Assembly (NCBI RefSeq): GCF_026967985.1
Contig: NZ_JAPVBJ010000002.1
Location: 1-64,000, forward strand
Reading direction: 5' to 3'
Length of the DNA stretch: 64,000 nt
From: Modestobacter sp. VKM Ac-2984
GTDB taxonomy: Bacteria > Actinomycetota > Actinomycetes > Mycobacteriales > Geodermatophilaceae
Shown piece by piece: positions 1 to 64,000 of the stretch. The position numbers and the translations under genes are program-made. Every line of letters begins with the position of its first letter. The first letter of the stretch is position 1. A model generated the notes under the pieces. That model saw only the letters and a program-made list of their open reading frames with translations. It searched no databases and was not told where the DNA came from.

Positions 1-147
1 CCGAAGACACCGAAGGGGGATTTGTTACTTGGCACTGACTTTCGGCACGCTGTTGAGTTCTCAAGGAGCGGACGCGCACGTTCCCCGACCAATTTCTTGG
101 CCGTTCTTCGTGGCGGTGATTTCCACTTTACACCAAGTTCCGCAGCG
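1..147 (-). other. rRNA operon leader (16S gene lies left of the window)
   Basis: Read on the minus strand, positions about 25-75 contain TCCTTGAGAACTCAACAG followed by GCGTGCCGAAAGTCAGTGCC. From memory this closely resembles the conserved processing leader upstream of 16S rRNA in actinomycetes such as Streptomyces. The next gene to the right also reads leftwards, so the rRNA genes should begin to the left of position 1. The same motif also occurs in 16S-23S spacers, but a spacer would need an rRNA gene on the right, and none is there. No mature rRNA sequence is visible. Confidence 0.6.
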
Positions 148-153
148 GGTGAA
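125..153 (-). promoter_or_regulatory. Possible rRNA operon promoter
   Basis: On the minus strand a -35-like TTCACC (148-153) is followed after 17 nt by a -10-like TAAAGT (125-130), about 50 nt upstream of the conserved leader motif. Each box matches four of six consensus bases. The region 154-312 may hold further tandem promoters, but nothing convincing was seen there. Confidence 0.35.
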
Positions 154-312
154 CCACGGGGGTTCTTCCGGCGGTTTCCCAGGCCCTGCGGCCCGGTCCG
201 TTCTCGCTTGGTGCATGGAGAACAATACACGCCCTCAGAGGGGCTCTGCAGGGGGGTCCCCGGAGGGGTCCTCGAACGGTGCGGATGCGCTGCTGAGCAG
301 GGAGAACGCGGC

Positions 313-942
313 TCAGGCCACCCCGCGGGGGCGGAACTGGACGCTCACGCGTGGACCGACGGGCTTGGTCGTCTTCGGGATGCAGTGCTCCCAGCTGCGC
401 TGGCACGAACCGCCCATCACCACCAGGTCGCCGTGCCCGAGGGTGAAGCGCCGGCTCTCGCCGCCACCCACCGGCCGCAGCAGGAGTGGCCGGGGCGAGC
501 CGAACGAGACGATGGCGACCAACGTGTCCTCGGTGCGGCTGCGCCCGATGCGATCGCCGTGCCAGGCGACGCTGTCGCGCCCGTCGCGGTACAGGCACAT
601 GCCCGCCGTCACGAACGGCTCGCCCAGCTCCGGCCGATAGTGCGCGTCGAGGGCGGTGCGGGCCTCGGTGAGCAGGGCGTGCGGCAGTGCCTCACCCGCT
701 CCGTACCAACGCAGCAACCGGGGGACGGCCACCTCACGCTCGTACATCTGCCGTCGGTCCTCCCGCCAGCCGATGTCGCCCAACAGGACGTCAAGCACGC
801 TGTCGGAGCCCACGACCCAGCCCGTGAGGTGGTCGACCCAGGCGCCACGGCTCAGCAGGTGCCGGGAGACCCGCCCCGCGAGCGGGGTGAGCGCAGCCTC
901 CTCGGCCACGTCCCAGATGGACGGCTGGTGCGCGAGCGACAT
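313..942 (-). CDS. AlkB-type 2-oxoglutarate/Fe(II) dioxygenase
   Basis: A 209-residue protein of the AlkB family, whose members use Fe(II), 2-oxoglutarate and O2 to remove alkyl groups from DNA or RNA bases. The iron triad is visible as WHGD (His128, Asp130) and the distal His186 in SWEHCIPK. The 2-oxoglutarate-binding arginines are in PRVSVQFRPR (about 198-204). Length is normal for the family. The gene stands alone between the putative rRNA leader and recQ, with 100 bp separating it from recQ. The preferred lesion, or whether the substrate is nucleic acid at all, cannot be read from the sequence. Confidence 0.88.
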   Translation of the reverse strand: MSLAHQPSIWDVAEEAALTPLAGRVSRHLLSRGAWVDHLTGWVVGSDSVLDVLLGDIGWREDRRQMYEREVAVPRLLRWYGAGEALPHALLTEARTALDAHYRPELGEPFVTAGMCLYRDGRDSVAWHGDRIGRSRTEDTLVAIVSFGSPRPLLLRPVGGGESRRFTLGHGDLVVMGGSCQRSWEHCIPKTTKPVGPRVSVQFRPRGVA

Positions 943-1042
943 GGAGGGAGGCTACTCCCGGTTTCGCACAGGTGTTCGAAACCCTGTGGACAACCCCGCC
1001 CTCGCCTTCCCCTCGGCGGGGGCATGAGGACGGGGTGCCCCC

Positions 1043-3283
1043 TCAGGCGCTGAGCGCCAGCACGAACGGCAGGACGGAGCCGGCCCCCGCCAGTCGCAGC
1101 TCACGGCCGGCGACGGTCATGGTCCAGCGCGAGTCGGCCAGGTCGTCGACGAGGAGGACCGGGGCGTCGCCGAGCTCGGCCAGCCGGGCCCGGAGCTCCG
1201 ACCCGACCACGATGCGCTGCCAGACCCCGGCCAGCCGGAAGGCGCTGTTGCCGCCCGGCCCGCCGGTGGGACCGCCGTGGGCCAGGTCGAGGGCCCCCAG
1301 GTAGGGCAGCCGCCCCAACTGCGCCAGCCCCTGGGCCACTCCCGTGACCAGGGCGGGCCGCCGCCGGGACGGCATGGCGACCACGCCGGCGGGGCGCTGC
1401 GCCCAGTCCCAGGCGCCGAGCACCCGGGCACAGGCCTTCAGCAGCTCTGCGTCCGGCGGCGCGTCGTTGGGCAGGCCGGGGCGCATGACCCGGTGGCTCA
1501 CCTCGTAGGCGGCGTCCGGGTCCTCCTCGATCGAGGGCGCCTCGAGGTCTTCGGCCAGGGTGGCCACGCCGCCGACCCCGTCGTCTCCCAGGAGGGTGCG
1601 CAGGCGCTGGCCCCAGCCCAGGTCGGTCAGCCGGGCCACGGCCCGACCGACGCCGATCTGCTCACCCGGCGCGATCTTGCCCTTGACCTCGACCCCGAGC
1701 CGGTCGGCACCGGTGGGCCACTGCGCCCGCGGCGGGAGCTCCACGCCGGGCCGGTCCAGCCGGGCGGAGGCCGCCTCGGCCGCGCCGGCCGGCACGTCGG
1801 TGGGGTACCAGGGGCCGGTGCAGACGTCGCAGCGCCCGCAGGGGGTGGCGGTCGGGTCGTCGAGCGCCTCCTGGAGGAAGGCCATCCGGCACTCCGCGGT
1901 GTCGACGGGCCGTGCGTAGGTGAGCATCGACCGCTGCTCGGCCTCCCGGGTCGCGGTGACCCGGGAGTACCGCTCGGCGTCGTAGACCCACGGGACGCCG
2001 GTGGAACGCCAGCCGCCCTGCACCCGCTCCACCGCGCCGTCGACGGCGAGCACCTTGAGCAGCAGCTCGAGCCGGGAGCGGCGGACGTCGGCCACCGTCT
2101 CCAAGCGCGCGACCGACCACGCCTTGCCGTCGGCCATCGCGGTGAGGACGGCCGCGGCGTGGTCCTCCCGGGGCATGGAGGAGGTGGCGAACCACTGCCA
2201 GATCGCGATGTCCTCCGGCCCGGGGAGCAGCAGCACGTCGGCGTTGGCGACGGCACGGCCGGCGCGACCCACCTGCTGGTAGTAGCTGACCGGCGAGGAC
2301 GGTGCGCCCAGGTGGACGACGAAGCCCAGGTCCGGCTTGTCGAACCCCATCCCCAGTGCCGAGGTGGCGACCAGGGCCTTCACCCGGTTCTCCCGCAGCG
2401 CCTCCTCGGCGTCCTTGCGGTCGGCGTCGTCCAGTCGCCCGGTGTAGGCGCGGACCTCGTGGCCGGCGTCGCGGAGCAGCGCCGCCGTCTCCTCGGCCGC
2501 GGCCACGGTGAGCGTGTAGACGATGCCGCTGCCCGGCAGGTCGCCGATGTGCGCCGACAGCCAGGCCAGCCGCGCGCGGTCGGTGTCCAGCCGCAGCACG
2601 CCCAGCCGCAGGGAGTCCCGGGCCAGGGGGCCACGGACGGTGGTCACCTCGACACCGCCGGCGCCGAGCTGTTCGGCGACATCGGCGACCACCCGCTCGT
2701 TGGCCGTGGCGGTCGTCGCGAGCACGGGGGTGCCGGCGGGGAGCTGACCGAGCAGGTCGCGGATGCGGCGGTAGTCGGGCCGGAAGTCGTGCCCCCAGTC
2801 GGAGACGCAGTGCGCCTCGTCGACCACCAGCAGGCCGCAGCGCTCGACCAGGCTGGGCAGCTGCTCGTCGCGGAAGCGCGGGTTGGTCAGCCGCTCCGGG
2901 GAGACCAGCAGGACGTCGACGTCGTCGGCGGCGAGCCGGGCGTTGATGTCGTCCCACTCGGTCACGTTGGAGCTGGAGATCTCCACGGCCTTGATCCCGG
3001 CGCGGGCGGCTGCGGCCACCTGGTCGCGCATCAGCGCGAGCAACGGGCTCACCAGCAGCGTCGGACCGGCGCCGCGGCGGCGCAGCAGGGCGGTGGAGAC
3101 GAAGTAGACGGCGGACTTCCCCCAGCCGGTGCGCTGCACGACCAGGGCGCGTTCGTGCCGCTCGACGAGCGCGGTGACGGCGGCGTCCTGCCCCTCGCGG
3201 AAGACCGCGTCGGCGCGGCCGGTGAGCTCGCGGAGCACGCCGAGCGCCTCATCGGCCAGATCGGTCTCGACAGCGGTGCTCAT
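1043..3283 (-). CDS. RecQ-family ATP-dependent DNA helicase with a phosphoribosyltransferase-like C-terminal domain
   Basis: A 746-residue superfamily 2 helicase acting in DNA repair or recombination. Walker A TGWGKS is at 52-57, the DEAH box at 155-158, motif III ATTATAN near 189-195 and motif VI QVGRAGR at 337-343. The RecQ zinc site is Cys465, Cys482, Cys485 and Cys488 (CGRCDVC). After this, instead of an HRDC domain, about 240 residues lead to VLLVDDLADS (709-718), which looks like the PRPP loop of phosphoribosyltransferases. I chose the ATG at 3283 because the upstream extension in frame has no family similarity. It is divergent from the PHP gene, with 80 bp between. Helicase activity is near certain from the motifs; a role for the tail is unknown. 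Confidence 0.92.
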   Translation of the reverse strand: MSTAVETDLADEALGVLRELTGRADAVFREGQDAAVTALVERHERALVVQRTGWGKSAVYFVSTALLRRRGAGPTLLVSPLLALMRDQVAAAARAGIKAVEISSSNVTEWDDINARLAADDVDVLLVSPERLTNPRFRDEQLPSLVERCGLLVVDEAHCVSDWGHDFRPDYRRIRDLLGQLPAGTPVLATTATANERVVADVAEQLGAGGVEVTTVRGPLARDSLRLGVLRLDTDRARLAWLSAHIGDLPGSGIVYTLTVAAAEETAALLRDAGHEVRAYTGRLDDADRKDAEEALRENRVKALVATSALGMGFDKPDLGFVVHLGAPSSPVSYYQQVGRAGRAVANADVLLLPGPEDIAIWQWFATSSMPREDHAAAVLTAMADGKAWSVARLETVADVRRSRLELLLKVLAVDGAVERVQGGWRSTGVPWVYDAERYSRVTATREAEQRSMLTYARPVDTAECRMAFLQEALDDPTATPCGRCDVCTGPWYPTDVPAGAAEAASARLDRPGVELPPRAQWPTGADRLGVEVKGKIAPGEQIGVGRAVARLTDLGWGQRLRTLLGDDGVGGVATLAEDLEAPSIEEDPDAAYEVSHRVMRPGLPNDAPPDAELLKACARVLGAWDWAQRPAGVVAMPSRRRPALVTGVAQGLAQLGRLPYLGALDLAHGGPTGGPGGNSAFRLAGVWQRIVVGSELRARLAELGDAPVLLVDDLADSRWTMTVAGRELRLAGAGSVLPFVLALSA

Positions 3284-3363
3284 GCCCCGACCGTAGGCGG
3301 CGGCACCGACAACTCCGGACCTGGGCGTGCGGTGGCTGTGGACGACCGGTTGGATGGGCCTCG

Positions 3364-4191
3364 ATGCTGCCCCCGGACAACCACGTGCACTCCGAGTTCT
3401 CCTGGGACACCGGCCCACGAGCGTCGCTGTTGCGTGCCTGCGAGCGCGCCGTGGAGATCGGCCTCCCGGCCATCGCCTTCACCGAACACCTCGACTTCAC
3501 CGTCTGGGACGCCGCCGACCGCGCCACCGCGCAAGGGCTCACCGACCGGCACCCGGCCAACCAGCTGCCCATCGACGTCGACCTCTACGCCGAGACGATC
3601 TGGGAGGCCCGGCAACGCTTCCCGACGCTGCGGGTGTGGTCCGGTGTGGAGGCCGGCGAGCCGCACCTGTTCGGGGCCAGCGTGGCCGCGCACCTGGGCG
3701 CCTCCCCGGTCGACCGGGTCCTCGGTTCCCTGCACTCGCTGCCGGTCGACGGCCGGCTGATGGGCGTGAACCGGCTGCTGCACGCGCCGGGCATCGACGT
3801 CGTCGCCACGATGCGCCGGTACCTCACCGAGATGGTGGCGATGATCGAGAGCAGCGACGTCTTCCAGGTGCTGGCGCACTGCGACTACCCGCGGCGCTAC
3901 TGGCCCGGCGGCCGGGAGCAGTACCCGCAGGCGGTGTTCGAGGAGGAGTACCGGGCGGTGTTCCGGGCGCTGGCGGCCAGCGACCGGGCCCTCGAGGTGA
4001 ACACCACCAGCCCGCTGTGGTCGGTGGAGCTGCTCCGCTGGTACCGCGAGGAGGGCGGCGACGCCGTCAGCTTCGGCAGCGACGGCCACCAGCCGCACCT
4101 GGTCGGGCAGCGGTTCGAGCTGGCGGTCGACGTCGTCGAGCAGGCGGGCTTCCGCCCCGGCCGGGACCGCTTCGACTTCTGGCGCCGCTGA
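3364..4191 (+). CDS. PHP-domain phosphoesterase, histidinol-phosphatase-like
   Basis: A 275-residue protein of the PHP superfamily. The first metal motif DNHVHSEFSWD is at the extreme N-terminus, followed by FTEHLDF near 39-45, a central LGSLHSLP, HCDYPRR near 175, and FGSDGHQP near the C-terminus. These match the His/Asp metal ligands of HisK-type histidinol-phosphate phosphatases. Related PHP proteins hydrolyse other phosphate esters, and no histidine-biosynthesis gene is nearby, so the substrate is open. No clear ribosome-binding site precedes the ATG. It is transcribed away from recQ. Confidence 0.82.
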   Translation: MLPPDNHVHSEFSWDTGPRASLLRACERAVEIGLPAIAFTEHLDFTVWDAADRATAQGLTDRHPANQLPIDVDLYAETIWEARQRFPTLRVWSGVEAGEPHLFGASVAAHLGASPVDRVLGSLHSLPVDGRLMGVNRLLHAPGIDVVATMRRYLTEMVAMIESSDVFQVLAHCDYPRRYWPGGREQYPQAVFEEEYRAVFRALAASDRALEVNTTSPLWSVELLRWYREEGGDAVSFGSDGHQPHLVGQRFELAVDVVEQAGFRPGRDRFDFWRR

Positions 4192-4228
4192 GGCCGCCCG
4201 CGGGACGACGAGGACCCGAGAACGGTGG

Positions 4229-4513
4229 GTGTCGACCCGGTCGTGGACTGCCGATGAGGAGGGCGTGACCGCTCCGGCTGCCCTCGAGGCCCCGACCGAC
4301 GGGGACGATCCCGTCCCCTTCGGCCCGCAGACCGTCGTCCAGGAGGCGACCGCCGCCGGCCTGGCCGCCATCGCCCGGCTGCACGACGAGGCCCTGGCAG
4401 CGATCGCCGCGCTTGCCGAGAGCTGGGACCAGCCGGCCGACCCCGTCCGGGTGCTCCGCACGGCCGAGCGGCCGGCGGTCGTCCTCCGGCCCGGGAACAC
4501 AGCCGCCGCCTGA
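4229..4513 (+). CDS. Small uncharacterised helical protein, paralogue of the protein at 22450
   Basis: An unknown 94-residue protein starting at GTG 4229; a second GTG at 4265 sits very close behind a GGAGG and could be the true start. The centre has an amphipathic stretch, LAAIARLHDEALAAIAALAE, followed by a proline-rich tail. The same pattern (LASIARIHADGLAAVATIAE, then a P-I/V-R-V and A..VV tail) occurs in the 121-residue protein at 22450, so the two are paralogues. It has no signal peptide or membrane segment. It lies immediately upstream of the carbamate kinase promoter. Function unknown. Confidence 0.6.
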   Translation: MSTRSWTADEEGVTAPAALEAPTDGDDPVPFGPQTVVQEATAAGLAAIARLHDEALAAIAALAESWDQPADPVRVLRTAERPAVVLRPGNTAAA

Positions 4514-4519
4514 TCTGGC

Positions 4520-4547
4520 GGAAGTACTTCACCGCTAAGGCAGTTCC
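4520..4547 (+). promoter_or_regulatory. Dyad operator 1 upstream of carbamate kinase
   Basis: An imperfect palindrome with left arm GGAAGTACTTCA, centre CCGC and right arm TAAGGCAGTTCC. The left part matches two sites between the divergent fdrA and molybdenum-hydroxylase genes (13535-13604), sharing the core pattern GTAC-Y-TCA-S-CGCT. It covers the predicted -35 box, so a bound protein would block transcription. The regulator is not identified. Confidence 0.65.
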
Positions 4548-4557
4548 CCGCTAGGGT
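4528..4557 (+). promoter_or_regulatory. Predicted promoter of the carbamate kinase-barbiturase unit, leaderless
   Basis: TTCACC (4528-4533), an 18-nt spacer and TAGGGT (4552-4557) form a typical actinobacterial promoter. The ATG at 4564 lies only six bases after the -10 box, so transcription should start at or next to the A of the start codon. This agrees with the absence of a Shine-Dalgarno sequence before the ATG. Confidence 0.6.
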
Positions 4558-4563
4558 CACGCA

Positions 4564-5532
4564 ATGGCCCTCCCCCGTCGTGTCGTCATCGCCCTGGGCG
4601 GCAACGCGATGACCGGCGCCGACGGCTCCGCCACGCCCCGTGCCCAGCGCGAGGCCATCGCCGCGGCCGCCCAGCACATCGCCGCCGTCGTCGCCACCGG
4701 GGCCGAGGTGGTCCTCACCCACGGCAACGGCCCCCAGGTCGGCAACCTGCTGGTCAAGAACGAGCTGGCGGCGCACGTGGTCCCACCGGTCCCGCTGGAC
4801 TGGAACGTCGCCCAGACCCAGGCCACCATCGGGTTCACCCTCGCCGACGAGCTGGACGCCGCCCTGGCCGCCCTCGGCTCGTCCCAGCGCACCGCGGCGC
4901 TGGTCACCCGCACCCTCGTCGACCCCGCCGACCCCGGGTTCGCGACGCCGTCCAAGCCGGTCGGCCGGCACCTGAGCCGGGACGAGGCCCAGCGCTTCAT
5001 CGACCTCGGGCAGAACTGGGAGGACCGCGGCGAGCGCGGCTGGCGGCGGGTGGTCCCCTCGCCCGAGCCGCTGTCGGTGGTCGACGTCCCGGCCATCTCC
5101 GCGCTCAGCGCGGCCGGGTTCGTGGTCGTCTGCGCCGGCGGCGGCGGTGTGCCCGTGGTCCCGGGCGCCGCGAGCGGCGATGCCCTGATCGGCGTCGAGG
5201 CCGTCATCGACAAGGACCTCACCGCCGCACTGCTCGCCCGGGAGCTCCGCGCGGACACCCTGGTCATCGCCACCGACGTCCCGCACGTGATGGTCGACTT
5301 CGGCACCCCGTCGGCCCGCCCGCTGACCCGGGTCACCGTCGCCGAGATGCGTGCCCACGCCGACGCCGGCCAGTTCGCCCGCGGCAGCATGGGCCCCAAG
5401 GTCGAGGCCGCGCTCCGGTTCGTGACCGACTCCGGGGACGGCCGTCAGGGCGCTCGCGCCGTCATCACCGCACTGCCCCACATCTCCGACGCCGTCGCCC
5501 GTGACGACGTCGGCACCGTCGTCACCGCATAG
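4564..5532 (+). CDS. arcC: Carbamate kinase
   Basis: A 322-residue amino-acid-kinase-family protein that transfers phosphate between carbamoyl phosphate and ADP, yielding ATP plus carbamate in catabolism. Visible motifs are VIALGGNA near the N-terminus, THGNGPQVG near 53-61, [16 protein letters not shown] near 192-199, and [15 protein letters not shown], all standard for the family. The barbiturase-family gene follows 11 bp downstream with its own AAGGAGA, so the two are one operon. No arginine deiminase (arcA) or catabolic ornithine carbamoyltransferase is nearby. The carbamoyl phosphate source is therefore more likely the FdrA/DUF1116 pair, which shares the operator. Confidence 0.92.
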
Positions 5533-5543
5533 AAGGAGAAGAC

Positions 5544-6647
5544 ATGCCCGCACCGATCGAGGTCCGCAAGGTCCCGCTGCACAACGTCAGCGACGCCTCC
5601 GAGCTGGCCAAGCTCATCGACGACGGCGTCATGGAGGCCGACCGGGTCATCGCCGTCATCGGCAAGACGGAGGGCAACGGCGGCGTGAACGACTACACCC
5701 GGATCATCGCCGACCGCGCCTTCCGCGAGGTGCTGATGGAGAAGGGCTCACGGAGCAAGGAGCAGGTCGGGGAGATCCCGATCGTGTGGTCCGGCGGCAC
5801 GGACGGCGTGATCAGCCCGCACGCCACGATCTTCGCCACGCTGCCCGAGGACTCGGTGGAGAAGACCGACGAGCCGCGGCTGACCGTCGGGTTCGCGATG
5901 AGCGAGGTGCTGCTGCCCGAGGACATCGGCCGGCTCACCATGGTCGAGAAGGTGGCCGAGGGAGTGCGCCGGGCGATGGCCGAGGCGGGCATCACCGACC
6001 CGGCCGACGTCCACTACGTGCAGACCAAGACGCCGCTGCTGACCATCGAGACGATCCGCGAGGCCAAGTCCCGCGGCGAGGAGACCTACTACGACGAGCC
6101 GCACGGCTCGATGGACCTCTCCAACGGCACGACGGCGCTGGGCATCGCGCTGGCGCTGGGTGAGATCGAGATGCCGGAGCAGAAGCAGGTGATGCGCGAC
6201 TTCGACCTGTTCAGCGCGGTCGCCTCCTGCTCCTCGGGCGTCGAGCTGGACCGGGCGCAGATCATCGTCGTCGGCAACGCCCGCGGCCACGGCGGCGACT
6301 ACCGGATCGGCCACTCGGTGATGACCGACGCCCTCGACCAGGACGGCATCTGGAACGCCATCCGGGACGCCGGCCTCGAGCTGCCCGATCGGCCGCACAC
6401 CTCCGACCTGGACGGCAACCTGGTCAACGTCTTCCTCAAGTGCGAGGCCGACCCGACCGGCTACGTGCGCGGCCGGCGCAACGCGATGCTCGACGACTCC
6501 GACGTCTTCTGGCACCGGCAGATCAAGGCCACCGTCGGCGGCGTCGCCGCCTCGGTGACCGGCGACCCGGCGGTGTTCGTGTCGGTGGCCGCCGTGCACC
6601 AGGGGCCCTCCGGCGGCGGCCCGGTCGCCGCCATCGTCAAGGCCTGA
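5544..6647 (+). CDS. Ring-opening amidohydrolase of the barbiturase/cyanuric acid hydrolase family
   Basis: A 367-residue cytosolic enzyme of the family containing AtzD (cyanuric acid to carboxybiuret) and barbiturase (barbiturate to ureidomalonate). These proteins have three repeats, each contributing a Lys-Ser pair. Here the candidate pairs are Lys41 (VIGKTEGNG) with Ser83 (SGGTDG), Lys162 (QTKTPLL) with Ser230/231 (ASCSSG), and Lys328 (RQIKATVGG) with Ser356 (HQGPSGGGP). Length is normal. Spacing and a good ribosome-binding site tie it to carbamate kinase. With a molybdenum hydroxylase under the same operator, barbiturate is the more attractive substrate, but motifs alone do not separate the two activities. 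Confidence 0.88.
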
Positions 6648-6652
6648 GCGAC

Positions 6653-6684
6653 GGCGCCGGCCGGGTCAGGTCCCGGCCGGCGCC
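6653..6684 (+). terminator. Hairpin terminator between barbiturase-like gene and ohr
   Basis: A perfect 13-bp stem (GGCGCCGGCCGGG, 6653-6665, with its complement at 6672-6684) and a 6-nt loop, 5 bp after the barbiturase-like stop codon. It lacks a U-tract, as is common in this group. It lies between convergent genes and may serve both. Confidence 0.7.
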
Positions 6685-6707
6685 CCCAGGCGCGATCCTG
6701 GTGCCTG

Positions 6708-7130
6708 TCAGGCGACCGTGGTCTCCAGGGTGACCGGGACGTTGCCGCGGGTGGCGTTGGAGTACGGGCAGACCTGGTGCGCGGCCTCCACGAGCTGCTC
6801 CGCGGTCGCCTGGTCGACGCCGCCGAGCTCGACGTGCAGGGCGACCTCCAGCCCGAAGCCGCCTGCGTCGTTCGGCCCGATGCCGACCTCCGCGGTGACC
6901 CCGGCGTCACTGATCGGCGCCTTCTGCTTGCGGGCCACCATCTTCAGTGCGGACAGGAAGCACGCGGCGTAGCCGGCGGCGAAGAGCTGCTCGGGGTTGG
7001 TGGCGCCGCCCTCGCCACCCATCTCCTTCGGCGTGGCCAGGTCCAGGTCGATCAGACCGTCGGAGGAGCGGGTGTGGCCGTTGCGGCCGTCACCGGTGGC
7101 GGTGGCGACGGCGGTGTAGACGCTGGGCAT
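6708..7130 (-). CDS. ohr: Organic hydroperoxide resistance protein (Ohr/OsmC family)
   Basis: A 140-residue thiol peroxidase that reduces organic hydroperoxides. Family features are MPSVYTAVATATGDGRNG at the N-terminus, the first catalytic cysteine in GYAACFLSAL, and the second in HQVCPYSNATRGN. The ATG at 7130 is preceded by GGAGG with good spacing; longer forms in the same frame add unrelated residues. It is divergent from the phosphatase gene at 7313. No ohrR regulator gene lies next to it, although a palindrome is present 20 bp upstream. Confidence 0.93.
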   Translation of the reverse strand: MPSVYTAVATATGDGRNGHTRSSDGLIDLDLATPKEMGGEGGATNPEQLFAAGYAACFLSALKMVARKQKAPISDAGVTAEVGIGPNDAGGFGLEVALHVELGGVDQATAEQLVEAAHQVCPYSNATRGNVPVTLETTVA

Positions 7131-7149
7131 GAGCGGTCCTCCAAGTGGT

Positions 7150-7164
7150 TGGGTGTAGCACCCA
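7150..7164 (-). promoter_or_regulatory. Possible operator upstream of ohr
   Basis: The palindrome TGGGTG-TAG-CACCCA lies 20 bp upstream of the ohr start, with another CACCCA at 7170-7175. It could be a repressor site such as for an OhrR-like protein, but does not match a motif I can name. Confidence 0.35.
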
Positions 7165-7312
7165 CTGTGCACCCAGCGGACCAGCCGTACGGCTGCCCCG
7201 GCGCCGATCTCGCTCACACTCCTCGGGTGCGTGGTCCTGACCAGTGGGTTCGCTACCTTGAGCGCTGCGCCGGACCCGCGGGGGGAGACCGGACGGACGA
7301 GGAGCTGCAGCA

Positions 7313-8398
7313 GTGACCAGGTCGCAACGCCTGCAGCGGGCACTGCCCGCAGGGGTGCTGGCCGTCGTGACCGTGACCGACGTCGTCAGTGGGCCCGAGC
7401 AGGTGATCCTCGGCCTGGTCGTCATGGCCCCGCTCCTGGCGGCGACGACGCTCGGCCGGCGGGGCACGGTGAGCTACGCCGTCCTGGCCCTCGTGCTGGC
7501 GGCGCTGTTGGGCGTCTACGACCAGCAGTACACCGCGAGCACGCTGCTCCCCCAGGTCGTCCGGTTGCTGGCGGTGGCAGGCGGCGGCGTCCTGGCGGTG
7601 GGCGCCTGCAGCCTCCGGCTGCGCCGCGAGGCCCAGCTGGCCCGGCTGAGCGCACAGGCGGCGACCACGGAGGCGGCGCTGCAGACGGCCGAGGCGCTGC
7701 AGCTCAACCTGCTCGGCCCGCCGCCGCGGGTGGCGGGCCTGGAGTCGGCCGTGCGGTACCTGCCGGCCAGCCGGCACACCCAGGTGGGCGGCGACTGGTA
7801 CGACGCCTTCCCCCTCCCGGACGGGACCACCATGCTGGTCATCGGGGACGTCGCCGGGCACGACGCCCCGGTTGCCGCGACGATGGCGCAGACCCGGGCG
7901 ATGCTCCAGGCGATCGCCCAGCGCTCGACCGGCTCGCCGGCGGAGGTGCTGTGCACTCTGGACGAGGTGCTCGCCGGTCTGGACCTACACACCCTGGTCA
8001 CGGTGATCGTGGCGCAGGTCGACGCCCCGTCGTCCGTTGACGGCTCGCGGCGGTTCCGGTGGTCCAACGCGGGCCACCCACCACCGGTGCTGGCGAGGGC
8101 CGGCGACGAGGTCGGCCTGCTCGCGGCCGCCCCCGAGAGCCTGCTCGGCATCGCACCCGGCGTCCAGCGGACCGACCACACCCTCGAGCTGGGCGCCGGC
8201 GACACGCTGCTCTTCTACACCGATGGGCTGGTCGAACGACGCGGTGCACCGCTCGACGACGGGTTGGCCTGGCTGGTCGGTGAGCTGAAGAGGACCGGCC
8301 GGGAGCCCCTCGACCGGCTCTGCGACGACCTGCTGGGCCAGCTCGGTGGGCGGGTCGACGACGACGTGGCACTGCTCGCCGTCCGCGTCCCCGGCTGA
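7313..8398 (+). CDS. Membrane-anchored SpoIIE-type PP2C serine phosphatase
   Basis: A 361-residue protein. Residues about 8-110 hold three or four hydrophobic segments, then a short helical linker (about 103-130) leads to a SpoIIE/PP2C domain. Metal-binding acids are visible in GGDWYDAF (about 159-166), VIGDVAGHD and the final RVDDDVALLAV. The FYTDGLVERRG motif is also present. Such proteins usually dephosphorylate anti-anti-sigma factors in partner-switching stress pathways, or act in two-component-like signalling. No anti-sigma kinase or STAS protein is adjacent. GTG 7313 is the start, with GAGGAG about 12 bp upstream. Confidence 0.88.
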   Translation: MTRSQRLQRALPAGVLAVVTVTDVVSGPEQVILGLVVMAPLLAATTLGRRGTVSYAVLALVLAALLGVYDQQYTASTLLPQVVRLLAVAGGGVLAVGACSLRLRREAQLARLSAQAATTEAALQTAEALQLNLLGPPPRVAGLESAVRYLPASRHTQVGGDWYDAFPLPDGTTMLVIGDVAGHDAPVAATMAQTRAMLQAIAQRSTGSPAEVLCTLDEVLAGLDLHTLVTVIVAQVDAPSSVDGSRRFRWSNAGHPPPVLARAGDEVGLLAAAPESLLGIAPGVQRTDHTLELGAGDTLLFYTDGLVERRGAPLDDGLAWLVGELKRTGREPLDRLCDDLLGQLGGRVDDDVALLAVRVPG

Positions 8399-8417
8399 GC
8401 ACGGGGCGACCGGCGGG

Positions 8418-9113
8418 TCAGGCCGCGCGGCCGCGACCCTCGGCCTTGACGTCGGCGGCGTAGCGGTCGACGTACTCGGCACCGGACAGCCGCTGCAGCT
8501 CGACCATGACCCGATCGGTGACCTCCCGCAGCGCCGCCCCGTCGTCAGCCGGCCCCGGGTGGTCGGAGAAGTCCAGCGGTTCGCCAATCCGGACGACCAC
8601 CCGGCCGGGCCGGGGCAGCCGGGCACCCGGGGGCATGAGCGCCCGGCTGCCGATCACCGCGATCGGCACCACCGGCGCCCCGGTGGACAACGCCAGCCGG
8701 GCCACCCCCGTCTTGCCGCGGTGCAGCCGACCGTCGGGCGACCGGGTGCCCTCCGGGTAGATGCCGAGCACCCCGCCGTCGGCGAGCACCTCCCGGCCGC
8801 GTCGCAGCGCGGCCTCGGCGGCGGTGGCCCCGCCGCGGTCCAGGGGGACCATGCCGATGCTCTCCAGGAGCAGGCGCATCGCCCGCCCCGTCAGCCCGGG
8901 TCGGGTGAAGTACTCGCTCTTGGCCAGGTAGGTCACCCGGCGGTGGCTGAGGACCGGGGGGAAGAACTGGTCGAGCGTGGAGGGGTGGTTGCCGGCCAGG
9001 ATCACCGGCCCGGTGGCCGGGAGGTTGTCCGCCCCCTCGACCTGCGGCCGGAACAGGCCCAGGACCAGCGGTCGCACGAGGGCACGGACGACCGGGTAGG
9101 CGTCCACACTCAC
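8418..9113 (-). CDS. 1-acyl-sn-glycerol-3-phosphate acyltransferase family protein
   Basis: A 231-residue PlsC-family acyltransferase. The catalytic HX4D motif is NHPSTLDQF near 42-50, followed by LAKSEYF and the substrate-binding YPEGTRSPDG near 134-143. It should transfer a fatty acyl chain to lysophosphatidate or a similar acceptor at the inner face of the membrane. The GTG at 9113 overlaps the stop of the zinc-ribbon gene by 4 bp, so translation is probably coupled. Exact acceptor lipid unknown. Confidence 0.88.
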   Translation of the reverse strand: MSVDAYPVVRALVRPLVLGLFRPQVEGADNLPATGPVILAGNHPSTLDQFFPPVLSHRRVTYLAKSEYFTRPGLTGRAMRLLLESIGMVPLDRGGATAAEAALRRGREVLADGGVLGIYPEGTRSPDGRLHRGKTGVARLALSTGAPVVPIAVIGSRALMPPGARLPRPGRVVVRIGEPLDFSDHPGPADDGAALREVTDRVMVELQRLSGAEYVDRYAADVKAEGRGRAA

Positions 9114-9373
9114 CGCTCGTCCGGTGCCCGGCCGGCATGGTCGACCAACTGCTCGGCGCTGCCCTGCCCGTGCATCCGGGCGCAGGACGCGCAGCAGAAG
9201 AAGACGCCGTCGGCCTCGACCCCGTGGCCGACCACCTTCACGCCGCAGTGTTCGCAGATCGGGGCCAGGGCGTGGATGGCGCACTCGAAGCTGTCGAAGG
9301 TGTGCACCGCCCCGGCGGCGTGCACCTCGAAGCTGAGCCGGTAGTCGTTCCCGCAGACCTCGCAGCTGGCCAT
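9110..9373 (-). CDS. Small cysteine-rich zinc-ribbon protein
   Basis: An 87-residue protein with CEVCG at 4-8, FECAIH near 29-34, CEHCG near 40-44, and CCASCARMH near 60-68, giving several CxxC pairs and histidines that should bind one or two zinc ions. It has no signal peptide. It is the first gene of a two-gene unit with the acyltransferase. Function unknown. Confidence 0.75.
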   Translation of the reverse strand: MASCEVCGNDYRLSFEVHAAGAVHTFDSFECAIHALAPICEHCGVKVVGHGVEADGVFFCCASCARMHGQGSAEQLVDHAGRAPDER

Positions 9374-9487
9374 GCCCCCACCCTCCGTCTAGGTGACGAC
9401 CGGAGTGGGCCACCTGTTGCGGACAACTACCCAGCGCCTCGCCAGATCAAAATTGTTGATGGTCCGCTCTGCGGGCTTAGTGGCGTG

Positions 9488-9517
9488 GCGACGTGACAGC
9501 ATTGGTGACAACGTCGC
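9488..9517 (-). terminator. Weak hairpin downstream of the TIR gene
   Basis: GCGACGT (9488-9494) pairs with ACGTCGC (9511-9517) around a 16-nt loop, 29 bp past the TIR gene stop codon. The stem is short and has no U-tract, so termination is only a suggestion. The rest of 9374-9545 is relatively AT-rich and holds no gene I can support. Confidence 0.3.
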
Positions 9518-9545
9518 TAGACATGCGCTGGATGTCCGCTCGAGT

Positions 9546-10604
9546 TTAACGAATTAGGGCGATGGGCGCATAGCGTGCAATTAGCCGCTTAGTGCCGACC
9601 TTGTCGAAGTCTACAGTTAGGCTTGTCTTTGTTCCGGCTCCGGCAATATCGACGACCGATCCTTCACCAAAGGTGTCGTGATGGATTCGACTTCCTGGCT
9701 CCAAATCCTTGACGATAGCCATAGACCGCGCCGTACTGTACTCACTCCTTCTAGTTCCCACTTCTTCATCGACAGATGGACTAACATCGAAGATGGCCTG
9801 GTATCCGAAATGTCGTAGAGCAACTCGGACAGCCTCTTTTTCGTCGTCATATGCGTAGTCGCGAGTTTTAATACGAACCACAAGCTTCACTGCGTCGACA
9901 CCCACGCTGCTGACTCGGTCTTCGCCGAGGATCTCCCACACAACGTTGGCCAACCTATCCACACTGTCTCGAAGCTCCCGGCCCGAAGTTAGTTCGGGGG
10001 CGGCGGCACCGCCTGGGACCTGTCGCGTCAGTCCGCGGACAAGGCTCAGAACTTCTCGCAACATATCTTCTGGGTCGCGCTCGGCGGGCACATCAGCGGA
10101 GTCCGCCACCGCGTGACTATTCGCAATACCTTTTAGCTCGTCCTCCAGTCTCGGCCACCACACCTCCAAGGTCGCGGCAAGGCGGATTTCACCTAGAGGA
10201 CTCGTGGAGAGCGCGTCGATTGCAGTGAGCACAGACTCAATACCGGCCCTGTCCGCTTGCACAGCTTGAAAAGTAGACAAAGGACCCTTTAAGTCGGTCG
10301 GTTCCGCGAAATCGATCAACAAGGGGATGACGCGGCCTTCTCGGTCTTCAACGGAACGAGAGATCGCCCCCGCCTCAAAGTTCAGCCATACCTTCTCCTG
10401 GTTCTCTCGCGTGACACAGATGATGCCAATATCTGTCGCGTCCAGTGCTTCCGTGATGGACTTGTCCCACTTAACCCCCGCAGCCAGGTCCCGGTCGGAC
10501 ATCCAGGGTTCACGGATCCCCTGGATCACGTTAGGCAGCCACTGGCGGAGGGCCCTAGCTACGTCCTTGCTCTTTGAACCGGACCAACTCAAAAAGACGT
10601 TCAT
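9546..10604 (-). CDS. TIR-domain protein with a UvrD/PcrA-like C-terminal domain, probably acquired
   Basis: A 352-residue protein. Residues 1-100 form a bacterial TIR domain: MNVFLSWSG first strand, EPWMSDRDL, GIICVT, and the likely catalytic Glu77 in WLNFEAGA. Such domains cleave NAD+ or act as effectors in anti-phage systems. Residues about 175-290 are unlike anything I recognise. Residues 299-352 (PGSRIHHDTFGEG, then VDFDKVGTKRLIARYAPI) resemble the Tudor-like tail of UvrD/PcrA helicases, which contacts RNA polymerase. Base composition and codon use are far more AT-rich than both flanks, a sign of horizontal transfer. No Thoeris ThsA, CBASS or Pycsar cyclase partner is adjacent. The ATG at 10604 places the TIR strand at the N-terminus, as usual. 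Confidence 0.82.
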   Translation of the reverse strand: MNVFLSWSGSKSKDVARALRQWLPNVIQGIREPWMSDRDLAAGVKWDKSITEALDATDIGIICVTRENQEKVWLNFEAGAISRSVEDREGRVIPLLIDFAEPTDLKGPLSTFQAVQADRAGIESVLTAIDALSTSPLGEIRLAATLEVWWPRLEDELKGIANSHAVADSADVPAERDPEDMLREVLSLVRGLTRQVPGGAAAPELTSGRELRDSVDRLANVVWEILGEDRVSSVGVDAVKLVVRIKTRDYAYDDEKEAVRVALRHFGYQAIFDVSPSVDEEVGTRRSEYSTARSMAIVKDLEPGSRIHHDTFGEGSVVDIAGAGTKTSLTVDFDKVGTKRLIARYAPIALIR

Positions 10605-10637
10605 GCCCACCCCCGTCAACATCTGTGTTCGCAGAGC

Positions 10638-12053
10638 TTACGAGGCCGCGCGGGACTCCTGGGCCAGTGCCGCCAGGGCCTGCTCGAAGCAGGCCTGCGG
10701 CGGCTGCACCAACCCGGCGCCGACCTGGCCGGTGCCGGCGACCCGGCCGGCCATGCCGGTGTTGATCTGCGGCAGCCAGCCGGTGCGCGCGACCTGGAGG
10801 ACGTCGATGCCGGTCGGGGAGCCGCGGAAGCCCATGATCGGGATCTGCATCGCCGGGTTCTCCGCCAGCGTCAGCTGGTACATCCGCTCGGTGGTCGCCA
10901 GCGCGTCGGGGACGGTGCCCCCGACGAACCGGACGATCGCCGGTGCCGCGGCCATGGAGAACCCGCCGACGCCGTAGGCCTCCATGATCGCGGAGTCGCC
11001 GATGTCGGGGTTGGCGTCCTCGGGGCCGTAGTCGCCGAGGTAGAGGCCGACCGGGGTGTTGGCCGGGGCGGTGAACCAGCGGTCACCGGTACCGGCGGTC
11101 TGGATGCCGAACTCGGTGCCGTTGCGCGACAGCACGGTGACCATCGTCGAGCCGGGGACGTCGCGGGCGGCGTCCATCGCCAGCTTCGCCGTGGGCATGC
11201 CGAGGTTCAGGTAGAAGTGCTCGTTGCCGCCGATGAAGCGCAGCACCTCGGCGATGTCCTGGGCCGGTGCGTCGACGCCGACGATGGACGGCGACAGCTC
11301 GCGCAGTGCCATCAGCGAGCCGGCGCGGTTGCGGTTGTGCCCCTCGTCGCCCATCTGCAGCATCTGGGCCAGGATCGCCTTGACGTCCAGCGGCTCCGGC
11401 CGGCTGCGGACGGCGCGCTGGAGCACCGGGCCGAGCACGTCGCGCATCCAGGCCAGCCGGGTGAGCACCTCGTCGTTGTAGGCGCCCATCCGCAGCACCT
11501 TGCCCAGGCCCTCGTTGAGGTTGCACCAGGCCTGCCCGCCGTTGGCCGGGTCCTCCAGGCACCACATCCACATCGACGGGCTGGTCACCCCGGCCATCGG
11601 GCCGACCGTGCGGTGGTGGTGGCAGGGGTCGAGCGTGATCTCGCCGGCGGCCAGGATGCGCTCGGCGTCGGCGACGTCGGTGGCCCAACCCTCGAATACG
11701 CAGGCGCCGATGAGCGCGCCGCGCATGGGACCGGAGGCGGTCTCCCAGGTCAGCGGCGGGCCGGAGTGCAGCAGCATCCGGTCGGGCAGGTCGAGCACCT
11801 CCCGGGCCGGCCGGACGTCGACCAGCAGCGAGCCCGCGGCGAGCACCCGCTCGACCGCGACCCGGTTGGCGGCCGCCCGGCGCGGGTCCAGCGCGAGCTG
11901 GGTGAGGTCGTCCGGGTTGCCGAAGCCCGGCGGGCGCCAGTCGACGTCGGTGACGCTCGCCCCCTGCTGCCGGAGCGCGGTGGAGAAGACCTCGACGCCG
12001 GCGGCGACGATGGACGGCGGGGCGGACAGCAGTCCGCCGAGGGGCTCACTCAT
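10638..12053 (-). CDS. DUF1116 family protein (AllG/YlbE-like), putative carbamoyltransferase subunit
   Basis: A 471-residue protein of the DUF1116 family. The E. coli member YlbE (AllG), together with FdrA (AllF) and YlbF (AllH), has been linked to oxamate transcarbamylase, which phosphorolyses oxalurate to oxamate and carbamoyl phosphate. Conserved-looking blocks are DPCHHHRTVGPMAGVTSPSM, QAWCNLNEGLGKVLRMGA and GDEGHNRN. The ATG at 12053 overlaps the end of the fdrA-like gene by 8 bp, so the two are co-translated. No DUF2877 (AllH) gene is in the window. The true substrate here may be ureidomalonate rather than oxalurate. Confidence 0.85.
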   Translation of the reverse strand: MSEPLGGLLSAPPSIVAAGVEVFSTALRQQGASVTDVDWRPPGFGNPDDLTQLALDPRRAAANRVAVERVLAAGSLLVDVRPAREVLDLPDRMLLHSGPPLTWETASGPMRGALIGACVFEGWATDVADAERILAAGEITLDPCHHHRTVGPMAGVTSPSMWMWCLEDPANGGQAWCNLNEGLGKVLRMGAYNDEVLTRLAWMRDVLGPVLQRAVRSRPEPLDVKAILAQMLQMGDEGHNRNRAGSLMALRELSPSIVGVDAPAQDIAEVLRFIGGNEHFYLNLGMPTAKLAMDAARDVPGSTMVTVLSRNGTEFGIQTAGTGDRWFTAPANTPVGLYLGDYGPEDANPDIGDSAIMEAYGVGGFSMAAAPAIVRFVGGTVPDALATTERMYQLTLAENPAMQIPIMGFRGSPTGIDVLQVARTGWLPQINTGMAGRVAGTGQVGAGLVQPPQACFEQALAALAQESRAAS

Positions 12054-13515
12054 GGCCGTCTCCGATCAGGCTGAGGGCGTGGCGGGTGGCGGCGGCGTTG
12101 GAGGCGAAGACCGCGGCGCCGGCCTCGGCGAGCGCGTCGGCCTGCCGGGACCAGCACTGGGGGTCCGCCTCGGTGCCGACCAGCGCCACGACGGTGGGCA
12201 GGCCGGCAGATCGCAGCGCGGGGACGAGGGCGACGGCCGGGTCGGGGTCGGCCCCGTGGCCGAGGACGACGTCGAGCAGCAGGACGGCGGGTTCCCCGCT
12301 CTCCGCAAGGCCGGCGATCGCCTCCAGCCGCAGCGTCGGGTCGATCATCGGGTGCGCGCGGCCCACGGTGAGCGCGTCGTCGCCGAAGTCGACGACCACG
12401 TGCCCGGTCGCGCGCAGGTCGGTGCCCAGGTCGAGCTCGGGGCGCAGCGGGGTGTTGGAGCGGATGTCGCCCAGGGCCGGGGCGGCGATCAGCATCGTCT
12501 CGTCGGCGAGGGTCCCGCCGGAGTAGAAGCCCTTGAGGACGGCGCCGGCGGGCACGGCGGCCGCGGTCCCGGGCCGGGAGGGCCACTCGGGGACGGCGAC
12601 GCCCAGGTCACCGAGGAGCGCCTCCACCGCGGCGGTGAGGTCGGGCTGCTCCGGGCTGAGCGCGGCGGACCGGACCGGGACCGACAGCCCGGCCGCGACC
12701 TCCTGCACCCGGGCGGCGACCGCGGGCGCCGGCGGCTTGGAGACCAGCAGCACCCGTTCGGTGGCCGGGTCCGCGTCCAGCGCGGCCAGGGCGTCGAGGG
12801 TGGCCAGCCCACCGACGGCCTCGGACAGGTCGCGGCCACCGACGCCGAGCACGTGGGAGACACCGACACCGGCCGCGTCGAGCAGGCAGCTGACCTGCTG
12901 GGCACCGGTGCCCGACGCCGCGACCAGGCCCACCGGGCCACGCCGGACGACGTTGGCGAAGCCGAGGGCCAGGCCGGAGACGATCGCCGTCCCGCAGTCC
13001 GGGCCCATCACCAGCACACCGGCGTCGTGCGCGGCGCGCTTGAGCGCGACCTCGTGCTCGACCGGCACCCCGTCGCTGAAGATCAGCACCGATCGGCCGG
13101 CGGCGATGGCGTCGGCGGCCTCGGCGACCGCGTACGGCCCGGGCACGCTGATGATCGCCAGCGCCGGGTCGTCCGCGCCGTCCAGGCCGGCGCCGATCGT
13201 GCGGGCCGGGATGGTCTGCGCCTCGCCCCGGTCGGCGCGGGCGGTGAGCGCGGCGTCGACGGCGGCGACCGCGGCGGCCAGCTCGGCGTCGTCGGCGGCG
13301 GTCAGCGCGATCAGCAGCTGGTCGGGCTTCGCCTCGCCGTCGGGCGCCAGGCCCATGCCGGCGGCGAGCTCGAGGTTCAGCGGCGTGGCCATCGCGACGA
13401 CGACGGTGTGCACGCCGGGGCGGTCACCGATCTCGCGGCTGACCTGCATGAGGCGGACGGAGTCGGCGTAGACACCGCTGCGGAGGGAGACGTGCCGGAC
13501 TGGACTGTCGCTCAC
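12046..13515 (-). CDS. FdrA-like acyl-CoA-synthetase-fold protein, putative carbamoyltransferase subunit
   Basis: A 489-residue relative of FdrA (AllF). The N-terminus SGVYADSVRLMQVSREI matches the usual FdrA opening. A succinyl-CoA-synthetase-like core follows: ISVPGPYAVAEA, SDGVPVEHEVALKRAA, MGPDCGTAIVSG and VAASGTGAQQVSCLLD. FdrA pairs with DUF1116 proteins in oxamate transcarbamylase. The GTG at 13515 is chosen because it lies just before this conserved opening. It has no ribosome-binding site, and a TAGCGT box ends 8 bp before it, suggesting a leaderless transcript. Divergent from the molybdenum hydroxylase operon. Confidence 0.85.
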   Translation of the reverse strand: MSDSPVRHVSLRSGVYADSVRLMQVSREIGDRPGVHTVVVAMATPLNLELAAGMGLAPDGEAKPDQLLIALTAADDAELAAAVAAVDAALTARADRGEAQTIPARTIGAGLDGADDPALAIISVPGPYAVAEAADAIAAGRSVLIFSDGVPVEHEVALKRAAHDAGVLVMGPDCGTAIVSGLALGFANVVRRGPVGLVAASGTGAQQVSCLLDAAGVGVSHVLGVGGRDLSEAVGGLATLDALAALDADPATERVLLVSKPPAPAVAARVQEVAAGLSVPVRSAALSPEQPDLTAAVEALLGDLGVAVPEWPSRPGTAAAVPAGAVLKGFYSGGTLADETMLIAAPALGDIRSNTPLRPELDLGTDLRATGHVVVDFGDDALTVGRAHPMIDPTLRLEAIAGLAESGEPAVLLLDVVLGHGADPDPAVALVPALRSAGLPTVVALVGTEADPQCWSRQADALAEAGAAVFASNAAATRHALSLIGDGHE

Positions 13516-13554
13516 CTGGCGGGACGCTACCGGAGAAAGTCTCTCAGCGGTGAG
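13513..13554 (-). promoter_or_regulatory. Predicted promoter of the fdrA-DUF1116 unit, leaderless
   Basis: On the minus strand TAGCGT (13524-13529) lies 8 nt before the GTG start, and a CTCACC -35-like box lies 19 nt further upstream inside dyad operator 2. The sequence from the operator half-site through the -10 box aligns well with the carbamate kinase promoter. Confidence 0.5.
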
Positions 13555-13562
13555 GTAGTTCG
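13535..13562. promoter_or_regulatory. Dyad operator 2 in the fdrA/cutM-like divergent region
   Basis: Arms GAAAGTCTCTCA and TGAGGTAGTTCG flank a GCGG centre. Read on the minus strand the second arm gives ACTACCTCACCGCT, matching ACTTCACCGCT of operator 1. It overlaps the predicted -35 of the fdrA-like gene. Confidence 0.6.
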
Positions 13563-13576
13563 CCGGTCGAGTTCGG

Positions 13577-13604
13577 CCCGAAGTTTTAGCGCTGAGGTAC
13601 TTCC
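13577..13604. promoter_or_regulatory. Dyad operator 3 upstream of the molybdenum hydroxylase operon
   Basis: Centre GCGC (13589-13592) with right arm TGAGGTACTTCC and a poorer left arm ending GAAGTTTTA. Its reverse complement reads CGGAAGTACCTCAGCGCTAA, which differs from operator 1 by two bases over 20. The centres of operators 2 and 3 are 42 bp apart, four helical turns, so two bound proteins would sit on the same face. Confidence 0.6.
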
Positions 13605-13628
13605 GTCCCGCGGGACCACGGTGACAGA

Positions 13629-14546
13629 GTGACGCCTTCCACATCCACGCCTGGAGGTGACCCGCAGCCGGTGAAGCCCGCTCCGTTCGGCTATGCCGAC
13701 CCGACCTCGGTCGACGAGGCGCTCGACGTCCTGACCGCGGAGGGCGAGGGTGCGAAGGTGCTCGCCGGCGGGCAGTCGCTCCTCCCCCTGCTCTCGATGC
13801 GCCTCGCTGCGCCCACCACCCTGGTGGACATCAACCGGGTGCCCGGGCTCGACCAGATCTCCGTCGGCCGCGACGGGGTGCGGGTGGGTGCGTTGGTCCG
13901 GCACGCCCAGCTGCTCGCCTCGACCGAGGCGGCCGGCGTGCAGCCGCTGCTCTGCCGGGCGACGGCGAACGTCGCCCACCCGGCCATCCGCAACCGCGGG
14001 ACGACGGTCGGCTCCATCGCGCACGCCGACCCCTCGGGCGAGATGACCGCGGTGCTGGCCCTGACGGACGGTTCTGTCACGGTCGCGACGCCCGACGGGC
14101 GCGAGACGATCGGCTGGGGCGACTTCTTCCTCGGCCCGCTGGAGACCTCGGTGCACGGGCCGGCCGTCGTCCTCGACGTTTTCTTCCCGGCGCTGCCGGA
14201 GCGGTCGGGCACCGCGTTCGCCGAGATCTCGCGGCGCAAGGGCGACTACGCGGTCTGCGGGGCGGGCGTCGTCGTCACGCTCGACGCCGACCGGCGGGTC
14301 AGCTCTGCCCGGGCGGCCTACCTCTCCGTCGGGCTGGTGCCCGAGGTGCACGACCTGACCGACGCCGTCGTCGGCCAGCCGGTCGACTCGGCGGACTGGG
14401 CGGCGGCCGGCGAGCTGGCCCGCGGCAAGGTCGACCCGGACGGCGACCTGCACGCCAGCGCCGACTACCGGCGACTGCTGGTCGCGACCCTCACCGCCCG
14501 CACGCTGGCCGACGCCGGCGCCGAAGCAGCCAGGAGGACCGCGTGA
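13629..14546 (+). CDS. Molybdenum hydroxylase FAD-binding (medium) subunit, CoxM/CutM-like
   Basis: A 305-residue FAD subunit of a xanthine-oxidase-family enzyme. FAD-contact motifs are KVLAGGQSLLPLL near 43-55 and NRGTTVGSIAHADPSGEM near 121-138. The usual family start (KPAPFGYADPTSV) begins at residue 15, so a GTG at 13671, 11 nt after a GGAGGTGA, is an alternative start. GTG 13629 is kept because it gives an uninterrupted frame and its spacing to an upstream box resembles the other leaderless starts. It overlaps the iron-sulfur subunit gene by 4 bp. Confidence 0.88.
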   Translation: MTPSTSTPGGDPQPVKPAPFGYADPTSVDEALDVLTAEGEGAKVLAGGQSLLPLLSMRLAAPTTLVDINRVPGLDQISVGRDGVRVGALVRHAQLLASTEAAGVQPLLCRATANVAHPAIRNRGTTVGSIAHADPSGEMTAVLALTDGSVTVATPDGRETIGWGDFFLGPLETSVHGPAVVLDVFFPALPERSGTAFAEISRRKGDYAVCGAGVVVTLDADRRVSSARAAYLSVGLVPEVHDLTDAVVGQPVDSADWAAAGELARGKVDPDGDLHASADYRRLLVATLTARTLADAGAEAARRTA

Positions 14547-15106
14547 CCGAGGTGTGCACAGAACGGGCGATCTCCGTCGTCGTCAACGGTGTTCCACGTG
14601 AAGCCACGGTGCCGGTGCGCTGGCTGCTGTCGGACGCGTTGCGACACGGGTTCGGGCTGACCGGCACGCACGTGGGCTGCGAGCACGGCGTCTGCGGGGC
14701 CTGCACCGTGCTGGTCGACGGGCAGCCGACCCGCTCCTGCCTGGTGCTCGCCGTTCAGGTCGACGGCCGCGAGGTGACCACGGTCGAGGGCCTGTCCCGG
14801 TCGGACCACCAGGGCGGGCAGGTGCTGCACCCGATCCAGGAGGCGTTCCGGGAGTGCCACGCGCTGCAGTGCGGGTTCTGCACGCCGGGCTTCCTGACCA
14901 CGATCGCGGCCGGCCTGGACGCCCGCGACCCGTCGGTGGAGATCACCGAGGAGGAGGTCGACGACATGGTCGGCGGCAACCTGTGCCGCTGCACCGGCTA
15001 CGCCAACATCAAGAAGGCCTGCCGGCACGCAGCCGCGACCATGCGCGACTCCGCAGGGGCCAAAAGCGCGACTTTGGCCCCTGACAGCCAGGAGGCGGGG
15101 CGGTGA
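14543..15106 (+). CDS. Molybdenum hydroxylase [2Fe-2S] (small) subunit, CoxS/CutS-like
   Basis: A 187-residue electron-transfer subunit with two [2Fe-2S] sites. The N-terminal plant-ferredoxin-like cluster uses [12 protein letters not shown] and the later RSC; the second uses CGFCTPG and NLCRCTGY. It carries electrons from the molybdenum site to FAD. The C-terminus extends about 25 residues past the usual end with low-complexity sequence. It overlaps both neighbours by 4 bp (GTGA), so the three subunits are translationally coupled. Confidence 0.93.
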
Positions 15107-17520
15107 CGACGAAGTTGTTCGGGGAGCCGGTGCGCCGGCGGGAGGACGCCCGGCTGATCATCGGCCAGGGCCGCTACCTCGACGACATCGGCTCCGGGGC
15201 CTACGAGGCGGCGTTCGTCCGCAGCCCGTACGCGCACGCCCGGGTGCTCGACATCGACGTCAGTGCGGCGATGGACGTCGAGGGCCTGCTGGCCATCTAC
15301 ACCTACGAGGACCTCACCGGCCCGCTGGCCGAGCCGCTGCCGGTGCTCATCCCGCACCCCCAGCTCACCTCCCCGCGCACCGGCTACCCGCTGGTGAAGG
15401 ACGTCGCCCAGCACGTGGGCGAGCCGATCGTGATGGTGGTCGCCACCGACCGGTACATCGCCGAGGACGCCGCCGGGCTGATCGAGATCAGCTACGAGGA
15501 ACTGCCGGTCGTGGTGGGCGTCGACGCGGCCGAGGCCGCCGAGCACACCGTGCACGACGACGTCCCGGACAACGTCGCCGCCCGCCACCACCAGGAGACC
15601 GGCGACGTCGAGGCGGCGCTGGCTGCCAGCGCGCACACCCTGTCCTTCACCCAGTACTTCGAGCGCAGCGCCTCCATGCCGATGGAGGGCAAGGGCGTGC
15701 ACGCCCGCTGGGACGACGCCGACTCCTCGCTGCGGGTCTACTCCTCCACCCAGGCATCCACGTCGGTGCGCGCGGCGATCGCGGCCAAGCTCGAGCTGTC
15801 GATGGAGAAGGTCGAGGTCATCGCGCCCGACGTCGGCGGCGGGTTCGGCGTGAAGATCGTGCACCCGTGGCCGGAGGAGCTGCTCGTGCCGATGGCCGCG
15901 CGGCTGCTGGGCCACGAGGTGAAGTGGACCGAGGACCGGCGCGAGCACTTCATCTCCAGCGCGCACGAGCGCCAGCAGCGGCAGGAGATCACTGTCGGGT
16001 ACGACGACGACGGGCGGATCACGGCCCTCGACGTCCTCGTCTGGCACGACAACGGCGCGTACACGCCCTACGGGATCATCGTGCCGATCAACACGGCCAC
16101 CCAGCTGTGCGGCCCCTACGACATCCCGGTCTACCGGGCCCGGGTCAACAGCGTCTACACGAACACGGTCATCGTCACGCCGTACCGCGGGGCCGGGCGG
16201 CCGCAGGGCACGTTCGCGATGGAACGCACGATGGACCGGATCGCCCAGGAGCGCGGCATCGACCGGGCGCTGGTGCGGGAGCGGAACCTGATCCAGCCCG
16301 ACCAGTTCCCCTACGACTGGGGCCTGACGTTCCAGGACGGCCGGCCGCTGATCTACGACTCCGGTGACTACCCGGCGATGATGGCCAAGCTGAAGGTGCT
16401 GGTCGACTGGGACGGGTTCGCCGAGCGGCGGGCCGCGGCCGAGGCGCGCGGGAAGCTGCTGGGCATCGGGATGGCGCCCTACGTCGAGGGCACCGGGCCG
16501 GGGCCGTACGAGGGCGCGCACGTGCAGGTGCTGGGCAGCGGCAAGGTGCTGGTCTCCACCGGGCTGACCTCGCAGGGCCAGGGGCACGAGACGGTGTTCG
16601 CCCAACTGGCGGCCGCGGAGCTCGGCGTCCCGCTGGAGGACGTCGAGGTTACCACCGGCGACACCCGGCGTTTCGGGTACGCGGTCGGCACGTTCGCCTC
16701 CCGGGCCGCGGTGGTGAGCGGCAACGCCGTCGCGCTGGCGGCTCGCGGGGTGAAGGAGAAGGCGCTGCGGATCGCCGCCGAGGTGCTGGAGGCCGACCCG
16801 GCCGACCTGGAGATCGACGAGGGCCTGGTACAGGTCAAGGGGACGCCGGGCGCCTCCATCCCGCTGCGCACGGTCGCCGTCCTGTCCAACCCGCTGCGGT
16901 ACGCCTTCGACGAGGCGGCGCGGCAGGCGACCCAGTTCTCCGGGCCGGGCGACGACTCCAAGCCGCCGGTGGCGGTCGGGGACGCGCCGGGGCTGGAACA
17001 CACCGACTACTACTCCCCGCTCCGCTCGACCTTCGCCTCCGGCGCGCACGCCGTGGTCGTGGAGATCGACCCGGCGACCTGGGAGATCGCGATCGAGCAG
17101 TACGCGGTGGTGCACGACTGCGGCACGATCATCAACCCGATGATCGTCGAGGGGCAGGTGCACGGCGGCGTCGCGCAGGGCGTGGGCGGGGCGCTGTACG
17201 AGCGGATGGCCTACGACCGCGACGGTCAGCTGACCAACGCCTCGTTCATGGACTTCCTGATGCCGTACGCCTCCGAGGTGCCCGACGTCGACATCGACCA
17301 CCAGTCGACGCCGTCCCCGCTCAACGAGCTGGGGATCAAGGGCGCCGGCGAGGCCGGCGTCATCCCCGGCTCGGCGGCGATCGCCTCGGCGATCGAGGAC
17401 GCGGTGGGACGGCGGATCGCGGCGATGCCGATCTCCCCCACCGAGCTGTACGACCTGGTGCGCTCGGACGCCGAGCGCGTGACCAACTCTTCTCCCCACG
17501 ACTCTGGAGCGATGGCGTGA
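15103..17520 (+). CDS. Molybdenum hydroxylase large (catalytic) subunit, CoxL/CutL-like but not CO dehydrogenase
   Basis: An 805-residue molybdopterin-binding subunit. It begins EPVRRREDARLIIGQGRYLDD, as in aerobic CO-dehydrogenase-like enzymes. The active-site loop is PYRGAGRPQG (about 360-369), the form II type; true CO dehydrogenases carry a CSFR loop with the copper-binding Cys. The catalytic Glu is in KGAGEAGVIP (about Glu750), and VGGGFGVK and GQGHET contact the cofactor. The enzyme therefore hydroxylates an organic substrate. With barbiturase and carbamoyltransferase genes under the same operator, uracil or another N-heterocycle is a reasonable guess. Confidence 0.92.
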   Translation: MTTKLFGEPVRRREDARLIIGQGRYLDDIGSGAYEAAFVRSPYAHARVLDIDVSAAMDVEGLLAIYTYEDLTGPLAEPLPVLIPHPQLTSPRTGYPLVKDVAQHVGEPIVMVVATDRYIAEDAAGLIEISYEELPVVVGVDAAEAAEHTVHDDVPDNVAARHHQETGDVEAALAASAHTLSFTQYFERSASMPMEGKGVHARWDDADSSLRVYSSTQASTSVRAAIAAKLELSMEKVEVIAPDVGGGFGVKIVHPWPEELLVPMAARLLGHEVKWTEDRREHFISSAHERQQRQEITVGYDDDGRITALDVLVWHDNGAYTPYGIIVPINTATQLCGPYDIPVYRARVNSVYTNTVIVTPYRGAGRPQGTFAMERTMDRIAQERGIDRALVRERNLIQPDQFPYDWGLTFQDGRPLIYDSGDYPAMMAKLKVLVDWDGFAERRAAAEARGKLLGIGMAPYVEGTGPGPYEGAHVQVLGSGKVLVSTGLTSQGQGHETVFAQLAAAELGVPLEDVEVTTGDTRRFGYAVGTFASRAAVVSGNAVALAARGVKEKALRIAAEVLEADPADLEIDEGLVQVKGTPGASIPLRTVAVLSNPLRYAFDEAARQATQFSGPGDDSKPPVAVGDAPGLEHTDYYSPLRSTFASGAHAVVVEIDPATWEIAIEQYAVVHDCGTIINPMIVEGQVHGGVAQGVGGALYERMAYDRDGQLTNASFMDFLMPYASEVPDVDIDHQSTPSPLNELGIKGAGEAGVIPGSAAIASAIEDAVGRRIAAMPISPTELYDLVRSDAERVTNSSPHDSGAMA

Positions 17521-18170
17521 ACCTCGACGGCAGTGCGGTCCTCTCGGCGGCACCGGAGCAGGTCTGGGCGGTGATCACCGACCCGGCGGTGCTGGCACGG
17601 ACGATCCCGGGCTGCGAGTCGCTGAAGCAGGTCGGTGAGGACAGCTACACGATGGTCGTCTCGGCCGGCGTGGGGGCGATCCGCGGGAAGTACGCGGGCG
17701 AGGTGCGGCTGTCGGACATGACCTTCCCGTCCTCCTACGTCATGCACGCGTCCGGCTCTGGCGGGCCCGGGTCGGTACGGGCCACCGTGCAGATCAAGCT
17801 CGTCCCCTCGGGTGACGGCACGGAGCTGACGTACTCGGCGGACGCCGTGGTCGGTGGCGCGGTCGCGGGTGTGGGGCAGCGGATGATCACCGGCGTCGCG
17901 AAGAAGATGGCCGGGCAGTTCTTCGCCGCGGTGGACAAGGAACTGGTGGAGCCGAACGTGGTGGCCCCGGTCATCCCGATCGCCGCCGACGTTCCCGCGG
18001 GAACGTCGGCCGACGCCGCTCCCACTCCCGTCACCCACGCCAAGGCCCCGGCCGCTGCGGGCGGCTGGGTGCCGGCCGAGGCGCGGCCCCTGCTGGTCGG
18101 CGCCGCCGGCGGCAGCCTGCTCACCCTGCTCGGCGCCTGGATCGGCTACCTCCTCGGCCGCCGCGGCTGA
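17517..18170 (+). CDS. CoxG-like SRPBCC protein with C-terminal membrane anchor
   Basis: A 217-residue protein. Residues 1-145 are the CoxG domain, a lipid-binding START-like fold (DGSAVLSAAPEQVWAVITDP, TIPGCESLKQVGED, KYAGEVRLSDM). A Pro/Ala-rich linker and a hydrophobic helix near 190-212 ending in LGRRG follow. CoxG of CO dehydrogenase is reported to carry menaquinone to the enzyme from the membrane, so this protein probably links the molybdenum hydroxylase to the quinone pool. It overlaps the large-subunit gene by 4 bp. Confidence 0.88.
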   Translation: MNLDGSAVLSAAPEQVWAVITDPAVLARTIPGCESLKQVGEDSYTMVVSAGVGAIRGKYAGEVRLSDMTFPSSYVMHASGSGGPGSVRATVQIKLVPSGDGTELTYSADAVVGGAVAGVGQRMITGVAKKMAGQFFAAVDKELVEPNVVAPVIPIAADVPAGTSADAAPTPVTHAKAPAAAGGWVPAEARPLLVGAAGGSLLTLLGAWIGYLLGRRG

Positions 18171-18178
18171 GCGGACGC

Positions 18179-18634
18179 CTACGACCCGATGGGTTCGGCG
18201 AGGTTCGGCCCGGCGACCTGCCAGTCGTCCTGGAGCTCTCCGGAGAAGTCGTCAGGCAGCAGCAGGGCGGTGCCTCGCTCGACCTCTGCGCCATCGACCG
18301 TCGCCGAGACGCCTCGCTCCTCGAACTCCGTGTCGTCCGCGCACGACGAACCCGCCACCCAGGCCCCGTCCTCGACGGTCCCGGTCAGCACGACGACACA
18401 CCATGGGTGGTCGGCCGGGCCCTGCGCGGCGTAGACCCGGCTGCCCTCCACCTCACCGATGTAGCGGACCTCGCCCACTTCCTGGGGGAGGTCGACACCT
18501 TCGGGAACAGCGTCCTCCGCTGTCGCGGGTCGGTCGAACACGGCCAGCTCAGGAGCGGCGGAGCTGCTGCAGGCGGCGATGGTGAGCACGGTTGCAGCGA
18601 CGGAAGCTGCTGTTGTCGTCGAGGTCCGGAACAT
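18179..18634 (-). CDS. Predicted lipoprotein of unknown function
   Basis: A 151-residue protein starting at the ATG at 18634. A short basic start, a hydrophobic stretch and the lipobox TIAAC near 18-22 predict export and lipid attachment. The mature part has two more cysteines (PWCVVVL and GSSCADD) that may form a disulfide. It is convergent with the CoxG gene, 8 bp away. I do not recognise a family. Confidence 0.7.
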   Translation of the reverse strand: MFRTSTTTAASVAATVLTIAACSSSAAPELAVFDRPATAEDAVPEGVDLPQEVGEVRYIGEVEGSRVYAAQGPADHPWCVVVLTGTVEDGAWVAGSSCADDTEFEERGVSATVDGAEVERGTALLLPDDFSGELQDDWQVAGPNLAEPIGS

Positions 18635-18717
18635 GGACGGACCGTAATCGCAGGGATACGCCTCGAGGTGCGCGGCGGCCCCGGCGACCACGACCTCGGT
18701 GGAAGCTCCCCGGGCCG

Positions 18718-20133
18718 TCAGCGGTGGAGCACGTCCGCCATACGCTCGGTGGCGGTGCGCAGGCGATCAGGGGCGTTGGCGGCGTAGCCGAGGACGAGGC
18801 CGGGGTCGCCGGGGGTCATCCGGTGCCAGGACAGCGGGTGGACGACGACGCCTGCCTTCCGGGCGGAATCGGCCAGTTCGACGTCGTCGGCGTCCGAGCC
18901 GGGGAACGTGATCAGCACGTGCAGCCCGGCCGCCACCCCGGAGACGACCGCGCCCGGCAGGTGCTGGGCCAGCGCCATCACCAGCGCGTCCCGCCGCGCC
19001 CGCTGCCGCCCGCGCACCAGCCGCAGGTGCCGGTCGTGCTCGCCTGACCGCAGCAGCTCCGCGAGCACCAGCTGCGGCAGCGCCGGGCTGCCCAGGTCGC
19101 TGGCGTGCTTCGCCGCCACCAGGTCGGCGTCCAGGGACGACGGCGCGACCAGCAAACCCAGCCGCATCCCCGGCGCCAGCGTCTTCGAGGTGCTGCCGGT
19201 GTGCGCCACGTGCTCGGGTGCGGAGGGCTGCAGTGCCGGCACCGGCGCCCGGTCGTACCGGTGCTCGGCGTCGTAGTCGTCCTCGATCACCAGGCTGCCG
19301 CCGTCCCGCGCCCAGCCCAGCAGCTCCCGCCGCCGCCCCGGCGACAGCACCACCCCGGTCGGGAACTGGTGCGCCGGCGTCACCATCACCGCCGGCACGG
19401 CCGGCATCGCCGCGACGACCAGCCCGTCGGCGTCCACCGGCACCCCGACCGGCTGCAGCCCCCAGTGGGCGAACTCCTCCCGTGCACCCCGCGACCCCGG
19501 GTCCTCCACGCCGACCGAGTCCGCGCCCCGCGACCGCAGGGTCTGGGCCAGCAGCGCCAGCGCCTGCGCCACCCCGGACACCACCAGGACCTGCTCCGGC
19601 GCGACCTGCAGCCCACGGGTCCGGCCGAGCCAGCCGGCCAGCTCGCCGCGCAGCCGGGCGCTCCCCCGCGGGTCGCCGTAGCCCAGGTCCGCCGCCGATG
19701 CCTCCCGCAGCACCGTCCGCTCCGCCCGCAGCCACGCCGCCCGCGGGAACGCCGCCAGGTCGGGCACGCCCGGTGACAGGTCGATCTCGCCCTCGGCCGC
19801 CGGCCGGTTCGTCGGCAACGGCAGCCGCACCGGCCCGGCCGGCGTCGCGACCGCGGGGCGCGCGGGTGCGGCGACCGGCCGCGGCAGGACGACGGTCCCC
19901 GACCCGGTACGGGCCGCCACCAGTCCTTCGTCCACCAGCCGCTGATACACCTCCACCACGACGCCGCGAGCGACACACAGGTCACCGGCGAGCGTCCGGG
20001 TGGCCGGCAGCCGGTCCCCCGCCGCCAGTCGGCCGTCCAGCACCGCGGCCCGCACCGCGGCGCTCAGCCAGTCGGTGAGCCCACGCGCCGGCGCGGCCGC
20101 CGGGTCGAGCTGGAGGAAGTCGGCTCCCCGCAT
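18718..20133 (-). CDS. MocR-type regulator (GntR HTH fused to aminotransferase-like PLP domain)
   Basis: A 471-residue protein. Residues about 10-80 are a GntR winged helix (GLTDWLSAAVRAAVLDGRL, LPATRTLAGDL, VYQRLVDEGLV), and the rest is a class I aminotransferase fold. The PLP-binding Lys is in GSTSKTLAPGMRLG, and the phosphate-contact region in IEDDYDAEHRYD. MocR proteins use PLP or a PLP adduct as signal. It is divergent from an EamA exporter gene with about 57 bp between, a common pairing in which the regulator controls the exporter. Confidence 0.9.
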   Translation of the reverse strand: MRGADFLQLDPAAAPARGLTDWLSAAVRAAVLDGRLAAGDRLPATRTLAGDLCVARGVVVEVYQRLVDEGLVAARTGSGTVVLPRPVAAPARPAVATPAGPVRLPLPTNRPAAEGEIDLSPGVPDLAAFPRAAWLRAERTVLREASAADLGYGDPRGSARLRGELAGWLGRTRGLQVAPEQVLVVSGVAQALALLAQTLRSRGADSVGVEDPGSRGAREEFAHWGLQPVGVPVDADGLVVAAMPAVPAVMVTPAHQFPTGVVLSPGRRRELLGWARDGGSLVIEDDYDAEHRYDRAPVPALQPSAPEHVAHTGSTSKTLAPGMRLGLLVAPSSLDADLVAAKHASDLGSPALPQLVLAELLRSGEHDRHLRLVRGRQRARRDALVMALAQHLPGAVVSGVAAGLHVLITFPGSDADDVELADSARKAGVVVHPLSWHRMTPGDPGLVLGYAANAPDRLRTATERMADVLHR

Positions 20134-20177
20134 TGGTCCACTCCCGATGACGGCGATTGGCCCTCCACGGTGGACCA
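20134..20177. promoter_or_regulatory. Inverted repeat between MocR and EamA genes
   Basis: TGGTCCAC (20134-20141) and its exact complement GTGGACCA (20170-20177) are 28 bp apart; ATTGGYCC also recurs as a direct repeat at 20132 and 20156. The placement between divergent genes suggests MocR binding sites. The right copy covers the possible GTG start at 20170, which favours a later start for the exporter. Confidence 0.5.
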
Positions 20178-20190
20178 GGACCCCAGCAGC

Positions 20191-21093
20191 ATGGCAGCCA
20201 TGACGACCAGCGTGGCAGCGCCCCCGCAACAGTCGGCCACGTCCGCCGGCGTCACCGGGACGATCGCGATGGGCTTCGTCGGCGGCAGCGTGGCGGTCTC
20301 CGCCGTCCTCTCCGATGCACCGCTCTTCACCGCCCAGTCGATCCGGTACGCCGCCGCCTCCCTGGTCCTGCTCGGCTTCGCCCGGCTGGCCGGGCGGTCG
20401 GTGCACCGGCCACGCGGCGCGGAGTGGGCGTGGTTGCTGGGCGTCGTCGGCGCCGGGATGGTGCTGTTCAACGTCGCGCTGGTGCGCGGGTCCGAGCACG
20501 CCGAGCCGGCCGTGCTGGGTGTGGCCGTGGCCAGCGTGCCGATCGCGCTCGCCCTGGTCGGACCGCTGATGGCCGGACGACGACCGGAGGCCCGGGTGCT
20601 GCTGGCGGCCGCGGTCGTCACCGTCGGCGCCGGGCTGGTGCAGGGGGTGGGCCGCAGCGACGCTGCCGGACTGGCCTGGGCGGTCGTCGTCCTGGCCTGT
20701 GAGGCCGGGTTCACGCTGCTCGCCGTGCCGTTGCTGACCCGGCACGGCGCGTGGGGCGTCTCGGTGCACACCACCTGGCTCGCGGCCGTGGTGTTCGGCG
20801 CCCTCGGGCTGGCCACCGAGGGAACCGCGGCGGTCGCGGAGCTGACCGGCGGGCAGTTCGCCGCGGTCGGCTACCTGGCCGTCGGGACGACCGCGGTCGC
20901 CTTCGTCCTCTGGTACTCCGCCGTCGGCCGACTGGGCACCGCGCGGGCCGGTCTGCTCACCGGGGTCGCCCCGGTCGCCGCCGCCGGGGCCGGTGTCGCG
21001 ATGGGCGGGGCCGTGCCCGGACCCCTGGTGTGGCTGGGCATCGCGGTGGTCGGCGCCGGGCTGACGGTGGGCCTCACCTCCCGAGCACGCTGA
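20191..21093 (+). CDS. EamA/DMT-family membrane transporter
   Basis: A 300-residue protein with about ten hydrophobic helices in two repeats, typical of the drug/metabolite transporter superfamily. Visible segments include GTIAMGFVGGSVAVSAVLSD, AEWAWLLGVVGAGMVLFNVA and VGYLAVGTTAVAFVLWYSAVG. It probably exports a metabolite. The ATG at 20191 is chosen, with AGGA 11 nt upstream; a GTG at 20170 would add seven residues. The divergent MocR gene suggests control by a PLP- or amino-acid-related signal. Substrate unknown. Confidence 0.82.
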   Translation: MAAMTTSVAAPPQQSATSAGVTGTIAMGFVGGSVAVSAVLSDAPLFTAQSIRYAAASLVLLGFARLAGRSVHRPRGAEWAWLLGVVGAGMVLFNVALVRGSEHAEPAVLGVAVASVPIALALVGPLMAGRRPEARVLLAAAVVTVGAGLVQGVGRSDAAGLAWAVVVLACEAGFTLLAVPLLTRHGAWGVSVHTTWLAAVVFGALGLATEGTAAVAELTGGQFAAVGYLAVGTTAVAFVLWYSAVGRLGTARAGLLTGVAPVAAAGAGVAMGGAVPGPLVWLGIAVVGAGLTVGLTSRAR

Positions 21094-21215
21094 CCGCGGG
21101 GCGTGAGGCTCAGCTCGACAGGCGTGGCCCATGGAGACCACAGGGTGCGCACAGCCGCTCGACCGACGCTGAGGGCATCGGTCGGATCGCCTGACCGGAG
21201 TCGGAGGAGACCATC

Positions 21216-21830
21216 GTGCGCACGAAGCTGATCACCCTCACCACCGCCGGGCTGCTCGCCGTGGGTGGTGCCGCCGTCGCCGTCCCTGCCCTGGCCGCCA
21301 CCGACTCGACCGACCCCGCCGCCGCTGGCTCCTCGCGGGTCGACCGGATCACCGAGGCGCTGGCCGGGCTGGTCTCGGACGGCTCCCTCACCCAGGAGCA
21401 GGTCGACGAGGTGGCCGCCACCCTCGACGCCGCCGACCTCGGTGGTGGGCACGGTGGTGGGCACGGCGGCGGGCACGGCGGATGGCACGGTGGGTGGCAC
21501 GGGAGCCCCGGCGACGGTCGTGGCCTGGAGGCCGCGGCGACCGCCCTGGGCATGCCGGAGGAGGACCTGCGCACCGCCCTGCAGGCCGACGGCGCCACGC
21601 TCGCCTCGGTGGCCGAGGAGCAGGGCGTGGCCGTGGACACCCTGGTCGACGCCCTGGTCGCGGCCGCGCAGGAGCGCATGGCCCAGGCCGTCACCGACGG
21701 CGACCTGACCCAGGAGCAGGCCGACGAGCGCCTGGCCGACCTGGAGGCGTGGATCACCGAGCGGGTGGACACCAGCTGGGGCGACCGGTGGCAGCGTTGG
21801 ACCGACCGCGGGGACGACGCCACGGACTGA
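21216..21830 (+). CDS. Secreted Gly/His-rich protein with repeated LTQEQ helical motif
   Basis: An unknown 204-residue protein. Residues 1-28 are a signal peptide ending VPALAA. Two segments share the pattern SDGSLTQEQVDEVAATL and TDGDLTQEQADERLADL, seen also in DUF2680-like secreted proteins. Between them is a run of GGGH/GGWH units (about 76-96) with five histidines that could bind metal ions. The start is GTG 21216, preceded by GGAGG. It stands alone. Confidence 0.72.
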   Translation: MRTKLITLTTAGLLAVGGAAVAVPALAATDSTDPAAAGSSRVDRITEALAGLVSDGSLTQEQVDEVAATLDAADLGGGHGGGHGGGHGGWHGGWHGSPGDGRGLEAAATALGMPEEDLRTALQADGATLASVAEEQGVAVDTLVDALVAAAQERMAQAVTDGDLTQEQADERLADLEAWITERVDTSWGDRWQRWTDRGDDATD

Positions 21831-21867
21831 TCCGGGCGCCGTCCCCGCACCGACCGCCGGTGCCGGC

Positions 21868-22329
21868 CTACCTGGTCGGGTCCAGGAAGCGGTCGAAGAC
21901 CCAGCCGGTGCCCTGCGCCTGCACGTACTTGTCCACCACGTCGACGAGGGCCTCCTTCGCCGACCACTGCCACGGGCGGTACAACCCGAGCGCGGTGTTC
22001 AGTGCGACGTCTCCGACGTAGACCAGGCCGAAGACGGTGTTGACGGCCTTCTGCCCACGGAGACCCCGGGCCGCGGCGACGCCGTAGGCCGAGCCCCACA
22101 TGGTGCCGAGCGCGAAGTGGGTGACCCAGTTCAGCCGGCGCAGGCCGGTGGGTGAGCCGGCCTGCGCCGGGGTGACCTTCTCCGCGAAACGGGCCGGCGC
22201 GACGCTCTCACCTCGCTTGGTGAGCGGCATCTCGACGCACTTCTGGAAGACCGTCATGACGACGGTCCCGCCGATGCCGGCGAGCACACCGCGCAGGACC
22301 GTGTCCCGGGTCGTTGTCTTCTTCCGCAT
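21868..22329 (-). CDS. Conserved membrane protein of unknown function
   Basis: A 153-residue protein with hydrophobic helices at about 9-28 (VLRGVLAGIGGTVVMTVFQ), 66-85 (VTHFALGTMWGSAYGVAAA) and 96-113 (NTVFGLVYVGDVALNTALG). The motif RLNWVTHFALG suggests a DUF1440-like family, but this is not certain. The ATG at 22329 begins the basic MRKKTTTRD segment; longer upstream forms look like noise. No functional clue from neighbours. Confidence 0.65.
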   Translation of the reverse strand: MRKKTTTRDTVLRGVLAGIGGTVVMTVFQKCVEMPLTKRGESVAPARFAEKVTPAQAGSPTGLRRLNWVTHFALGTMWGSAYGVAAARGLRGQKAVNTVFGLVYVGDVALNTALGLYRPWQWSAKEALVDVVDKYVQAQGTGWVFDRFLDPTR

Positions 22330-22449
22330 GGTCAGAGCACCTACCCGGAGGGAAGATCCCGACACGGCCGACCCCCGACCCGGCGCGCCGGCAGGGAAAG
22401 CCGTGACGAACCGGTTCCGGCGGCGCGCCCGGCTGCCGATGACCTGGAC

Positions 22450-22815
22450 ATGAGCATCCACGCTGTCGCCGAGCACCCCGCCACGGACGTGCAGGCCATC
22501 GAGGAGATGGCCACCGCCGTCCTGGCGTCCATCGCGCGCATCCACGCCGACGGCCTGGCCGCCGTCGCCACCATCGCGGAGAACCCCGCGCCGATCCGGG
22601 TGCCACTGCCCGAGGCGACAGCCCCGGTGGTCGAGCCGGTCCAGGCCGTCGAGGCCCAGGCCGTCGAGCCCCAGGCAGTCGTGGCCCCGGCAGTCGAGAC
22701 CGAGGTCGAGCCCGAGCCGGTCCAGGTCATCCGCGCGGCGCCGCCACTCCCGCCCCGGGGCCGGCACCTGGCCGAGGCCCTCACCGACCAGCTCCCCGCC
22801 CAGCACGCCGCCTGA
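22450..22815 (+). CDS. Small uncharacterised protein, paralogue of the protein at 4229
   Basis: A 121-residue protein. Residues about 20-50 contain LASIARIHADGLAAVATIAE, matching the 94-residue protein at 4229. A Val/Glu/Pro/Ala-rich segment follows (repeats of AVEAQAVEPQAVV type), then RGRHLAEALTDQLPAQ. It has no signal peptide or membrane segment. The start at ATG 22450 has only a weak ribosome-binding site. Function unknown; the shared helix may be an interaction element. Confidence 0.6.
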   Translation: MSIHAVAEHPATDVQAIEEMATAVLASIARIHADGLAAVATIAENPAPIRVPLPEATAPVVEPVQAVEAQAVEPQAVVAPAVETEVEPEPVQVIRAAPPLPPRGRHLAEALTDQLPAQHAA

Positions 22816-22824
22816 CCCACACAG

Positions 22825-22879
22825 CGCTGTGCGCTGACCGTCGACCCCTCTGCGGAGGAGCGACGATCAGCGCACAGCG
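22825..22879 (-). terminator. Hairpin terminator of lipoprotein copy 1
   Basis: CGCTGTGCGCTGA (22825-22837) pairs perfectly with TCAGCGCACAGCG (22867-22879), 18 bp past the stop of the lipoprotein gene at 22897. The same stem recurs after the second gene copy. Confidence 0.65.
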
Positions 22880-22896
22880 ATCGGTCCAGCGATGGA

Positions 22897-23577
22897 TCAG
22901 CCGACGGTGACGTCGCCCGCCGGCACCTCGACGTGGTAGCCGAGGTCGGTCAGCGCCGCAGCCTGGTCGGCGGGCAGCGACAGGCTCTCGACGAACCCGT
23001 CGGCGTTCGGCACGACCTCGCCGGTGAAGGAGACCAGGTCACCCGGGTTGACGTTCACCGGGGACTCGCCCGGCTCGACCAGCTGGACCCAGATCCGGGA
23101 CTGCGCGTTGCCGATCCAGAACCCCTCGTCGGTGGGGACGGCGAGCACCGGGACGAGGGTGGCCACGGCCGGGCCGTCGGGCAGTTCGGCCAGCGCGGCC
23201 TGGGGGTCCGCCTCGGCCAGCAGCGGCGGGATCGCCACGTCACCGACCACGAACGAACCCGGCTGAGCGGCGCCCGCCTCGACCGGCTCCTCCTCGGCCA
23301 GGGCGTCGTCCTCCAGTGCCTCGGCGTCCTCCTCGGCCAGGGGGTCGACCTCCAGGACCTCGGTGTCCTCCTCGCCGATGCCCTCCTCGACGAACTCCGC
23401 CTCGTCGTCGTAGAACTCGTTGTAGAGGTCGACGGCGGTGACGGTCTCGCCCTCCTCCGCACCGCACCCGGTGAGGATCAGGGCCAGCGCTGCCGCACCG
23501 GTGACGGGCACCGTGACCAGGCGGTTGCGCCGCCCCGGACGGGCGGAGGACGAGCGGGACAGGGTGGACATGCGCAT
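22897..23577 (-). CDS. Predicted lipoprotein with acidic linker and OB-like domain, copy 1
   Basis: A 226-residue exported lipoprotein. A twin-arginine-containing basic start and hydrophobic stretch end in the lipobox LTGC (Cys38). Residues about 45-95 are very acidic. The C-terminal domain contains DEGFWIGNAQSRIWVQLV, VNPGDLVSFTGEVV and GYHVEVPAGDV. The gene at 23838 is a near copy, and the protein at 54211 shares the domain. Start ATG 23577 follows GGAGGAGAC. Function unknown; the domain pattern suggests a small beta-barrel. Confidence 0.72.
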   Translation of the reverse strand: MRMSTLSRSSSARPGRRNRLVTVPVTGAAALALILTGCGAEEGETVTAVDLYNEFYDDEAEFVEEGIGEEDTEVLEVDPLAEEDAEALEDDALAEEEPVEAGAAQPGSFVVGDVAIPPLLAEADPQAALAELPDGPAVATLVPVLAVPTDEGFWIGNAQSRIWVQLVEPGESPVNVNPGDLVSFTGEVVPNADGFVESLSLPADQAAALTDLGYHVEVPAGDVTVG

Positions 23578-23765
23578 GACGGTCTCCTCCCCAGGCCGTG
23601 CCAGCCCGGGATGTCGTGTATCGGCCCGTGGCGATCGCCGCGCGTGGTCCGGGCGGCCCGCAACACCGTCGTTGCCCACCGGATCAGCTCGTGCACGACG
23701 CCGGCCTCGACTGTCATCAGATCGAGACCTGCCCCGCGCGAGCGACCCGGCCGACGCGGGCGCAG

Positions 23766-23820
23766 CGCTGTGCGCTGACCGGGGTCGTCCGGCGAAGGAC
23801 ACCCGGGTCAGCGCACAGCG
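23766..23820 (-). terminator. Hairpin terminator of lipoprotein copy 2
   Basis: A perfect 15-bp stem (CGCTGTGCGCTGACC at 23766-23780 with its complement at 23806-23820), 17 bp past the stop of the second lipoprotein gene. The 25-nt loop can form a small GTCC/GGAC inner stem. The outer stem matches that after copy 1. Confidence 0.7.
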
Positions 23821-23837
23821 ATCGGTCCAGTGATGGA

Positions 23838-24467
23838 TCAGCCGACGGTGACGTCGCCCGCCGGCACCTCGACGTGGTAGCCGAGGTCGTTCAGCGCCGT
23901 GGCCATGTCATCGGGCAGCGACAGGCCCTCGACGAAGCCGTCGGCGTTCGGCACGACCTCGCCGGTGAAGGAGACCAGGTCACCCGGGTTGACGTTCACC
24001 GGGGACTCGCCCGGCGCGACCAGCTGCACCCAGATCCGAGCCTGCTCGTTGCCGATCCAGAACCCCTCGTCGGCGGGGACGGCCAGCACCGGGACGAGGG
24101 TGGCCACCGCCGGGTCATCGGGCAGCTCGGCCAGCGCGGCCTGGGGGTCGGCCTCGGTCAGCAGCTGGGGGATGGCCACGTCACCAGCCACGAACGAACC
24201 CGGCTGCGCGGCGCCCGCAACCGGCTCCTCCTCGGCCAGGGCCTCGTCCTCCTCGGCGAGGGCGTCGTCCTCCAGGACCTCGGTGTCCTCCTCGACGACG
24301 CCCTCCTCCTGCTCGACGACGTCGGTCGCATCGACGCCCTCCTCCTCCGCACCGCACCCGGTGAGGACCAGGGCGAGCGCTGCCGCACCGGTGACGGGCG
24401 CCGTGACCAGGCGGCTGCGCCGACCCGGACGGGCGGAGGACGAGCGGGACAAGGTGGACATGCGCAT
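23838..24467 (-). CDS. Predicted lipoprotein with acidic linker and OB-like domain, copy 2
   Basis: A 209-residue tandem paralogue of the gene at 22897. The signal region (MRMSTLSRSSSARPGRR, lipobox LTGC) and the C-terminal 110 residues are almost identical; the acidic linker differs in length and sequence. The upstream GGAGACC and downstream hairpin are also duplicated, so the whole transcription unit of about 940 bp was copied. Fast change in the linker and conservation of the folded domain suggest the domain carries the function. Confidence 0.72.
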   Translation of the reverse strand: MRMSTLSRSSSARPGRRSRLVTAPVTGAAALALVLTGCGAEEEGVDATDVVEQEEGVVEEDTEVLEDDALAEEDEALAEEEPVAGAAQPGSFVAGDVAIPQLLTEADPQAALAELPDDPAVATLVPVLAVPADEGFWIGNEQARIWVQLVAPGESPVNVNPGDLVSFTGEVVPNADGFVEGLSLPDDMATALNDLGYHVEVPAGDVTVG

Positions 24468-24657
24468 GACGGTCTCCTCACCAGGCCGTGCGGCCAGGGA
24501 TGTCGTGTGTCGGGTCTGGGCGATCGCCGCCCGTGGTTCCGGCGGCCCGCAACACCGTGGGTGCCCGCCGGATCTCGTCCTGCACGACACCCGCCTCGAC
24601 CGTCACCGGATCGAGACCTCGCACGCCGGGCCAGCCCCCACCGCCGGAGCGCGAGGC

Positions 24658-25281
24658 TCAGCGGCGGGACAGCGCGCGGCCGTCGGGGAGCGTCCGACCG
24701 CTCAGCAGGGCGAGCAGCGGGCCACTGCCCGCGCGGACGACCTCGCCGTCGCCCCAGCGCCAGGCGGTGTCCGCGGCCGCCAGACGGACGCCGGTCAGGT
24801 CGATCCCGAAGTACGCGCCGTCCGCCGCGGTGAGCTGGTCGAGGACGGCGACCACGCCCTCGGCCGGGGCGACCGGCGGCCGGCCGAGGGCGACGGTCAC
24901 GTCGAGGGAGTGGATGACGGCGTGGCTGAGCGCACCGGCCGCGCCACCACCCGGCGGCCGCCAGCCGTGCAGCACCGGCGAACGCAGTGCAGCCACGAGC
25001 TCGGCGCCCGGCAGGGACGCGTCCCGGGTCGCCACGGTGTCGGACAGCCGGGTGAAGTCCCCGCCGGCCGCCACCAGCTCGGCGCCGAACTGCTCGGCGG
25101 ACAACCGCGCCGGCATCGTCACGTGCGCCACCACGTGCTGGACCTGCCAACCCACGCACAGCGACGGGGCGTCCCACGTGCCGGCGGACCCGGTCACCAG
25201 CAGGTCGGCGAGGCCGTCGTACGTCCATCCCACCCACGAGCGGAGGGGAGCTGTGTCCCCGTCGTGCACGTCCTCGGTCAT
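24658..25281 (-). CDS. Maleylpyruvate isomerase N-terminal (DinB-like) family protein
   Basis: A 207-residue protein of the mycothiol-dependent maleylpyruvate isomerase/DinB superfamily. LCVGWQVQHVVAHVT near 42-56 and ALSHAVIHSLDVTVALGR near 117-134 supply the expected metal-binding histidines. Family members use mycothiol, the actinobacterial thiol, for isomerase or transferase reactions. The specific reaction is unknown, and no aromatic-degradation genes are adjacent. The last residues are basic (SRR). Confidence 0.75.
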   Translation of the reverse strand: MTEDVHDGDTAPLRSWVGWTYDGLADLLVTGSAGTWDAPSLCVGWQVQHVVAHVTMPARLSAEQFGAELVAAGGDFTRLSDTVATRDASLPGAELVAALRSPVLHGWRPPGGGAAGALSHAVIHSLDVTVALGRPPVAPAEGVVAVLDQLTAADGAYFGIDLTGVRLAAADTAWRWGDGEVVRAGSGPLLALLSGRTLPDGRALSRR

Positions 25282-25337
25282 CTCGGTGCCTCCCCGGCCG
25301 GCGAACGCCGGGTCACCGGCGCGTCAGGGGGAAGACC

Positions 25338-25377
25338 CCCGCCGGCGCCAGGACTCATCGCCCAGGGCGCCGGCGGG
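25338..25377 (-). terminator. Hairpin terminator downstream of the old yellow enzyme gene
   Basis: A perfect 12-bp stem (CCCGCCGGCGCC at 25338-25349 with its complement at 25366-25377), 12 bp past the stop codon of the gene at 25390. Confidence 0.65.
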
Positions 25378-25389
25378 AGGACCCGGGGC

Positions 25390-26472
25390 TCAGCTCTGGC
25401 TGAGCTGGAGGGTCGGGTAGTCGGTGTAGCCCTCGGCGCCGGCGGCGTAGAACGTCGCCGGGTTGGGCGCGTTCTCCGGGTGCTCGCCGGCCCAGCGCGC
25501 GACCAGGTCGGGGTTGGCGATGACCGCACGACCGACCGCCACGGCGTCGGCGTGCGCGGCCTCGATCAGCTGCACCGCCTCGGCGCGGGTGGTCACGGTC
25601 CCGAAGCCGCTGTTGGCGATCAGGGGGCCGTCGAAGCGGCGGCGGAGCTCCTGGACGAGCTCGCCGGCCGGCTCGGAGTGCAGCACCGACAGGTAGGCCA
25701 GGCCTAGCGGACGGAGCGCGTCGAGCAGTGCACCGTAGGTGGCCCGGACGTCGTCCGGGGCGGTCTCCAGCACGTCCTGGATGTTGTGCGCGGGGGAGAT
25801 CCGCAGACCGACCCGGCCTGCACCGATCGCCTCGGCGACCGCGGTGACGACCTCCACCACGAACCGGGCGCGGTTCTCCGGGGAGCCGCCGTACACGTCG
25901 TCCCGCTGGTTGGACGCGGGGGACAGGAACTCGTGCAGCAGGTAGCCGTTGGCGCCGTGGACCTCCACGCCGTCCAGACCGGCGGCGACGGCGCGCTTCG
26001 ACGCGGCGACGATGTCGGCCAGCGTGGCGCGCGCCTCCTCGGTGGTCAGCGCGTGCGGCACCGGGTAGGCCGCCTTGCCCTTCGGCGTGTGCGCCTCGCC
26101 CTGGATGGCGATGGCCGACGGCCCGACGATCCGCTCGGTGCCGGTGATGTCGGTGTGCGAGACCCGACCACCGTGCATCACCTGCATCACGATCCGCCCG
26201 CCCCGGGCGTGCACCTCGTCGGCGACCCGCCGCCAGCCCGCCTCCTGCTCGTCGTCGGAGATCCCCGGCTGGCCGGGGTAGGCGCGCGACTCGGGGTTCG
26301 GGTAAGTGCCCTCGGTGATGATCAGGCCGACACCGGCCCGCTGCGCGTAGTGCTCGACCACCAGGTCTCCGGGGACGCCGGCGGCACCGGACCGCATGCG
26401 GGTCAGCGGCGCCATGACGACGCGGTTGGCGAGCTCGAGGTCGCCGAGCGTGATGGGGGAGAACAAGTCCAT
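25390..26472 (-). CDS. Old yellow enzyme family NADH:flavin oxidoreductase (alkene reductase)
   Basis: A 360-residue FMN-dependent TIM barrel that reduces activated C=C bonds, nitro esters or quinones. Motifs: PLTRMRSG near the N-terminus, the substrate-binding HGANGYLLHEFLSP near 174-187, QRDDVYGGSPENRARF, RISP near 222-226, and VAVGRAVIANPDLV near the C-terminus. Length is normal. It is monocistronic with its own terminator. Physiological substrate unknown; detoxification is typical. Confidence 0.93.
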   Translation of the reverse strand: MDLFSPITLGDLELANRVVMAPLTRMRSGAAGVPGDLVVEHYAQRAGVGLIITEGTYPNPESRAYPGQPGISDDEQEAGWRRVADEVHARGGRIVMQVMHGGRVSHTDITGTERIVGPSAIAIQGEAHTPKGKAAYPVPHALTTEEARATLADIVAASKRAVAAGLDGVEVHGANGYLLHEFLSPASNQRDDVYGGSPENRARFVVEVVTAVAEAIGAGRVGLRISPAHNIQDVLETAPDDVRATYGALLDALRPLGLAYLSVLHSEPAGELVQELRRRFDGPLIANSGFGTVTTRAEAVQLIEAAHADAVAVGRAVIANPDLVARWAGEHPENAPNPATFYAAGAEGYTDYPTLQLSQS

Positions 26473-26576
26473 GCCCGGACAAGGCCCAGCCGCGGACCAC
26501 CCATTCCGCTCGAGCCGCGACTGCGGCAGGGGTCACGCTGGACCGCACGTCCCGCGCCCGCGCGGCGGACGGTCGC

Positions 26577-27767
26577 TCAGTCGCTGTGCCGGGCGCCGAC
26601 CACGGCCACCGCGAGCAGGCCGCCGAGCAGCCAGAACGCCGCGGAGACCCCGGCCGCCCCGGCGAGCAGTCCGGCCGCCGCCGGGGTGCCGACGAGTCCG
26701 ACCCGGTTGCCCACCAGCCGCAGCGCCAGCGCGGTGCCGCGTGCGTCGTCCGGCACGGCCCGGATGATCAGGGTCATGAGCAGCGGCTGGCCCACGCCGA
26801 GCAGGAACCCGGTCAACGCCAGCAGCGCGCCGAGCACCCAGACGTTGCCGGTGGCCGGGAGGAACGCCACGGCGATCCCCGAGCCGACGGTGCTCAGCAC
26901 GACCAGCCGGGCCCGGCCGACCCGGACCAGCATCCGCTGCACCAGCACCCGGGAGGCCACGGTCGCGCCGGCCCGGACGCTGAGCAGCACCCCGACCACG
27001 GCCGGGGAGATGCCGCGGTTCTCCCCCAGCAGCGGCAGGTAGGCGGTCAGCAGGTCGACCGCCGCGGCCAGCACCAGGCTGGCGAAGATGCCGGAGCGCA
27101 CCGGCGGCCGGCCGAGCAGCCGGAACGCCGACGTCCGGCCGGTCGGCCGGGCCGCGGCCGCCGGGAACCGCCGCCCGGCGGCCAGCCACCAGGACGCCGG
27201 CAGGGCGAGGGCGCACAGCGCGGCGGAGAGGAGCAGTGCCCGGGCCGTGCCGGTCGACAGCTCCCCCGGTGCGGTGGCCAGCACGGCACCGGCCAGCGCC
27301 GGCCCGACCAGCTGACCGGCGGAGACCACCGCGGTGAACAGCCCGAACCCGGAGTCCAGCCGGTCGCCGGGCAGCCGGGCGACGACGTTCTCCCCGCCGA
27401 CGATGCAGCCGAGGTTGCCCAGCCCGAGCACCACGTTGCCCCACGCCAGCGCCGGCAGCGAGCTGCTGGTCGCCAGCAGCGCGCAGCCGGCGATCAGCAG
27501 CGCCACGCCGGCGACCAGGATCGGCTCCGGCCGCCAGCGGTCGGCGGCCCGGCCCAGCGGCAGGGCCACCACCATCGGCAGCAGCGCGAACGCCGCGGTC
27601 AACAGGCCGATCTCGGTGGCCCCGGCGCCCAGGTCGATCGCCCGGTACGCGGAGACCGGCCGGGCGACCGCGATCGCCGCCTGGATCAGGACCATCACGC
27701 CCAGCAGCTGGAACAGCCAGCGCGGCGACCGGCCGGGAGCAGACGGCGCGGGGCCGGACGTCGGCAC
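26577..27767 (-). CDS. Major facilitator superfamily transporter
   Basis: A 396-residue membrane protein with about twelve hydrophobic helices. The loop between helices 2 and 3 reads LPLGRAADRWRPEP, the MFS signature. The N-terminal half starts RWLFQLLGVMVLIQAAIAVARP. It resembles drug or metabolite exporters, but the substrate cannot be predicted. It is separated from the sugar-importer ATPase gene by about 135 bp and is probably not part of that locus. Confidence 0.85.
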   Translation of the reverse strand: MPTSGPAPSAPGRSPRWLFQLLGVMVLIQAAIAVARPVSAYRAIDLGAGATEIGLLTAAFALLPMVVALPLGRAADRWRPEPILVAGVALLIAGCALLATSSSLPALAWGNVVLGLGNLGCIVGGENVVARLPGDRLDSGFGLFTAVVSAGQLVGPALAGAVLATAPGELSTGTARALLLSAALCALALPASWWLAAGRRFPAAAARPTGRTSAFRLLGRPPVRSGIFASLVLAAAVDLLTAYLPLLGENRGISPAVVGVLLSVRAGATVASRVLVQRMLVRVGRARLVVLSTVGSGIAVAFLPATGNVWVLGALLALTGFLLGVGQPLLMTLIIRAVPDDARGTALALRLVGNRVGLVGTPAAAGLLAGAAGVSAAFWLLGGLLAVAVVGARHSD

Positions 27768-27870
27768 TCCTGGACTCCCCGTCTACGCCGGCGGCCCCGT
27801 CCGGGTGCCCGCCCTGAGCATCAGCGACCCCGGACCGGGCTCCGCGTCGACCTGCGTCGGCCCCCGCCCC

Positions 27871-27899
27871 GGGCCCGCCCTCAGCTCGAGGACGGGCCC
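27871..27899 (-). terminator. Hairpin downstream of the sugar ABC ATPase gene
   Basis: GGGCCCGCCC (27871-27880) pairs with GGACGGGCCC (27890-27899) with one mismatch, 4 bp past the stop codon of the ATPase gene. Confidence 0.5.
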
Positions 27900-27903
27900 T
27901 CCC

Positions 27904-29013
27904 TCAGGCGGACAGCCGACGGCCGGTGCTGGTGGAGAAGACGTGCTCCTCGCCGGGGCGGATGCTGAACCACACCTCGCCGCCCTTGGCCGGCGGCCGC
28001 CGGGCGTCGACCCGGGCCACGATCTGCGCGGTCTCGCCACCGTGCAGGTGCTCGGCCAGCTCGGCATCGGCGATCGAGGCGTAGACGAACGCGTCCGAAC
28101 CCAGCTCCTCGACCAGGTCGACCTGGGCCCGGAAGCCCTGCCCCGGCTCGGCCAGCTCCATCGCCTCGGGCCGGAACCCGAGCGTGACGGACCGGTCCGA
28201 TCCGGCTGCGGTCAGCGTCTCCCTCGGCAGCGCGACTGCCACGTCGCCGAGCCGGGCACCGCCCTCGACCAGCGGCACCTCGGCCAGGTTCATCGCCGGC
28301 GAGCCGATGAAGCCGGCGACGAAGACGTTGGCCGGCCGGTCGTACATCTCCCGCGGGCTGGCGACCTGCTGGAGCAGCCCGTCCTTGAGCACCGCGACCC
28401 GGTCCCCCATGGTCATCGCCTCGACCTGGTCGTGGGTGACGTAGACGGTGGTGATGCCCAGCCGGCGCTGCAGCGAGGCGATCTGCGTACGCGTCTGCAC
28501 CCGCAGCTTGGCGTCCAGGTTCGACAGCGGCTCGTCCATCAGGAACACCTGCGGCTTGCGCACGATCGCCCGCCCCATCGCCACCCGCTGCCGCTGGCCA
28601 CCGGAGAGCGCCTTGGGCTTGCGGTCCAGGTAGGGCTCCAGGTCCAGGAGCCTGGCCGCCTCCTCCACCCGGGTGCGGCGCTCCTCCTTGCCCATCCCGG
28701 CGATCTTCAGCGCGAAGCCCATGTTGTCCGCGACGCTCATGTGCGGGTAGAGCGCGTAGTTCTGGAACACCATCGCGATGTCCCGGTCCTTGGGCGCGAC
28801 GTCGGTGACGTCGGTCTCCCCGATCCGGATCGCGCCGCCGTCGACGTCCTCCAGGCCGGCGAGCATCCGCAGCGAGGTGGACTTGCCGCACCCGGAGGGG
28901 CCGACGAGCACCAGGAACTCGCCGTCCTCGATCTGCAGCTCGAGCTGGTCGACCGCCGGCTTGTCGCTGCCGGGGTAGAGCCGGGTCGCCTTGTCGTAGG
29001 TGACCGATGCCAT
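27904..29013 (-). CDS. Sugar ABC transporter ATP-binding protein (MalK/UgpC/MsiK type)
   Basis: A 369-residue ATPase of the carbohydrate uptake class 1 group. Walker A GPSGCGKST is near 38-46, the signature LSGGQRQRVAMGRA near 135-148, Walker B VFLMDEPLSNLDAKLR near 155-170, and the switch His in VYVTHDQVEAMT. A C-terminal regulatory OB domain follows (about 240-369). It lies about 8 kb from the two permease genes, but a LacI operator identical in core to theirs sits just upstream. It is therefore the likely ATPase partner. Such ATPases often serve several sugar importers. Confidence 0.92.
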   Translation of the reverse strand: MASVTYDKATRLYPGSDKPAVDQLELQIEDGEFLVLVGPSGCGKSTSLRMLAGLEDVDGGAIRIGETDVTDVAPKDRDIAMVFQNYALYPHMSVADNMGFALKIAGMGKEERRTRVEEAARLLDLEPYLDRKPKALSGGQRQRVAMGRAIVRKPQVFLMDEPLSNLDAKLRVQTRTQIASLQRRLGITTVYVTHDQVEAMTMGDRVAVLKDGLLQQVASPREMYDRPANVFVAGFIGSPAMNLAEVPLVEGGARLGDVAVALPRETLTAAGSDRSVTLGFRPEAMELAEPGQGFRAQVDLVEELGSDAFVYASIADAELAEHLHGGETAQIVARVDARRPPAKGGEVWFSIRPGEEHVFSTSTGRRLSA

Positions 29014-29064
29014 GGGGAGCTCCCTCGCTCGTCCGCTGTCGCGCTGTGACTGCCGTCACCGTAC

Positions 29065-29078
29065 GGCAAGCGCTTTCC
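29065..29078 (-). promoter_or_regulatory. LacI-type operator upstream of the sugar ABC ATPase gene
   Basis: GGCAAGCGCTTTCC contains the AAGCGCTT core (29068-29075) found twice at 39107-39215. It lies 52 bp upstream of the ATPase start, after the end of the enolase-family gene, so the ATPase gene probably has its own regulated promoter. Confidence 0.65.
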
Positions 29079-29113
29079 GAGTTCAATGGTGGGTCGTGCA
29101 GGTCGATGGCGGC

Positions 29114-30211
29114 TCAGCCGTCCAGCGACTCCATCCCGTCGGTGGCGAAGACCAGCCCGTGGCCGGGTGCCGTCTCCGCCCGGAGGACGCCGTCGGCGAT
29201 GGTCACCCCGCTGGGCTCGGCCAGCGCGCCCAGCGCCGCGAACGAGGCATCCTCGACGTCCTCGACCATCGTGGTCAGCGGCAGGCACATCGCCAGCTGC
29301 CCGGAGACGTCGGGCAGCAGGTGCGGGGCGACCGGCACGCTCGCCGCCGCGGCGAGCTGGGCGATCCGCAGGAACGGGGTGATCCCGCCGACCCGGACCA
29401 CGTTCGGCTGGATGACGTCGGCGGCCCCGGAGGCGAGCAGCGCCCGGTACTGGAACGCGGTGTAGACGTTCTCCCCCACCGCGATCGGCACCCCCAGCGC
29501 GGCGTCGTGCAGCCGGCCCAGCGCCGGCAGGTCGTCGGCGACCAGCGGCTCCTCCACCCAGTACAGGTCGAAGGGGGCCATCGCCCGGACCGCCCGCAGC
29601 GCCGTGGGCAGGTCCCAGCGCTGGTTCGCGTCGACCATCAGCCGGCGGTGCGGCCCGAGCGCGGCGCGGACCGCGGCCACCCGTTCGACGTCCTCGGCCA
29701 GGTCGGGCCGGCCGACCTTGATCTTCACCGCGGTGCACCCGTCGGCGACCCAGCGCTCGGTCTGCGCCACCAGCTCCTCGAGGGAGTAGTGGAAGTTGAC
29801 CCCGCTGCCGTAGACGGCGACCTGGTCACGGCGGCGGCCCAGGTGGTCGACCAGGCTCTGTCCGGCCGCCTTCGCCGACAGGTCCCACAGCGCGGTGTCG
29901 ACGGCGGCGATCGCCATCGTGGTCAGCCCGCCGCCGCCGGCCTCGTGCAGGTGCCACCACAGCCGGTCCCAGACCACGCCGGGCTCGACCGGTCCGCCGA
30001 CGACCACCGGGGCGACGTCGTGGTCGACCAGCGACTGCAGCGCACGGGCCCCGATCGACGGGGTCCAGCTGAAGCCGGTGCCGGTGCGCCCGTCGCTGGT
30101 CTCCAGCTCGGTGACCAGCAGGTGCAGCGCCGGCACGTCCGCGCCCCACGGCCGGGACAGCGGCAACCGGAACAGCCGACTGGACAGCCGGGTGACCGTC
30201 GCGGGCGTCAC
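29114..30211 (-). CDS. Mandelate racemase/muconate lactonizing enzyme (enolase superfamily) protein
   Basis: A 365-residue member of the enolase superfamily. Catalytic elements are the KIKVG lysine motif near 160-166, metal ligands in VDANQRWD near 190-197, WVEEPL near 218-223 and VGENVY near 244-249, and a PHLLPDVSG block near 295. Members racemise or dehydrate carboxylate-bearing sugars such as sugar acids. The GTG at 30211 overlaps the preceding epimerase gene by 4 bp. It is the last gene of the leftward catabolic operon before the separately controlled ATPase gene. Confidence 0.88.
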   Translation of the reverse strand: MTPATVTRLSSRLFRLPLSRPWGADVPALHLLVTELETSDGRTGTGFSWTPSIGARALQSLVDHDVAPVVVGGPVEPGVVWDRLWWHLHEAGGGGLTTMAIAAVDTALWDLSAKAAGQSLVDHLGRRRDQVAVYGSGVNFHYSLEELVAQTERWVADGCTAVKIKVGRPDLAEDVERVAAVRAALGPHRRLMVDANQRWDLPTALRAVRAMAPFDLYWVEEPLVADDLPALGRLHDAALGVPIAVGENVYTAFQYRALLASGAADVIQPNVVRVGGITPFLRIAQLAAAASVPVAPHLLPDVSGQLAMCLPLTTMVEDVEDASFAALGALAEPSGVTIADGVLRAETAPGHGLVFATDGMESLDG

Positions 30212-31092
30212 CGCAGCTCCGTCCGCCAGCTGCGGGACGCCGTCCAGCCCAGCAGCTGCTCGGCCTTCGCGGTGCTGAAGGCCGGCGCCGTCCCGGTCAG
30301 CCCGGCGGCCAGCTCCGAGGCCACGCCCGAGAACTCGGGCAGCAGCTCGGCCAGCGGCGCGTCGGCCAACGCGTCCTGGGCGCCGACGAAGAAGACCTCG
30401 CCGTTGGGCACCTCGCCGGCCTTGCCCAGCAGGGTGTCCAGGAAGTCCGCGCAGTCCCGGGCGTCGACGTAGTTGAACAGCGTGACCCCGCCGTACCGGG
30501 GATCGGCGATCCGCTCGCGCACCGTGTGCCCCTGCTGGGTGGGCGCGCCGGCCCACTCCTCCGGCGCGATGACGAAGCAGGGCCGGAACGCCGCCAGCCG
30601 CACCCGGTCGCCGTGCTGGGCGGCGAACATCCGCATGGTCTGCTCGGCGGCCAGCTTGGACAGCCCGTAGGCGTTCCACGGCCGCGGCGGATGGGCCTCG
30701 TCCAGCGGCAGGTACTGCGGCACCCAGCCGGCCGGGCTGCCGTAGCCCATCACCGTGGGGCTGCTCGCGGTCACCACGGTGCCGACGCCGAGGTCGACCG
30801 CCGCCTGCAGCACGTTGTAAGCCAGCGCGGTGTTGGTGGCGTGGATGACCGACTCGGGCCGGCTGAACGGGACGGCGATCGCCGCCAGGTGGACGACGGC
30901 GTCCGGGCGGTACCGGGCCATCACGCCGTAGGCCTGGCCGAGGTCGGTCAGGTCGGCCGGGAACGTGGCGGCGGCCTTCTCCAGCGGCGCGGCGGTGACG
31001 TCGACCGAGACGACCTCGTGCCCGGCGTCGGCCAGCCCGTCGACGACGCTGCGGCCGAGCCGCCCGGCGCCCCCCGTCACCAGCACCCTCAT
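30208..31092 (-). CDS. NAD(P)-dependent epimerase/dehydratase (SDR family)
   Basis: A 294-residue extended short-chain dehydrogenase. The nucleotide-binding motif MRVLVTGGAGRLGRSVVDGL opens the protein, Ser is in TASSPTVMGYGSP, and the catalytic pair is YGLSK near 142-146. It may act on a sugar or uronate. It overlaps both neighbours by 4 bp, so it is translated in series with the barrel protein and the enolase-family enzyme. Confidence 0.87.
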   Translation of the reverse strand: MRVLVTGGAGRLGRSVVDGLADAGHEVVSVDVTAAPLEKAAATFPADLTDLGQAYGVMARYRPDAVVHLAAIAVPFSRPESVIHATNTALAYNVLQAAVDLGVGTVVTASSPTVMGYGSPAGWVPQYLPLDEAHPPRPWNAYGLSKLAAEQTMRMFAAQHGDRVRLAAFRPCFVIAPEEWAGAPTQQGHTVRERIADPRYGGVTLFNYVDARDCADFLDTLLGKAGEVPNGEVFFVGAQDALADAPLAELLPEFSGVASELAAGLTGTAPAFSTAKAEQLLGWTASRSWRTELR

Positions 31093-31940
31093 GCGGGCAC
31101 CACGCCGGGGACGACGACGTCGAGGTAGCGCTGCTTGACCGTCTCCACGACCTCGGCCTTGGGCTGGGCCCAGACGTCGGCGTTGAAGATCTCCACCTCG
31201 ACGTCCCCGGTCCAGCCCGCGGCCTCGACCGCGGCCACGAACGGCGGGAAGTCGATCACCCCGTCGCCCATGTACCCCCGGGCCATCAGCGCATCGGCCG
31301 GGATCGGCATCAGGAAGTCGCAGACCTGGAAGGAGGCGATCCGGTCACCGGCCCGGGCGATCGAGCGCCAGACCTCCGGGTCCCACCACAGGTGGAAGGT
31401 GTCCACGACGACGCCCACCTGCGCCGACGGGAAGGGCGCGGCGAGGTCGAGGGCCTGGCCGAGGGTGGAGAGCACGGCCCGGTCGGCGCAGTACATCGGG
31501 TGCAGCGCCTCCAGGGACAGCCGCACCCCGCGCTCACCGGCGTAGGGGGCCAGCTCGGCCAGCGCCTCGACCACCCGTTCCCGGGCGCCGACCAGGTCGC
31601 GGGAGCCGGCGGGCAGCCCGCCGACGACCATGACCAGCGACTCGGCGCCCAGCGTGGCGGTCTCGTCGATCGCCCGGCGGTTGTCCTCCAGCGCGGCGCC
31701 CCGGGCGGCCGGGTCGGTCGCGGTGAGGAACCCGCCGCGGCAGTGCGAGGTGACCCGCAGCCCGGCGTCCCGGATCAGCTTCGCCGACCGCTCCAGCCCG
31801 AACTCCGCGACCGGCTCCCGCCAGGTCCCCAGCGCGGACAGCCCGGCCGCGGCCACGCCGTCGACGAAGTCGGGCATCGACCAGCCCTCGACCGTCTTGT
31901 GGTTGATCGACAGGCGGTCCAGCCGGGGATCGGCGCTCAC
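31089..31940 (-). CDS. Sugar-phosphate isomerase/epimerase family TIM-barrel protein
   Basis: A 283-residue AP-endonuclease-2-like barrel, the fold of sugar isomerases and 3-keto-sugar epimerases. Metal-ligand segments are LSLEALHPMYCAD near 143-155, VGVVVDTFHLWWDPE near 175-189 and VEIFNADVWAQ near 257-267. The conserved His and Glu residues support a metal-dependent isomerase or epimerase. In related loci such proteins act with Gfo/Idh oxidoreductases on oxidised sugars. Overlaps of 4 bp on both sides. Confidence 0.85.
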   Translation of the reverse strand: MSADPRLDRLSINHKTVEGWSMPDFVDGVAAAGLSALGTWREPVAEFGLERSAKLIRDAGLRVTSHCRGGFLTATDPAARGAALEDNRRAIDETATLGAESLVMVVGGLPAGSRDLVGARERVVEALAELAPYAGERGVRLSLEALHPMYCADRAVLSTLGQALDLAAPFPSAQVGVVVDTFHLWWDPEVWRSIARAGDRIASFQVCDFLMPIPADALMARGYMGDGVIDFPPFVAAVEAAGWTGDVEVEIFNADVWAQPKAEVVETVKQRYLDVVVPGVVPA

Positions 31941-33097
31941 TGCGCCACCCCGACCGTCTGCAGGTACGTGCGCATCCGGGTCGCGGCCAGCTCCGGGTCG
32001 GGCAGCAACCCAGCCGCGTCGGCCAGCCGGAACACCTCGGCCAGGTGCACCGGGCTGCGCGAGCTCTCCAGCCCGCCCACCATCCGGAAGCCCGGCTGGT
32101 GACCGGCCAGCCAGGCCAGGAAGACGATGCCGGTCTTGTAGTAGTACGTGGGCGTGCCGAACAGGTGCCGGGACAGCGCCACGGTCGGCTCGAGCAGCCG
32201 GTCGTAGGCGGCCAGGTCACCACGGTCCAGCGCCTGCAGCGCGCTGGAGGCGGCCGGGGCGATCGCGTCGAAGATGCCCAGCAGGGCGTGCGACCACGAC
32301 TCGCCGTCCCCGCGCACCAGGGTCGGGTAGTTGAAGTCGTCGCCGGTGTAGAGCCGGACGCCGTCGGGCAACCGGCGGCGCATGTCCACCTCGTGCGCTT
32401 CGTCGAGCATGGAGACCTTGATGCCGTCGACCTTGGCGCTGTGGTCGGCGATCACCTGCAGCACGGTGTCGGTGGCCTCGGTGAGCTGGGCCGAGCCCCA
32501 GTAGCCGGCCAGCGCCGGGTCGAACATCGGGCCGAGCCAGTGCAGCACCACCGGCCGGGACACCTGCTCGAGCAGCCGGGCGTAGACCTTGGCGTAGTCC
32601 TCGGCGCTGCGTGCCACCCGGGCCAGCTGCCGGCTGGCCATGATGATCACGTTGGCGCCGGCGTCCTCGACCACCTCGATCTGCTCGAGGTAGGCGGCCA
32701 GCACCTCGTCGGTGCTGGCCAGCTCCGCCGGCGCCTGGTCGGTGCCCGCCCCACAGGCCAGCAGCCCGCCGCAGGCCCGGGCCTCGGCGGCCGAGCGGCG
32801 GATCAGCTCGGCGGTGGTGCTCCACGGCATGCCCATGCCGCGCTGGGCGGTGTCCATCGCGTCGGCGACGCCCAGGCCGTAGGACCACAGGTGCCGGCGG
32901 AAGGCGAGGGTCGCCTCCCAGTCGACGTGCACCGGTGCGCCGGGGGTGTTGTCCCCGAACGGGTCGGCCACCACGTGCGCCGCGGCGTAGGCGGTGCGGC
33001 TGGTCAGCGGCCCGTCGGGCCGGGTGAAGGCACCGGGCTCGCCGAGCTGGTGCTCGGCGAGCGTCCCGTCGGCGCGCGGCAGGCGGATCGCCGTCAC
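31937..33097 (-). CDS. DUF993 family protein, dihydrodipicolinate-synthase-like
   Basis: A 386-residue protein of the DUF993 family, related to class I aldolases of the DHDPS/NAL group. Recognisable parts are GLGVADAMDTAQRGMGM near 78-94, PVVLHWLGPMFDPALAGYWG near 195-214, and KVDGIKVSMLD near 238-248, whose Lys is a candidate Schiff-base residue. It could split a keto-sugar or keto-acid. GTG 33097 overlaps the Gfo/Idh stop by 4 bp. Reaction not known. Confidence 0.85.
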   Translation of the reverse strand: MTAIRLPRADGTLAEHQLGEPGAFTRPDGPLTSRTAYAAAHVVADPFGDNTPGAPVHVDWEATLAFRRHLWSYGLGVADAMDTAQRGMGMPWSTTAELIRRSAAEARACGGLLACGAGTDQAPAELASTDEVLAAYLEQIEVVEDAGANVIIMASRQLARVARSAEDYAKVYARLLEQVSRPVVLHWLGPMFDPALAGYWGSAQLTEATDTVLQVIADHSAKVDGIKVSMLDEAHEVDMRRRLPDGVRLYTGDDFNYPTLVRGDGESWSHALLGIFDAIAPAASSALQALDRGDLAAYDRLLEPTVALSRHLFGTPTYYYKTGIVFLAWLAGHQPGFRMVGGLESSRSPVHLAEVFRLADAAGLLPDPELAATRMRTYLQTVGVAQ

Positions 33098-34275
33098 ACC
33101 GTCACCTCGGGGATCTCGATCCGGCGGCCCTCGGCCGAGGACTGCAGGCCCAGCTCGGCCACCTGCACGCCGCGGGCGCCGGCCAGGAAGTCGTAGGCGT
33201 GCGGGGCGTCCTCCAGCACGTGGCGGAGGAACTGCTCCCACTGCGCCCGGAAGCCGTTGTCCAGGTCGGCGTTGTCCGGCACGACCTGCCACTGGTCCCG
33301 GAAGCGCTCGGTGACCGGCAGGTCCGGGTTCCAGACCGGCTTGGGGGTGGTGGCCCGGTGCTGGATCTTGCACTCGCGCAGCCCGGCGACCGCGCTGCCC
33401 TCGGTGCCGTCGACCTGGAACTCGACCAGCTCGTCCCGGTAGACCCGGACCGCCCAGGAGGAGTTGATCTGCGCGATCACGCCGCCGGGCAGCTCGAAGA
33501 TGCCGTAGGCGGCGTCGTCGGCGGTGGCCGGGTAGGGCTGCCCGTGCTCGTCGATCCGGGTCGGGATGTGCGTGACCGCCTTGGCGGTGACCGCCTCCGG
33601 CCGGCCGAAGAGGTTCTCCAGCACGTAGGACCAGTGGCAGAACATGTCGACGACGATGCCGCCGCCGTCCTCCTTGCGGTAGTTCCAGCTGGGGCGCTGG
33701 GCCTCCTGCCAGTCGCCCTCGAACACCCAGTAGCCGAACTCGCCGCGCACCGACAGGATCTGGCCGAAGAAGCCACCGTCGATCAGCCGCTTCAGCTTCA
33801 CCAGGCCCGGCAGGTAGAGCTTGTCGTGCACGACGCCGTTCTTCACCCCGGCCTCGGCGGCCAGCCGGGCCAGCTCCAGGGCACCCTCGAGGGACTCCGC
33901 GGTCGGCTTCTCGGTGTAGATGTGCTTGCCGGCGGCGATCGCGGCCTTGATCGACTTCTCCCGCGCCTGGGTCACCTGGGCGTCGAAGTAGATCGGTGCG
34001 GAGTCGTCCCGCAGCGCCTCGTCCAGGTCCGTCGTCCACCGCTCGATGCCGTGCTGGGCGGCGAGCTCGGCCAGCTTGCGCTCGTTGCGGCCGACGAGGA
34101 TCGGCTCGGGCACGACCCGGCTGCCGTCGGCGAGCTCGAGCCCTCCGGCGTCCCGGATCGCGAGGATGGACCGGACCAGGTGCTGGCGGTAGCCCATCCG
34201 GCCGGTGACGCCGTTCATGATGATGCCGATCGAGCTGGACACGGTTCTTGCCTCCGAAGCGGGTGAGGGGGTCAT
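33094..34275 (-). CDS. Gfo/Idh/MocA family oxidoreductase (1)
   Basis: A 393-residue NAD(P)-dependent dehydrogenase. The N-terminal Rossmann region is unusual, IGIIMNGVTGRMGYRQHLVRS, lacking the common GxGxxG. The dinucleotide/substrate motif YTEKPTAES lies near 126-134, and the catalytic His region is HDKLYLPG and later VVDMFCHWSYVLEN. It probably oxidises a sugar, inositol or glycoside hydroxyl. ATG 34275 overlaps the preceding Gfo/Idh gene by 4 bp. Confidence 0.87.
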   Translation of the reverse strand: MTPSPASEARTVSSSIGIIMNGVTGRMGYRQHLVRSILAIRDAGGLELADGSRVVPEPILVGRNERKLAELAAQHGIERWTTDLDEALRDDSAPIYFDAQVTQAREKSIKAAIAAGKHIYTEKPTAESLEGALELARLAAEAGVKNGVVHDKLYLPGLVKLKRLIDGGFFGQILSVRGEFGYWVFEGDWQEAQRPSWNYRKEDGGGIVVDMFCHWSYVLENLFGRPEAVTAKAVTHIPTRIDEHGQPYPATADDAAYGIFELPGGVIAQINSSWAVRVYRDELVEFQVDGTEGSAVAGLRECKIQHRATTPKPVWNPDLPVTERFRDQWQVVPDNADLDNGFRAQWEQFLRHVLEDAPHAYDFLAGARGVQVAELGLQSSAEGRRIEIPEVTV

Positions 34276-35690
34276 CGGGTGCTCCCGGCGGGAGCGGCTG
34301 CGGCCTCGGGCCGCAGCGGGATGCCGAAGTCGGCGAGGTGCACGACCTGGCCGGTGGTCAGGGACTGGTTGGCGGCCGCGCCGACGAGCACGCTGCGGAC
34401 GCCGTCGAGCCAGCCGGCCGCCTGGCCCAGCGGGTCGGGCCGGGTGCCGGGGCGGAACAGGTCGTCCAGCAGCAGGGCGTCGCCGCCGCCGTGCGCGCCG
34501 GGCCCCTCCGGGACCTCGATCCGCTGGGCGGCCTCCCAGCGGCGCTGCAGCACCAGTTCGGTGCCCTCCGCCCGGACGCCGGCGGCCGCCTGGACCTGCT
34601 CGGGCGTGGCGCTGGGGTCGACGGCGACGCCGAACCCGCCGATGACGTCGTCCGCGGCGACCACCGCCGCCCGCTCCACCACCGACAGCTCGATCCGGCC
34701 CTCGGTGCCGTTGATGCTGACCCGGTAGCCCTCCCACGGGCCGTGGGCGTTGAGCGAGTAGCTGAGCATCGGGCCGTCGGCGTAACGGACCAGCAGCGCC
34801 ATGTTGTCCTCGATGGTGATGCCCGGGGAGAACACGTCCTGGTCGCGGATGTAGCCGTCCTCGGCCTCGGCCTCCAGGTACAGCTGGCGCAGCCGGTCGT
34901 TGCCGGCCAGGTCGAGCGCGAACGGGTCGTGGCCGGCGTCCGGGGCGCCGTGGCTGCGCGCCGGGCGCTCACCCAGGCCCCGCTCCTTCGCGTTCGCGTC
35001 GCCGTAGAAGCGCAGGTCGCCGAGGGCGAAGACGGTCTCCGGCACCGCGCCGACCCACCAGTTGACCAGGTCGAGGTGGTGGGTGGCCTTGTGCACGAAG
35101 AGGCCACCGGACAGCGCCTTCTCCCGGTGCCAGCGACGGAAGTAGTCGGCGCCGTGGACGGAGTCCAGCACCCACTCGAAGTGCACCGAGGTGACCGCCC
35201 CGATGGCGCCCTCGGCGAGGAGCCGGCGGACGGCGGCGTTCCGCGGGGAGTAGCGGTAGTTGAAGGTGACCACCAGGTCGCGCCCGCTGTCGGCGACGGC
35301 GTCGGCGATCGCGCGGCAGCCCGCGGCGTCGGTGGTGAGCGGCTTCTCGGTGATCACGTCGTGCCCGGCGCGCAGGGCCCGGGAGATGTGGTCGGCGTGC
35401 GTGTGGTCGACGCTGGCGACGATGACGGTGTCCGGTCGCTCGCGCTCGAGCATCGTGTCGAGGTCCTCCGGCGCGTACGCCGGGAGCGGTGCCGCGCCGG
35501 GGTGTGCGGCGGCGAACTGGCGCTGGTAGTAGGCCATCCGCGTGCGGTTGGGGTCGCAGAGGGCGACCAGCCGACCGACGTCGGCGTGGGTGCCCAGCAG
35601 CGCGGCGACGTACATCTCGGCGCGGTGCCCGGTGCCGACGATCGCGTAGCGACGCGGCGCCGGGGTCCCGGACGGGTCGGTGGTGGTCAC
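34272..35690 (-). CDS. Gfo/Idh/MocA family oxidoreductase (2)
   Basis: A 472-residue dehydrogenase, longer than the family norm because of a C-terminal extension. Motifs: YAIVGTGHRAEMYVAAL, ITEKPLTTDA near 116-125, and GGLFVHKATHHLDLVNWW near 194-211, in which HKATHHLD contains the catalytic His/Asp. GTG 35690 has GAGGGAGA just upstream. It is the first gene of the coupled run that ends with the enolase-family gene. A hairpin (35731-35767) separates it from the binding-protein gene. Confidence 0.88.
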   Translation of the reverse strand: MTTTDPSGTPAPRRYAIVGTGHRAEMYVAALLGTHADVGRLVALCDPNRTRMAYYQRQFAAAHPGAAPLPAYAPEDLDTMLERERPDTVIVASVDHTHADHISRALRAGHDVITEKPLTTDAAGCRAIADAVADSGRDLVVTFNYRYSPRNAAVRRLLAEGAIGAVTSVHFEWVLDSVHGADYFRRWHREKALSGGLFVHKATHHLDLVNWWVGAVPETVFALGDLRFYGDANAKERGLGERPARSHGAPDAGHDPFALDLAGNDRLRQLYLEAEAEDGYIRDQDVFSPGITIEDNMALLVRYADGPMLSYSLNAHGPWEGYRVSINGTEGRIELSVVERAAVVAADDVIGGFGVAVDPSATPEQVQAAAGVRAEGTELVLQRRWEAAQRIEVPEGPGAHGGGDALLLDDLFRPGTRPDPLGQAAGWLDGVRSVLVGAAANQSLTTGQVVHLADFGIPLRPEAAAAPAGSTR

Positions 35691-35730
35691 GTCTCCCTCT
35701 CGGCGGTGCAGCAGGTGGTCCGGGGACCGG

Positions 35731-35767
35731 GGCCAGGGGGCGGCCGATGGCCGGCCGCCCCCTGGCC
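35731..35767 (-). terminator. Intra-operon hairpin after the solute-binding protein gene
   Basis: A perfect 15-bp stem (GGCCAGGGGGCGGCC at 35731-35745 with its complement at 35753-35767), 6 bp past the binding-protein stop. It probably reduces read-through into the downstream enzymes, or stabilises the upstream mRNA so that the binding protein is made in excess. Confidence 0.65.
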
Positions 35768-35772
35768 GGGGG

Positions 35773-37128
35773 TCACGCGATGGCCGACTCGACCTCGGTG
35801 ATGAACTGCTCGGCGGCGTCCTCCACCGAGATCTGGTCGAACAGGATCTGCTCGGTGTAGCGCTGCAGGATCGCCTGCACCTCACCGGCGCCCTGCGGGG
35901 GCAGCGCTGGCGGCTCCTGCAGGCCCGGGGTGATCTCCTCGACGAAGGCCACCGCGGCCTGGCCGGGAGCGTCCAGGGTCGGGGCGATCTGCTCACGCAG
36001 CTCGGTGTTCACCGGCAGGCCGCGGTCGGCCTTGATGATGTTGACCGCGTCCTCGGAGTTGATCAGCCAGTCCAGGAGCATGGCCGCCTCCTGCGGGCTC
36101 TCGCAGTCGCTGCTGATCGCCCAGAACATGGCCGGCTTCAGGTACATGCCGGTCTCGCCGTCCCCCTCCGTGGTGGGGAACTGGCGGAACTCCAGCTCGG
36201 TGCCGGCCCCGGCGGTCAGCGCCGGCAGCTCGTTGGTCCACCAGAAGCCCGAGGCGCCGCGGCCGGTGGCGACCAGGGCCTGGTCGACCCCGCCGTTGAA
36301 CACCTCGACGGTGGTGGACGGCGGCGGCTCGGCGGCGGTCTCCGAGGCCTCCTTCTCGATGGCCCACCAGTCGGCGAGGGTCTCGGCGGTGAAGCCGATC
36401 TCGCCGTTCTCGTCGAACAGCGCCTCACCCTGCTCGCGGGCGTAGACCTCGAAGTTGGTGTCCCCGCCGTTGAGGCCCATCGCCTGCATCCCGTACACCT
36501 GCCCGCCGGTGGCCTGGGTGACCTGGGCGGCGGTGTCGACCATCTCGTCCCAGGTCCAGGACTCGCCGTCGGGGACCTCCACCCCGGCGGCGGCGTAGGC
36601 CGCGGGGTCGATGACGACGGAGAAGGCGTTCACGCCGGTGGGGATGGCGTAGGTCGCGTCCTCCACCGCACCGGTCTCGGCGACGTTCTGGTCGAGGTCG
36701 CTGGTGTCGATCGTGCCGTCCTCGATGTACGGCGTCAGGTCCAGCAGCGCCCCACGGTCGGCGTACTCCCGGACGTACCGGGTGTCCTGCTGCATGAGGC
36801 AGGGCGCGTCGCCACCGGCGGTGCTGGTGGCCAGCCGGTCCCAGTAGTCGGCGAACCCGGTGAAGTCACCCTCGATCGTGACGCCCTCGTTCTGCGACTC
36901 GTAGAGGTCGATCAGCTCCTGGGTGGCCGCGTGCCGGGTGTCGCTCCCCCACCACGACATCCGCATGGTGACCGGCCCGTCCTCGCGGGTCGCGCCCCCG
37001 TCGGCGGCCGCGCCGCCGTCGTCGCCGCCGCAGGCCGCGGTGGTCAGCAGCAGTCCGAGGACGCCGCCGGTCACGCCCACGCGGGTGGACCAGGGCGCAC
37101 GCGCCCCATTTCTCCGGATCGTGTGCAC
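35773..37128 (-). CDS. Extracellular solute-binding lipoprotein of a sugar ABC importer
   Basis: A 451-residue family 1 binding protein. A signal peptide ends in the lipobox TTAAC, followed by an acidic/Gly-rich spacer. The mature part begins VTMRMSWWGSDTRHAATQELIDLYE and later has YAIPTGVNAFSVVIDPAAY and GFWWTNELPAL, typical of carbohydrate binders. GTG 37128 is preceded by an ideal AAGGAGGT. The two permease genes lie directly upstream. Bound sugar unknown. Confidence 0.92.
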   Translation of the reverse strand: MHTIRRNGARAPWSTRVGVTGGVLGLLLTTAACGGDDGGAAADGGATREDGPVTMRMSWWGSDTRHAATQELIDLYESQNEGVTIEGDFTGFADYWDRLATSTAGGDAPCLMQQDTRYVREYADRGALLDLTPYIEDGTIDTSDLDQNVAETGAVEDATYAIPTGVNAFSVVIDPAAYAAAGVEVPDGESWTWDEMVDTAAQVTQATGGQVYGMQAMGLNGGDTNFEVYAREQGEALFDENGEIGFTAETLADWWAIEKEASETAAEPPPSTTVEVFNGGVDQALVATGRGASGFWWTNELPALTAGAGTELEFRQFPTTEGDGETGMYLKPAMFWAISSDCESPQEAAMLLDWLINSEDAVNIIKADRGLPVNTELREQIAPTLDAPGQAAVAFVEEITPGLQEPPALPPQGAGEVQAILQRYTEQILFDQISVEDAAEQFITEVESAIA

Positions 37129-37154
37129 GTTCCTTACCTCCTTGTAAGTGCTGT

Positions 37155-37178
37155 GTGAGCTGTCGGGTGAGCTGTCGG
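37155..37178. repeat. Tandem 12-bp repeat between permease and binding-protein genes
   Basis: GTGAGCTGTCGG occurs twice in direct tandem, followed by a further GTG. It lies in the 56-bp gap between the genes. No role evident. Confidence 0.6.
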
Positions 37179-37184
37179 GTGTCG

Positions 37185-38075
37185 TCACTTGAGCCCCGTG
37201 GTGGCGATGCCTCGGACGAGATAGCGCTGGCCCGCGAGGAAGAAGCCGAAGACCGGCGCCAGTGCGACGATCGACATGGCGAAGACGGGACCCCACGGCG
37301 TCTGGCTCGTCGCGTCGACGAACGTCCGCAGGGCGACCGGGACGGTGTACATCTCCGGGTCGGTCAGGAAGATCAGCTGGCTGAAGAAGTCGTTCCAGGT
37401 CCAGATGAAGGTGAAGATGGCCGTGGTGGCCAGGGCCGGCACCGACAGCGGGATCACGATCCGCCAGAAGATGGCGAAGTGCCCGCAGCCGTCGATCCGG
37501 GCGGCCTCGTCCAGCTCCAGCGGGATGCCCCGGATGAACTGCACCATCAGGAAGATGAAGAAGCCGTCGGTGGCCAGCAGCTTCGGCACGATCAACGGCC
37601 AGTAGGTGTTGATCCAGTCGAGCTCGGCGAACAGGATGTACTGCGGCACGATCACCACGTGGATCGGCAGCATCATCGTCCCGAGCATCACCGCGAACCA
37701 GAACTTCTTGAACTTGAAGTCCAGCCGTGCGAACGCATAGGCCGCCGCGGAACAGGCCAGCAGGTTGCCGATGATCGAGCCGACGACGATGACCAGCGAG
37801 TTCCAGATGTAGTGGCCGAAGTCCCGGGGCAGCGCCGTCCAGCCCTCGGGGTAGTTCTCCGTGGTGACCCGCTCGGGGATCAAGCCGGTCTGGCTGAAGA
37901 TGTCCTCGGTGAACTTGAACGAGCTGGAGAGCATCCACAGCAGCGGGTAGAGCATGAGCAGCGCGCCCAGGATGAGCACGGTGTGCGCCAGCCAGCGTGG
38001 CCGCTGCTTCTTCTTGCGGTCGGGCAGCTTCTCCGTGGCAGCCACAGGGGGGGCCACGGTCAGGTCAGTCGCCAT
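37185..38075 (-). CDS. Carbohydrate ABC transporter permease (MalG type)
   Basis: A 296-residue inner-membrane permease with about six helices. The cytoplasmic EAA loop, contacting the ATPase, reads LDEAARIDGCGHFAIFWRIVIPLSVPA near 188-215. The start MATDLTVAPP overlaps the MalF-type gene by 11 bp. With the binding protein and the ATPase at 27904 it completes an importer. Confidence 0.93.
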   Translation of the reverse strand: MATDLTVAPPVAATEKLPDRKKKQRPRWLAHTVLILGALLMLYPLLWMLSSSFKFTEDIFSQTGLIPERVTTENYPEGWTALPRDFGHYIWNSLVIVVGSIIGNLLACSAAAYAFARLDFKFKKFWFAVMLGTMMLPIHVVIVPQYILFAELDWINTYWPLIVPKLLATDGFFIFLMVQFIRGIPLELDEAARIDGCGHFAIFWRIVIPLSVPALATTAIFTFIWTWNDFFSQLIFLTDPEMYTVPVALRTFVDATSQTPWGPVFAMSIVALAPVFGFFLAGQRYLVRGIATTGLK

Positions 38076-39030
38076 AGAACACCCAGTACTTCGCTGCGAT
38101 GAAGTTGATCGCGGTCAGCCCACCGACGATGAGCAGGAGGAACCAGGCGAGCGCCGAGGCGTATCCCATGTCGAAGTTGCCGAAGCCGCGCTGGTAGAGG
38201 TAGAGCGTGTAGAAGAGCGTCGAGTCCGCCGGACCACCGGTGCCGCCGCTGACGATGAACGCCTGCGTGAACGTCTGGAACGCGTTGATGGTCTGCAGGA
38301 CGAGGTTGAAGAAGATGATCGGCGAGAGCAGCGGCAGCGTGACCTGGATGAACTGCCGGACCTTCCCCGCGCCGTCCAGGGACGCCGCCTCGTAGTACAT
38401 CGTCGGGATCTGCCGGAGCCCGGCCAGGAAGATGACCATCGGGGCGCCGAACGTCCAGACGTTCAGGATGATCAGCGTGCCGAGGGCGTAGTCGGGGTCG
38501 GACACCCAGCCGGGCGGGTTCTCGAAGCCGACGAACCGCAGGACTCCGTTGAGCAGCCCGTCGGAGCCGAAGATCTGCCGCCACAGGATGGCGATCGCGA
38601 CGCTGCCGCCGATCAGCGAGGGCAGGTAGTAGACCGACCGGTAGAGCGCCAGGCCGCGCAGGCCGCGGTCCAGGATCATCGCCAGGAACAGTGCGAACGC
38701 CAGCTGCAGCGGCACCGAGACGACGACGTAGATGAACGTGACCTTCAGTGACTGGTAGAACCGCGGGTCGTCGAACATCCGCTGGAAGTTGTCCAGCCCG
38801 ATCCACTCCGGCGCGCCGATGAGGCTGTAGTCGGTGAAGGACAGGTAGGCGGAGGCGGCGATGGGCCCGGCGGTGATGAACAGCAGGCCGGCGAACCACG
38901 GGGCCAGGAACAGGTAGGGCGTGAGCCGGCCGGACCTCCGTCTCCGTGCACGGGAGGCAGCACGGCTCGCGCCGCCGGGAGCCTCGCCGTGCGAGCGTTC
39001 GCGCGGCGGGACGTCGAGCGTTGACGACAC
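38065..39030 (-). CDS. Carbohydrate ABC transporter permease (MalF type)
   Basis: A 321-residue permease, first gene of the leftward sugar operon. A basic N-terminus (RAASRARRRRSGRL) precedes the first helix, LTPYLFLAPWFAGLLFITAG. The EAA loop is YYEAASLDGAGKVRQFIQVTLPLL near 222-245. It has a LacI-type operator about 77 bp upstream of its start. It forms the membrane channel with the MalG-type partner. Confidence 0.93.
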   Translation of the reverse strand: MSSTLDVPPRERSHGEAPGGASRAASRARRRRSGRLTPYLFLAPWFAGLLFITAGPIAASAYLSFTDYSLIGAPEWIGLDNFQRMFDDPRFYQSLKVTFIYVVVSVPLQLAFALFLAMILDRGLRGLALYRSVYYLPSLIGGSVAIAILWRQIFGSDGLLNGVLRFVGFENPPGWVSDPDYALGTLIILNVWTFGAPMVIFLAGLRQIPTMYYEAASLDGAGKVRQFIQVTLPLLSPIIFFNLVLQTINAFQTFTQAFIVSGGTGGPADSTLFYTLYLYQRGFGNFDMGYASALAWFLLLIVGGLTAINFIAAKYWVFYGD

Positions 39031-39105
39031 GGGCTCTCACCTCTCTGTGCAGCTCGTCGGACCTCGTCGTCCGGGGCGTCCGGTGTGCAGCGGGTCACAC
39101 CTTCG

Positions 39106-39119
39106 GTAAGCGCTTTCTA
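39106..39119. promoter_or_regulatory. LacI-type operator A, upstream of the importer operon
   Basis: GTAAGCGCTTTCTA with palindromic core AAGCGCTT (39108-39115). On the minus strand it reads TAGAAAGCGCTTAC, like the GAAA-SCGC-TTTC sites of LacI-family repressors. It lies 77 bp upstream of the MalF-type start. Confidence 0.7.
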
Positions 39120-39200
39120 GACCCTCGTCCGGGACTCTGTCAACGCTCGGCGAGGGACCCCTGGCCACTCGACCGAGGCTGTGCGCTGCCTCACAAGTGG

Positions 39201-39215
39201 GTAAGCGCTTTCTAC
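39201..39215. promoter_or_regulatory. LacI-type operator B in the divergent region
   Basis: GTAAGCGCTTTCTAC, identical to operator A over 14 bases, centred 95 bp from it (about nine helical turns), so DNA looping is possible. The remaining parts of 39031-39445 hold no gene I can support. Confidence 0.7.
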
Positions 39216-39355
39216 TCGGGGCCGCTCCGCCATGTCAACGAGTCGACGTGGACCGGCCGGTCACGAAAGCGCAACGACGCCATCCACAGGGCTCTGACCT
39301 GGTCCTTCGTCCTCATCCACGACACCGACGGTCGGCGCCGCACGGCACCGCCCTC

Positions 39356-39370
39356 GGCAAGCCCTTTCCC
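39356..39370 (+). promoter_or_regulatory. Degenerate LacI-type operator C with a -10 box, upstream of the rightward operon
   Basis: GGCAAGCCCTTTCCC differs by one base in the first 14 from the site at 29065. A TAGGCT -10-like box follows at 39387-39392, about 54 bp before the GTG at 39446. Confidence 0.45.
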
Positions 39371-39445
39371 AGCGACGTCGGTCTGGCTAGGCTCAGCCTC
39401 CCGTCGGCGACCGCGCCGGCGCCTGGCTCGATCAAGGGGGATCAC

Positions 39446-40627
39446 GTGCCAGAACTGTCCGAGCTCCCCGGCCGGGTGGTGCTCGTCGGGGCCCACGGCC
39501 ACGGTCGCTGGCACCTGCAGAACCTCCGCCGGCTGGCCGCAGCCGGCGACGCGCAGCTGGTCGGGATCTGCGACCCGCGGCCGCTGGACGACGAGCTGCG
39601 CGCACTGGCCGGCGACGTCCCGGTCGCCGCCTCGCTGGGCGAGCTGCTCACCGCGACCGCCCCCGACGTGACCATCATCTGCACGCCGATCCACACCCAC
39701 ACCGACCTGGCCCTCACCGCCGCCCGGGCGGGCAGCGCGGTGCTGCTGGAGAAGCCGCCCACCCCGACGCTGGCCGAGTTCGAGCGGCTGGTCGAGGGGA
39801 TCGAGGCCACCGGTGCGGCCTGCCAGATCGGCTTCCAGAGCCTCGGTTCCGCGGCCATCGGCCGGGTCCGCGCCCTGGTCGAGGCGGGCTCCATCGGCAC
39901 GGTCCGCGGCGTCGGCGGTGCGTGCGCGTGGGTCCGCGACGCGTCCTACTACGGCCGGGCGAGCTGGGCCGGGCGGCGCAGCGTCGACGGGGTGCCGGTC
40001 GTCGACGGCGCGCTGACCAACCCCTTCGCCCACGCGGTGGCCACCGCCCTGGCGTTGACCGGGGCCACCGGTGCCGGTTCGCTGACGTCGGTCGAGGTCG
40101 AGCTGTACCGGGCCAACCCGATCGAGGCCGACGACACCTCCTGCCTGCGGCTCCGCACCATCGACGGGCTCGTGGTGACCATCGCCGCCACGCTGGCCGC
40201 GGAGCACCCCCGCGACCCCGTGCTCGTCGTGCACGGCAGCACCGGACGGATCACGCTGTCCTACAAGACCGGCGAGGTGCGGCTGCAGGCCGACGGCGTC
40301 GACGAGACGACGATGCACACCGGCACCGATCTGCTCGAGGACCTGCTGGCCCACCTGCGCGACCGCACCCGGCCGCTGCTCGTCCCCCCCGCGGCGACGC
40401 GCTCCTTCATGGAGGTCGTGGAGGCGGTCCGCTGCGCCCCGGACCCGGCGGAGATCCCGGCCGAGCACCGGCGGGCCGAGGGCGAGGGCACCACCGCCCA
40501 CCAGGTCGTCCCCGGCGTCGACGCGCTGGTCGACCGGGCCGCCGAGGAGCTGCGGCTGTTCTCCGAGCTCGGCGCCCCCTGGGCCCGTTCACCGACGGTG
40601 CGGCAGCCGGCCGCCGTGGGGAGCTGA
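39446..40627 (+). CDS. Gfo/Idh/MocA family oxidoreductase (3)
   Basis: A 393-residue dehydrogenase opening the rightward operon. Motifs: VVLVGAHGHGRWHLQNLRRL (Rossmann), ICTPIHTHTDLAL near 73-85, LLEKPPTPT near 98-106, and VDGALTNPFAHAVATALAL with the catalytic His near 198. GTG 39446 follows AAGGGGG at good spacing. It is 2 bp from the DUF6807 gene. Probably acts on the same sugar set as the two leftward Gfo/Idh enzymes. Confidence 0.87.
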   Translation: MPELSELPGRVVLVGAHGHGRWHLQNLRRLAAAGDAQLVGICDPRPLDDELRALAGDVPVAASLGELLTATAPDVTIICTPIHTHTDLALTAARAGSAVLLEKPPTPTLAEFERLVEGIEATGAACQIGFQSLGSAAIGRVRALVEAGSIGTVRGVGGACAWVRDASYYGRASWAGRRSVDGVPVVDGALTNPFAHAVATALALTGATGAGSLTSVEVELYRANPIEADDTSCLRLRTIDGLVVTIAATLAAEHPRDPVLVVHGSTGRITLSYKTGEVRLQADGVDETTMHTGTDLLEDLLAHLRDRTRPLLVPPAATRSFMEVVEAVRCAPDPAEIPAEHRRAEGEGTTAHQVVPGVDALVDRAAEELRLFSELGAPWARSPTVRQPAAVGS

Positions 40628-40629
40628 CC

Positions 40630-41547
40630 ATGGCCCTCAAGACCCTGCACCAGGGCCACGTCCCGGACGAGCCGTCGCCGGCCGGCACCGTGCTGGCCAC
40701 GCTCACCGTGGCCGGCGCCGTCGTCGCCACCTGCTGGGACGGCGCCGGGCTGCCCGGCGTGCTCGCCCCCCGGCCGTTCCTGCACCCGGTCACCACCCTG
40801 AGCGGCGTCCCGGTCACCGACGCCCAGCCCGACGACCACCGCTGGCACCTCGGCGTCTCGGTCACCCTGCAGGACGTCGGCGGGGCGAACGTCTGGGGCG
40901 GCCGCACGTACCTGCGGGACCAGGGCTACACCTGGCGGGCCGACCACGGGCGCCAGGTGCACACCGGCTGGGCGGCGCAGGCACCCGATGGCTTCCGGGA
41001 GACGCTCGACTGGCAGGGGCCGGACGGGCGCACGCTGCTCACCGAGGAACGCACCGTGCGGGCGGCCCGGGCCCCGCTCCCCGGCGCCTGGACCCTCGAG
41101 CTCACCACCACCCTGCGCAACGCCACCGACGCCCCGCTGGAACTGGGCAGCCCCGCGACCAACGGGCGCAGCGGCGCCGGCTACGGCGGGCTGTTCTGGC
41201 GGTTCCCACCGGTCACCGGCGCCCGGGTGTGGAGCCCGGACGCCGAGGGCGAGGACGCCGTGCACGGCTCGTGCGCGGCCTGGGTGGCCTTCGCCGCCAC
41301 CGGCCCGGCGCCGTTCACCGTGGCGCTGGCCGGCGCCGACGCAGCCACCCGGTCCGATCCCTGGTTCGCCCGCGTCGACGACTACCCCGGCCTGGGCTCC
41401 CAGCTGGCCGCCGAGCACCCGGTGCTGCTGCCCCCCGGGGCCGCGACGACCCGCAGCTTCCGGGCCCTGGTCGCCGACGGGACGCCGGACACCGCGGCCA
41501 TCGGGGATGCGCTCACGACGACGCCGGGCCAGGGTGGGCCGCGATGA
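40630..41547 (+). CDS. DUF6807 (PmoA-like) family protein
   Basis: A 305-residue protein of the DUF6807 family, commonly annotated PmoA-like and often found beside Gfo/Idh genes. Features are HPVTTLSGVPVTDAQPDDHRWHLG near 55-78 and GGLFWRFPP near 190-198. It has no signal peptide, so it is cytosolic. Function unknown. The downstream LacI gene overlaps its stop by 4 bp. Confidence 0.75.
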   Translation: MALKTLHQGHVPDEPSPAGTVLATLTVAGAVVATCWDGAGLPGVLAPRPFLHPVTTLSGVPVTDAQPDDHRWHLGVSVTLQDVGGANVWGGRTYLRDQGYTWRADHGRQVHTGWAAQAPDGFRETLDWQGPDGRTLLTEERTVRAARAPLPGAWTLELTTTLRNATDAPLELGSPATNGRSGAGYGGLFWRFPPVTGARVWSPDAEGEDAVHGSCAAWVAFAATGPAPFTVALAGADAATRSDPWFARVDDYPGLGSQLAAEHPVLLPPGAATTRSFRALVADGTPDTAAIGDALTTTPGQGGPR

Positions 41548-42641
41548 CCACTGCTCGGGAGGACCCGACCGGCCGCGGCGCCGAGCAGGACCGGGCCGCC
41601 GGCCCCACCGCCGTCCGCCGGAGCGGTCCCGTGCTGCTCGCCGAGGTCGCCGCACACGCCGGCGTCTCGCTGGCCACCGCCTCCCGGGTGCTGAGCGGCA
41701 GCCGCTCGGTCGGTGAACCGCACCGCGGCCGGGTGCTGGCCGCCGCCCAGGAGCTGCGGTACACGCCCAACGCGCAGGCCCAGGCGGTCGCCCGCGGGGC
41801 CAGCAACGTGGTCGGGCTGATCATCCACGACGTGCTGGACCCGTACTTCTCCAGCATCGCCGGCGGGGTGATGCGGCAGGTGGAGGAGCGCGAGCTCGTG
41901 GTCTTCCTGGCCAGCACGCACAGCGACGTCGACCGCGAGCTGGAGTTCGTCCAGACGATGCGCTCACACCGGGTGCGGGCGCTGATCATCTGCGGCAGTC
42001 GCACCACCGACCGGGTGCACAACGAGCGCCTGGCCCACGAGCTGGAGGGGTACGCGGCGGCCGGCGGCCAGGCCGCGGTGATCAGCCAGGACCGGCTGGG
42101 CACGCACGCCGTGGTGCCGCAGAACCGCTCCGGTGCGCGGGCCCTGGCCCGGGAGCTGTGCCGGCTGGGCCACCGCCGCTTCGCGGTGCTCGCCGGCCCC
42201 CGCGGGCTGCTGACCTCCCGCGACCGCCTGATGGGCTTCCGGGAGGGGCTGACCGCCGAGGGCGTCGACGTCGCCGACCTCCAGGTGCTGCACGGGGAGT
42301 TCACCCGGGAGGGCGGGGAGAGCCTGGCCGCCGAGCTGATCGCCGCGGGACCGCTGCCGACCTGTGTCTTCGCGATCAACGACGTGATGGCGCTCGGCGC
42401 GCTGGCCGCCTTCCGGTCCGCCGGCGTGCGGGTGCCCGAGGACGTCTCGCTGGCCGGCTTCGACGACATCGCCCCGTTGCGCGACGTCGTCCCCTCGCTC
42501 ACCTCGGTCCACCTGCCGCTGGAGGAGATGGGCGCCCGCGCGGCCCAGCTGGCGCTGGACACCGAACCCCAGACCACGAGCCAGGCCGTCAAGGTCCACG
42601 CCGAGGTGGTGCTGCGTGACAGCACCCGCCGGCTCGCCTGA
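41544..42641 (+). CDS. LacI-family transcriptional regulator, likely regulator of the sugar locus
   Basis: A 365-residue regulator. After about 28 extra residues, the DNA-binding domain is VLLAEVAAHAGVSLATASRVLSG with the hinge helix NAQAQAVARG near 75-85. The ligand-binding half has VVGLIIHDVLDPYFSSIAGG and CVFAINDVMALGALAAFR. The AAGCGCTT operators at the divergent promoters and upstream of the ATPase gene are its likely targets. ATGA overlap with the preceding gene suggests it is co-expressed, giving feedback. Confidence 0.92.
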   Translation: MTTAREDPTGRGAEQDRAAGPTAVRRSGPVLLAEVAAHAGVSLATASRVLSGSRSVGEPHRGRVLAAAQELRYTPNAQAQAVARGASNVVGLIIHDVLDPYFSSIAGGVMRQVEERELVVFLASTHSDVDRELEFVQTMRSHRVRALIICGSRTTDRVHNERLAHELEGYAAAGGQAAVISQDRLGTHAVVPQNRSGARALARELCRLGHRRFAVLAGPRGLLTSRDRLMGFREGLTAEGVDVADLQVLHGEFTREGGESLAAELIAAGPLPTCVFAINDVMALGALAAFRSAGVRVPEDVSLAGFDDIAPLRDVVPSLTSVHLPLEEMGARAAQLALDTEPQTTSQAVKVHAEVVLRDSTRRLA

Positions 42642-42659
42642 CCACCACCGGAGGACACC

Positions 42660-43751
42660 GTGCACCACCACCTGGACCGACCGTCGCTCGCCGATCGGAC
42701 GGTCAAGCGCGAACGCGTGCTCGACCTGCTGCGCCGCACCGGGCAGGAGCGGCTGGTGCTCACCTCGGTGGGCTCGCTGTCCTGGTACCTGGACGGCGCC
42801 CGGCCGGCCGTCAAGCTGTCCGCCGAGGACGGGGTGATCGCCGTCGTGGTCGACGCCGCCGGGGACACCGTGTTCGTGCCGAACAACGAGGCCGACCGGC
42901 TCGCCGCCGAGGAGCTGCCCAGCGACGTCCGGGTGCAGGTGACCAACTGGTGGGCACCGCTGCTGGGGCCCGAGCTGGCCCCGGGCACCCCGGGAGTGCT
43001 GACCGAGGCCGACCCGGTCGCCGTGGAGGGGCTGCGGGCCGCCCGGGCGAGCCTGCTCCCGGTCGAGACCGAGCGGTACCGCCGACTCGGCCGGGACGCC
43101 GCCGAGGCGCTGACCGCGACGGCCCTGTCGCTGGAGCCCCGGACGACCGAGCGCGAGACGGCGGCCCGGCTGGGCGGTGAGCTGATCGCCCGCGGGGCCG
43201 AGCCGTTCGTCGTCCTGGTCGCCGGGGAGGACCGGCTGCCCTTCCGGCACGCCCTGCCCACCGACGGGGTGCTCGGCCGGCGGGTGATGCTCGTCGTGTG
43301 CGCGCGGCGGCACGGCCTGATCGCGAACGCGACGCGCTGGGTCGCCCTCGCGCCGCCGACCGCTGCGGAGACCGATGCCGACGCACGGATCCGCGCGGTG
43401 GAGACGGCGTTCCTGGCCGCCTCCACCCCCGGGCGCCCGCTCGGCGAGGTCTTCGCCGCCGGCGCCAGCGCCTATGCCGACCAGGGTTTCCCGGCCGACG
43501 AGTGGACCCGGCACCACCAGGGCGGCCCGACCGGCTACTGGGGGCGCGACCCGGTCGCCACCCCGGACAGCGAGGTCGAGCTGGTGGCCGGGCAGGCCGT
43601 CGCCTGGAACCCGTCCGCCGCCGGGGTGAAGATCGAGGACACCCTGCTGCTGGGCGAGGGCGGCCTGGAGGTGCTCACCACCGACGGCGTGTGGCCGGGC
43701 ACCCGCGACGAGCTGGGGCTGCTGCGTCCCGACGTCCTGGTCCGCTGCTGA
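42660..43751 (+). CDS. M24-fold (Xaa-Pro peptidase-like) protein with lost metal ligands
   Basis: A 363-residue pita-bread-fold protein. The region RLPFRHALPTDGVLG aligns with the H-H-x-PTD block of M24 peptidases, and HHQGGPTGYWGRD near 288-300 with a late conserved block. Where metallo-members have IDFG and SD-x-TR, this has VVCA and AN-ATR, so both aspartates are replaced. The HExP glutamate also appears absent. It is probably metal-independent, as creatinase is, acting on a C-N bond or a carbohydrate derivative. GGAGGA precedes the GTG start. Last gene of the rightward operon. Confidence 0.78.
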   Translation: MHHHLDRPSLADRTVKRERVLDLLRRTGQERLVLTSVGSLSWYLDGARPAVKLSAEDGVIAVVVDAAGDTVFVPNNEADRLAAEELPSDVRVQVTNWWAPLLGPELAPGTPGVLTEADPVAVEGLRAARASLLPVETERYRRLGRDAAEALTATALSLEPRTTERETAARLGGELIARGAEPFVVLVAGEDRLPFRHALPTDGVLGRRVMLVVCARRHGLIANATRWVALAPPTAAETDADARIRAVETAFLAASTPGRPLGEVFAAGASAYADQGFPADEWTRHHQGGPTGYWGRDPVATPDSEVELVAGQAVAWNPSAAGVKIEDTLLLGEGGLEVLTTDGVWPGTRDELGLLRPDVLVRC

Positions 43752-43755
43752 GGGA

Positions 43756-43786
43756 CGCCCTCCCCGCCGTTCCGGTGGGGAGGGCG
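43756..43786. terminator. Bidirectional hairpin between the M24-like and pectate lyase genes
   Basis: A perfect 10-bp stem (CGCCCTCCCC at 43756-43765 with its complement at 43777-43786) and an 11-nt loop, between convergent stop codons 42 bp apart. Confidence 0.7.
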
Positions 43787-43793
43787 CCTCGCG

Positions 43794-45131
43794 TCAGCGG
43801 AGGCGGCCGGAGCCGGCCTTGACCCGCACCAGCGCGGGCACCGCAGGGGTCGGGTCGATCCGCTCCACGAAGGTGGGCGTCCAGCTCACCGTAGTGGGGA
43901 TGTCCGGGTCGTTGGCGGCGTTGTAGGCCTCGACCAGGCTGGTCGGGCGCGGCCAGGAGCGGCTGCTGACCAGCGTCCCCGACTCGTCCAGGCCGGTGTC
44001 GGTCAGCACGTCACCGCGCCAGTCCTCGACGAAGGACGCCGGATCGACCCCGGGGGCCAGCTGGACGACGTTGTTGTCGGCGATGATCTCCGCCTCCCGG
44101 CCGACGCCCCAGCTGTAGCTGTAGGACGCCGGGTCCGAGACGACGTACCAGTTGTTGTAGACGTGCACGTCGCCGTAGCGCACCCGGGGCGCCCGCTGGC
44201 CGATGTCCTCCCACAGGTTGTGGTGGAAGGTGACCCGCAGCCGGCCGCGGTCGGCGACCCGGCTGTTGGAGGAGCCGACGAGGTTGGTCTTGTCGTGGTC
44301 CCGGAACTCGTTCCAGGAGACGGTGACCAGGTCGGTGGAGTTGGTGATGTCCAGCAGGCCGTCGTGCACCTCGAACTTCTGGCCGTACACGGTGGGCAGC
44401 GCATCCGGCGGGTTCTGGCCGTCGTCGAACGTGTTGTGGTCGACCCAGACGTGGGTGGACTCGGCGAGCCACAGGTTGTCGTAGGCGGCGTTCCAGGCAC
44501 CGGCGTCGCCGTCGGTCGGGTCCCAGGCGGTGAAGCAGTCGTAGGCGTCGGACAGCCGGAGGTTGCGGATGACCACGTCGTCCGAGCCGCGCACGGTGAG
44601 CGCGGCGCCGACGATCCCGGCGTCCCGACCGACCCCGACGATCGTGACGTTGGAGCCCACGTACTGGCGCACCCGGGCCTCCTGGACGTCCGCGGACGCC
44701 GCCCGGGCGTCCTCCAGCGGGCCGGTCGGCTCGGCCTCGGTGCCCCAGACCTCCGGGGCGTAGGCCGCGATGTAGTCGGCCATGTCGAAGCCCTCGACCT
44801 CGTAGGCCGCGCAGTCCACGGCGCCGTCGGCGGTGCGCAGCTGGGCGTCCAGGACGCCGTGGACGTACACGATCCGTGGCGTGGTGTCCCCCCGCGCCGC
44901 GTCGCCACCGAGGGCGGCGCGGAACTCCTCCCAGGTGCGGACGTGGAACACGTTCTCCGGGGCGGCGGTGGACCCGCCGGTGGTGCCGCCCTCGGCGGCG
45001 GCCCAGCCGTCCTGCGGGCCGAGCACCTCCCGGCCGACGTCCTTGCCGTGTGCGGAGGCAGCGGTGGGGGCGAGCGTGACGGCCAGGGCTCCGGCCGCGG
45101 TGACGATCAGCGTGCGACGCAGTGCGCGCAT
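43794..45131 (-). CDS. Secreted pectate lyase (polysaccharide lyase family 1)
   Basis: A 445-residue exported enzyme cleaving pectate by beta-elimination. The signal peptide ends TAASAHG near residue 29. The beta-helix contains DDVVIRNLRL, THVWVDHNTFDDG near 231-243, DGLLDITNSTDLVTVSWNEFRDHDKTNLVG near 265-294, and RVTFHHNLWEDIGQRAPRVRYGDVHVYNNWY. These hold the Ca2+-binding acids and the catalytic Arg (in QRAPRVR). ATG 45131 follows GGAGCGAC. A LacI-type operator lies 26 bp upstream. It suggests the neighbouring importer handles plant cell-wall sugars. Confidence 0.92.
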   Translation of the reverse strand: MRALRRTLIVTAAGALAVTLAPTAASAHGKDVGREVLGPQDGWAAAEGGTTGGSTAAPENVFHVRTWEEFRAALGGDAARGDTTPRIVYVHGVLDAQLRTADGAVDCAAYEVEGFDMADYIAAYAPEVWGTEAEPTGPLEDARAASADVQEARVRQYVGSNVTIVGVGRDAGIVGAALTVRGSDDVVIRNLRLSDAYDCFTAWDPTDGDAGAWNAAYDNLWLAESTHVWVDHNTFDDGQNPPDALPTVYGQKFEVHDGLLDITNSTDLVTVSWNEFRDHDKTNLVGSSNSRVADRGRLRVTFHHNLWEDIGQRAPRVRYGDVHVYNNWYVVSDPASYSYSWGVGREAEIIADNNVVQLAPGVDPASFVEDWRGDVLTDTGLDESGTLVSSRSWPRPTSLVEAYNAANDPDIPTTVSWTPTFVERIDPTPAVPALVRVKAGSGRLR

Positions 45132-45156
45132 GTCGCTCCTGAGATCTCGGGAGAGG

Positions 45157-45176
45157 ATGGGAAAGCGGTTTCCCAT
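45157..45176. promoter_or_regulatory. LacI-family operator upstream of pectate lyase
   Basis: Perfect 8-bp arms ATGGGAAA and TTTCCCAT around a GCGG centre, fitting the LacI-family pattern GAAA-N-CG-N-TTTC. The core differs from the AAGCGCTT sites, so a different LacI protein may bind here, or the same one with lower affinity. Confidence 0.65.
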
Positions 45177-45282
45177 GTGGTGCGCGTCACGCTAGCCAGC
45201 GCGCCGAAGGAGTGTCAAGACGTCCGAGACGACTCGCCGACCGGCACGTGGCGCCGACCGCCTGGGAGGCCGGGGCCGGGGG

Positions 45283-46593
45283 TCACATCCCCGAGACGAG
45301 GTCTCGCAGGTCCGCGGCCATCCGGGCGGCCTCCCGGGAGGCCCCGCTGATCGCCTCCTGCGCCTGCGCCGACGAGGCGTTCTGCTCCTCGACCGCCGCC
45401 GCGATCGTCGTCTGGGCGTCGACGACGCCCCGGATGACCTCCTGCACCCCGTTCAGCGCAGCACCGGCCGCGGCGACGTCGCCGCGGACGGCGTCGACCA
45501 CCCGCCGGATCCGCTCGGTGGCCTGGGCGGTCTCCGTGGCGAGGTCCTTGACCTCCCCGGCCACGACCGCGAAGCCCTTGCCCGACTCCCCGGCACGCGC
45601 CGACTCGATCGTGGCGTTGAGGGCCAGCAGGTTCGTCTGGTCGGCGATGCTGGAGATGCTGCCGGCGATCTGGTCGATCTCGGCCATGGTGCCGGCCAGC
45701 CGTTCGACCGTGGCGGCGCTGTCCCGGGACTGGAGACTGGCCTGGTTGGCCGTCGACGTCGCCTGGCACGCCGCCGCGGCGATCTCGCCGATCGCCTCCC
45801 GCAGCCCGACCATGACCTCGGTGGCCACCCCGACGTTGGCGTCGAGCCGTTGCCCGGCGCCGAGCAGCCCCGCCAGCTGCTCCTGCTGGGCGGCCGCGCG
45901 GTCGGCGCGCTCCCGGAGCCGGTCCGCCGCCTCCTCCGCCACCCGGGCCCGCTCCCCGGCCAGCTCCTCCTGGGTCGCCACCTGGGCGGCCAGCTGCTCC
46001 TCGGCCAGCTGCTGCTGGGCCTGCCGGGCCCGCTCGGCCTGTTCGGCGAACTTCCAGCCGTAGGCCAGGAACGTCGCCTCGGCCAGCAGGAACACCGCGT
46101 GCAGCAGGGCGAACAGCACCGGGTCCGCCTGGGCCTCCGCGGTGGAGAAGACCGACATGGGCATGGCCAGGCTCATCACCGCGTGGTGCACGGCGACGAA
46201 GACGACGGCGAGCAGGAACGGCACCCATGCCTGGTACAGGGCGACCAGGGCGAGGACGACGTAGAACCAGATGTGCAGGTCGGTGAGGCCGCCGCCGACG
46301 TGCACGAGGACGTCGGCGCCGACCATCAGGCCGACGGAGACCACGCTGGACCGGGCGATCTGGCCGCCCAGCACCTGTCCCAGCAGCAGCAGCACGGTCA
46401 GCACGGCCAGCTGCCCCCACAGCAGCCACCCGCCGACGTCCCGGACCAGCCCGAGTCCGGCCAGCACGGGGACGTGCGCGGTGAGCACCAGCGAGATCAC
46501 CCGGTGGCGGGCCGCGAAGCTGGCCTCGTCCAGCCGGACACCGCGCGGCAGGAGCGGGACACGCGCGGGGGCGCCGGTCGACGTCGTCGTCAT
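45283..46593 (-). CDS. Methyl-accepting chemotaxis-like protein with integral membrane sensor
   Basis: A 436-residue protein. Residues about 35-190 contain around six hydrophobic helices with no periplasmic sensor domain. A long Ala/Glu/Gln-rich coiled coil (about 192-250) leads to a methyl-accepting signalling domain. The hairpin tip reads [37 protein letters not shown] near 325-361, the highly conserved CheA/CheW-contact region. No che genes are in the window. The start at 46593 (MTTTSTG) is chosen over a longer frame. Confidence 0.87.
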
Positions 46594-46723
46594 GCCCCGG
46601 TATCGGCACGGATGGGGCACGATCAAGTCGGCCGCCACGAGTTCGTCGGGGCGCAGCGGGCCGGGCGTCGCGGGGGAGCGTCCTGGCGATGACCGAGGCG
46701 CCCCGCGAGCCGGCCGGTGAGCG

Positions 46724-48130
46724 TCAGCCGGCCGACACCACGAACGGCACCTCCACGACCTCGTCGCCCGGCGACAGCGCCGTCATCGGTTGCAGCCGTC
46801 CGTCCTCGGCGATGCCGCTGAACGGCGTCACGACCAGCCGGTCGCCGTCGATCTCGGCGAGCAGGACGTGGGACTGCGCTGCCCAGGCCACGGTGCCGGC
46901 CTCGGCGAAGGCCGTGGGCGGGTCGTCGCGCAGCTGCCCGCCGGCACCGGAGAGGAAGTAGTCGATGCCGTCGACGCGGGACAGCTGGAAGTTGTGCTCG
47001 TGCCCGGCGAAGGCGGCCCGGACACCGGCCCGGCGGAACCGGGGGACCAGCTCGCGCACCATCGACTCCGTGTTCGGGTGGTGCGGCCCCGCGCAGTAGG
47101 CGGGGTGGTGGGAGAACGGGAGCCGCCAGGTCGGCCCGCCGGGGTCGTCGGCGGGCAGCGCCCGGTCCAGCCAGGCCTGGTGTCGCGGGTTCTGGAAGAA
47201 GTGCTCGGTGGGCAGCGGCTCGGCCAGCGAGGTGTCGATGCACACGAACTCCACGTCGGCGCCGTACCGGAACCGGTAGAACATGCCCGGGTCGATCGAC
47301 GCCCGCTCACCGGCCGACTCGGGGGTGAACCGCAGGTCGGTGTGGAAGTTGTCGCGGACCTGCTGGCGGTCGTCGCTGGACTCGCTGTCGCTGGTGTCGT
47401 GGTTGCCGACCGTCGGGTACACCGGCACCCGGGCCAGCAGGTACCGGTAGGGCTGGTAGAAGCTGGAGAACCAGTCGGCGTCTGCCGCACCGGTGCCGGT
47501 GGTCACCCGGGTGCTCTCGCCCTGGTAGACGTTGTCGCCGGTCGAGAGCACCAGCCGGACACCGGGGTCGTCGGCCAGCCGGTCGAGCACCGCGGCGACC
47601 CGCCGTTGCCGGCGGCCCTCCTCGGAGTCCACCACGACCCCGACGCCGTAGTCACCCAGGACGGCGAAGGACAGCGGGGCTCGGACGTCCGGTGCCGGGT
47701 GCGTGCGGAGGGTCAGGTCGTAGGCCCGCCCGGCCGGCCGCAGGTCCAGCCCGCCGCGGGCCACCGGCCCCCAGTCCCACCGCTCACCGTCGGCCCAGGG
47801 CCGGCCGTCGACGGTGATCCGGTAGCGGTAGCGGGTGTCAGGGCGCAGCCCACCGACCCACGCGTGGTTCCGCTCCCCGGTGACCGCCCGGCCCACGGTC
47901 CCGCCGTCCTCGCCGAGCACCTCCACGACCGCCTCGCCGTAGGACCGGGAGCCGGCCCCGATGCTGCCGGTCCGGCCCTCGTCCACCGCGTCCAGCTGCT
48001 CGTCGTCGACCAGCTGCCAGCGCGAGCCGGTGTCGGGGCGCCGGAACCAGAAGCCACCCCAGGCGATCAGGGCCCGGTCGGGGCCGACGTCGACGAGGTG
48101 GACGTAGGGCTCGAAGTGCGTCTCGGTCAT
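46724..48130 (-). CDS. Metallophosphoesterase with N-terminal Ig/FN3-like domain
   Basis: A 468-residue calcineurin-like phosphoesterase similar to PhoD or purple acid phosphatases. Residues 1-130 resemble an Ig/fibronectin-like domain ([22 protein letters not shown]). Metal motifs are VLGDYGVG near 157-164, STGDNVYQG near 196-204, VGNHDTSD near 241-248, PFSHHPAYC near 339-347 and GHEHNFQL near 375-382. There is no signal peptide, unlike most secreted relatives. Substrate unknown. Confidence 0.87.
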
Positions 48131-48159
48131 CGCCGCCCCCTACCCGATGGCCTGCGGGT

Positions 48160-50007
48160 TCAGGCGACCAGGACCGCCTCCCGCTCGGCGGCGCCGGCGA
48201 GCTCGGCGTAGCGGCCGCCCAGCGCCAGCAGCTCCTCGTGGGTGCCCTGTTCGACCACGCGGCCGTGCGCGAGCACCGCGATGAGGTCGGCGTCACGGAC
48301 GGTGGAGAGCCGGTGCGCGATGGTGATCGTCGTCCGGCCCCGGCTGGCCTCGTCCAGGGCCACCTGGACGGCGCGCTCGGTGGTGTTGTCCAGCGCGCTG
48401 GTCGCCTCGTCGAGCACCAGCACCCGGGGGTCGCGCAGCAGTGTGCGGGCGATCGCCAGCCGCTGCTTCTCCCCGCCGGAGAACCGGTGGCCGCGGGCGC
48501 CGACGACGGTCTCGTAGCCGGCCGGAAGTGCGGCGATGACCTCGTGCACCTGTGCCCGGCGGGCGGCGTCAACCATCTCGGCCTCGGTGGCGTCGGGGTT
48601 GGCGTGCCGCAGGTTGTCGGCGATCGTGCCGTGCAGCAGGTAGGTCTCCTGCGCCACGACGCCGACCACGTGGGCCAGGTCGGCCAGGGTCACGTCCCGG
48701 ACGTCGACGCCGTCGATCGTGACCCGCCCGGTGGTGGGGTCGTTGAGCCGGGCGACCAGCGAGGCGAGCGTGCTCTTGCCCGACCCGGTCTCCCCCACCA
48801 GCGCCAGGGTCGCCCCGGCGGGCACGGTCAGGTCGACGTCGTGCAGCGCGTCGCGGGCGCCGTCGGGGTAGCGGAACCCGACGGAGGAGAACCGCACCTC
48901 GCCGCGGACCGTGCGCGGGTCGAGCGGGACCGGGTGGGCCGGGTCGTCGATGTCGACCGGCAGGTCCAGGTACTCGAAGACCCGGCTGAACAGCGCCATC
49001 GAGGCGGTCAGCGAGACGCCGATGTCCAGCAGGCCCATCAGCGGGCGGAACAGCGCGCCCTGCAGCGCGGTGAAGGCGACGAGCGTGCCGATGGTCATCC
49101 CGCCCGACGTCGCCGGCAGCCCGGCGATCAGGTAGATCAGCGCCGGGATGCCGGCGAACACGATGCTCATCGTGGCCATCCGCCAGCGGCCGGCGAGCTG
49201 GGAGCGCACCTCGAGCCCGACCAGGACGTCGGAGGTGCCGGCGAACCGCTGGGACTGGGCCGGGCCGGCGCCGAGGGTCTTGCCCAGGAGCACGCCGCTG
49301 ACGCTGAGACCCTCCTCCACCTGGGAGTGCAGGTCGGCCAGGGAACGCTGGCGCTGGGCGGTGATCTCCCGGCGCATCCGGGCCACCCGCCGGGTCAGCC
49401 AGACGGCCGGCGGCAGCACGACGAGGGAGAGCAGCGACAGCCGCCAGCTCAGCACCGCCATGGCCACCACGGTGCCGATCACGGTGGTGGCGTTGGCGGC
49501 GAAGGAGGTGGCGGTGGTGGTGACCACCGACTGCATCCCCCCGATGTCGTTGGTGAGCCGGGACTGCACCTCGCCGCCCTTGGTGCGGGTGAAGAAGCCG
49601 AGCGACTGCCGCTGCAGGTGGGTGAAGACCGCCGTCCGGAGCCCGTGCATGACGTGCTGGCCGACGGTGGTGGACAGCCAGGTCTGCAGCACGCCGAGGA
49701 CGGCGGTCACCGCGGCGACGGCGACCATGCCGGCGACCGCCCAGCCCAGCAGCGGCACGTCCTGCTCCGGGATCGCCTCGTCGATGACCAACCGGATCAG
49801 GAACGGTGTGGCCAGCGCGATGGCGGAACTGGCCACGATGAGCGCGACCACGACCGCGAGCTGCCCGCGGTACGGCCGGAAGAGCCCGGCGACGCGGCTC
49901 CAGCTCACGGGGGCGCGCTCCAGCTGTGCGCGGTCGGCCGGGTCGGGCCGCCCACCGGAGCGTCCGCCGCCCCGGCCGGGGTTCATGGTGTCGTCGATGG
50001 CGAGCAC
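48160..50007 (-). CDS. ABC exporter, fused membrane and ATPase domains (multidrug type)
   Basis: A 615-residue half-transporter from GTG 50007; an ATG at 49986 would remove seven residues. Six helices lie at about 45-330 (LAVVVALIVASSAIALATPF onwards). The ATPase has Walker A VGETGSGKST near 405-414, signature FSGGEKQRLAIARTLL near 510-525, and Walker B RVLVLDEATSALD. Homodimers of this type export drugs or lipids. It is divergent from a MarR gene with two palindromes between, so substrate-induced expression is likely. Confidence 0.9.
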   Translation of the reverse strand: MLAIDDTMNPGRGGGRSGGRPDPADRAQLERAPVSWSRVAGLFRPYRGQLAVVVALIVASSAIALATPFLIRLVIDEAIPEQDVPLLGWAVAGMVAVAAVTAVLGVLQTWLSTTVGQHVMHGLRTAVFTHLQRQSLGFFTRTKGGEVQSRLTNDIGGMQSVVTTTATSFAANATTVIGTVVAMAVLSWRLSLLSLVVLPPAVWLTRRVARMRREITAQRQRSLADLHSQVEEGLSVSGVLLGKTLGAGPAQSQRFAGTSDVLVGLEVRSQLAGRWRMATMSIVFAGIPALIYLIAGLPATSGGMTIGTLVAFTALQGALFRPLMGLLDIGVSLTASMALFSRVFEYLDLPVDIDDPAHPVPLDPRTVRGEVRFSSVGFRYPDGARDALHDVDLTVPAGATLALVGETGSGKSTLASLVARLNDPTTGRVTIDGVDVRDVTLADLAHVVGVVAQETYLLHGTIADNLRHANPDATEAEMVDAARRAQVHEVIAALPAGYETVVGARGHRFSGGEKQRLAIARTLLRDPRVLVLDEATSALDNTTERAVQVALDEASRGRTTITIAHRLSTVRDADLIAVLAHGRVVEQGTHEELLALGGRYAELAGAAEREAVLVA

Positions 50008-50022
50008 CCCTCTCTGACTTCC

Positions 50023-50059
50023 TGAGGCTACCTCACCGTGTGGCAACCTCAGGGTTGCC
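50023..50059. promoter_or_regulatory. Two palindromic operators between the ABC exporter and marR-type gene
   Basis: TGAGG-CTA-CCTCA (50023-50035) and GGCAACC-TCAG-GGTTGCC (50042-50059), both perfect dyads, centred 21.5 bp apart (about two helical turns). They fit binding sites of the MarR-family protein, which would control itself and the exporter. Confidence 0.6.
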
Positions 50060-50074
50060 GCTACTGTTCCCGCC

Positions 50075-50491
50075 ATGGGGAACGGCGGCACGGCGACGCT
50101 CGGCGACCTGCTCATGCGGGTCGCCCGCACGTTGCGCCGCCGGTTCATCGCCACGCTCGCCCCGTGGGACCTCTCCCCGCACCAGGCCCGGGCGCTCCGG
50201 GTGGTCTGCTCGCGCGACGGCGTCCGGCTCTCCGAGCTGGCCGAGGCGCTGCGGATCGCCCCGCGCTCGGCGACCGAGGTGGCCGACGGGCTGCAGGATC
50301 GCGGCCTGGTGGAGCGCGCCGCCGACCCCGCGGACCGGCGGGCGGTACGGCTGACGCCGACCGAGGCCGGCCGCCGGGTGCAGCGCGAGGTGGACGACGC
50401 CCGGGCCGCAGACGCACAGGAGCTGTTCGCCCGGCTGTCGGCCGCCGACCGCGCCGAACTCGAACGGATCCTCCACCAGCTCACCGACTGA
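50075..50491 (+). CDS. MarR-family transcriptional regulator
   Basis: A 138-residue winged-helix regulator. The HTH is LSELAEALRIAPRSATEVADGLQDRGLVER near 47-76, followed by the DPADRRAVRLTPTEAGR wing typical of MarR. It starts at ATG 50075, 16 bp after the second palindrome, and is divergent from the exporter. Confidence 0.93.
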   Translation: MGNGGTATLGDLLMRVARTLRRRFIATLAPWDLSPHQARALRVVCSRDGVRLSELAEALRIAPRSATEVADGLQDRGLVERAADPADRRAVRLTPTEAGRRVQREVDDARAADAQELFARLSAADRAELERILHQLTD

Positions 50492-50500
50492 CCGGCGAGC

Positions 50501-50971
50501 TCAGACGTGGTCGAGGGCGAAGGACCCGGTCTCGACCTCCCCCGCACCCGTGTAGCTGGCGAGCAGCGCCCCGGTGCTGGACGCCGTCGATGCGGTCAAC
50601 CGCCACGTGCGGGGCACGGCACCCTCGGCGAACAGCCTGCGCCCGGCGCCGAGGACGACCGGGAAGACGATCAGCCGCAGCTCGTCGACCAGGTCCTCGG
50701 CCAGCAGCGTCTGCACCAGCTCGAGACTGCCGTGCACCTGCAGCTCGCCGCCGTCCTCGGCCTTCAGCGCGCGGACGGCGCCGGCGACGTCCCCCTCGAT
50801 CAGCCGGGCGCCGTCCCAGTCGACCGACTCCAGCGTGCGCGAGGCGACGTGCTTGGGCAGCGCGTTCAGCGACCAGGCGATCCGGTCGCCCTCGGTCGGC
50901 ATCTTCGGCCAGTGCGCGGCGAAGATCTCGTAGGTGCGTCGGCCCAGCAGGAAGTCCTGACCGGAAGTCAT
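50501..50971 (-). CDS. Dihydrofolate-reductase-fold (RibD C-terminal-like) protein
   Basis: A 156-residue protein of the RibD_C/DHFR-like group. Recognisable parts are QDFLLGRRTYEIFAAHWP near 5-22 and LQVHGSLELVQTLLAEDLVDELRLIVFPVVLGAGRRLF near 78-115, the NADPH-binding segment. At the N-terminus the family normally has about 30 further residues, so this protein may be N-terminally short or start at another codon upstream. Such proteins are reductases of unknown substrate. Convergent with the MarR gene. Confidence 0.8.
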   Translation of the reverse strand: MTSGQDFLLGRRTYEIFAAHWPKMPTEGDRIAWSLNALPKHVASRTLESVDWDGARLIEGDVAGAVRALKAEDGGELQVHGSLELVQTLLAEDLVDELRLIVFPVVLGAGRRLFAEGAVPRTWRLTASTASSTGALLASYTGAGEVETGSFALDHV

Positions 50972-50984
50972 CGGCCGGAGGTGC

Positions 50985-51857
50985 TCAGTCCGGCGGGGTC
51001 AGCTCGAAGAAGACGACCTGCGGCGGGGCGTTGACCCGCATCGGCAGCGCGCTGAACCCCAGCCCGCAGGTGACGTACAGCGCGTTGCCCTCGGCGCCGT
51101 ACTCCGCCGGTGACCACCCGTCGGCGACCACCTTCTCCTCCTCGGTCAACCCGAGCCAGCTCCAGCGCGGCAGGCCGGGCAACGCGATCTGCCCGCAGTG
51201 GGTGTGCCCGGCCACGGTCAGCGGCGCGCTGCCGGGCGGCATCTCGGGGAAGGCCGTCGGGTTGTGCATCAGGACCACCCGCGGCGCGTCCTCCGGCAGC
51301 CCGCTCAGCGCCTGGTCGACGTCGACCAGGCCGGGGCGCACCGGGCCGATCCCGACGACGTGCAGCGGGTCGGTGCCGGTGCCGGGCACCGGCACCGACT
51401 CGTTGAGCAGCACCGGGACCCCGGCGGCCTCCAGCGCGACGGTCAGCTCCTCCGCGGCGTTGCTGGCGTAGTCGTGGTTGCCCAGCACGGCGTAGGTGGG
51501 GATCCCGGAGTCCAGCAGCGGGCTCAGCAGGTCCATCGCCGCCTCCACCTCGGGCTCGACGTCCGGGCCGGCGTGGTAGACGAAGTCCCCGCCGAGCAGG
51601 ACCAGGTCGGGTTCGGCCTCCACCGCCCGCTCGACCGCCCGCTCGACCATCCCGGTGTTGGCCCACCACATGCCGATCTGCATGTCGGCCAGGACGGCGA
51701 CCTCCAGCCCGTCCGACCCCGTGGGCAGCCGGGGGAGCTCCACCGCGTGCCGCTCGTCGTCGAGGACCAACCGCGGCTCGATCAGCACGCCGTAGCCGAT
51801 GAGCAGGACGAGAGCCGCCAGCAGGGCCAGGCCGACCCGGACGAACCAGCGCCTCAT
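50985..51857 (-). CDS. Membrane-anchored metallophosphoesterase
   Basis: A 290-residue calcineurin-like phosphoesterase of the YkuE/YaeI type. One hydrophobic helix at 5-27 (FVRVGLALLAALVLLIGYGVL) anchors it. Metal motifs: LADMQIG near 57-63 (Gln where many have His), LGGDFVYH near 88-95, VLGNHDYA near 124-131 and AGHTHCGQIALP near 219-230. YaeI relatives act on lipid-linked phosphates such as UDP-diacylglucosamine. It is translationally coupled (ATGA) to the PAP2 gene, so both may act on envelope lipid phosphates. Confidence 0.88.
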   Translation of the reverse strand: MRRWFVRVGLALLAALVLLIGYGVLIEPRLVLDDERHAVELPRLPTGSDGLEVAVLADMQIGMWWANTGMVERAVERAVEAEPDLVLLGGDFVYHAGPDVEPEVEAAMDLLSPLLDSGIPTYAVLGNHDYASNAAEELTVALEAAGVPVLLNESVPVPGTGTDPLHVVGIGPVRPGLVDVDQALSGLPEDAPRVVLMHNPTAFPEMPPGSAPLTVAGHTHCGQIALPGLPRWSWLGLTEEEKVVADGWSPAEYGAEGNALYVTCGLGFSALPMRVNAPPQVVFFELTPPD

Positions 51858-53353
51858 GCCCGGGCCGCCGTGGTGGTCGCCACGCCCGCGCGCGTGGCGG
51901 GGTGCCGGAGACCCCGACCGGACCCGAGCTGGAAGGCCCAGGCGCAGGCCAGGACCCACAGCGAACCCAGCAGCAGCCCGGCGACCACGTCGGTCGGGAA
52001 GTGCGCCGCCACGTACACCCGGGAGATGCCGATGGCCGGCGCGAGGAGGACCGGCACGGCCAGCACCGCCCACCGCCAGCGGCTGACCCCGTAGCCGATC
52101 ACCAGCGCGGCCAGGGCGCCGTAGATCGCGACTGCCGCCGCCGCGTGACCGGAGGGCCAGGCGGCGCCGGCCGGCAGCCCCTGGGTCAGGTCGACGACGT
52201 CGGGCCGCACCCGGCCGACCACCAGACCGATGACGTAGTAGAGCGCCACCTCTCCGATGATCGTGACGAGGACGAAGACCACGGGGCGCCAACTGCCGAC
52301 CCAGGCCAGGGACAGGATGGCCAGGCTGAGCCCCACGGCGATGACCATCGGGGTGCCCGACAGCCTGCCCACCGCCTCGGCCACCGTGGTGAGGGTCTCG
52401 GTGCGCTGCTCGACGAACCACTCGGCGGCGCTGCGGTCGAACCGGCCCAGGGCGGTGTCGGCCAGCACCCGGGTGACCAGCAGGCCCAGGCCGGTGAGCA
52501 CGGCGAACAGGGCCGCGGCCGCGCCGGCCAGCTGCAGGACCGTCGTCTTCCCGGCGGGGAGCACCGGCTGGTGGGTGGGGGCCGGACGGGGCGCCTCCGC
52601 GGGGTCGACCTCCAGCGGGTCCAGCGACTCGTCGCTGTACTCGTGCCGGTCGTGCTGCCAGCCGCGGAAGACCGCCGTCATGATCGCCAGCCAGGCCGCC
52701 CCCAACGCCCAGCCGGCCAGCACGTCGGAGACGAAGTGCACGCCGAGGGCCAGCCGGGTGAACCCGATCGCGAACACCAGCAGCGCGAACCCGGCGATGA
52801 GCCAGGGCCGGACCCGGCGGTTCACCACCGGCAGCAGCACCAGCAGCAGGACCCCCCAGGTCACCACGGCCGTCATCGCGTGGCCGCTGGGGAAGCTCGC
52901 GTTGCTCGGGGTGTCGACCACGGGGTCCAGCACCACGGGGCGGGCCCGGTCGGCCACGTACTTGGTGAGCAGGATGAGGACGGGCAGGCCCATCCCGGTG
53001 ACCGCGACGAACGCGGCCAGCCGCCGGTGCCGGCGGATGAGCAGGAACAGCGTCGCCAGCACCGTCACCAGCACCGAGGCACCGGTGCCCCCGAGGTCGG
53101 TCACGCCGCGCAGGACGCTCACCGTCACCGACGAGCCGCTGACCGCCTCGTTCAGGTCGGCGGCCACCTCACCGTCGAGGGAGGCCAGCGGTGACCAGCT
53201 CTCCTGGACCAGCAGCCACAGCGCCAGGAAGGGCACGGCGCCGACCAGGAGGGCCACCAGACCCAGGACCGCGCGGCCGCTGAACCGACCGACTGCCTGG
53301 GGCGGTTCCTGGTCGGGCGGTGACTGGGTCGGGGTGGTGACGGGCCGGCTCAT
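51854..53353 (-). CDS. Double PAP2 lipid phosphatase-family membrane protein
   Basis: A 499-residue membrane protein holding two PAP2 domains in tandem. Domain 1 has KYVADRARP, PSGHAMTAV and TRLALGVHFVSD, the full catalytic set. Domain 2 has WPSGHAAAAV and SRVYVAAHFPTD, but its first motif is GLVVGRVRP, so the lysine is replaced by glycine. An acidic loop (DEYSDESLDPLEVDPAE type) and Pro-rich stretch join the two halves. PAP2 enzymes dephosphorylate phosphatidate or undecaprenyl pyrophosphate. The ATG at 53353 starts MSRPVTT. Confidence 0.88.
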   Translation of the reverse strand: MSRPVTTPTQSPPDQEPPQAVGRFSGRAVLGLVALLVGAVPFLALWLLVQESWSPLASLDGEVAADLNEAVSGSSVTVSVLRGVTDLGGTGASVLVTVLATLFLLIRRHRRLAAFVAVTGMGLPVLILLTKYVADRARPVVLDPVVDTPSNASFPSGHAMTAVVTWGVLLLVLLPVVNRRVRPWLIAGFALLVFAIGFTRLALGVHFVSDVLAGWALGAAWLAIMTAVFRGWQHDRHEYSDESLDPLEVDPAEAPRPAPTHQPVLPAGKTTVLQLAGAAAALFAVLTGLGLLVTRVLADTALGRFDRSAAEWFVEQRTETLTTVAEAVGRLSGTPMVIAVGLSLAILSLAWVGSWRPVVFVLVTIIGEVALYYVIGLVVGRVRPDVVDLTQGLPAGAAWPSGHAAAAVAIYGALAALVIGYGVSRWRWAVLAVPVLLAPAIGISRVYVAAHFPTDVVAGLLLGSLWVLACAWAFQLGSGRGLRHPATRAGVATTTAARA

Positions 53354-53487
53354 GAGAGTGCCGCTACCCAGCTTCGCCCAGAACACCGGTCATCGTTGCG
53401 ACACCGTGACCTGCGGCGCATGCCTACCGCGCGGACCGTCGGGTACGGGCCGTTCGATCCCTGCCCGCCGAGAGAACGGACTCGCTC

Positions 53488-54102
53488 ATGACCTCCCACC
53501 TCCCCCGCCACCGGCGGTGGCCGGGCGTCGCGCTCGCCGTCGCCGCACCGCTGCTCCTCGTCACCGGCTGTGGCGACACGGAGGACTCCCCGAGCCTGCA
53601 GGACGACGAGGGCGAGGTCATCGACAACGACGGTGCCGACATCGTCGGCGGACCGGACTCCCCCGTGGTCCCCGTCAACGAGGACGTCGAGCTCGTCGGC
53701 GTCGAGATCGCCTACCCGGTCGACGGCCTCTACGAGGTCGGCGAAGAGGCGCCGCTCTACGCCGCGGTGACGAACACCGGCACCGAGCCGGTCACCCTGG
53801 TGGACGTCACCGGCCCGGAGTTCGAGGAGGCCGTCAGCCTCGGCGGGAGCGGCGAGCTCCTGGACGCCATCGAGATCGTGGTCCCGCCCAACGACAACAC
53901 CTACATCGGCGCCGAGGGCTCCCCCTCGATCGTCCTGGTCGGCCTGGAGACCGAACTGCGCTCGTCCCAGTCGATCCCGGTCACCTTCGTGTTCGAGGAG
54001 GCCGGCGAGGTCACCGTCGAGGTGCCGGTGTCCGCGGACGACAGCGACCCGTTCGAGGGGTTCAGCTTCCCCGACCCCGCCGAGGACCCGAGCAACGAGT
54101 GA
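53488..54102 (+). CDS. Predicted lipoprotein, possibly PCuAC-like
   Basis: A 204-residue exported protein with lipobox VTGC near residue 28. An acidic segment follows, then a beta-rich domain (about 60-190) with EAPLYAAVTNTGTEPVTLVDVT and IPVTFVFEEAGEVTVEVPV. The layout resembles PCuAC copper chaperones, but the Met/His copper ligands of that family (H-x-M and M-x-M) are not seen. Copper binding is therefore doubtful. It is followed by the membrane protein at 54211. Confidence 0.65.
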   Translation: MTSHLPRHRRWPGVALAVAAPLLLVTGCGDTEDSPSLQDDEGEVIDNDGADIVGGPDSPVVPVNEDVELVGVEIAYPVDGLYEVGEEAPLYAAVTNTGTEPVTLVDVTGPEFEEAVSLGGSGELLDAIEIVVPPNDNTYIGAEGSPSIVLVGLETELRSSQSIPVTFVFEEAGEVTVEVPVSADDSDPFEGFSFPDPAEDPSNE

Positions 54103-54210
54103 CCGGCCGGGTTGCGATCCGGTCACGTTCCACCGGCTGATGCGCCGCGCTGCCGGCTCCGGGCAACCCAGTGAGAGCACATCCGTCACCGACCTGGAGG
54201 ACACGTACCG

Positions 54211-54822
54211 ATGACCGACCCACGCACCAGCGGCGCCACCGTGGCCGCAGCGAAGAAGCGGCCGATCTGGCCGTGGCTCCTGCTGGCCGCCCTGATCGCC
54301 GCCCTCGCCCTCTGGTGGCTCATCGCCGAGTTCACCGGTGACGACGACGACCTGGACGTCGGCGCCGACACGGGCGCCGTCGTCGAGGAGACGACCACCG
54401 TGACCGAGACGGAGGTGACCGGGACCGAGACCGAGACGCCGGCGGCGACGCCCGACATCGGGCTCGGCGCCGTGCTCATCGGCGACCTCGACGCGCTGGC
54501 CCCGGACGTCGACCTGAGCGCCAGCGTCGGGGAGCCCGTCGAGGCCAACAGCGTCGAGGTCCAGGCGGTCGTCGCCGACGAGGCGTTCTTCGTCGGCCCG
54601 GAGGCCGGCCAGACGATCATGGTCCGGCTGGAGCCCTTCGGTGGCACCGGCGACGAGGAGTCCCCGTTCGAGGTGCAGGAGGGTGACACCGTGAGCTTCA
54701 GCGGGACCCTCGAGGAGATCGACGAGGAGTTCCTCTCCAGCCTGCAGCTCTACACGCCCGCGGAGGACCTGGAGACCGGCGACTACTACGTCCAGGCCTC
54801 GGAGATCACCCCCGGGGAGTGA
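54211..54822 (+). CDS. Membrane-anchored protein with the OB-like domain of the 22897/23838 lipoproteins
   Basis: A 203-residue protein. A single helix at 17-40 (RPIWPWLLLAALIAALALWWLIA) anchors it, followed by an acidic and Thr/Glu-rich linker (about 45-82). The C-terminal domain contains DEAFFVGPEAGQTIMVRLE and FEVQEGDTVSFSGTLEEI, matching DEGFWIG..IWVQL and VNPGDLVSFTGEV of the two lipoproteins. All three thus share an anchor, an acidic linker and a small beta-barrel outside the cell. Function unknown. GGAGG precedes the ATG. Confidence 0.72.
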   Translation: MTDPRTSGATVAAAKKRPIWPWLLLAALIAALALWWLIAEFTGDDDDLDVGADTGAVVEETTTVTETEVTGTETETPAATPDIGLGAVLIGDLDALAPDVDLSASVGEPVEANSVEVQAVVADEAFFVGPEAGQTIMVRLEPFGGTGDEESPFEVQEGDTVSFSGTLEEIDEEFLSSLQLYTPAEDLETGDYYVQASEITPGE

Positions 54823-54840
54823 TCCCACGCTGGACCCACG

Positions 54841-54883
54841 ACGGCGTCCCCGGCCCGCTGCACACGCGGGCCGGGGACGCCGT
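54841..54883 (+). terminator. Strong hairpin terminator
   Basis: An 18-bp perfect stem (ACGGCGTCCCCGGCCCGC at 54841-54858 with its complement at 54866-54883) and a 7-nt loop, 19 bp past the stop codon at 54822. Confidence 0.8.
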
Positions 54884-54982
54884 CGTCTGCTGGCCGCCCC
54901 CGGCGACCGGCGCACCGCACCCATGGAGGAGGACCCTCGTGCAGACCGCCGTGAACGCCCTGGACCCAGCGCAGGTCGCCGG

Positions 54983-55993
54983 ATGAGCGCACGAGACCAC
55001 GGGGTGGCCGCCGCCGCGCTGGCCACGGCCGGCCTTGTCGCCGGAGTCGCCGCACGCCAGGCGGACGCCCGCCGGCTGGCCCGCCGGACGTCCGGGTCGT
55101 CCCCGTCCGTCCGCACCGACGACGGGGTGCGACTGCACGTGGAGATCGCCGACGAGGTCGACGCACCGACGGTGGTGCTAGTCCACGGCATCGGCGTCTC
55201 CGCGGAGATGTTCGACCCCCAGTGGACCGCGCTGCGCAGCCGCGCCCGCGTCGTCCGCTACGACCAGCGCGGGCACGGTTCCAGCGGCTGGGCGGGCGGG
55301 CGCGGGGCGACCGTCGAGGAGCTGGGTCACGATCTGGGGCAGGTCGTCGACCAGCTGGGCGGCGGCGGGCCGGTCGTGGTCGTCGGCCACTCGATGGGCG
55401 GCATGGCCGTGCTCGCGCTGGCCGATCAGCGGCCCGAGCTGTTCGGTACCCGGATCACCGGTGCGGCCCTGCTGAGCACCCGCGCCGCCCCGCTCACCGG
55501 CGCGGAGCGGTCCAGCACCCCGGTGACCGCGCGAGCGCGCACCGGGCTGTCCACCGGCGGTGCCTGGCTGGCGTGGCTGACAGCTCCGCTGGTGGGTTCG
55601 GTCCGTCCGTTCCGGTCCCGCCTCGGCCGACGCGCCCTCCGCAGGCAGCTCTTCGCCGGCGATCCCCCCGAGTGGGCGGTGCGTCAGTCCTCCCGGATGT
55701 GGCAGGAGACCCCGATGGGGGTGCTGTCGGCCTACCTGCGGAGCCTGGCGACGTACGACGAGAGGGCGGCGATCGCCGTGCTGCGCTCCGTGCCGGTCCT
55801 GGTCCTGGCCGGCACGGAGGACCGCACGATCCCCACCCACTCCGCGCCGCGGATGGCCGAGCACATCGGCGATCAGGCCCAGCTGGTCCTGGTGGACGGC
55901 GCCGGTCACATGGTGAACACCACCCACGCGGACACCGTGAACGCGGCACTCAGCGCCCTGCTCGACCGGGTGCAGGCGCCCACCACGGCCTGA
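54983..55993 (+). CDS. Alpha/beta-hydrolase family protein
   Basis: A 336-residue hydrolase. An N-terminal hydrophobic stretch (VAAAALATAGLVAGVAA, about 7-23) may act as a membrane or signal segment. The oxyanion motif is VLVHGIGVSAE near 66-76, the nucleophile elbow VVVGHSMGGMA near 132-142 (Ser), the acid in LAGTEDRTIP near 272-281, and the catalytic His in VDGAGHMVN near 303-311. ATG 54983 is chosen; an ATG at 54923 would add 20 residues. Substrate unknown. Confidence 0.85.
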   Translation: MSARDHGVAAAALATAGLVAGVAARQADARRLARRTSGSSPSVRTDDGVRLHVEIADEVDAPTVVLVHGIGVSAEMFDPQWTALRSRARVVRYDQRGHGSSGWAGGRGATVEELGHDLGQVVDQLGGGGPVVVVGHSMGGMAVLALADQRPELFGTRITGAALLSTRAAPLTGAERSSTPVTARARTGLSTGGAWLAWLTAPLVGSVRPFRSRLGRRALRRQLFAGDPPEWAVRQSSRMWQETPMGVLSAYLRSLATYDERAAIAVLRSVPVLVLAGTEDRTIPTHSAPRMAEHIGDQAQLVLVDGAGHMVNTTHADTVNAALSALLDRVQAPTTA

Positions 55994-56003
55994 TCCCGCC
56001 GCG

Positions 56004-56079
56004 CCGCCTGATCCCGCTGGGTCGCCCGGATCCTGCTGGGCCGCCCGGATCCTGCTGGGCCGCCCTGAGCCCGCGGGGC
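56004..56079. repeat. Four tandem 19-bp repeats
   Basis: CGCCCGGATCCTGCTGGGC occurs twice exactly (56023-56041, 56042-56060), flanked by one diverged copy on each side (56004-56022, 56061-56079). They lie between the convergent hydrolase and molybdoenzyme stop codons. They can form GC-rich structures, but no role is evident. Confidence 0.75.
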
Positions 56080-56092
56080 CGAACCGAACCGG

Positions 56093-57667
56093 TCAGGCCT
56101 CGACGACGACCTCGATCACCGGGTACCCGGAGGCGCCGTCCGGGGCCACCGGGGTGCGCTCGTCGGTCTGCACCTCGCCGAGCCCGTCGGTGGCCCGGGC
56201 GGCGATCACGTGGACGCCCGGGGTCGCCTGCCAGGGCAGGTACCACTGCCGCCAGCAGTCGACGTCGAGGCGCTCGGCCAGCGTCGCGCGCTGCCAGGGG
56301 CCGTCGTCGACGCGCACCTCCACGGCCTCGATCCCGCGGGTGGGTGCCCAGGCGACCCCGGCGATCGGGCGCTCCCCGGCGGTGATGGTCCGCCCGGGGC
56401 CGGGCACGTCGATCCGGGTCGACGTCTTGATCGGCCCCTCCTTGGCCCAGCCGCGGGGGATCCAGTAGCCGTCGACGTCCCAGTCGGTGAGCTCGATCGC
56501 GGAGAGCCACTTGGTCGCGGAGACGTAGCCGTACAGGCCGGGGACCACCAGCCGCGCCGGGAAGCCGTGCTCGGCGGGCAGCGGCTCGCCGTTCATCCCG
56601 ACCGCCACCATCGCCTCGGTGACGTCCAGGGCGGTGAGGGTGGGGAACCCAGCGGTGAACCCGTCGACCGACCGGCCGATCAGCTGGGTCGCCCCCTCCT
56701 GGAGCCCGGCGCGCTCGAGCAGCCGGAACAGCGGGACCCCCTGCCAGCGTGCGTTGCCGACCAGGTCGCCGCCGACCTCGTTGGAGACGCAGGACAGGGT
56801 GATGTCGGCCTCGATCTGCGGCATCTCCAGCAGCTCGGCGTAGGTGATGGTGAACGGGTTGTCGACCATCCCCCGGATCTCCAGCTGCCACTCGGCCGGG
56901 TCGATGGTGGGCACCCGCAGTGCGGTGTCGATCCGGTAGAACTCCTCGTTGGGGATGAACAGCGGCGTGAGCCCGGGTATCTCCAGGTCGGCGCCCGGGG
57001 GGACCGGCCCGGCCGGCCGGACCGGCACGGGCAGCCGGATCGCCGCCCGCAGCTCGGTCAACCGTTCACGCCCCATGAGCAGCCGGCTGCCGACACCGCC
57101 GATCACCGCCACCGCGGCTGCGCCGCCGGCCAGCAGGAGGAAGTTGCGGCGGCCCGTCGTCCCGGACCCCTCCGACGGGGGCCCGTACGCGCTCGCCGCG
57201 GCCAGCAGGACGTGCAGCAACGCGACCCCGACCGCCGCACCCAGCACCCCGGCGAGCACGGTCAGGACGGGCGAGGCGTCCGGCGCGGCGAGGCCCGCGG
57301 CGACGCCGAGGGCGGTGATCAGCACGAACGCGATCGCGCCCGCCACGAACGAACGTCGTGCCAGCAGGCCGGTGCCGGCACCCAGCAGCGCGGCGACCAG
57401 CCCGATCGAGGCGAGGAGCACCGGCTTGTCGTTGGTGCCCAGCGCGGCGATCGCCGCGCGCTCCAGCCAGCCGGGCACGCTGTCGATGACGGCGTCCCCC
57501 ACCGAGATCACCAGCGACGGCACCGCGTCGATGGCGCCGGCGGCCAGCTCGACCACCCCGATCCCGGCCGCAGCCGCCAGCAGCCCGGACAGCGCCGCCT
57601 GCGCAGCCGGTGCGCGCCGCGCCGTGTCGTCGTCGCGCGGTTGTTCGACCAGTTGTGGCTCGCCCAT
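56093..57667 (-). CDS. Sulfite-oxidase-family molybdopterin oxidoreductase with N-terminal membrane domain
   Basis: A 524-residue protein. Residues about 30-200 contain about five hydrophobic helices, then the sulfite-oxidase Mo-cofactor domain (about 245-400). LSCVSNEVGGDLVGNARWQG carries the molybdenum-ligand Cys. A C-terminal Ig-like dimerisation domain follows (PIAGVAWAPTRGIEAVEVRVDDG). The catalytic part lies after the last helix, probably outside the membrane. The electron acceptor and substrate are unknown; sulfite or a sulfoxide are the usual candidates. The ATG at 57667 is chosen. Confidence 0.88.
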   Translation of the reverse strand: MGEPQLVEQPRDDDTARRAPAAQAALSGLLAAAAGIGVVELAAGAIDAVPSLVISVGDAVIDSVPGWLERAAIAALGTNDKPVLLASIGLVAALLGAGTGLLARRSFVAGAIAFVLITALGVAAGLAAPDASPVLTVLAGVLGAAVGVALLHVLLAAASAYGPPSEGSGTTGRRNFLLLAGGAAAVAVIGGVGSRLLMGRERLTELRAAIRLPVPVRPAGPVPPGADLEIPGLTPLFIPNEEFYRIDTALRVPTIDPAEWQLEIRGMVDNPFTITYAELLEMPQIEADITLSCVSNEVGGDLVGNARWQGVPLFRLLERAGLQEGATQLIGRSVDGFTAGFPTLTALDVTEAMVAVGMNGEPLPAEHGFPARLVVPGLYGYVSATKWLSAIELTDWDVDGYWIPRGWAKEGPIKTSTRIDVPGPGRTITAGERPIAGVAWAPTRGIEAVEVRVDDGPWQRATLAERLDVDCWRQWYLPWQATPGVHVIAARATDGLGEVQTDERTPVAPDGASGYPVIEVVVEA

Positions 57668-57808
57668 GCACCAAGCTTCACCCGACCCGGTCGACGCCAC
57701 ACGTCGAGCCGGGGAACCGACGCCGGATCGTCACGGACGGGTGAGCCCGATCGAGCGGACACGGCGGGAGGACTCGACCGATCGGCCTCCGTGCTCCACG
57801 ATCACCCG

Positions 57809-58645
57809 ATGACAGAGTCGTCATCCGCCGTCCTGGCCGGCTGGGCCCCCGAGCCCTTCACCAACGCCGGCATCACCCACACCCTGTACACGCGCGGCTC
57901 CGGGCCGGGCGTGGTGCTGCTGCCCGAGGTACCGGGCCTGACGCCGGAGGTGCTGGGCCTGGCCGACCACCTGGTCGGCGCCGGCTTCACCGTCACCGTC
58001 GTGGAGCTCTTCGGTGACCCGGGCCGGCCGATGAGCCCCGGGTACGCGGCACGCAGCTTCGCCGGGGCCTGCATCAGCCGGGAGTTCCGCGCCTTCGCCA
58101 GGCGGGCCGACCGGCCGGTGGCCGAGTACGTCCGCGCCGTGGCCCGCCGGGTGCACGACCGGGTGGGCGGGCCGGGGGTCGGGGTGATCGGCATGTGCTT
58201 CAGCGGGGGGTTCGCGCTGGCCTCCGCCGCCGAGCCGGCCGTGCTCGCGCCGGTCGCCAGCCAGCCGTCGACGCCGCTCCCGTTCACCCCGGGCCGCCGG
58301 CGGGACCTGGGCATGTCCGACCGGGAGCGCGAGGCTGTCCAGCGGCGGGTCAGCAGCGAGGGCCTGTGCCTGATGGGCCTGCGGTTCAGCGAGGACGCCG
58401 CCTCCCCCAGTGACCGCTTCCGGGCCCTGCGCGCGGCGTTCGGCGACGGCTGGCTGCCGGTGTCGCTGAACAACCGGCCGGGCAACGACGCGGGCATCGG
58501 CCAGCGCGAGCACCAGGTGCTGACCAGCAAGGACGTCGAGAACCCCGGCCACCCGACCCATGAGGCGCGCGAGCAGGTCGTGGCCTTCCTGCGGGACCGG
58601 CTGGCCGTCCAGACCGCCGGCAGTGTGGGCGCCGGGAGGGGCTGA
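57809..58645 (+). CDS. Dienelactone hydrolase family protein
   Basis: A 278-residue alpha/beta hydrolase. VVLLPEVPGLTPEVLGLADHL near 37-57 matches the dienelactone hydrolase N-terminal block, and the nucleophile region is GVIGMCFSGGFALA near 129-142. Classical dienelactone hydrolases use Cys in GYCFGG; here both Cys and a following Ser are present. The expected late Asp and His lie near RPGNDAGIG and NPGHPTHE. No other aromatic catabolic gene is adjacent. Confidence 0.85.
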   Translation: MTESSSAVLAGWAPEPFTNAGITHTLYTRGSGPGVVLLPEVPGLTPEVLGLADHLVGAGFTVTVVELFGDPGRPMSPGYAARSFAGACISREFRAFARRADRPVAEYVRAVARRVHDRVGGPGVGVIGMCFSGGFALASAAEPAVLAPVASQPSTPLPFTPGRRRDLGMSDREREAVQRRVSSEGLCLMGLRFSEDAASPSDRFRALRAAFGDGWLPVSLNNRPGNDAGIGQREHQVLTSKDVENPGHPTHEAREQVVAFLRDRLAVQTAGSVGAGRG

Positions 58646-58663
58646 CCGCACGGCCCGGCCGGG

Positions 58664-59038
58664 TCACTCCGGGAGGTAGAGGCAGAACGGGTGGCCGGCC
58701 GGGTCGAGCAGCACCCGCACGTCCGGCTGGGGTTGGGACTCGGCGACGGTCGCACCCAGCGACCGGGCGAACTGCACCGCGGCGTCCAGGTCGTCGACGG
58801 CGATGTCCAGGTGCGCCTGCATCCGCGGGTCACCGGGGCCGGCCGGCCAGACCGGGGGCACGTGGTCGGCCTCCCGCTGGAACGACAGGCCGGGCCCGCC
58901 CGGGCGCAGCGTGGCCCACTCGGGGTCGTCGGTACCGATCGGCCAGCCGAGCAGCGTGGCGTAGAAGCGCGCGAGCCCGCGCGGGTCCGGGGTGTCGAGC
59001 ACGGTCGCGGTCAGCGTCATCCGCGGTCGGTCGGGCAC
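58664..59038 (-). CDS. Glyoxalase/VOC superfamily protein
   Basis: A 124-residue protein with two beta-alpha-beta-beta-beta units of the vicinal-oxygen-chelate fold. Characteristic pieces are VLDTPDPRGLARFYATLLGWPIG near 13-35, HLDIAVDDLDAAVQFARSLGA near 75-95, and LLDPAGHPFCLYLPE at the end. His75 and the terminal region could bind metal. Substrate unknown; fosfomycin-resistance-like or dioxygenase roles are possible but unsupported. Confidence 0.85.
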   Translation of the reverse strand: MPDRPRMTLTATVLDTPDPRGLARFYATLLGWPIGTDDPEWATLRPGGPGLSFQREADHVPPVWPAGPGDPRMQAHLDIAVDDLDAAVQFARSLGATVAESQPQPDVRVLLDPAGHPFCLYLPE

Positions 59039-59100
59039 GGGAGCCTCCTCGGGGTCGATCGGTCCAGCTCAGCACGGTTCCGGCCCGTCAGCGCGGGCAC

Positions 59101-59130
59101 GAGGCCCCCTCCCGTCCGGGAGGGGGCCTC
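59101..59130 (-). terminator. Hairpin terminator of the beta-helix gene
   Basis: A perfect 13-bp stem (GAGGCCCCCTCCC with its complement) and a GTCC loop, 15 bp past the stop codon at 59145. Confidence 0.8.
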
Positions 59131-59144
59131 GCACGGTGCGCTCG

Positions 59145-60422
59145 TCAGCCGGCGCAGATGCCCGCCGGGTCGCTCACCCCGCACTTGTTGGCCCGGAAGG
59201 TGATGCCCGGACCGGCCTCCTGCAGCAGCGTGCCGGGGATCGGCCGGGTCACCCAGACGTCCACCGGCTGGTTGTCCACGATCCGGTTCCCGATGACCTC
59301 GATGTTCTCCACCAGCCCCGGGCCGGCGACGCCCGGCGGCAGGGTGCCCGGCGGCGGGGCGAAGCTCACCAGCGTCAGCCCACCGGCCGGGTAGTTGACG
59401 TCCGCCTGGCCGGGCGGGATGACCGGCCGGTTCCCCTTGATCAGGTTGCCGACGACCCGCACCGAGTCCGCGTTGGTGATCGACATCCCGACCCCGGAGA
59501 CCAGCTGCTCGCCGCCGCGCCCGGCGATGCAGTAGCGGTTGTTGGCGATCGAGGCGTTCCCCTTGATCGTGAAGTCACCGCCCTGGACCTGCCGGGTGTT
59601 GTCCGGGACCTCGGTGACCGCGTCGTCGAAGAAGAGCACGCCGACGCAGTTGCCGGTCACCTTGTTGGCGACGAGCGAGCCGCCGCGCGACTCGCGGACG
59701 AAGATGCCGAGGTTGAACCCCTCGACGTAGTTCGCGGTGACCCGGGCGTTCGCACCGTCGGAGTCGCCGATCCCGATCCCGGCGGTGCCGGAGAACCAGG
59801 GCGCTCCGCGGTCGACGCCCTTCTCGACGTTGCCGGCGATCGTGATGTCGGTGCTCGCCGCGGCGAGCACGCCGTACCGCTCGTGGCCGATGCCGGAGGT
59901 GGCCTTGACGGTGAAGCCGGCTGCCTGCCAGCCGACGATCCCGCTGGCCGGGTGGTTGCGGGTGCCGAGCTTCGCGACGGTGACCGGGCTGTCCGGGTTG
60001 AGGAAGAAGATCCCGGAGACGTCGTCGGCGAGCGTGCCGGGGTCGCCCTCGGCGTCCGTGCGCTCGTGGGCCTCCCAGCAGGCGTTGGGCGCGACCTCGG
60101 GCAGCGGCGCCCCCTGCCCCCACTCCGGCCAGGTGATCACCGTGGTGTTCGGGCCGGACCCGATGATCTTCAGGCCCTTGCCCTCGACGCAGACGGCCTC
60201 CTGGTAGGTGCCGGGTGCGATCTTGATGGTGTCGCCGGAGGACGCCCGGTCGACCGCCGCCTGGATCGACTCCCCCGGGCGCACCACCAGGGTGCTGGGG
60301 CCGCCCGCGGCGGCGGTGCCCGCCGGCAGGGCCCCGATGGTCAGTGCTGCAGCCAGGACGATCGTCCGGCCGCGGGTCTGCCAGCTGGTCCGGTCGGCCT
60401 TCGCTGTGCTCGTGCTTCTCAT
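59145..60422 (-). CDS. Secreted right-handed parallel beta-helix protein
   Basis: A 425-residue exported protein. A signal peptide (about 1-39, ending GTAAAGG) precedes RPGESIQAAVDRASSGDTIKIAPGTY, the usual NosD/pectate-lyase-like helix start. Repeats such as NITIAGN, NARVTANYVEG, SLVANKVTGNCVGVLFFDD and VRVVGNLIKGN follow. Pairs of cysteines may form disulfides. Members include glycan-modifying enzymes, but no catalytic residues can be assigned. AGGAGGG precedes the ATG at 60422. The 334 bp from 60423 to 60756 hold no gene I can support, only the divergent promoter region. Confidence 0.85.
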   Translation of the reverse strand: MRSTSTAKADRTSWQTRGRTIVLAAALTIGALPAGTAAAGGPSTLVVRPGESIQAAVDRASSGDTIKIAPGTYQEAVCVEGKGLKIIGSGPNTTVITWPEWGQGAPLPEVAPNACWEAHERTDAEGDPGTLADDVSGIFFLNPDSPVTVAKLGTRNHPASGIVGWQAAGFTVKATSGIGHERYGVLAAASTDITIAGNVEKGVDRGAPWFSGTAGIGIGDSDGANARVTANYVEGFNLGIFVRESRGGSLVANKVTGNCVGVLFFDDAVTEVPDNTRQVQGGDFTIKGNASIANNRYCIAGRGGEQLVSGVGMSITNADSVRVVGNLIKGNRPVIPPGQADVNYPAGGLTLVSFAPPPGTLPPGVAGPGLVENIEVIGNRIVDNQPVDVWVTRPIPGTLLQEAGPGITFRANKCGVSDPAGICAG

Positions 60423-60756
60423 TCTCGCCCTCCTGGAAGGAACCGCGCTGGTGAGCCGCGCCGGTGCGGCGCCCACTCCGACGTCCCGGTCCCGCATCGG
60501 TCCCGAGGCGAGGACAACCCTCGATGACGCGCCGCACCGCGCCCAGACGCCGCGGGTCGACAACTCCCCCCACCCGAGGTGGCACACCCCGACCGGCGGA
60601 GGAGTCGACCCCCGACCTGGGTCGCGTCCCGGACGCGTCCCGGGTCGTAGGTCCTGGTTGTCTCGCGCACCTAAGGTCTGCCGCCCGCCGAGGGATTTGC
60701 GGATCGTCCCCGGGTCGCCGTCGACAGCGGGCGGGCGCTGGGAGCACAGTCCCGCC

Positions 60757-61770
60757 ATGCCCCCAGCGCAGGCCGTCGGTGCGCGGCCCCTCGTCGAGCC
60801 CCGCCCCGACGACGAGGTGGTGGTGATCGCCGGCCTGACGAAGCGCTACGGGTCGCGCACCGTCGTCGACGACCTCTCCCTCACCGTGCGCCGGGGGGAG
60901 GTGTACGGCTTCCTCGGCCCCAACGGGGCGGGCAAGACGACCACCCTGCGCGCCCTCCTCGGCCTGGTGCGCCCGACCAGCGGGACGGCGTCGGTGCTGG
61001 GCCGGCCGGCCGGGGCGGCGTCGTCCGGCGTCGGCGCGCTGATCGAGGGCCCCGGTTTCTACCCGTACCTCTCCGGCCGGGAGAACCTCCGGGTGCTGGC
61101 CCGGTACGCCGGCGCGCCCGCGGGCCGGGTCGACACGGTGCTGGAGACGGTCGACCTGACCGACCGTGCCCGCGACCGCTACAGCACCTACTCCCTGGGC
61201 ATGAAGCAGCGGCTGGGCGTCGCCTCCGCGCTGCTCAAGGACCCGGAGCTCGTCGTCCTGGACGAACCGACCAACGGGCTGGACCCCGCGGGCATCTCCG
61301 ACATGCGAGCCCTGCTCCGCCGGCTCTCCGCCGACGGCCACACCGTGCTGCTGTCCAGCCACCTCCTCGGGGAGGTCGAGCAGGTGTGCGACCGGGTGGC
61401 GGTGATCTCCTCCGGCCGGCTGGTCGTCGAGAGCAGCGTCGGTGAGCTGCTCGGGCTCCACCGGCTGGTGATCGAGGCCGAGCCGCTGGGCGAGGCCGCC
61501 GCGATCACCACCCGGCTGCTCGGTCCGGAACGGGTCTCCGTCGTCGGCGGGGCCGTGCACGCCCAGGCCGGGCCGGAGGACGCCGCCCGGATCAACCGGG
61601 CGCTGGTGCTGGCCGACGTCGAGGTGTCCGGGCTCCGCCAGGAGGCGCAGACCCTCGAGGCGGTGTTCCTGCAGATGACCGGTTCGGAGCTCGCCGCCGC
61701 CGGCCCCGATCCGGACGGTCCTCCGGCGCAGCGGACCGGGCGGCTGCCCCGGAGAGGAGCAGCACGGTGA
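60757..61770 (+). CDS. ABC transporter ATP-binding protein (BcrA/CcmA type)
   Basis: A 337-residue ATPase. Walker A GPNGAGKTTT is near 53-62, the signature YSLGMKQRLGVASALL near 146-161 (the Q-loop-adjacent GM form common in drug exporters), and Walker B LVVLDEPTNGLD near 166-177. The C-terminal 100 residues resemble those of bacitracin- or lantibiotic-type exporters. The permease gene overlaps it by 4 bp. Confidence 0.9.
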   Translation: MPPAQAVGARPLVEPRPDDEVVVIAGLTKRYGSRTVVDDLSLTVRRGEVYGFLGPNGAGKTTTLRALLGLVRPTSGTASVLGRPAGAASSGVGALIEGPGFYPYLSGRENLRVLARYAGAPAGRVDTVLETVDLTDRARDRYSTYSLGMKQRLGVASALLKDPELVVLDEPTNGLDPAGISDMRALLRRLSADGHTVLLSSHLLGEVEQVCDRVAVISSGRLVVESSVGELLGLHRLVIEAEPLGEAAAITTRLLGPERVSVVGGAVHAQAGPEDAARINRALVLADVEVSGLRQEAQTLEAVFLQMTGSELAAAGPDPDGPPAQRTGRLPRRGAAR

Positions 61771-62723
61771 GCACGACGACGGAGACCGGCGGTCCCGGCA
61801 GCGGGACGCCGGAGACGGAGCGGCCCGCGAGCGCGACGGCCGGGCCCGGGCGGCCCGCGGAGCCGGCCCACCGGACGGCGGGGTCGCTCGGGGCCATGAT
61901 CACCGCCGAGCTGACCAAGCTGCTGCGGCGACCGGCGACCTGGGTGCTGCTCGGGCTGTGGCCCGCGCTGCAGCTGGTGTTCAGCACGGTCATCCCCTAC
62001 GTCAGCTACCAGCGCGGCGCCTCGTTCGAGGGCCTGCCGCCGGAGGCGGTGCTGGCGAGCATGCTGCCGGACCAGCTGGTGCTGAACTCGCTGTCCGGGC
62101 TGCCGCTGTTCGGCGGGGCGCTCCTGCTGACCCTCGGCGCCCTGCTGGCCGGCAGCGAGTACGGCTGGGGCACCCTGAAGACCCTGCTCGGCCAGGGCCC
62201 CCGCCGGCTCCAGGTGCTGGCGGCCCAGCTCCTGGCGCTGCTCGTCGTGCTGGCCGCGACCGTGGTGGTGAGCTTCGCGCTGACCGCGCTGGCCAGCGGG
62301 GCGATCGCCGCCGGCGAGTCCGCGGCCGCCGACTGGCCGACGGTCGGCCGGCTCCTCCGGGGGCTCGGCGGCGGACTGCTGATCGCGGCCACCTGGGGGG
62401 CCCTGGGCCTGCTGCTCGGGCACGCCCTGCGCAGCACTGCCCTCCCGATCGCCCTCGGGCTGGTCTGGGTGCTGGCCGTGGAGAACCTGATCGTGAACGT
62501 CGCCGCACCGCTGCTCGGGGCGTTCGACACCGCCCAGGCCGCGTTGCCCGGGGTCAACGCCGGTTCGCTGGTCGCTGCGCTCGCCGGACCCGGTGCGACC
62601 CTCCGCACACCCGGGGTGGCGGCGATCGTCGACGGAGCCCAGGCCGCCGGGGTGCTGGCCGGGTTCCTCGTGCTCTTCACGGCACTCACCGCGCTGCTGC
62701 TGACCCGACGCGACGTCGTCTGA
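61767..62723 (+). CDS. ABC transporter permease (ABC-2 type)
   Basis: A 318-residue membrane protein. About 45 disordered Gly/Pro/Thr-rich residues precede MITAELTKLLRRPATWVLLGLWPAL. Further helices include ALLLTLGALLAGSEYGWGTLKTLL, VVLAATVVVSFALTALASGA and VLAGFLVLFTALTALLLTRRD. It is the membrane partner of the ATPase, with which it overlaps (GTGA). Function is likely efflux or self-protection; substrate unknown. Confidence 0.87.
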   Translation: MSTTTETGGPGSGTPETERPASATAGPGRPAEPAHRTAGSLGAMITAELTKLLRRPATWVLLGLWPALQLVFSTVIPYVSYQRGASFEGLPPEAVLASMLPDQLVLNSLSGLPLFGGALLLTLGALLAGSEYGWGTLKTLLGQGPRRLQVLAAQLLALLVVLAATVVVSFALTALASGAIAAGESAAADWPTVGRLLRGLGGGLLIAATWGALGLLLGHALRSTALPIALGLVWVLAVENLIVNVAAPLLGAFDTAQAALPGVNAGSLVAALAGPGATLRTPGVAAIVDGAQAAGVLAGFLVLFTALTALLLTRRDVV

Positions 62724-62727
62724 GCGC

Positions 62728-62776
62728 GGACCGGCCCTCCGCACCCCGGGTGCGCGGAGGTGCGGAGGGCCGGTCC
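62728..62776. terminator. Bidirectional hairpin terminator
   Basis: An 18-bp perfect stem (GGACCGGCCCTCCGCACC at 62728-62745 with its complement at 62759-62776) and a 13-nt loop, between the convergent permease and LuxR-type genes. Confidence 0.8.
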
Positions 62777-62781
62777 CGTGT

Positions 62782-63597
62782 TCAGGCGGCCGGGGCGTGG
62801 TCCCGGTTGACCAGGATGGCCAGCTGCGTCCGGGTCCGGACGTCGAGCCGGCGCATCACCGCCGTCAGGTGGCTCTTCACCGTTGCCGAGCTGAGGAACA
62901 ACCGCCCGGCGATCTCCTCGTTGCTCAGCCCCTGCGCGACGAGCTCGGCCACCTCACGCTGACGCTCGGTCAGCCGGTCGAGGGCCCGGGTCACCGCGGT
63001 GGGCCGCGGCACCTCCCCGGTCAGGTGGCGCACGAGCTGACTGGTCACGGCGGCGTCGAGGGCGGGCTCCTGGCGGGCGAGCGCGCGCACCGCCTCGACC
63101 AGCCGCTGCGCGGCTGCGCGGCGCGGCAGGAAGCCGCGGACCCCGCACTGCAGGACGTCCATCAGGCTGGTACGGCTGCCGCCGTTCGCCTCGGCGAGCA
63201 CGAGCACACCGATCCCGCGCTGGCACAGCTCGCGGAGCACCGGCAGCGCGGCGCTGCCGACCAGGCTCTGCCGGACGACGACGACCCGGCTCCCCGGGCC
63301 GTCGGCGGCAGCCAGCACCTCCGCCAGGTCAGCGGTCTCGGCGACGACCGCGATGTCGGGCTGCGCCTCGAAGACCGTGCGGAGCCCGAGGCGGAAGACC
63401 TCCTGGTCCTCGCAGAGCAGCACCCGCACCAGGGGCCGGGGCGGACGCTGCGCACACGGCCGGAGGTCGGACCGGGGCGGGGCAGGAGCCGGCCCGACCA
63501 CCACGTCGTGCAGCAGGTCCCGGGCACGCGGCGGATCGGCCGGAAGAAGGCGGGCGCCGGCGCGCCGCGGATCGATCACTGGGTCGGCAAGGCTCAT
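62782..63597 (-). CDS. LuxR-type regulator with a degenerate receiver domain
   Basis: A 271-residue protein. After about 55 low-complexity residues, LVRVLLCEDQEVFRLGLRTVFEAQPDI begins a receiver domain with the acidic pair Glu63-Asp64. At the phosphorylation site, VVVVRQS has Arg109 where Asp is expected, and the conserved Lys block is GFLPRRA. The C-terminal HTH is LTERQREVAELVAQGLSNEEIAGRLFLSSATVKSHL, typical of NarL/LuxR. It probably works without phosphorylation. ATG 63597 follows GGGGGAG. A second LuxR gene lies 135 bp upstream. Confidence 0.88.
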   Translation of the reverse strand: MSLADPVIDPRRAGARLLPADPPRARDLLHDVVVGPAPAPPRSDLRPCAQRPPRPLVRVLLCEDQEVFRLGLRTVFEAQPDIAVVAETADLAEVLAAADGPGSRVVVVRQSLVGSAALPVLRELCQRGIGVLVLAEANGGSRTSLMDVLQCGVRGFLPRRAAAQRLVEAVRALARQEPALDAAVTSQLVRHLTGEVPRPTAVTRALDRLTERQREVAELVAQGLSNEEIAGRLFLSSATVKSHLTAVMRRLDVRTRTQLAILVNRDHAPAA

Positions 63598-63732
63598 GCG
63601 GACTCCCCCTGTTGCTGCCGCGACGAGCGCCCCTGACCTCCCCGACGGTTCGGCGGGAGCTGCGGTGACAGAACGGTAACGGACAATCGAGTGTGGGTGT
63701 CGGTTCTCGTCCACGGAACTCACAGCCTGCGC

Positions 63733-64000
63733 TCAGGCCTGCAGGTCGCCGGCGGTGCGGTGGAAGTGGATCGCCAGCTGGGTGCGGTCCCGCAGCCCCA
63801 GCCGGCGCAGCGCCACCGTGATGTGCCCCTTGACGGTCGCCCGGCTGACCTCGAGCCGCTCGGCGATCTCCGCGTTCGTCAGGCCCTCGGCGACCAGCCG
63901 GGACACGGCCAGCTGCCGGGCGGTCAGCGCCCCGGTGGACGACGCCCGCGAGCCGTCGGCGTGCCGCGGGGCGTCGTCGAGCCGGTGCAGCAGCTCACCG
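63733..64000 (-). CDS. LuxR-type regulator, C-terminal part (cut by the window edge)
   Basis: The minus strand reads an open frame from the right edge to the TGA at 63733-63735. It contains GALTARQLAVSRLVAEGLTN, AEIAERLEVSRATVKGHITV and ALRRLGLRDRTQLAIHFHR, a NarL/LuxR helix-turn-helix. It resembles the HTH of the gene at 62782, so the two are probably tandem paralogues. The start and any receiver domain lie outside the window. Confidence 0.85.
   Translation of the reverse strand, partial: GELLHRLDDAPRHADGSRASSTGALTARQLAVSRLVAEGLTNAEIAERLEVSRATVKGHITVALRRLGLRDRTQLAIHFHRTAGDLQA

Follow-up and report, generated by a model that had tools for sequence, protein, structure and literature searches.

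A pathway for the oxidative breakdown of pyrimidines has been known since the 1950s, in which uracil is converted to barbiturate and barbiturate to ureidomalonate (PMC3758960). A second described system with which the present locus can be compared is the oxamic transcarbamylase AllFGH of E. coli, which interconverts oxalurate and oxamate plus carbamoyl phosphate (PMC11326118). Here we analysed a stretch of 64,000 nt (the window) from the soil bacterium Modestobacter sp. VKM Ac-2984 (GCF_026967985.1, contig NZ_JAPVBJ010000002.1, positions 1-64,000), in which elements of both systems are found together. To our knowledge no gene has been published for the first and third steps of the pyrimidine pathway, catalysed by uracil/thymine dehydrogenase and ureidomalonase. 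A previous sequence-only reading had proposed an ATP-yielding pyrimidine route encoded at 4564-18170, and Pfam and NCBIfam profiles confirmed every gene it had named there: carbamate kinase (AllK), barbiturase, AllG, AllF and the molybdenum hydroxylase CoxMSLG.

Gene content of the locus

The genes are arranged in two blocks. In the first, an AllK-type carbamate kinase (4564..5532, + strand; PF00696, 112 bits) is followed after a gap of 11 bp by the barbiturase, a ring-opening amidohydrolase (5544..6647, +; PF09663, Amido_AtzD_TrzD, 491 bits). In the second, the AllG-type carbamoyltransferase subunit, formerly DUF1116 (10638..12053, −; PF06545, 317 bits), overlaps by 8 bp the AllF/FdrA-type subunit (12046..13515, −; PF00549, 98 bits), whose open frame reaches 13644. 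Divergent from these lie, on the + strand and with 4-bp overlaps at each junction, genes for a CoxM-type FAD subunit of molybdenum hydroxylases (13671..14546, although its start could be 13629; PF00941 and PF03450), a CoxS-type 2Fe-2S subunit (14543..15106; PF01799 and PF00111), a CoxL-type molybdenum subunit, the proposed uracil/thymine dehydrogenase (15103..17520; PF02738, PF20256 and NF040766), and a CoxG-type accessory protein (17517..18170; PF06240, 97 bits). Between the blocks lie four genes that show no obvious connection with the pathway, for OsmC (6708-7343, −), SpoIIE (7313-8398, +), an acyltransferase (8418-9413, −) and a TIR+tudor protein (9546-10622, −). No allantoin genes were found among the neighbours identified at this locus.

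The best solved relative of the ring-opening enzyme is barbiturase 5hwe, which we take to be from Rhodococcus erythropolis (640 bits, with 295 of 365 residues, or 81%, identical), against 334 bits for the best cyanurate hydrolase. The protein belongs to the AtzD/Bar family also by TIGR02714 (576 bits), and it contains the three Ser-Lys pairs (K41, S83, K162, S230, K299 and S347). All five specificity residues of Bar enzymes (Asn, His, Lys, Val and Ser/Ala; group VI) are present as N194, H324, K328, V348 and A349, in a residue comparison where some genomes were counted twice. Barbiturase rather than cyanurate type is therefore strongly supported from sequence, and cyanurate as its probable substrate was rejected from the residue signature, which is NHKVA and not the RTRGG of AtzD.

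The window encodes subunits of both the AllF and the AllG type, the families of oxamic transcarbamylase. AllG has a solved relative in 3CLQ (411 bits) and AllF in 3DMY (236 bits), AllF scoring below the cut-off of the FdrA model PRK06091 (391 bits against 433). The kinase exceeds the cut-off of the NCBIfam carbamate kinase model PRK12352 (283.5 against 266 bits) and falls below that of arcC TIGR00746 (327 against 358 bits). Identity to the E. coli proteins is 40% for AllF, 48% for AllG and 42% for AllK. In a quick tree, the only analysis that fetched loci with low-scoring AllG entered, the window AllG and 25 other barbiturase-linked AllGs (26 sequences) share one side of a branch with SH-aLRT 94; those of E. 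coli and E. faecalis, both on long branches, fall outside, so that the window protein did not group with oxalurate-type AllG. The barbiturase-linked group carries Gly436 and Arg423, as compared without BAR_G134, which is incomplete at the edge of its stretch.

The third subunit, AllH (DUF2877), is encoded by one gene in the Modestobacter genome, on a different contig (C1) from the window and with no copy at 18/26 of the palindrome described below upstream of it. AllH lies within the stretch read in all 12 fetched phylum loci having barbiturase and AllG, and outside the window's family it is present in 29 of 35 AllG genomes, with 3 genomes having AllH without this kind of AllG. As a marker of the complex it thus holds outside the family and fails inside it, where all 51 members examined have AllH, including 9 devoid of AllG. 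In Modestobacter this AllH is a candidate partner of the window AllF-AllG.

The molybdenum subunit CoxL scores 1448 bits against NF040766 ('CODH_aero_grp5', an NCBIfam aerobic CO dehydrogenase family; cut-off 950), and its closest solved chain is quinoline 2-oxidoreductase 1t3q (475 bits). At the position where CO dehydrogenase chains have CSFR, within a motif (AYxCSFR) that we take to be the copper-binding Cys motif, the window protein reads PYRGAGR. Among 48 CoxL matches from fetched loci, some genomes being counted twice, PYRGAGR occurs in 44 (window included), AYRGAGR in 3, PYRGFGY in 1 and CSFR in none. Proteins above the NF040766 cut-off are encoded in 80 of 298 genomes of the order, 77 of which also have PF09663 and 73 AllG. 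Since the CO dehydrogenase motif is absent and the family is linked to barbiturase, the name CODH_aero_grp5 is probably wrong, and we propose from the sequence that CoxMSLG may be a uracil/thymine hydroxylase.

Linkage across genomes and a common palindrome

The linkage of AllG to the ring-opener, which the sequence-only reading had suggested surveying, proved far above chance across the order and the phylum. Defining high-scoring AllG as above 280 bits, a threshold chosen once the scores were seen to drop from 287.8 to 252.2 bits, and counting G100, whose AllG match is cut by a contig end, as low, we found it in 77 of the 298 genomes of the order, PF09663 ring-openers in 84 and both in 73, leaving 11 ring-opener genomes without high-scoring AllG and 4 AllG genomes without PF09663. 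Of the 35 AllG genomes that belong to other families, 31 contain PF09663. In the phylum (n=346) the ring-opener is present in 19 of 26 AllG genomes and in none of the 17 with only low-scoring AllG. Because the genomes are related and kinship was ignored, these counts and their p-values, like the counts given above for AllH and CoxL, overstate independence. Of the 80 named barbiturase loci (none of those kept is titled Rhodococcus erythropolis), 73 contain AllK, and some related loci have a CoA-transferase. In several loci belonging to other classes of actinobacteria, one strand carries the barbiturase and Cox genes together with AllK, AllH, AllF and AllG. Four of eight barbiturase genomes, picked mostly because AllG or AllK was unseen in their locus, have no AllG at all, and none of the loci of these four has AllK.

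An operator-like palindrome of 26 bp lies just upstream of allK-barbiturase (4521..4546; 21/26 match to the palindrome), and two such sites lie in the divergent allF-coxM region (13536..13603), namely a palindrome at 13536-13561 and a second copy with one good half at 13587-13603. It also precedes three loci elsewhere in the genome, which encode a permease of uracil type, HyuAB and an amidase. Five sites were found in 135 kb scanned, compared with a mean of 0.02 for 100 permuted palindromes; the scanned regions outside the window were chosen for their candidate genes, the whole genome being searched with a 17-base pattern only. In the 4.56-Mb genome that pattern occurs without mismatch only three times, once at 4521-4537 (−), and these three are the window sites from which it was derived; with at most two mismatches it has 16 matches, versus 5 for the pattern read backwards. 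As the pattern was built from the window sites, the independent tests are the amidase site, the HyuA site and the relatives. Among the latter (62 of the 80 named loci, nearly all from the window's family), a palindrome of at least 17/26 precedes AllK in 45 of 58 loci and AllF in 33 of 43, while in some, L077 and L093 among them, no site reaches 18/26. A scan for sigma-70 promoters found none. Since one palindrome precedes allK-barbiturase, allF-coxM, the permease, HyuAB and the amidase, the two blocks and the scattered genes look co-regulated. Expression of the blocks under different conditions had been named as an argument against the pyrimidine route; this predicted co-regulation leans in favour of the route, both blocks and three unlinked loci having the same palindrome. 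Taken with the co-occurrence and the same-strand loci of other classes, the palindrome strongly supports that the blocks form one functional unit.

The NCS2 permease encoded outside the window is nearest to the RutG/UraA models, below their cut-offs, and its closest solved relative is a uracil permease; those of locus L177 and of a Leclercia plasmid are closer to xanthine permease models. HyuAB has the palindrome, yet no role in the scheme below. The sequence-only reading, which saw no ureidomalonase, needs qualifying here, because the amidase (C12:312564-313970), having the palindrome, is a candidate for a hydrolytic one and could compete for ureidomalonate. Its orthologs (at least 73% identity) occur in 46 of 56 genomes of the family, the window's included, so that a swap, with the amidase confined to barbiturase genomes lacking AllG, was rejected. 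Orthologs also occur in G099, G190 and G202, where AllG and PF09663 are both absent, so the amidase is not specific to the pathway.

A proposed pathway and its alternatives

From the computed family membership, barbiturase signature, gene linkage and common palindrome we infer every substrate, the cleavage by phosphate, the gain of ATP and the common control of the genes. What they describe is likely a regulon for oxidative pyrimidine catabolism in which a phosphorolytic step conserves ATP. The permease would import uracil or thymine, CoxMSLG would hydroxylate the ring to barbiturate or 5-methylbarbiturate, and barbiturase would open barbiturate to ureidomalonate, which is oxalurate with one additional CH2. 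AllF-AllG, with an AllH-type subunit, would then cleave ureidomalonate with phosphate, so that its terminal carbamoyl group becomes carbamoyl phosphate and malonamate is left; AllK would produce ATP, ammonia and CO2 from the carbamoyl phosphate. The co-regulated amidase may remove the one nitrogen remaining in malonamate, and CoA activation would bring the malonate into metabolism. The route of the sequence-only reading thus stands as to one functional unit, a barbiturase-type ring-opener, and AllFG(H) with carbamate kinase repeatedly beside ring-openers; its avoidance of ureidomalonase is less secure, and the AllH partner in Modestobacter is uncertain.

The most serious competitor, though an unlikely one, is the classical hydrolytic route described for Rhodococcus (PMC3758960, citing Soong et al.), in which the amidase (or HyuAB) would be the ureidomalonase releasing urea and malonate, and AllFGHK would act on a different or minor ureide. 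The palindrome of the amidase gene agrees with it, as do the four barbiturase genomes devoid of AllG. So do G176 and G221, in whose barbiturase loci AllFGK is missing and the amidase follows HyuAB-NmrA-MarR. However, AllG and AllK track barbiturase, AllK being absent from the loci of all four genomes without AllG, and the presence of amidase orthologs in AllG genomes is in keeping with an amidase acting on malonamate or of general function. We regard as less probable still that CoxL acts on another ring, xanthine/purine-derived or some other N-heterocycle, with AllFG working on oxalurate as in E. coli. AllG and AllF do belong to oxamate carbamoyltransferase families, the L177 permease matches xanthine permease models best, and CoxL is generic among N-heterocycle hydroxylases; against this, both its sequence and its specificity residues mark the ring-opener as a barbiturase, the Modestobacter permease is of uracil type, and barbiturase-linked AllG forms a group that includes neither the E. 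coli nor the E. faecalis protein.

The remaining two readings are the least probable. A cyanuric acid pathway, where the ring-opener would yield 1-carboxybiuret and AllFGH would convert it to carbamoyl phosphate and allophanate, is highly improbable: Klebsiella, Aminobacter and Leclercia plasmids have such a set, that of Klebsiella with allophanate hydrolase, and the window protein exceeds the cut-off of the NCBIfam cyanuric acid amidohydrolase model (473 against 360 bits), but the plasmid enzymes have the AtzD residues, not those of barbiturase, and cyanurate needs no molybdenum hydroxylase. That CoxMSLG is a CO dehydrogenase lying incidentally beside barbiturase is harder yet to credit, as its NF040766 label and score are opposed by the ring-opener in nearly every genome of that family and by PYRGAGR in place of CSFR.

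Comparison with known systems

Like aerobic CO dehydrogenase, CoxMSLG has the CoxMSL subunit architecture and lies above the family cut-off; unlike it, CoxL lacks CSFR and is linked to barbiturase, and the NCBIfam label, if wrong, would matter for CO surveys. Cyanuric acid catabolism (AtzD/AtzE/AtzF) has a homologous ring-opener, which in its plasmid versions adjoins AllFGHK; the window differs in its barbiturase-type specificity residues and its additional molybdenum hydroxylase, CoxL being undetected in three plasmid stretches with a cyanurate-type ring-opener and AllFGHK. In nitrifiers AllFGHK is likewise joined to a non-allantoin ureide enzyme, with biuret/triuret hydrolases in place of barbiturase; the paper reports no atzD in these genomes, and no word starting with 'barbitur' occurs in its text (PMC12625717). 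The oxamate branch (allFGHK) through which E. coli uses allantoin has the same carbamoyltransferase and carbamate kinase module, but instead of allantoin genes the window has barbiturase and hydroxylase, its genome has a pyrimidine-type permease, and its AllG belongs to another group.

On balance we lean, if only slightly, towards seeing AllFGH as a branch of wider ureide phosphorylases placed behind varied ring-openers or ureide makers (for oxalurate in allantoin use, ureidomalonate in pyrimidine breakdown, 1-carboxybiuret in cyanurate breakdown, and biuret-type ureides), each leading to carbamoyl phosphate and ATP, of which the window would be the pyrimidine version, CODH_aero_grp5 the missing uracil/thymine dehydrogenase and the 26-bp operator the element uniting the genes. 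The locus points to genes for the whole oxidative pyrimidine route in many actinobacteria. The proposed route resembles that of Rhodococcus erythropolis, to whose solved barbiturase the window's is 81% identical, and departs from it at the end: the known route finishes in hydrolysis to urea and malonate, whereas the window has AllFG and carbamate kinase, from which substrate-level ATP from a nucleobase is predicted.

A barbiturase among putative phosphorolysis genes and hydroxylase genes

The sequence-only reading had placed at 4564-18170 a route from uracil through barbiturate and ureidomalonate to malonamate, carbamoyl phosphate and finally ATP, and the genes it named there are all real, as judged by family profile matches. 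They encode carbamate kinase (AllK, 4564-5532, + strand), a ring-opener of the AtzD/barbiturase family (PF09663; 5544-6647, +), AllG (DUF1116; 10638-12053, -), AllF (FdrA; 12046-13515, -) and the molybdenum hydroxylase CoxM, CoxS, CoxL and CoxG (13671-18170, +). With a gap of 11 bp between AllK and the ring-opener, an AllF-AllG overlap of 8 bp and overlaps of 4 bp within CoxMSLG, these look like three tight transcription units.

Genes for OsmC, a SpoIIE phosphatase, an acyltransferase and a TIR plus tudor protein separate the ring-opener from AllG (6647-10638); in relatives this spacing is highly variable, from about 3 kb upward. The last of them (9546-10622, -) fuses a TIR domain with a PcrA/UvrD-type tudor domain, a seemingly unusual combination that could be a defence gene, and its third-position GC of only 0.61 makes it look like a recent acquisition. 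On the other side, the order of 2OG-Fe(II) oxygenase, helicase-like (1043-3283, assigned by eye) and PHP-domain genes beside allK (313-4191) is kept in two related genomes (G029 and G280).

Among solved structures the ring-opener comes closest to barbiturase 5hwe, scoring 640 bits and sharing 295 of 365 residues; a cyanurate hydrolase is next at 334 bits. With the nearest named barbiturases its identity is 99%. An excerpt of PMC3758960 gives Asn194, His324, Lys328, Val348 and Ser/Ala349 (barbiturase numbering) as residues separating barbiturase from AtzD; the window protein has N, H, K, V and A. We aligned 121 ring-openers, including this one and two references, with some genomes represented twice. 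Of these, 115 have NHKV plus A, S or G as the fifth residue and keep the Ser-Lys positions intact, two are single variants, and four show the AtzD set RTRGG (AtzD, the plasmid enzymes of Aminobacter and Leclercia, and one from locus L187). The NCBIfam cyanuric acid amidohydrolase model also exceeds its cut-off (473 bits against 360), but this label is probably wrong here. The 5hwe match and the five residues uphold the barbiturase step of the proposed route, an assignment about as firm as sequence allows.

For CoxL (15103-17520) the nearest solved chain is quinoline 2-oxidoreductase (475 bits), CO dehydrogenase (CODH) chains scoring 421 bits or less, while its NCBIfam model, NF040766, is aerobic CO dehydrogenase. 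Where CODH chains have CSFR, it carries PYRGAGR, as do 43 further matches in a comparison of 48 CoxL matches from fetched loci. The NF040766 cut-off was exceeded in 80 of the 298 Mycobacteriales genomes surveyed, of which 77 have PF09663 and 73 a high-scoring AllG (>280 bits). We propose that this family is a uracil/thymine dehydrogenase, uracil or thymine being the likely substrate, and that "CODH_aero_grp5" is probably a misnomer.

Linkage of AllG and barbiturase across Actinomycetota

The survey of family co-occurrence across actinobacteria that the sequence-only reading had called for was run, and both genes were found in 73 genomes of the order and 19 of the phylum set. Among the 298 genomes of the order, 77 have a high-scoring AllG and 84 PF09663; genomes with only a low-scoring AllG have PF09663 in 2 of 13 cases, in one of which the AllG match is cut by a contig end. 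The two genes share a contig in 59 genomes, lying less than 13 kb apart in 42, and outside Geodermatophilaceae PF09663 is present in 31 of 35 AllG genomes. The corresponding figures for the 346 phylum genomes are 26 and 24, with PF09663 in none of the 17 having a low-scoring AllG only.

Outside the order, 18 phylum loci contain both genes, and twelve of them were fetched. Within the stretches read, all twelve contain AllF, AllG and AllH (DUF2877), ten AllK and eleven CoxM (in one CoxM-bearing genome, G591, CoxL is distant, 29% identical); barbiturase and AllHFG are co-stranded in eleven. Locus L177 reads barbiturase, permease, AllK, AllH, AllF, AllG, two other genes, CoxM, CoxS, CoxL, a CoxG-like gene (recognised by eye) and amidase, with PucR divergent and overlaps of 1-4 bp within AllK-H-F-G and within CoxM-S-L. 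The 80 named barbiturase loci, many of which end at a contig edge, contain AllK in 73 cases, AllG in 51 and AllF in 49. As far as genome comparison can tell, the grouping of the pathway genes is about as firm as it could be.

Seven phylum genomes have AllG and lack PF09663, and five of these were read. In G007 and G360, AllK, AllG and AllF adjoin a gene that by eye looks alike in the two genomes and whose best match in G007 is biuret hydrolase (278 bits, below the cut-off of 370); G449 and G329 have Cox-HyuAB-AllFG, and G310 permease-AllF-AllG. Cox-HyuA-HyuB-AllF-AllG clusters of genomes without PF09663 lie at L189 2696-11752 and L192 8856-18999, where HyuAB may be the ring-opener. In Rhodococcoides fascians (L152 7173-12661), CoA-transferase, carboxyltransferase and amidase-like genes flank barbiturase; AllG was not found in that genome, and the locus is a candidate site of the classical ureidomalonase.

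In a tree of 53 AllGs made by a quick method, one branch (SH-aLRT 94) separates the 26 barbiturase-linked ones from those of E. coli and E. faecalis, which carry a long-branch warning, and from the cyanurate-linked ones. Gly436 and Arg423 are fixed in 25/25 barbiturase-linked rows compared. Four oxalurate- or cyanurate-linked rows have Glu/Asp at 423 and, with five others, His at 436, where 9 of 18 low-scoring rows have Gly. Grouping and residues fit a changed substrate, although they are no proof of one.

A palindrome shared by scattered loci

In relatives, an NCS2 permease and a PucR regulator lie inside the barbiturase locus; in this genome both are on another contig, C1, adjoining the only AllH gene found. 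The C1 permease scores 376 with RutG, 288 with UraA and 172 with xanthine permease models (all below cut-offs), and 213 bits against the solved uracil permease versus 52 against uric acid-xanthine permease. RutG is also the best model for the L082 and Embleya permeases; the L177 and Leclercia plasmid permeases lie closer to xanthine permease models. AllH is doubtful as a partner in this genome because it occurs in 51/51 family members examined, nine of them without AllG; the AllH-PucR pair is kept in both AllG-less family genomes read.

One motif occurs twice in the allF-coxM intergenic region and once upstream of allK. Exact matches to the pattern derived from these three sites, YAGCGSTGARGTASTTC, number three across the 4.56-Mb genome and all fall in this block; allowing two mismatches adds 13 further sites, compared with five matches for the pattern read backwards. 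An amidase reading frame (C12:312564-313970) begins less than 40 bp downstream of one of the 13. In its palindromic form, GAAGTACCTCAGCGCTGAGGTACTTC, scored as matches of 26, it has five sites of at least 19/26 in 135 kb scanned of the same genome: before allK, in allF-coxM, before the C1 permease, directly before HyuA and before the amidase. One hundred permuted palindromes gave a mean of 0.02 sites there (maximum 1). HyuAB (L198 12843-16792 = C12:76843-80792; HyuA C12:76858-78885) and the amidase (L202 9565-10971) are both far from the block, with the palindrome directly upstream. Among named relatives, sites of at least 17/26 precede AllK in 45/58 and AllF in 33/43 loci and occur in 0/62 barbiturase gene bodies; for 300 permuted palindromes the means were 0.13 and 0.25 loci (maxima 12 and 6). 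The AllG-less genome G176 has 18-19/26 sites upstream of HyuA, permease and amidase. Since the palindrome is common to these scattered loci, we infer one regulon. Its binder may be PucR or the MarR-family protein beside HyuAB, which was profile-scanned in G176 and recognised by eye in the window's genome.

A putative phosphorolytic route and its relatives

Ureidomalonate and oxalurate differ by one CH2. Our best reading is a putative phosphorolysis of ureidomalonate by AllFG(H), which would yield malonamate and carbamoyl phosphate, the latter giving ATP via AllK. The 80 named barbiturase loci also hold amidase (10), nitrilase-type hydrolase (1), CoA-transferase (11; nearest model succinate-glutarate CoA-transferase, below cut-off) and carboxyltransferase (6) genes, which would suit conversion of malonamate to malonate and acetyl-CoA; HyuAB has no place in this scheme. 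Among the papers listed in searches of open-licence literature, none links barbiturase to AllFGH or carbamoyl phosphate, an absence that is weak evidence.

The E. coli AllFGH assay formed oxalurate from oxamate and carbamoyl phosphate, the physiological direction being the reverse (PMC11326118, in part). Plasmid operons (L170 1949-9590; L171 8427-20846; L169 5338-24158), which serve as a natural control, combine AllFGHK with a cyanurate-type ring-opener. Those of Aminobacter and Klebsiella contain fdrA, DUF1116, ring-opener, carbamate kinase and DUF2877, their ring-openers being one protein accession, and Klebsiella has an additional allophanate hydrolase; the Leclercia row is ring-opener, NCS2 permease, DUF2877, fdrA, DUF1116 and carbamate kinase. 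Cyanurate-type residues are present in the Aminobacter and Leclercia enzymes. These operons suggest a phosphorolytic route from cyanuric acid to allophanate and carbamoyl phosphate. CoxL was not found in the three fetched plasmid stretches. AllFGHK thus goes with two kinds of ring-opener, and in the loci read the hydroxylase accompanies only the kind whose substrate has to be formed by oxidation beforehand. In nitrifiers, according to a portion of PMC12625717, AllFGHK adjoins biuret/triuret genes.
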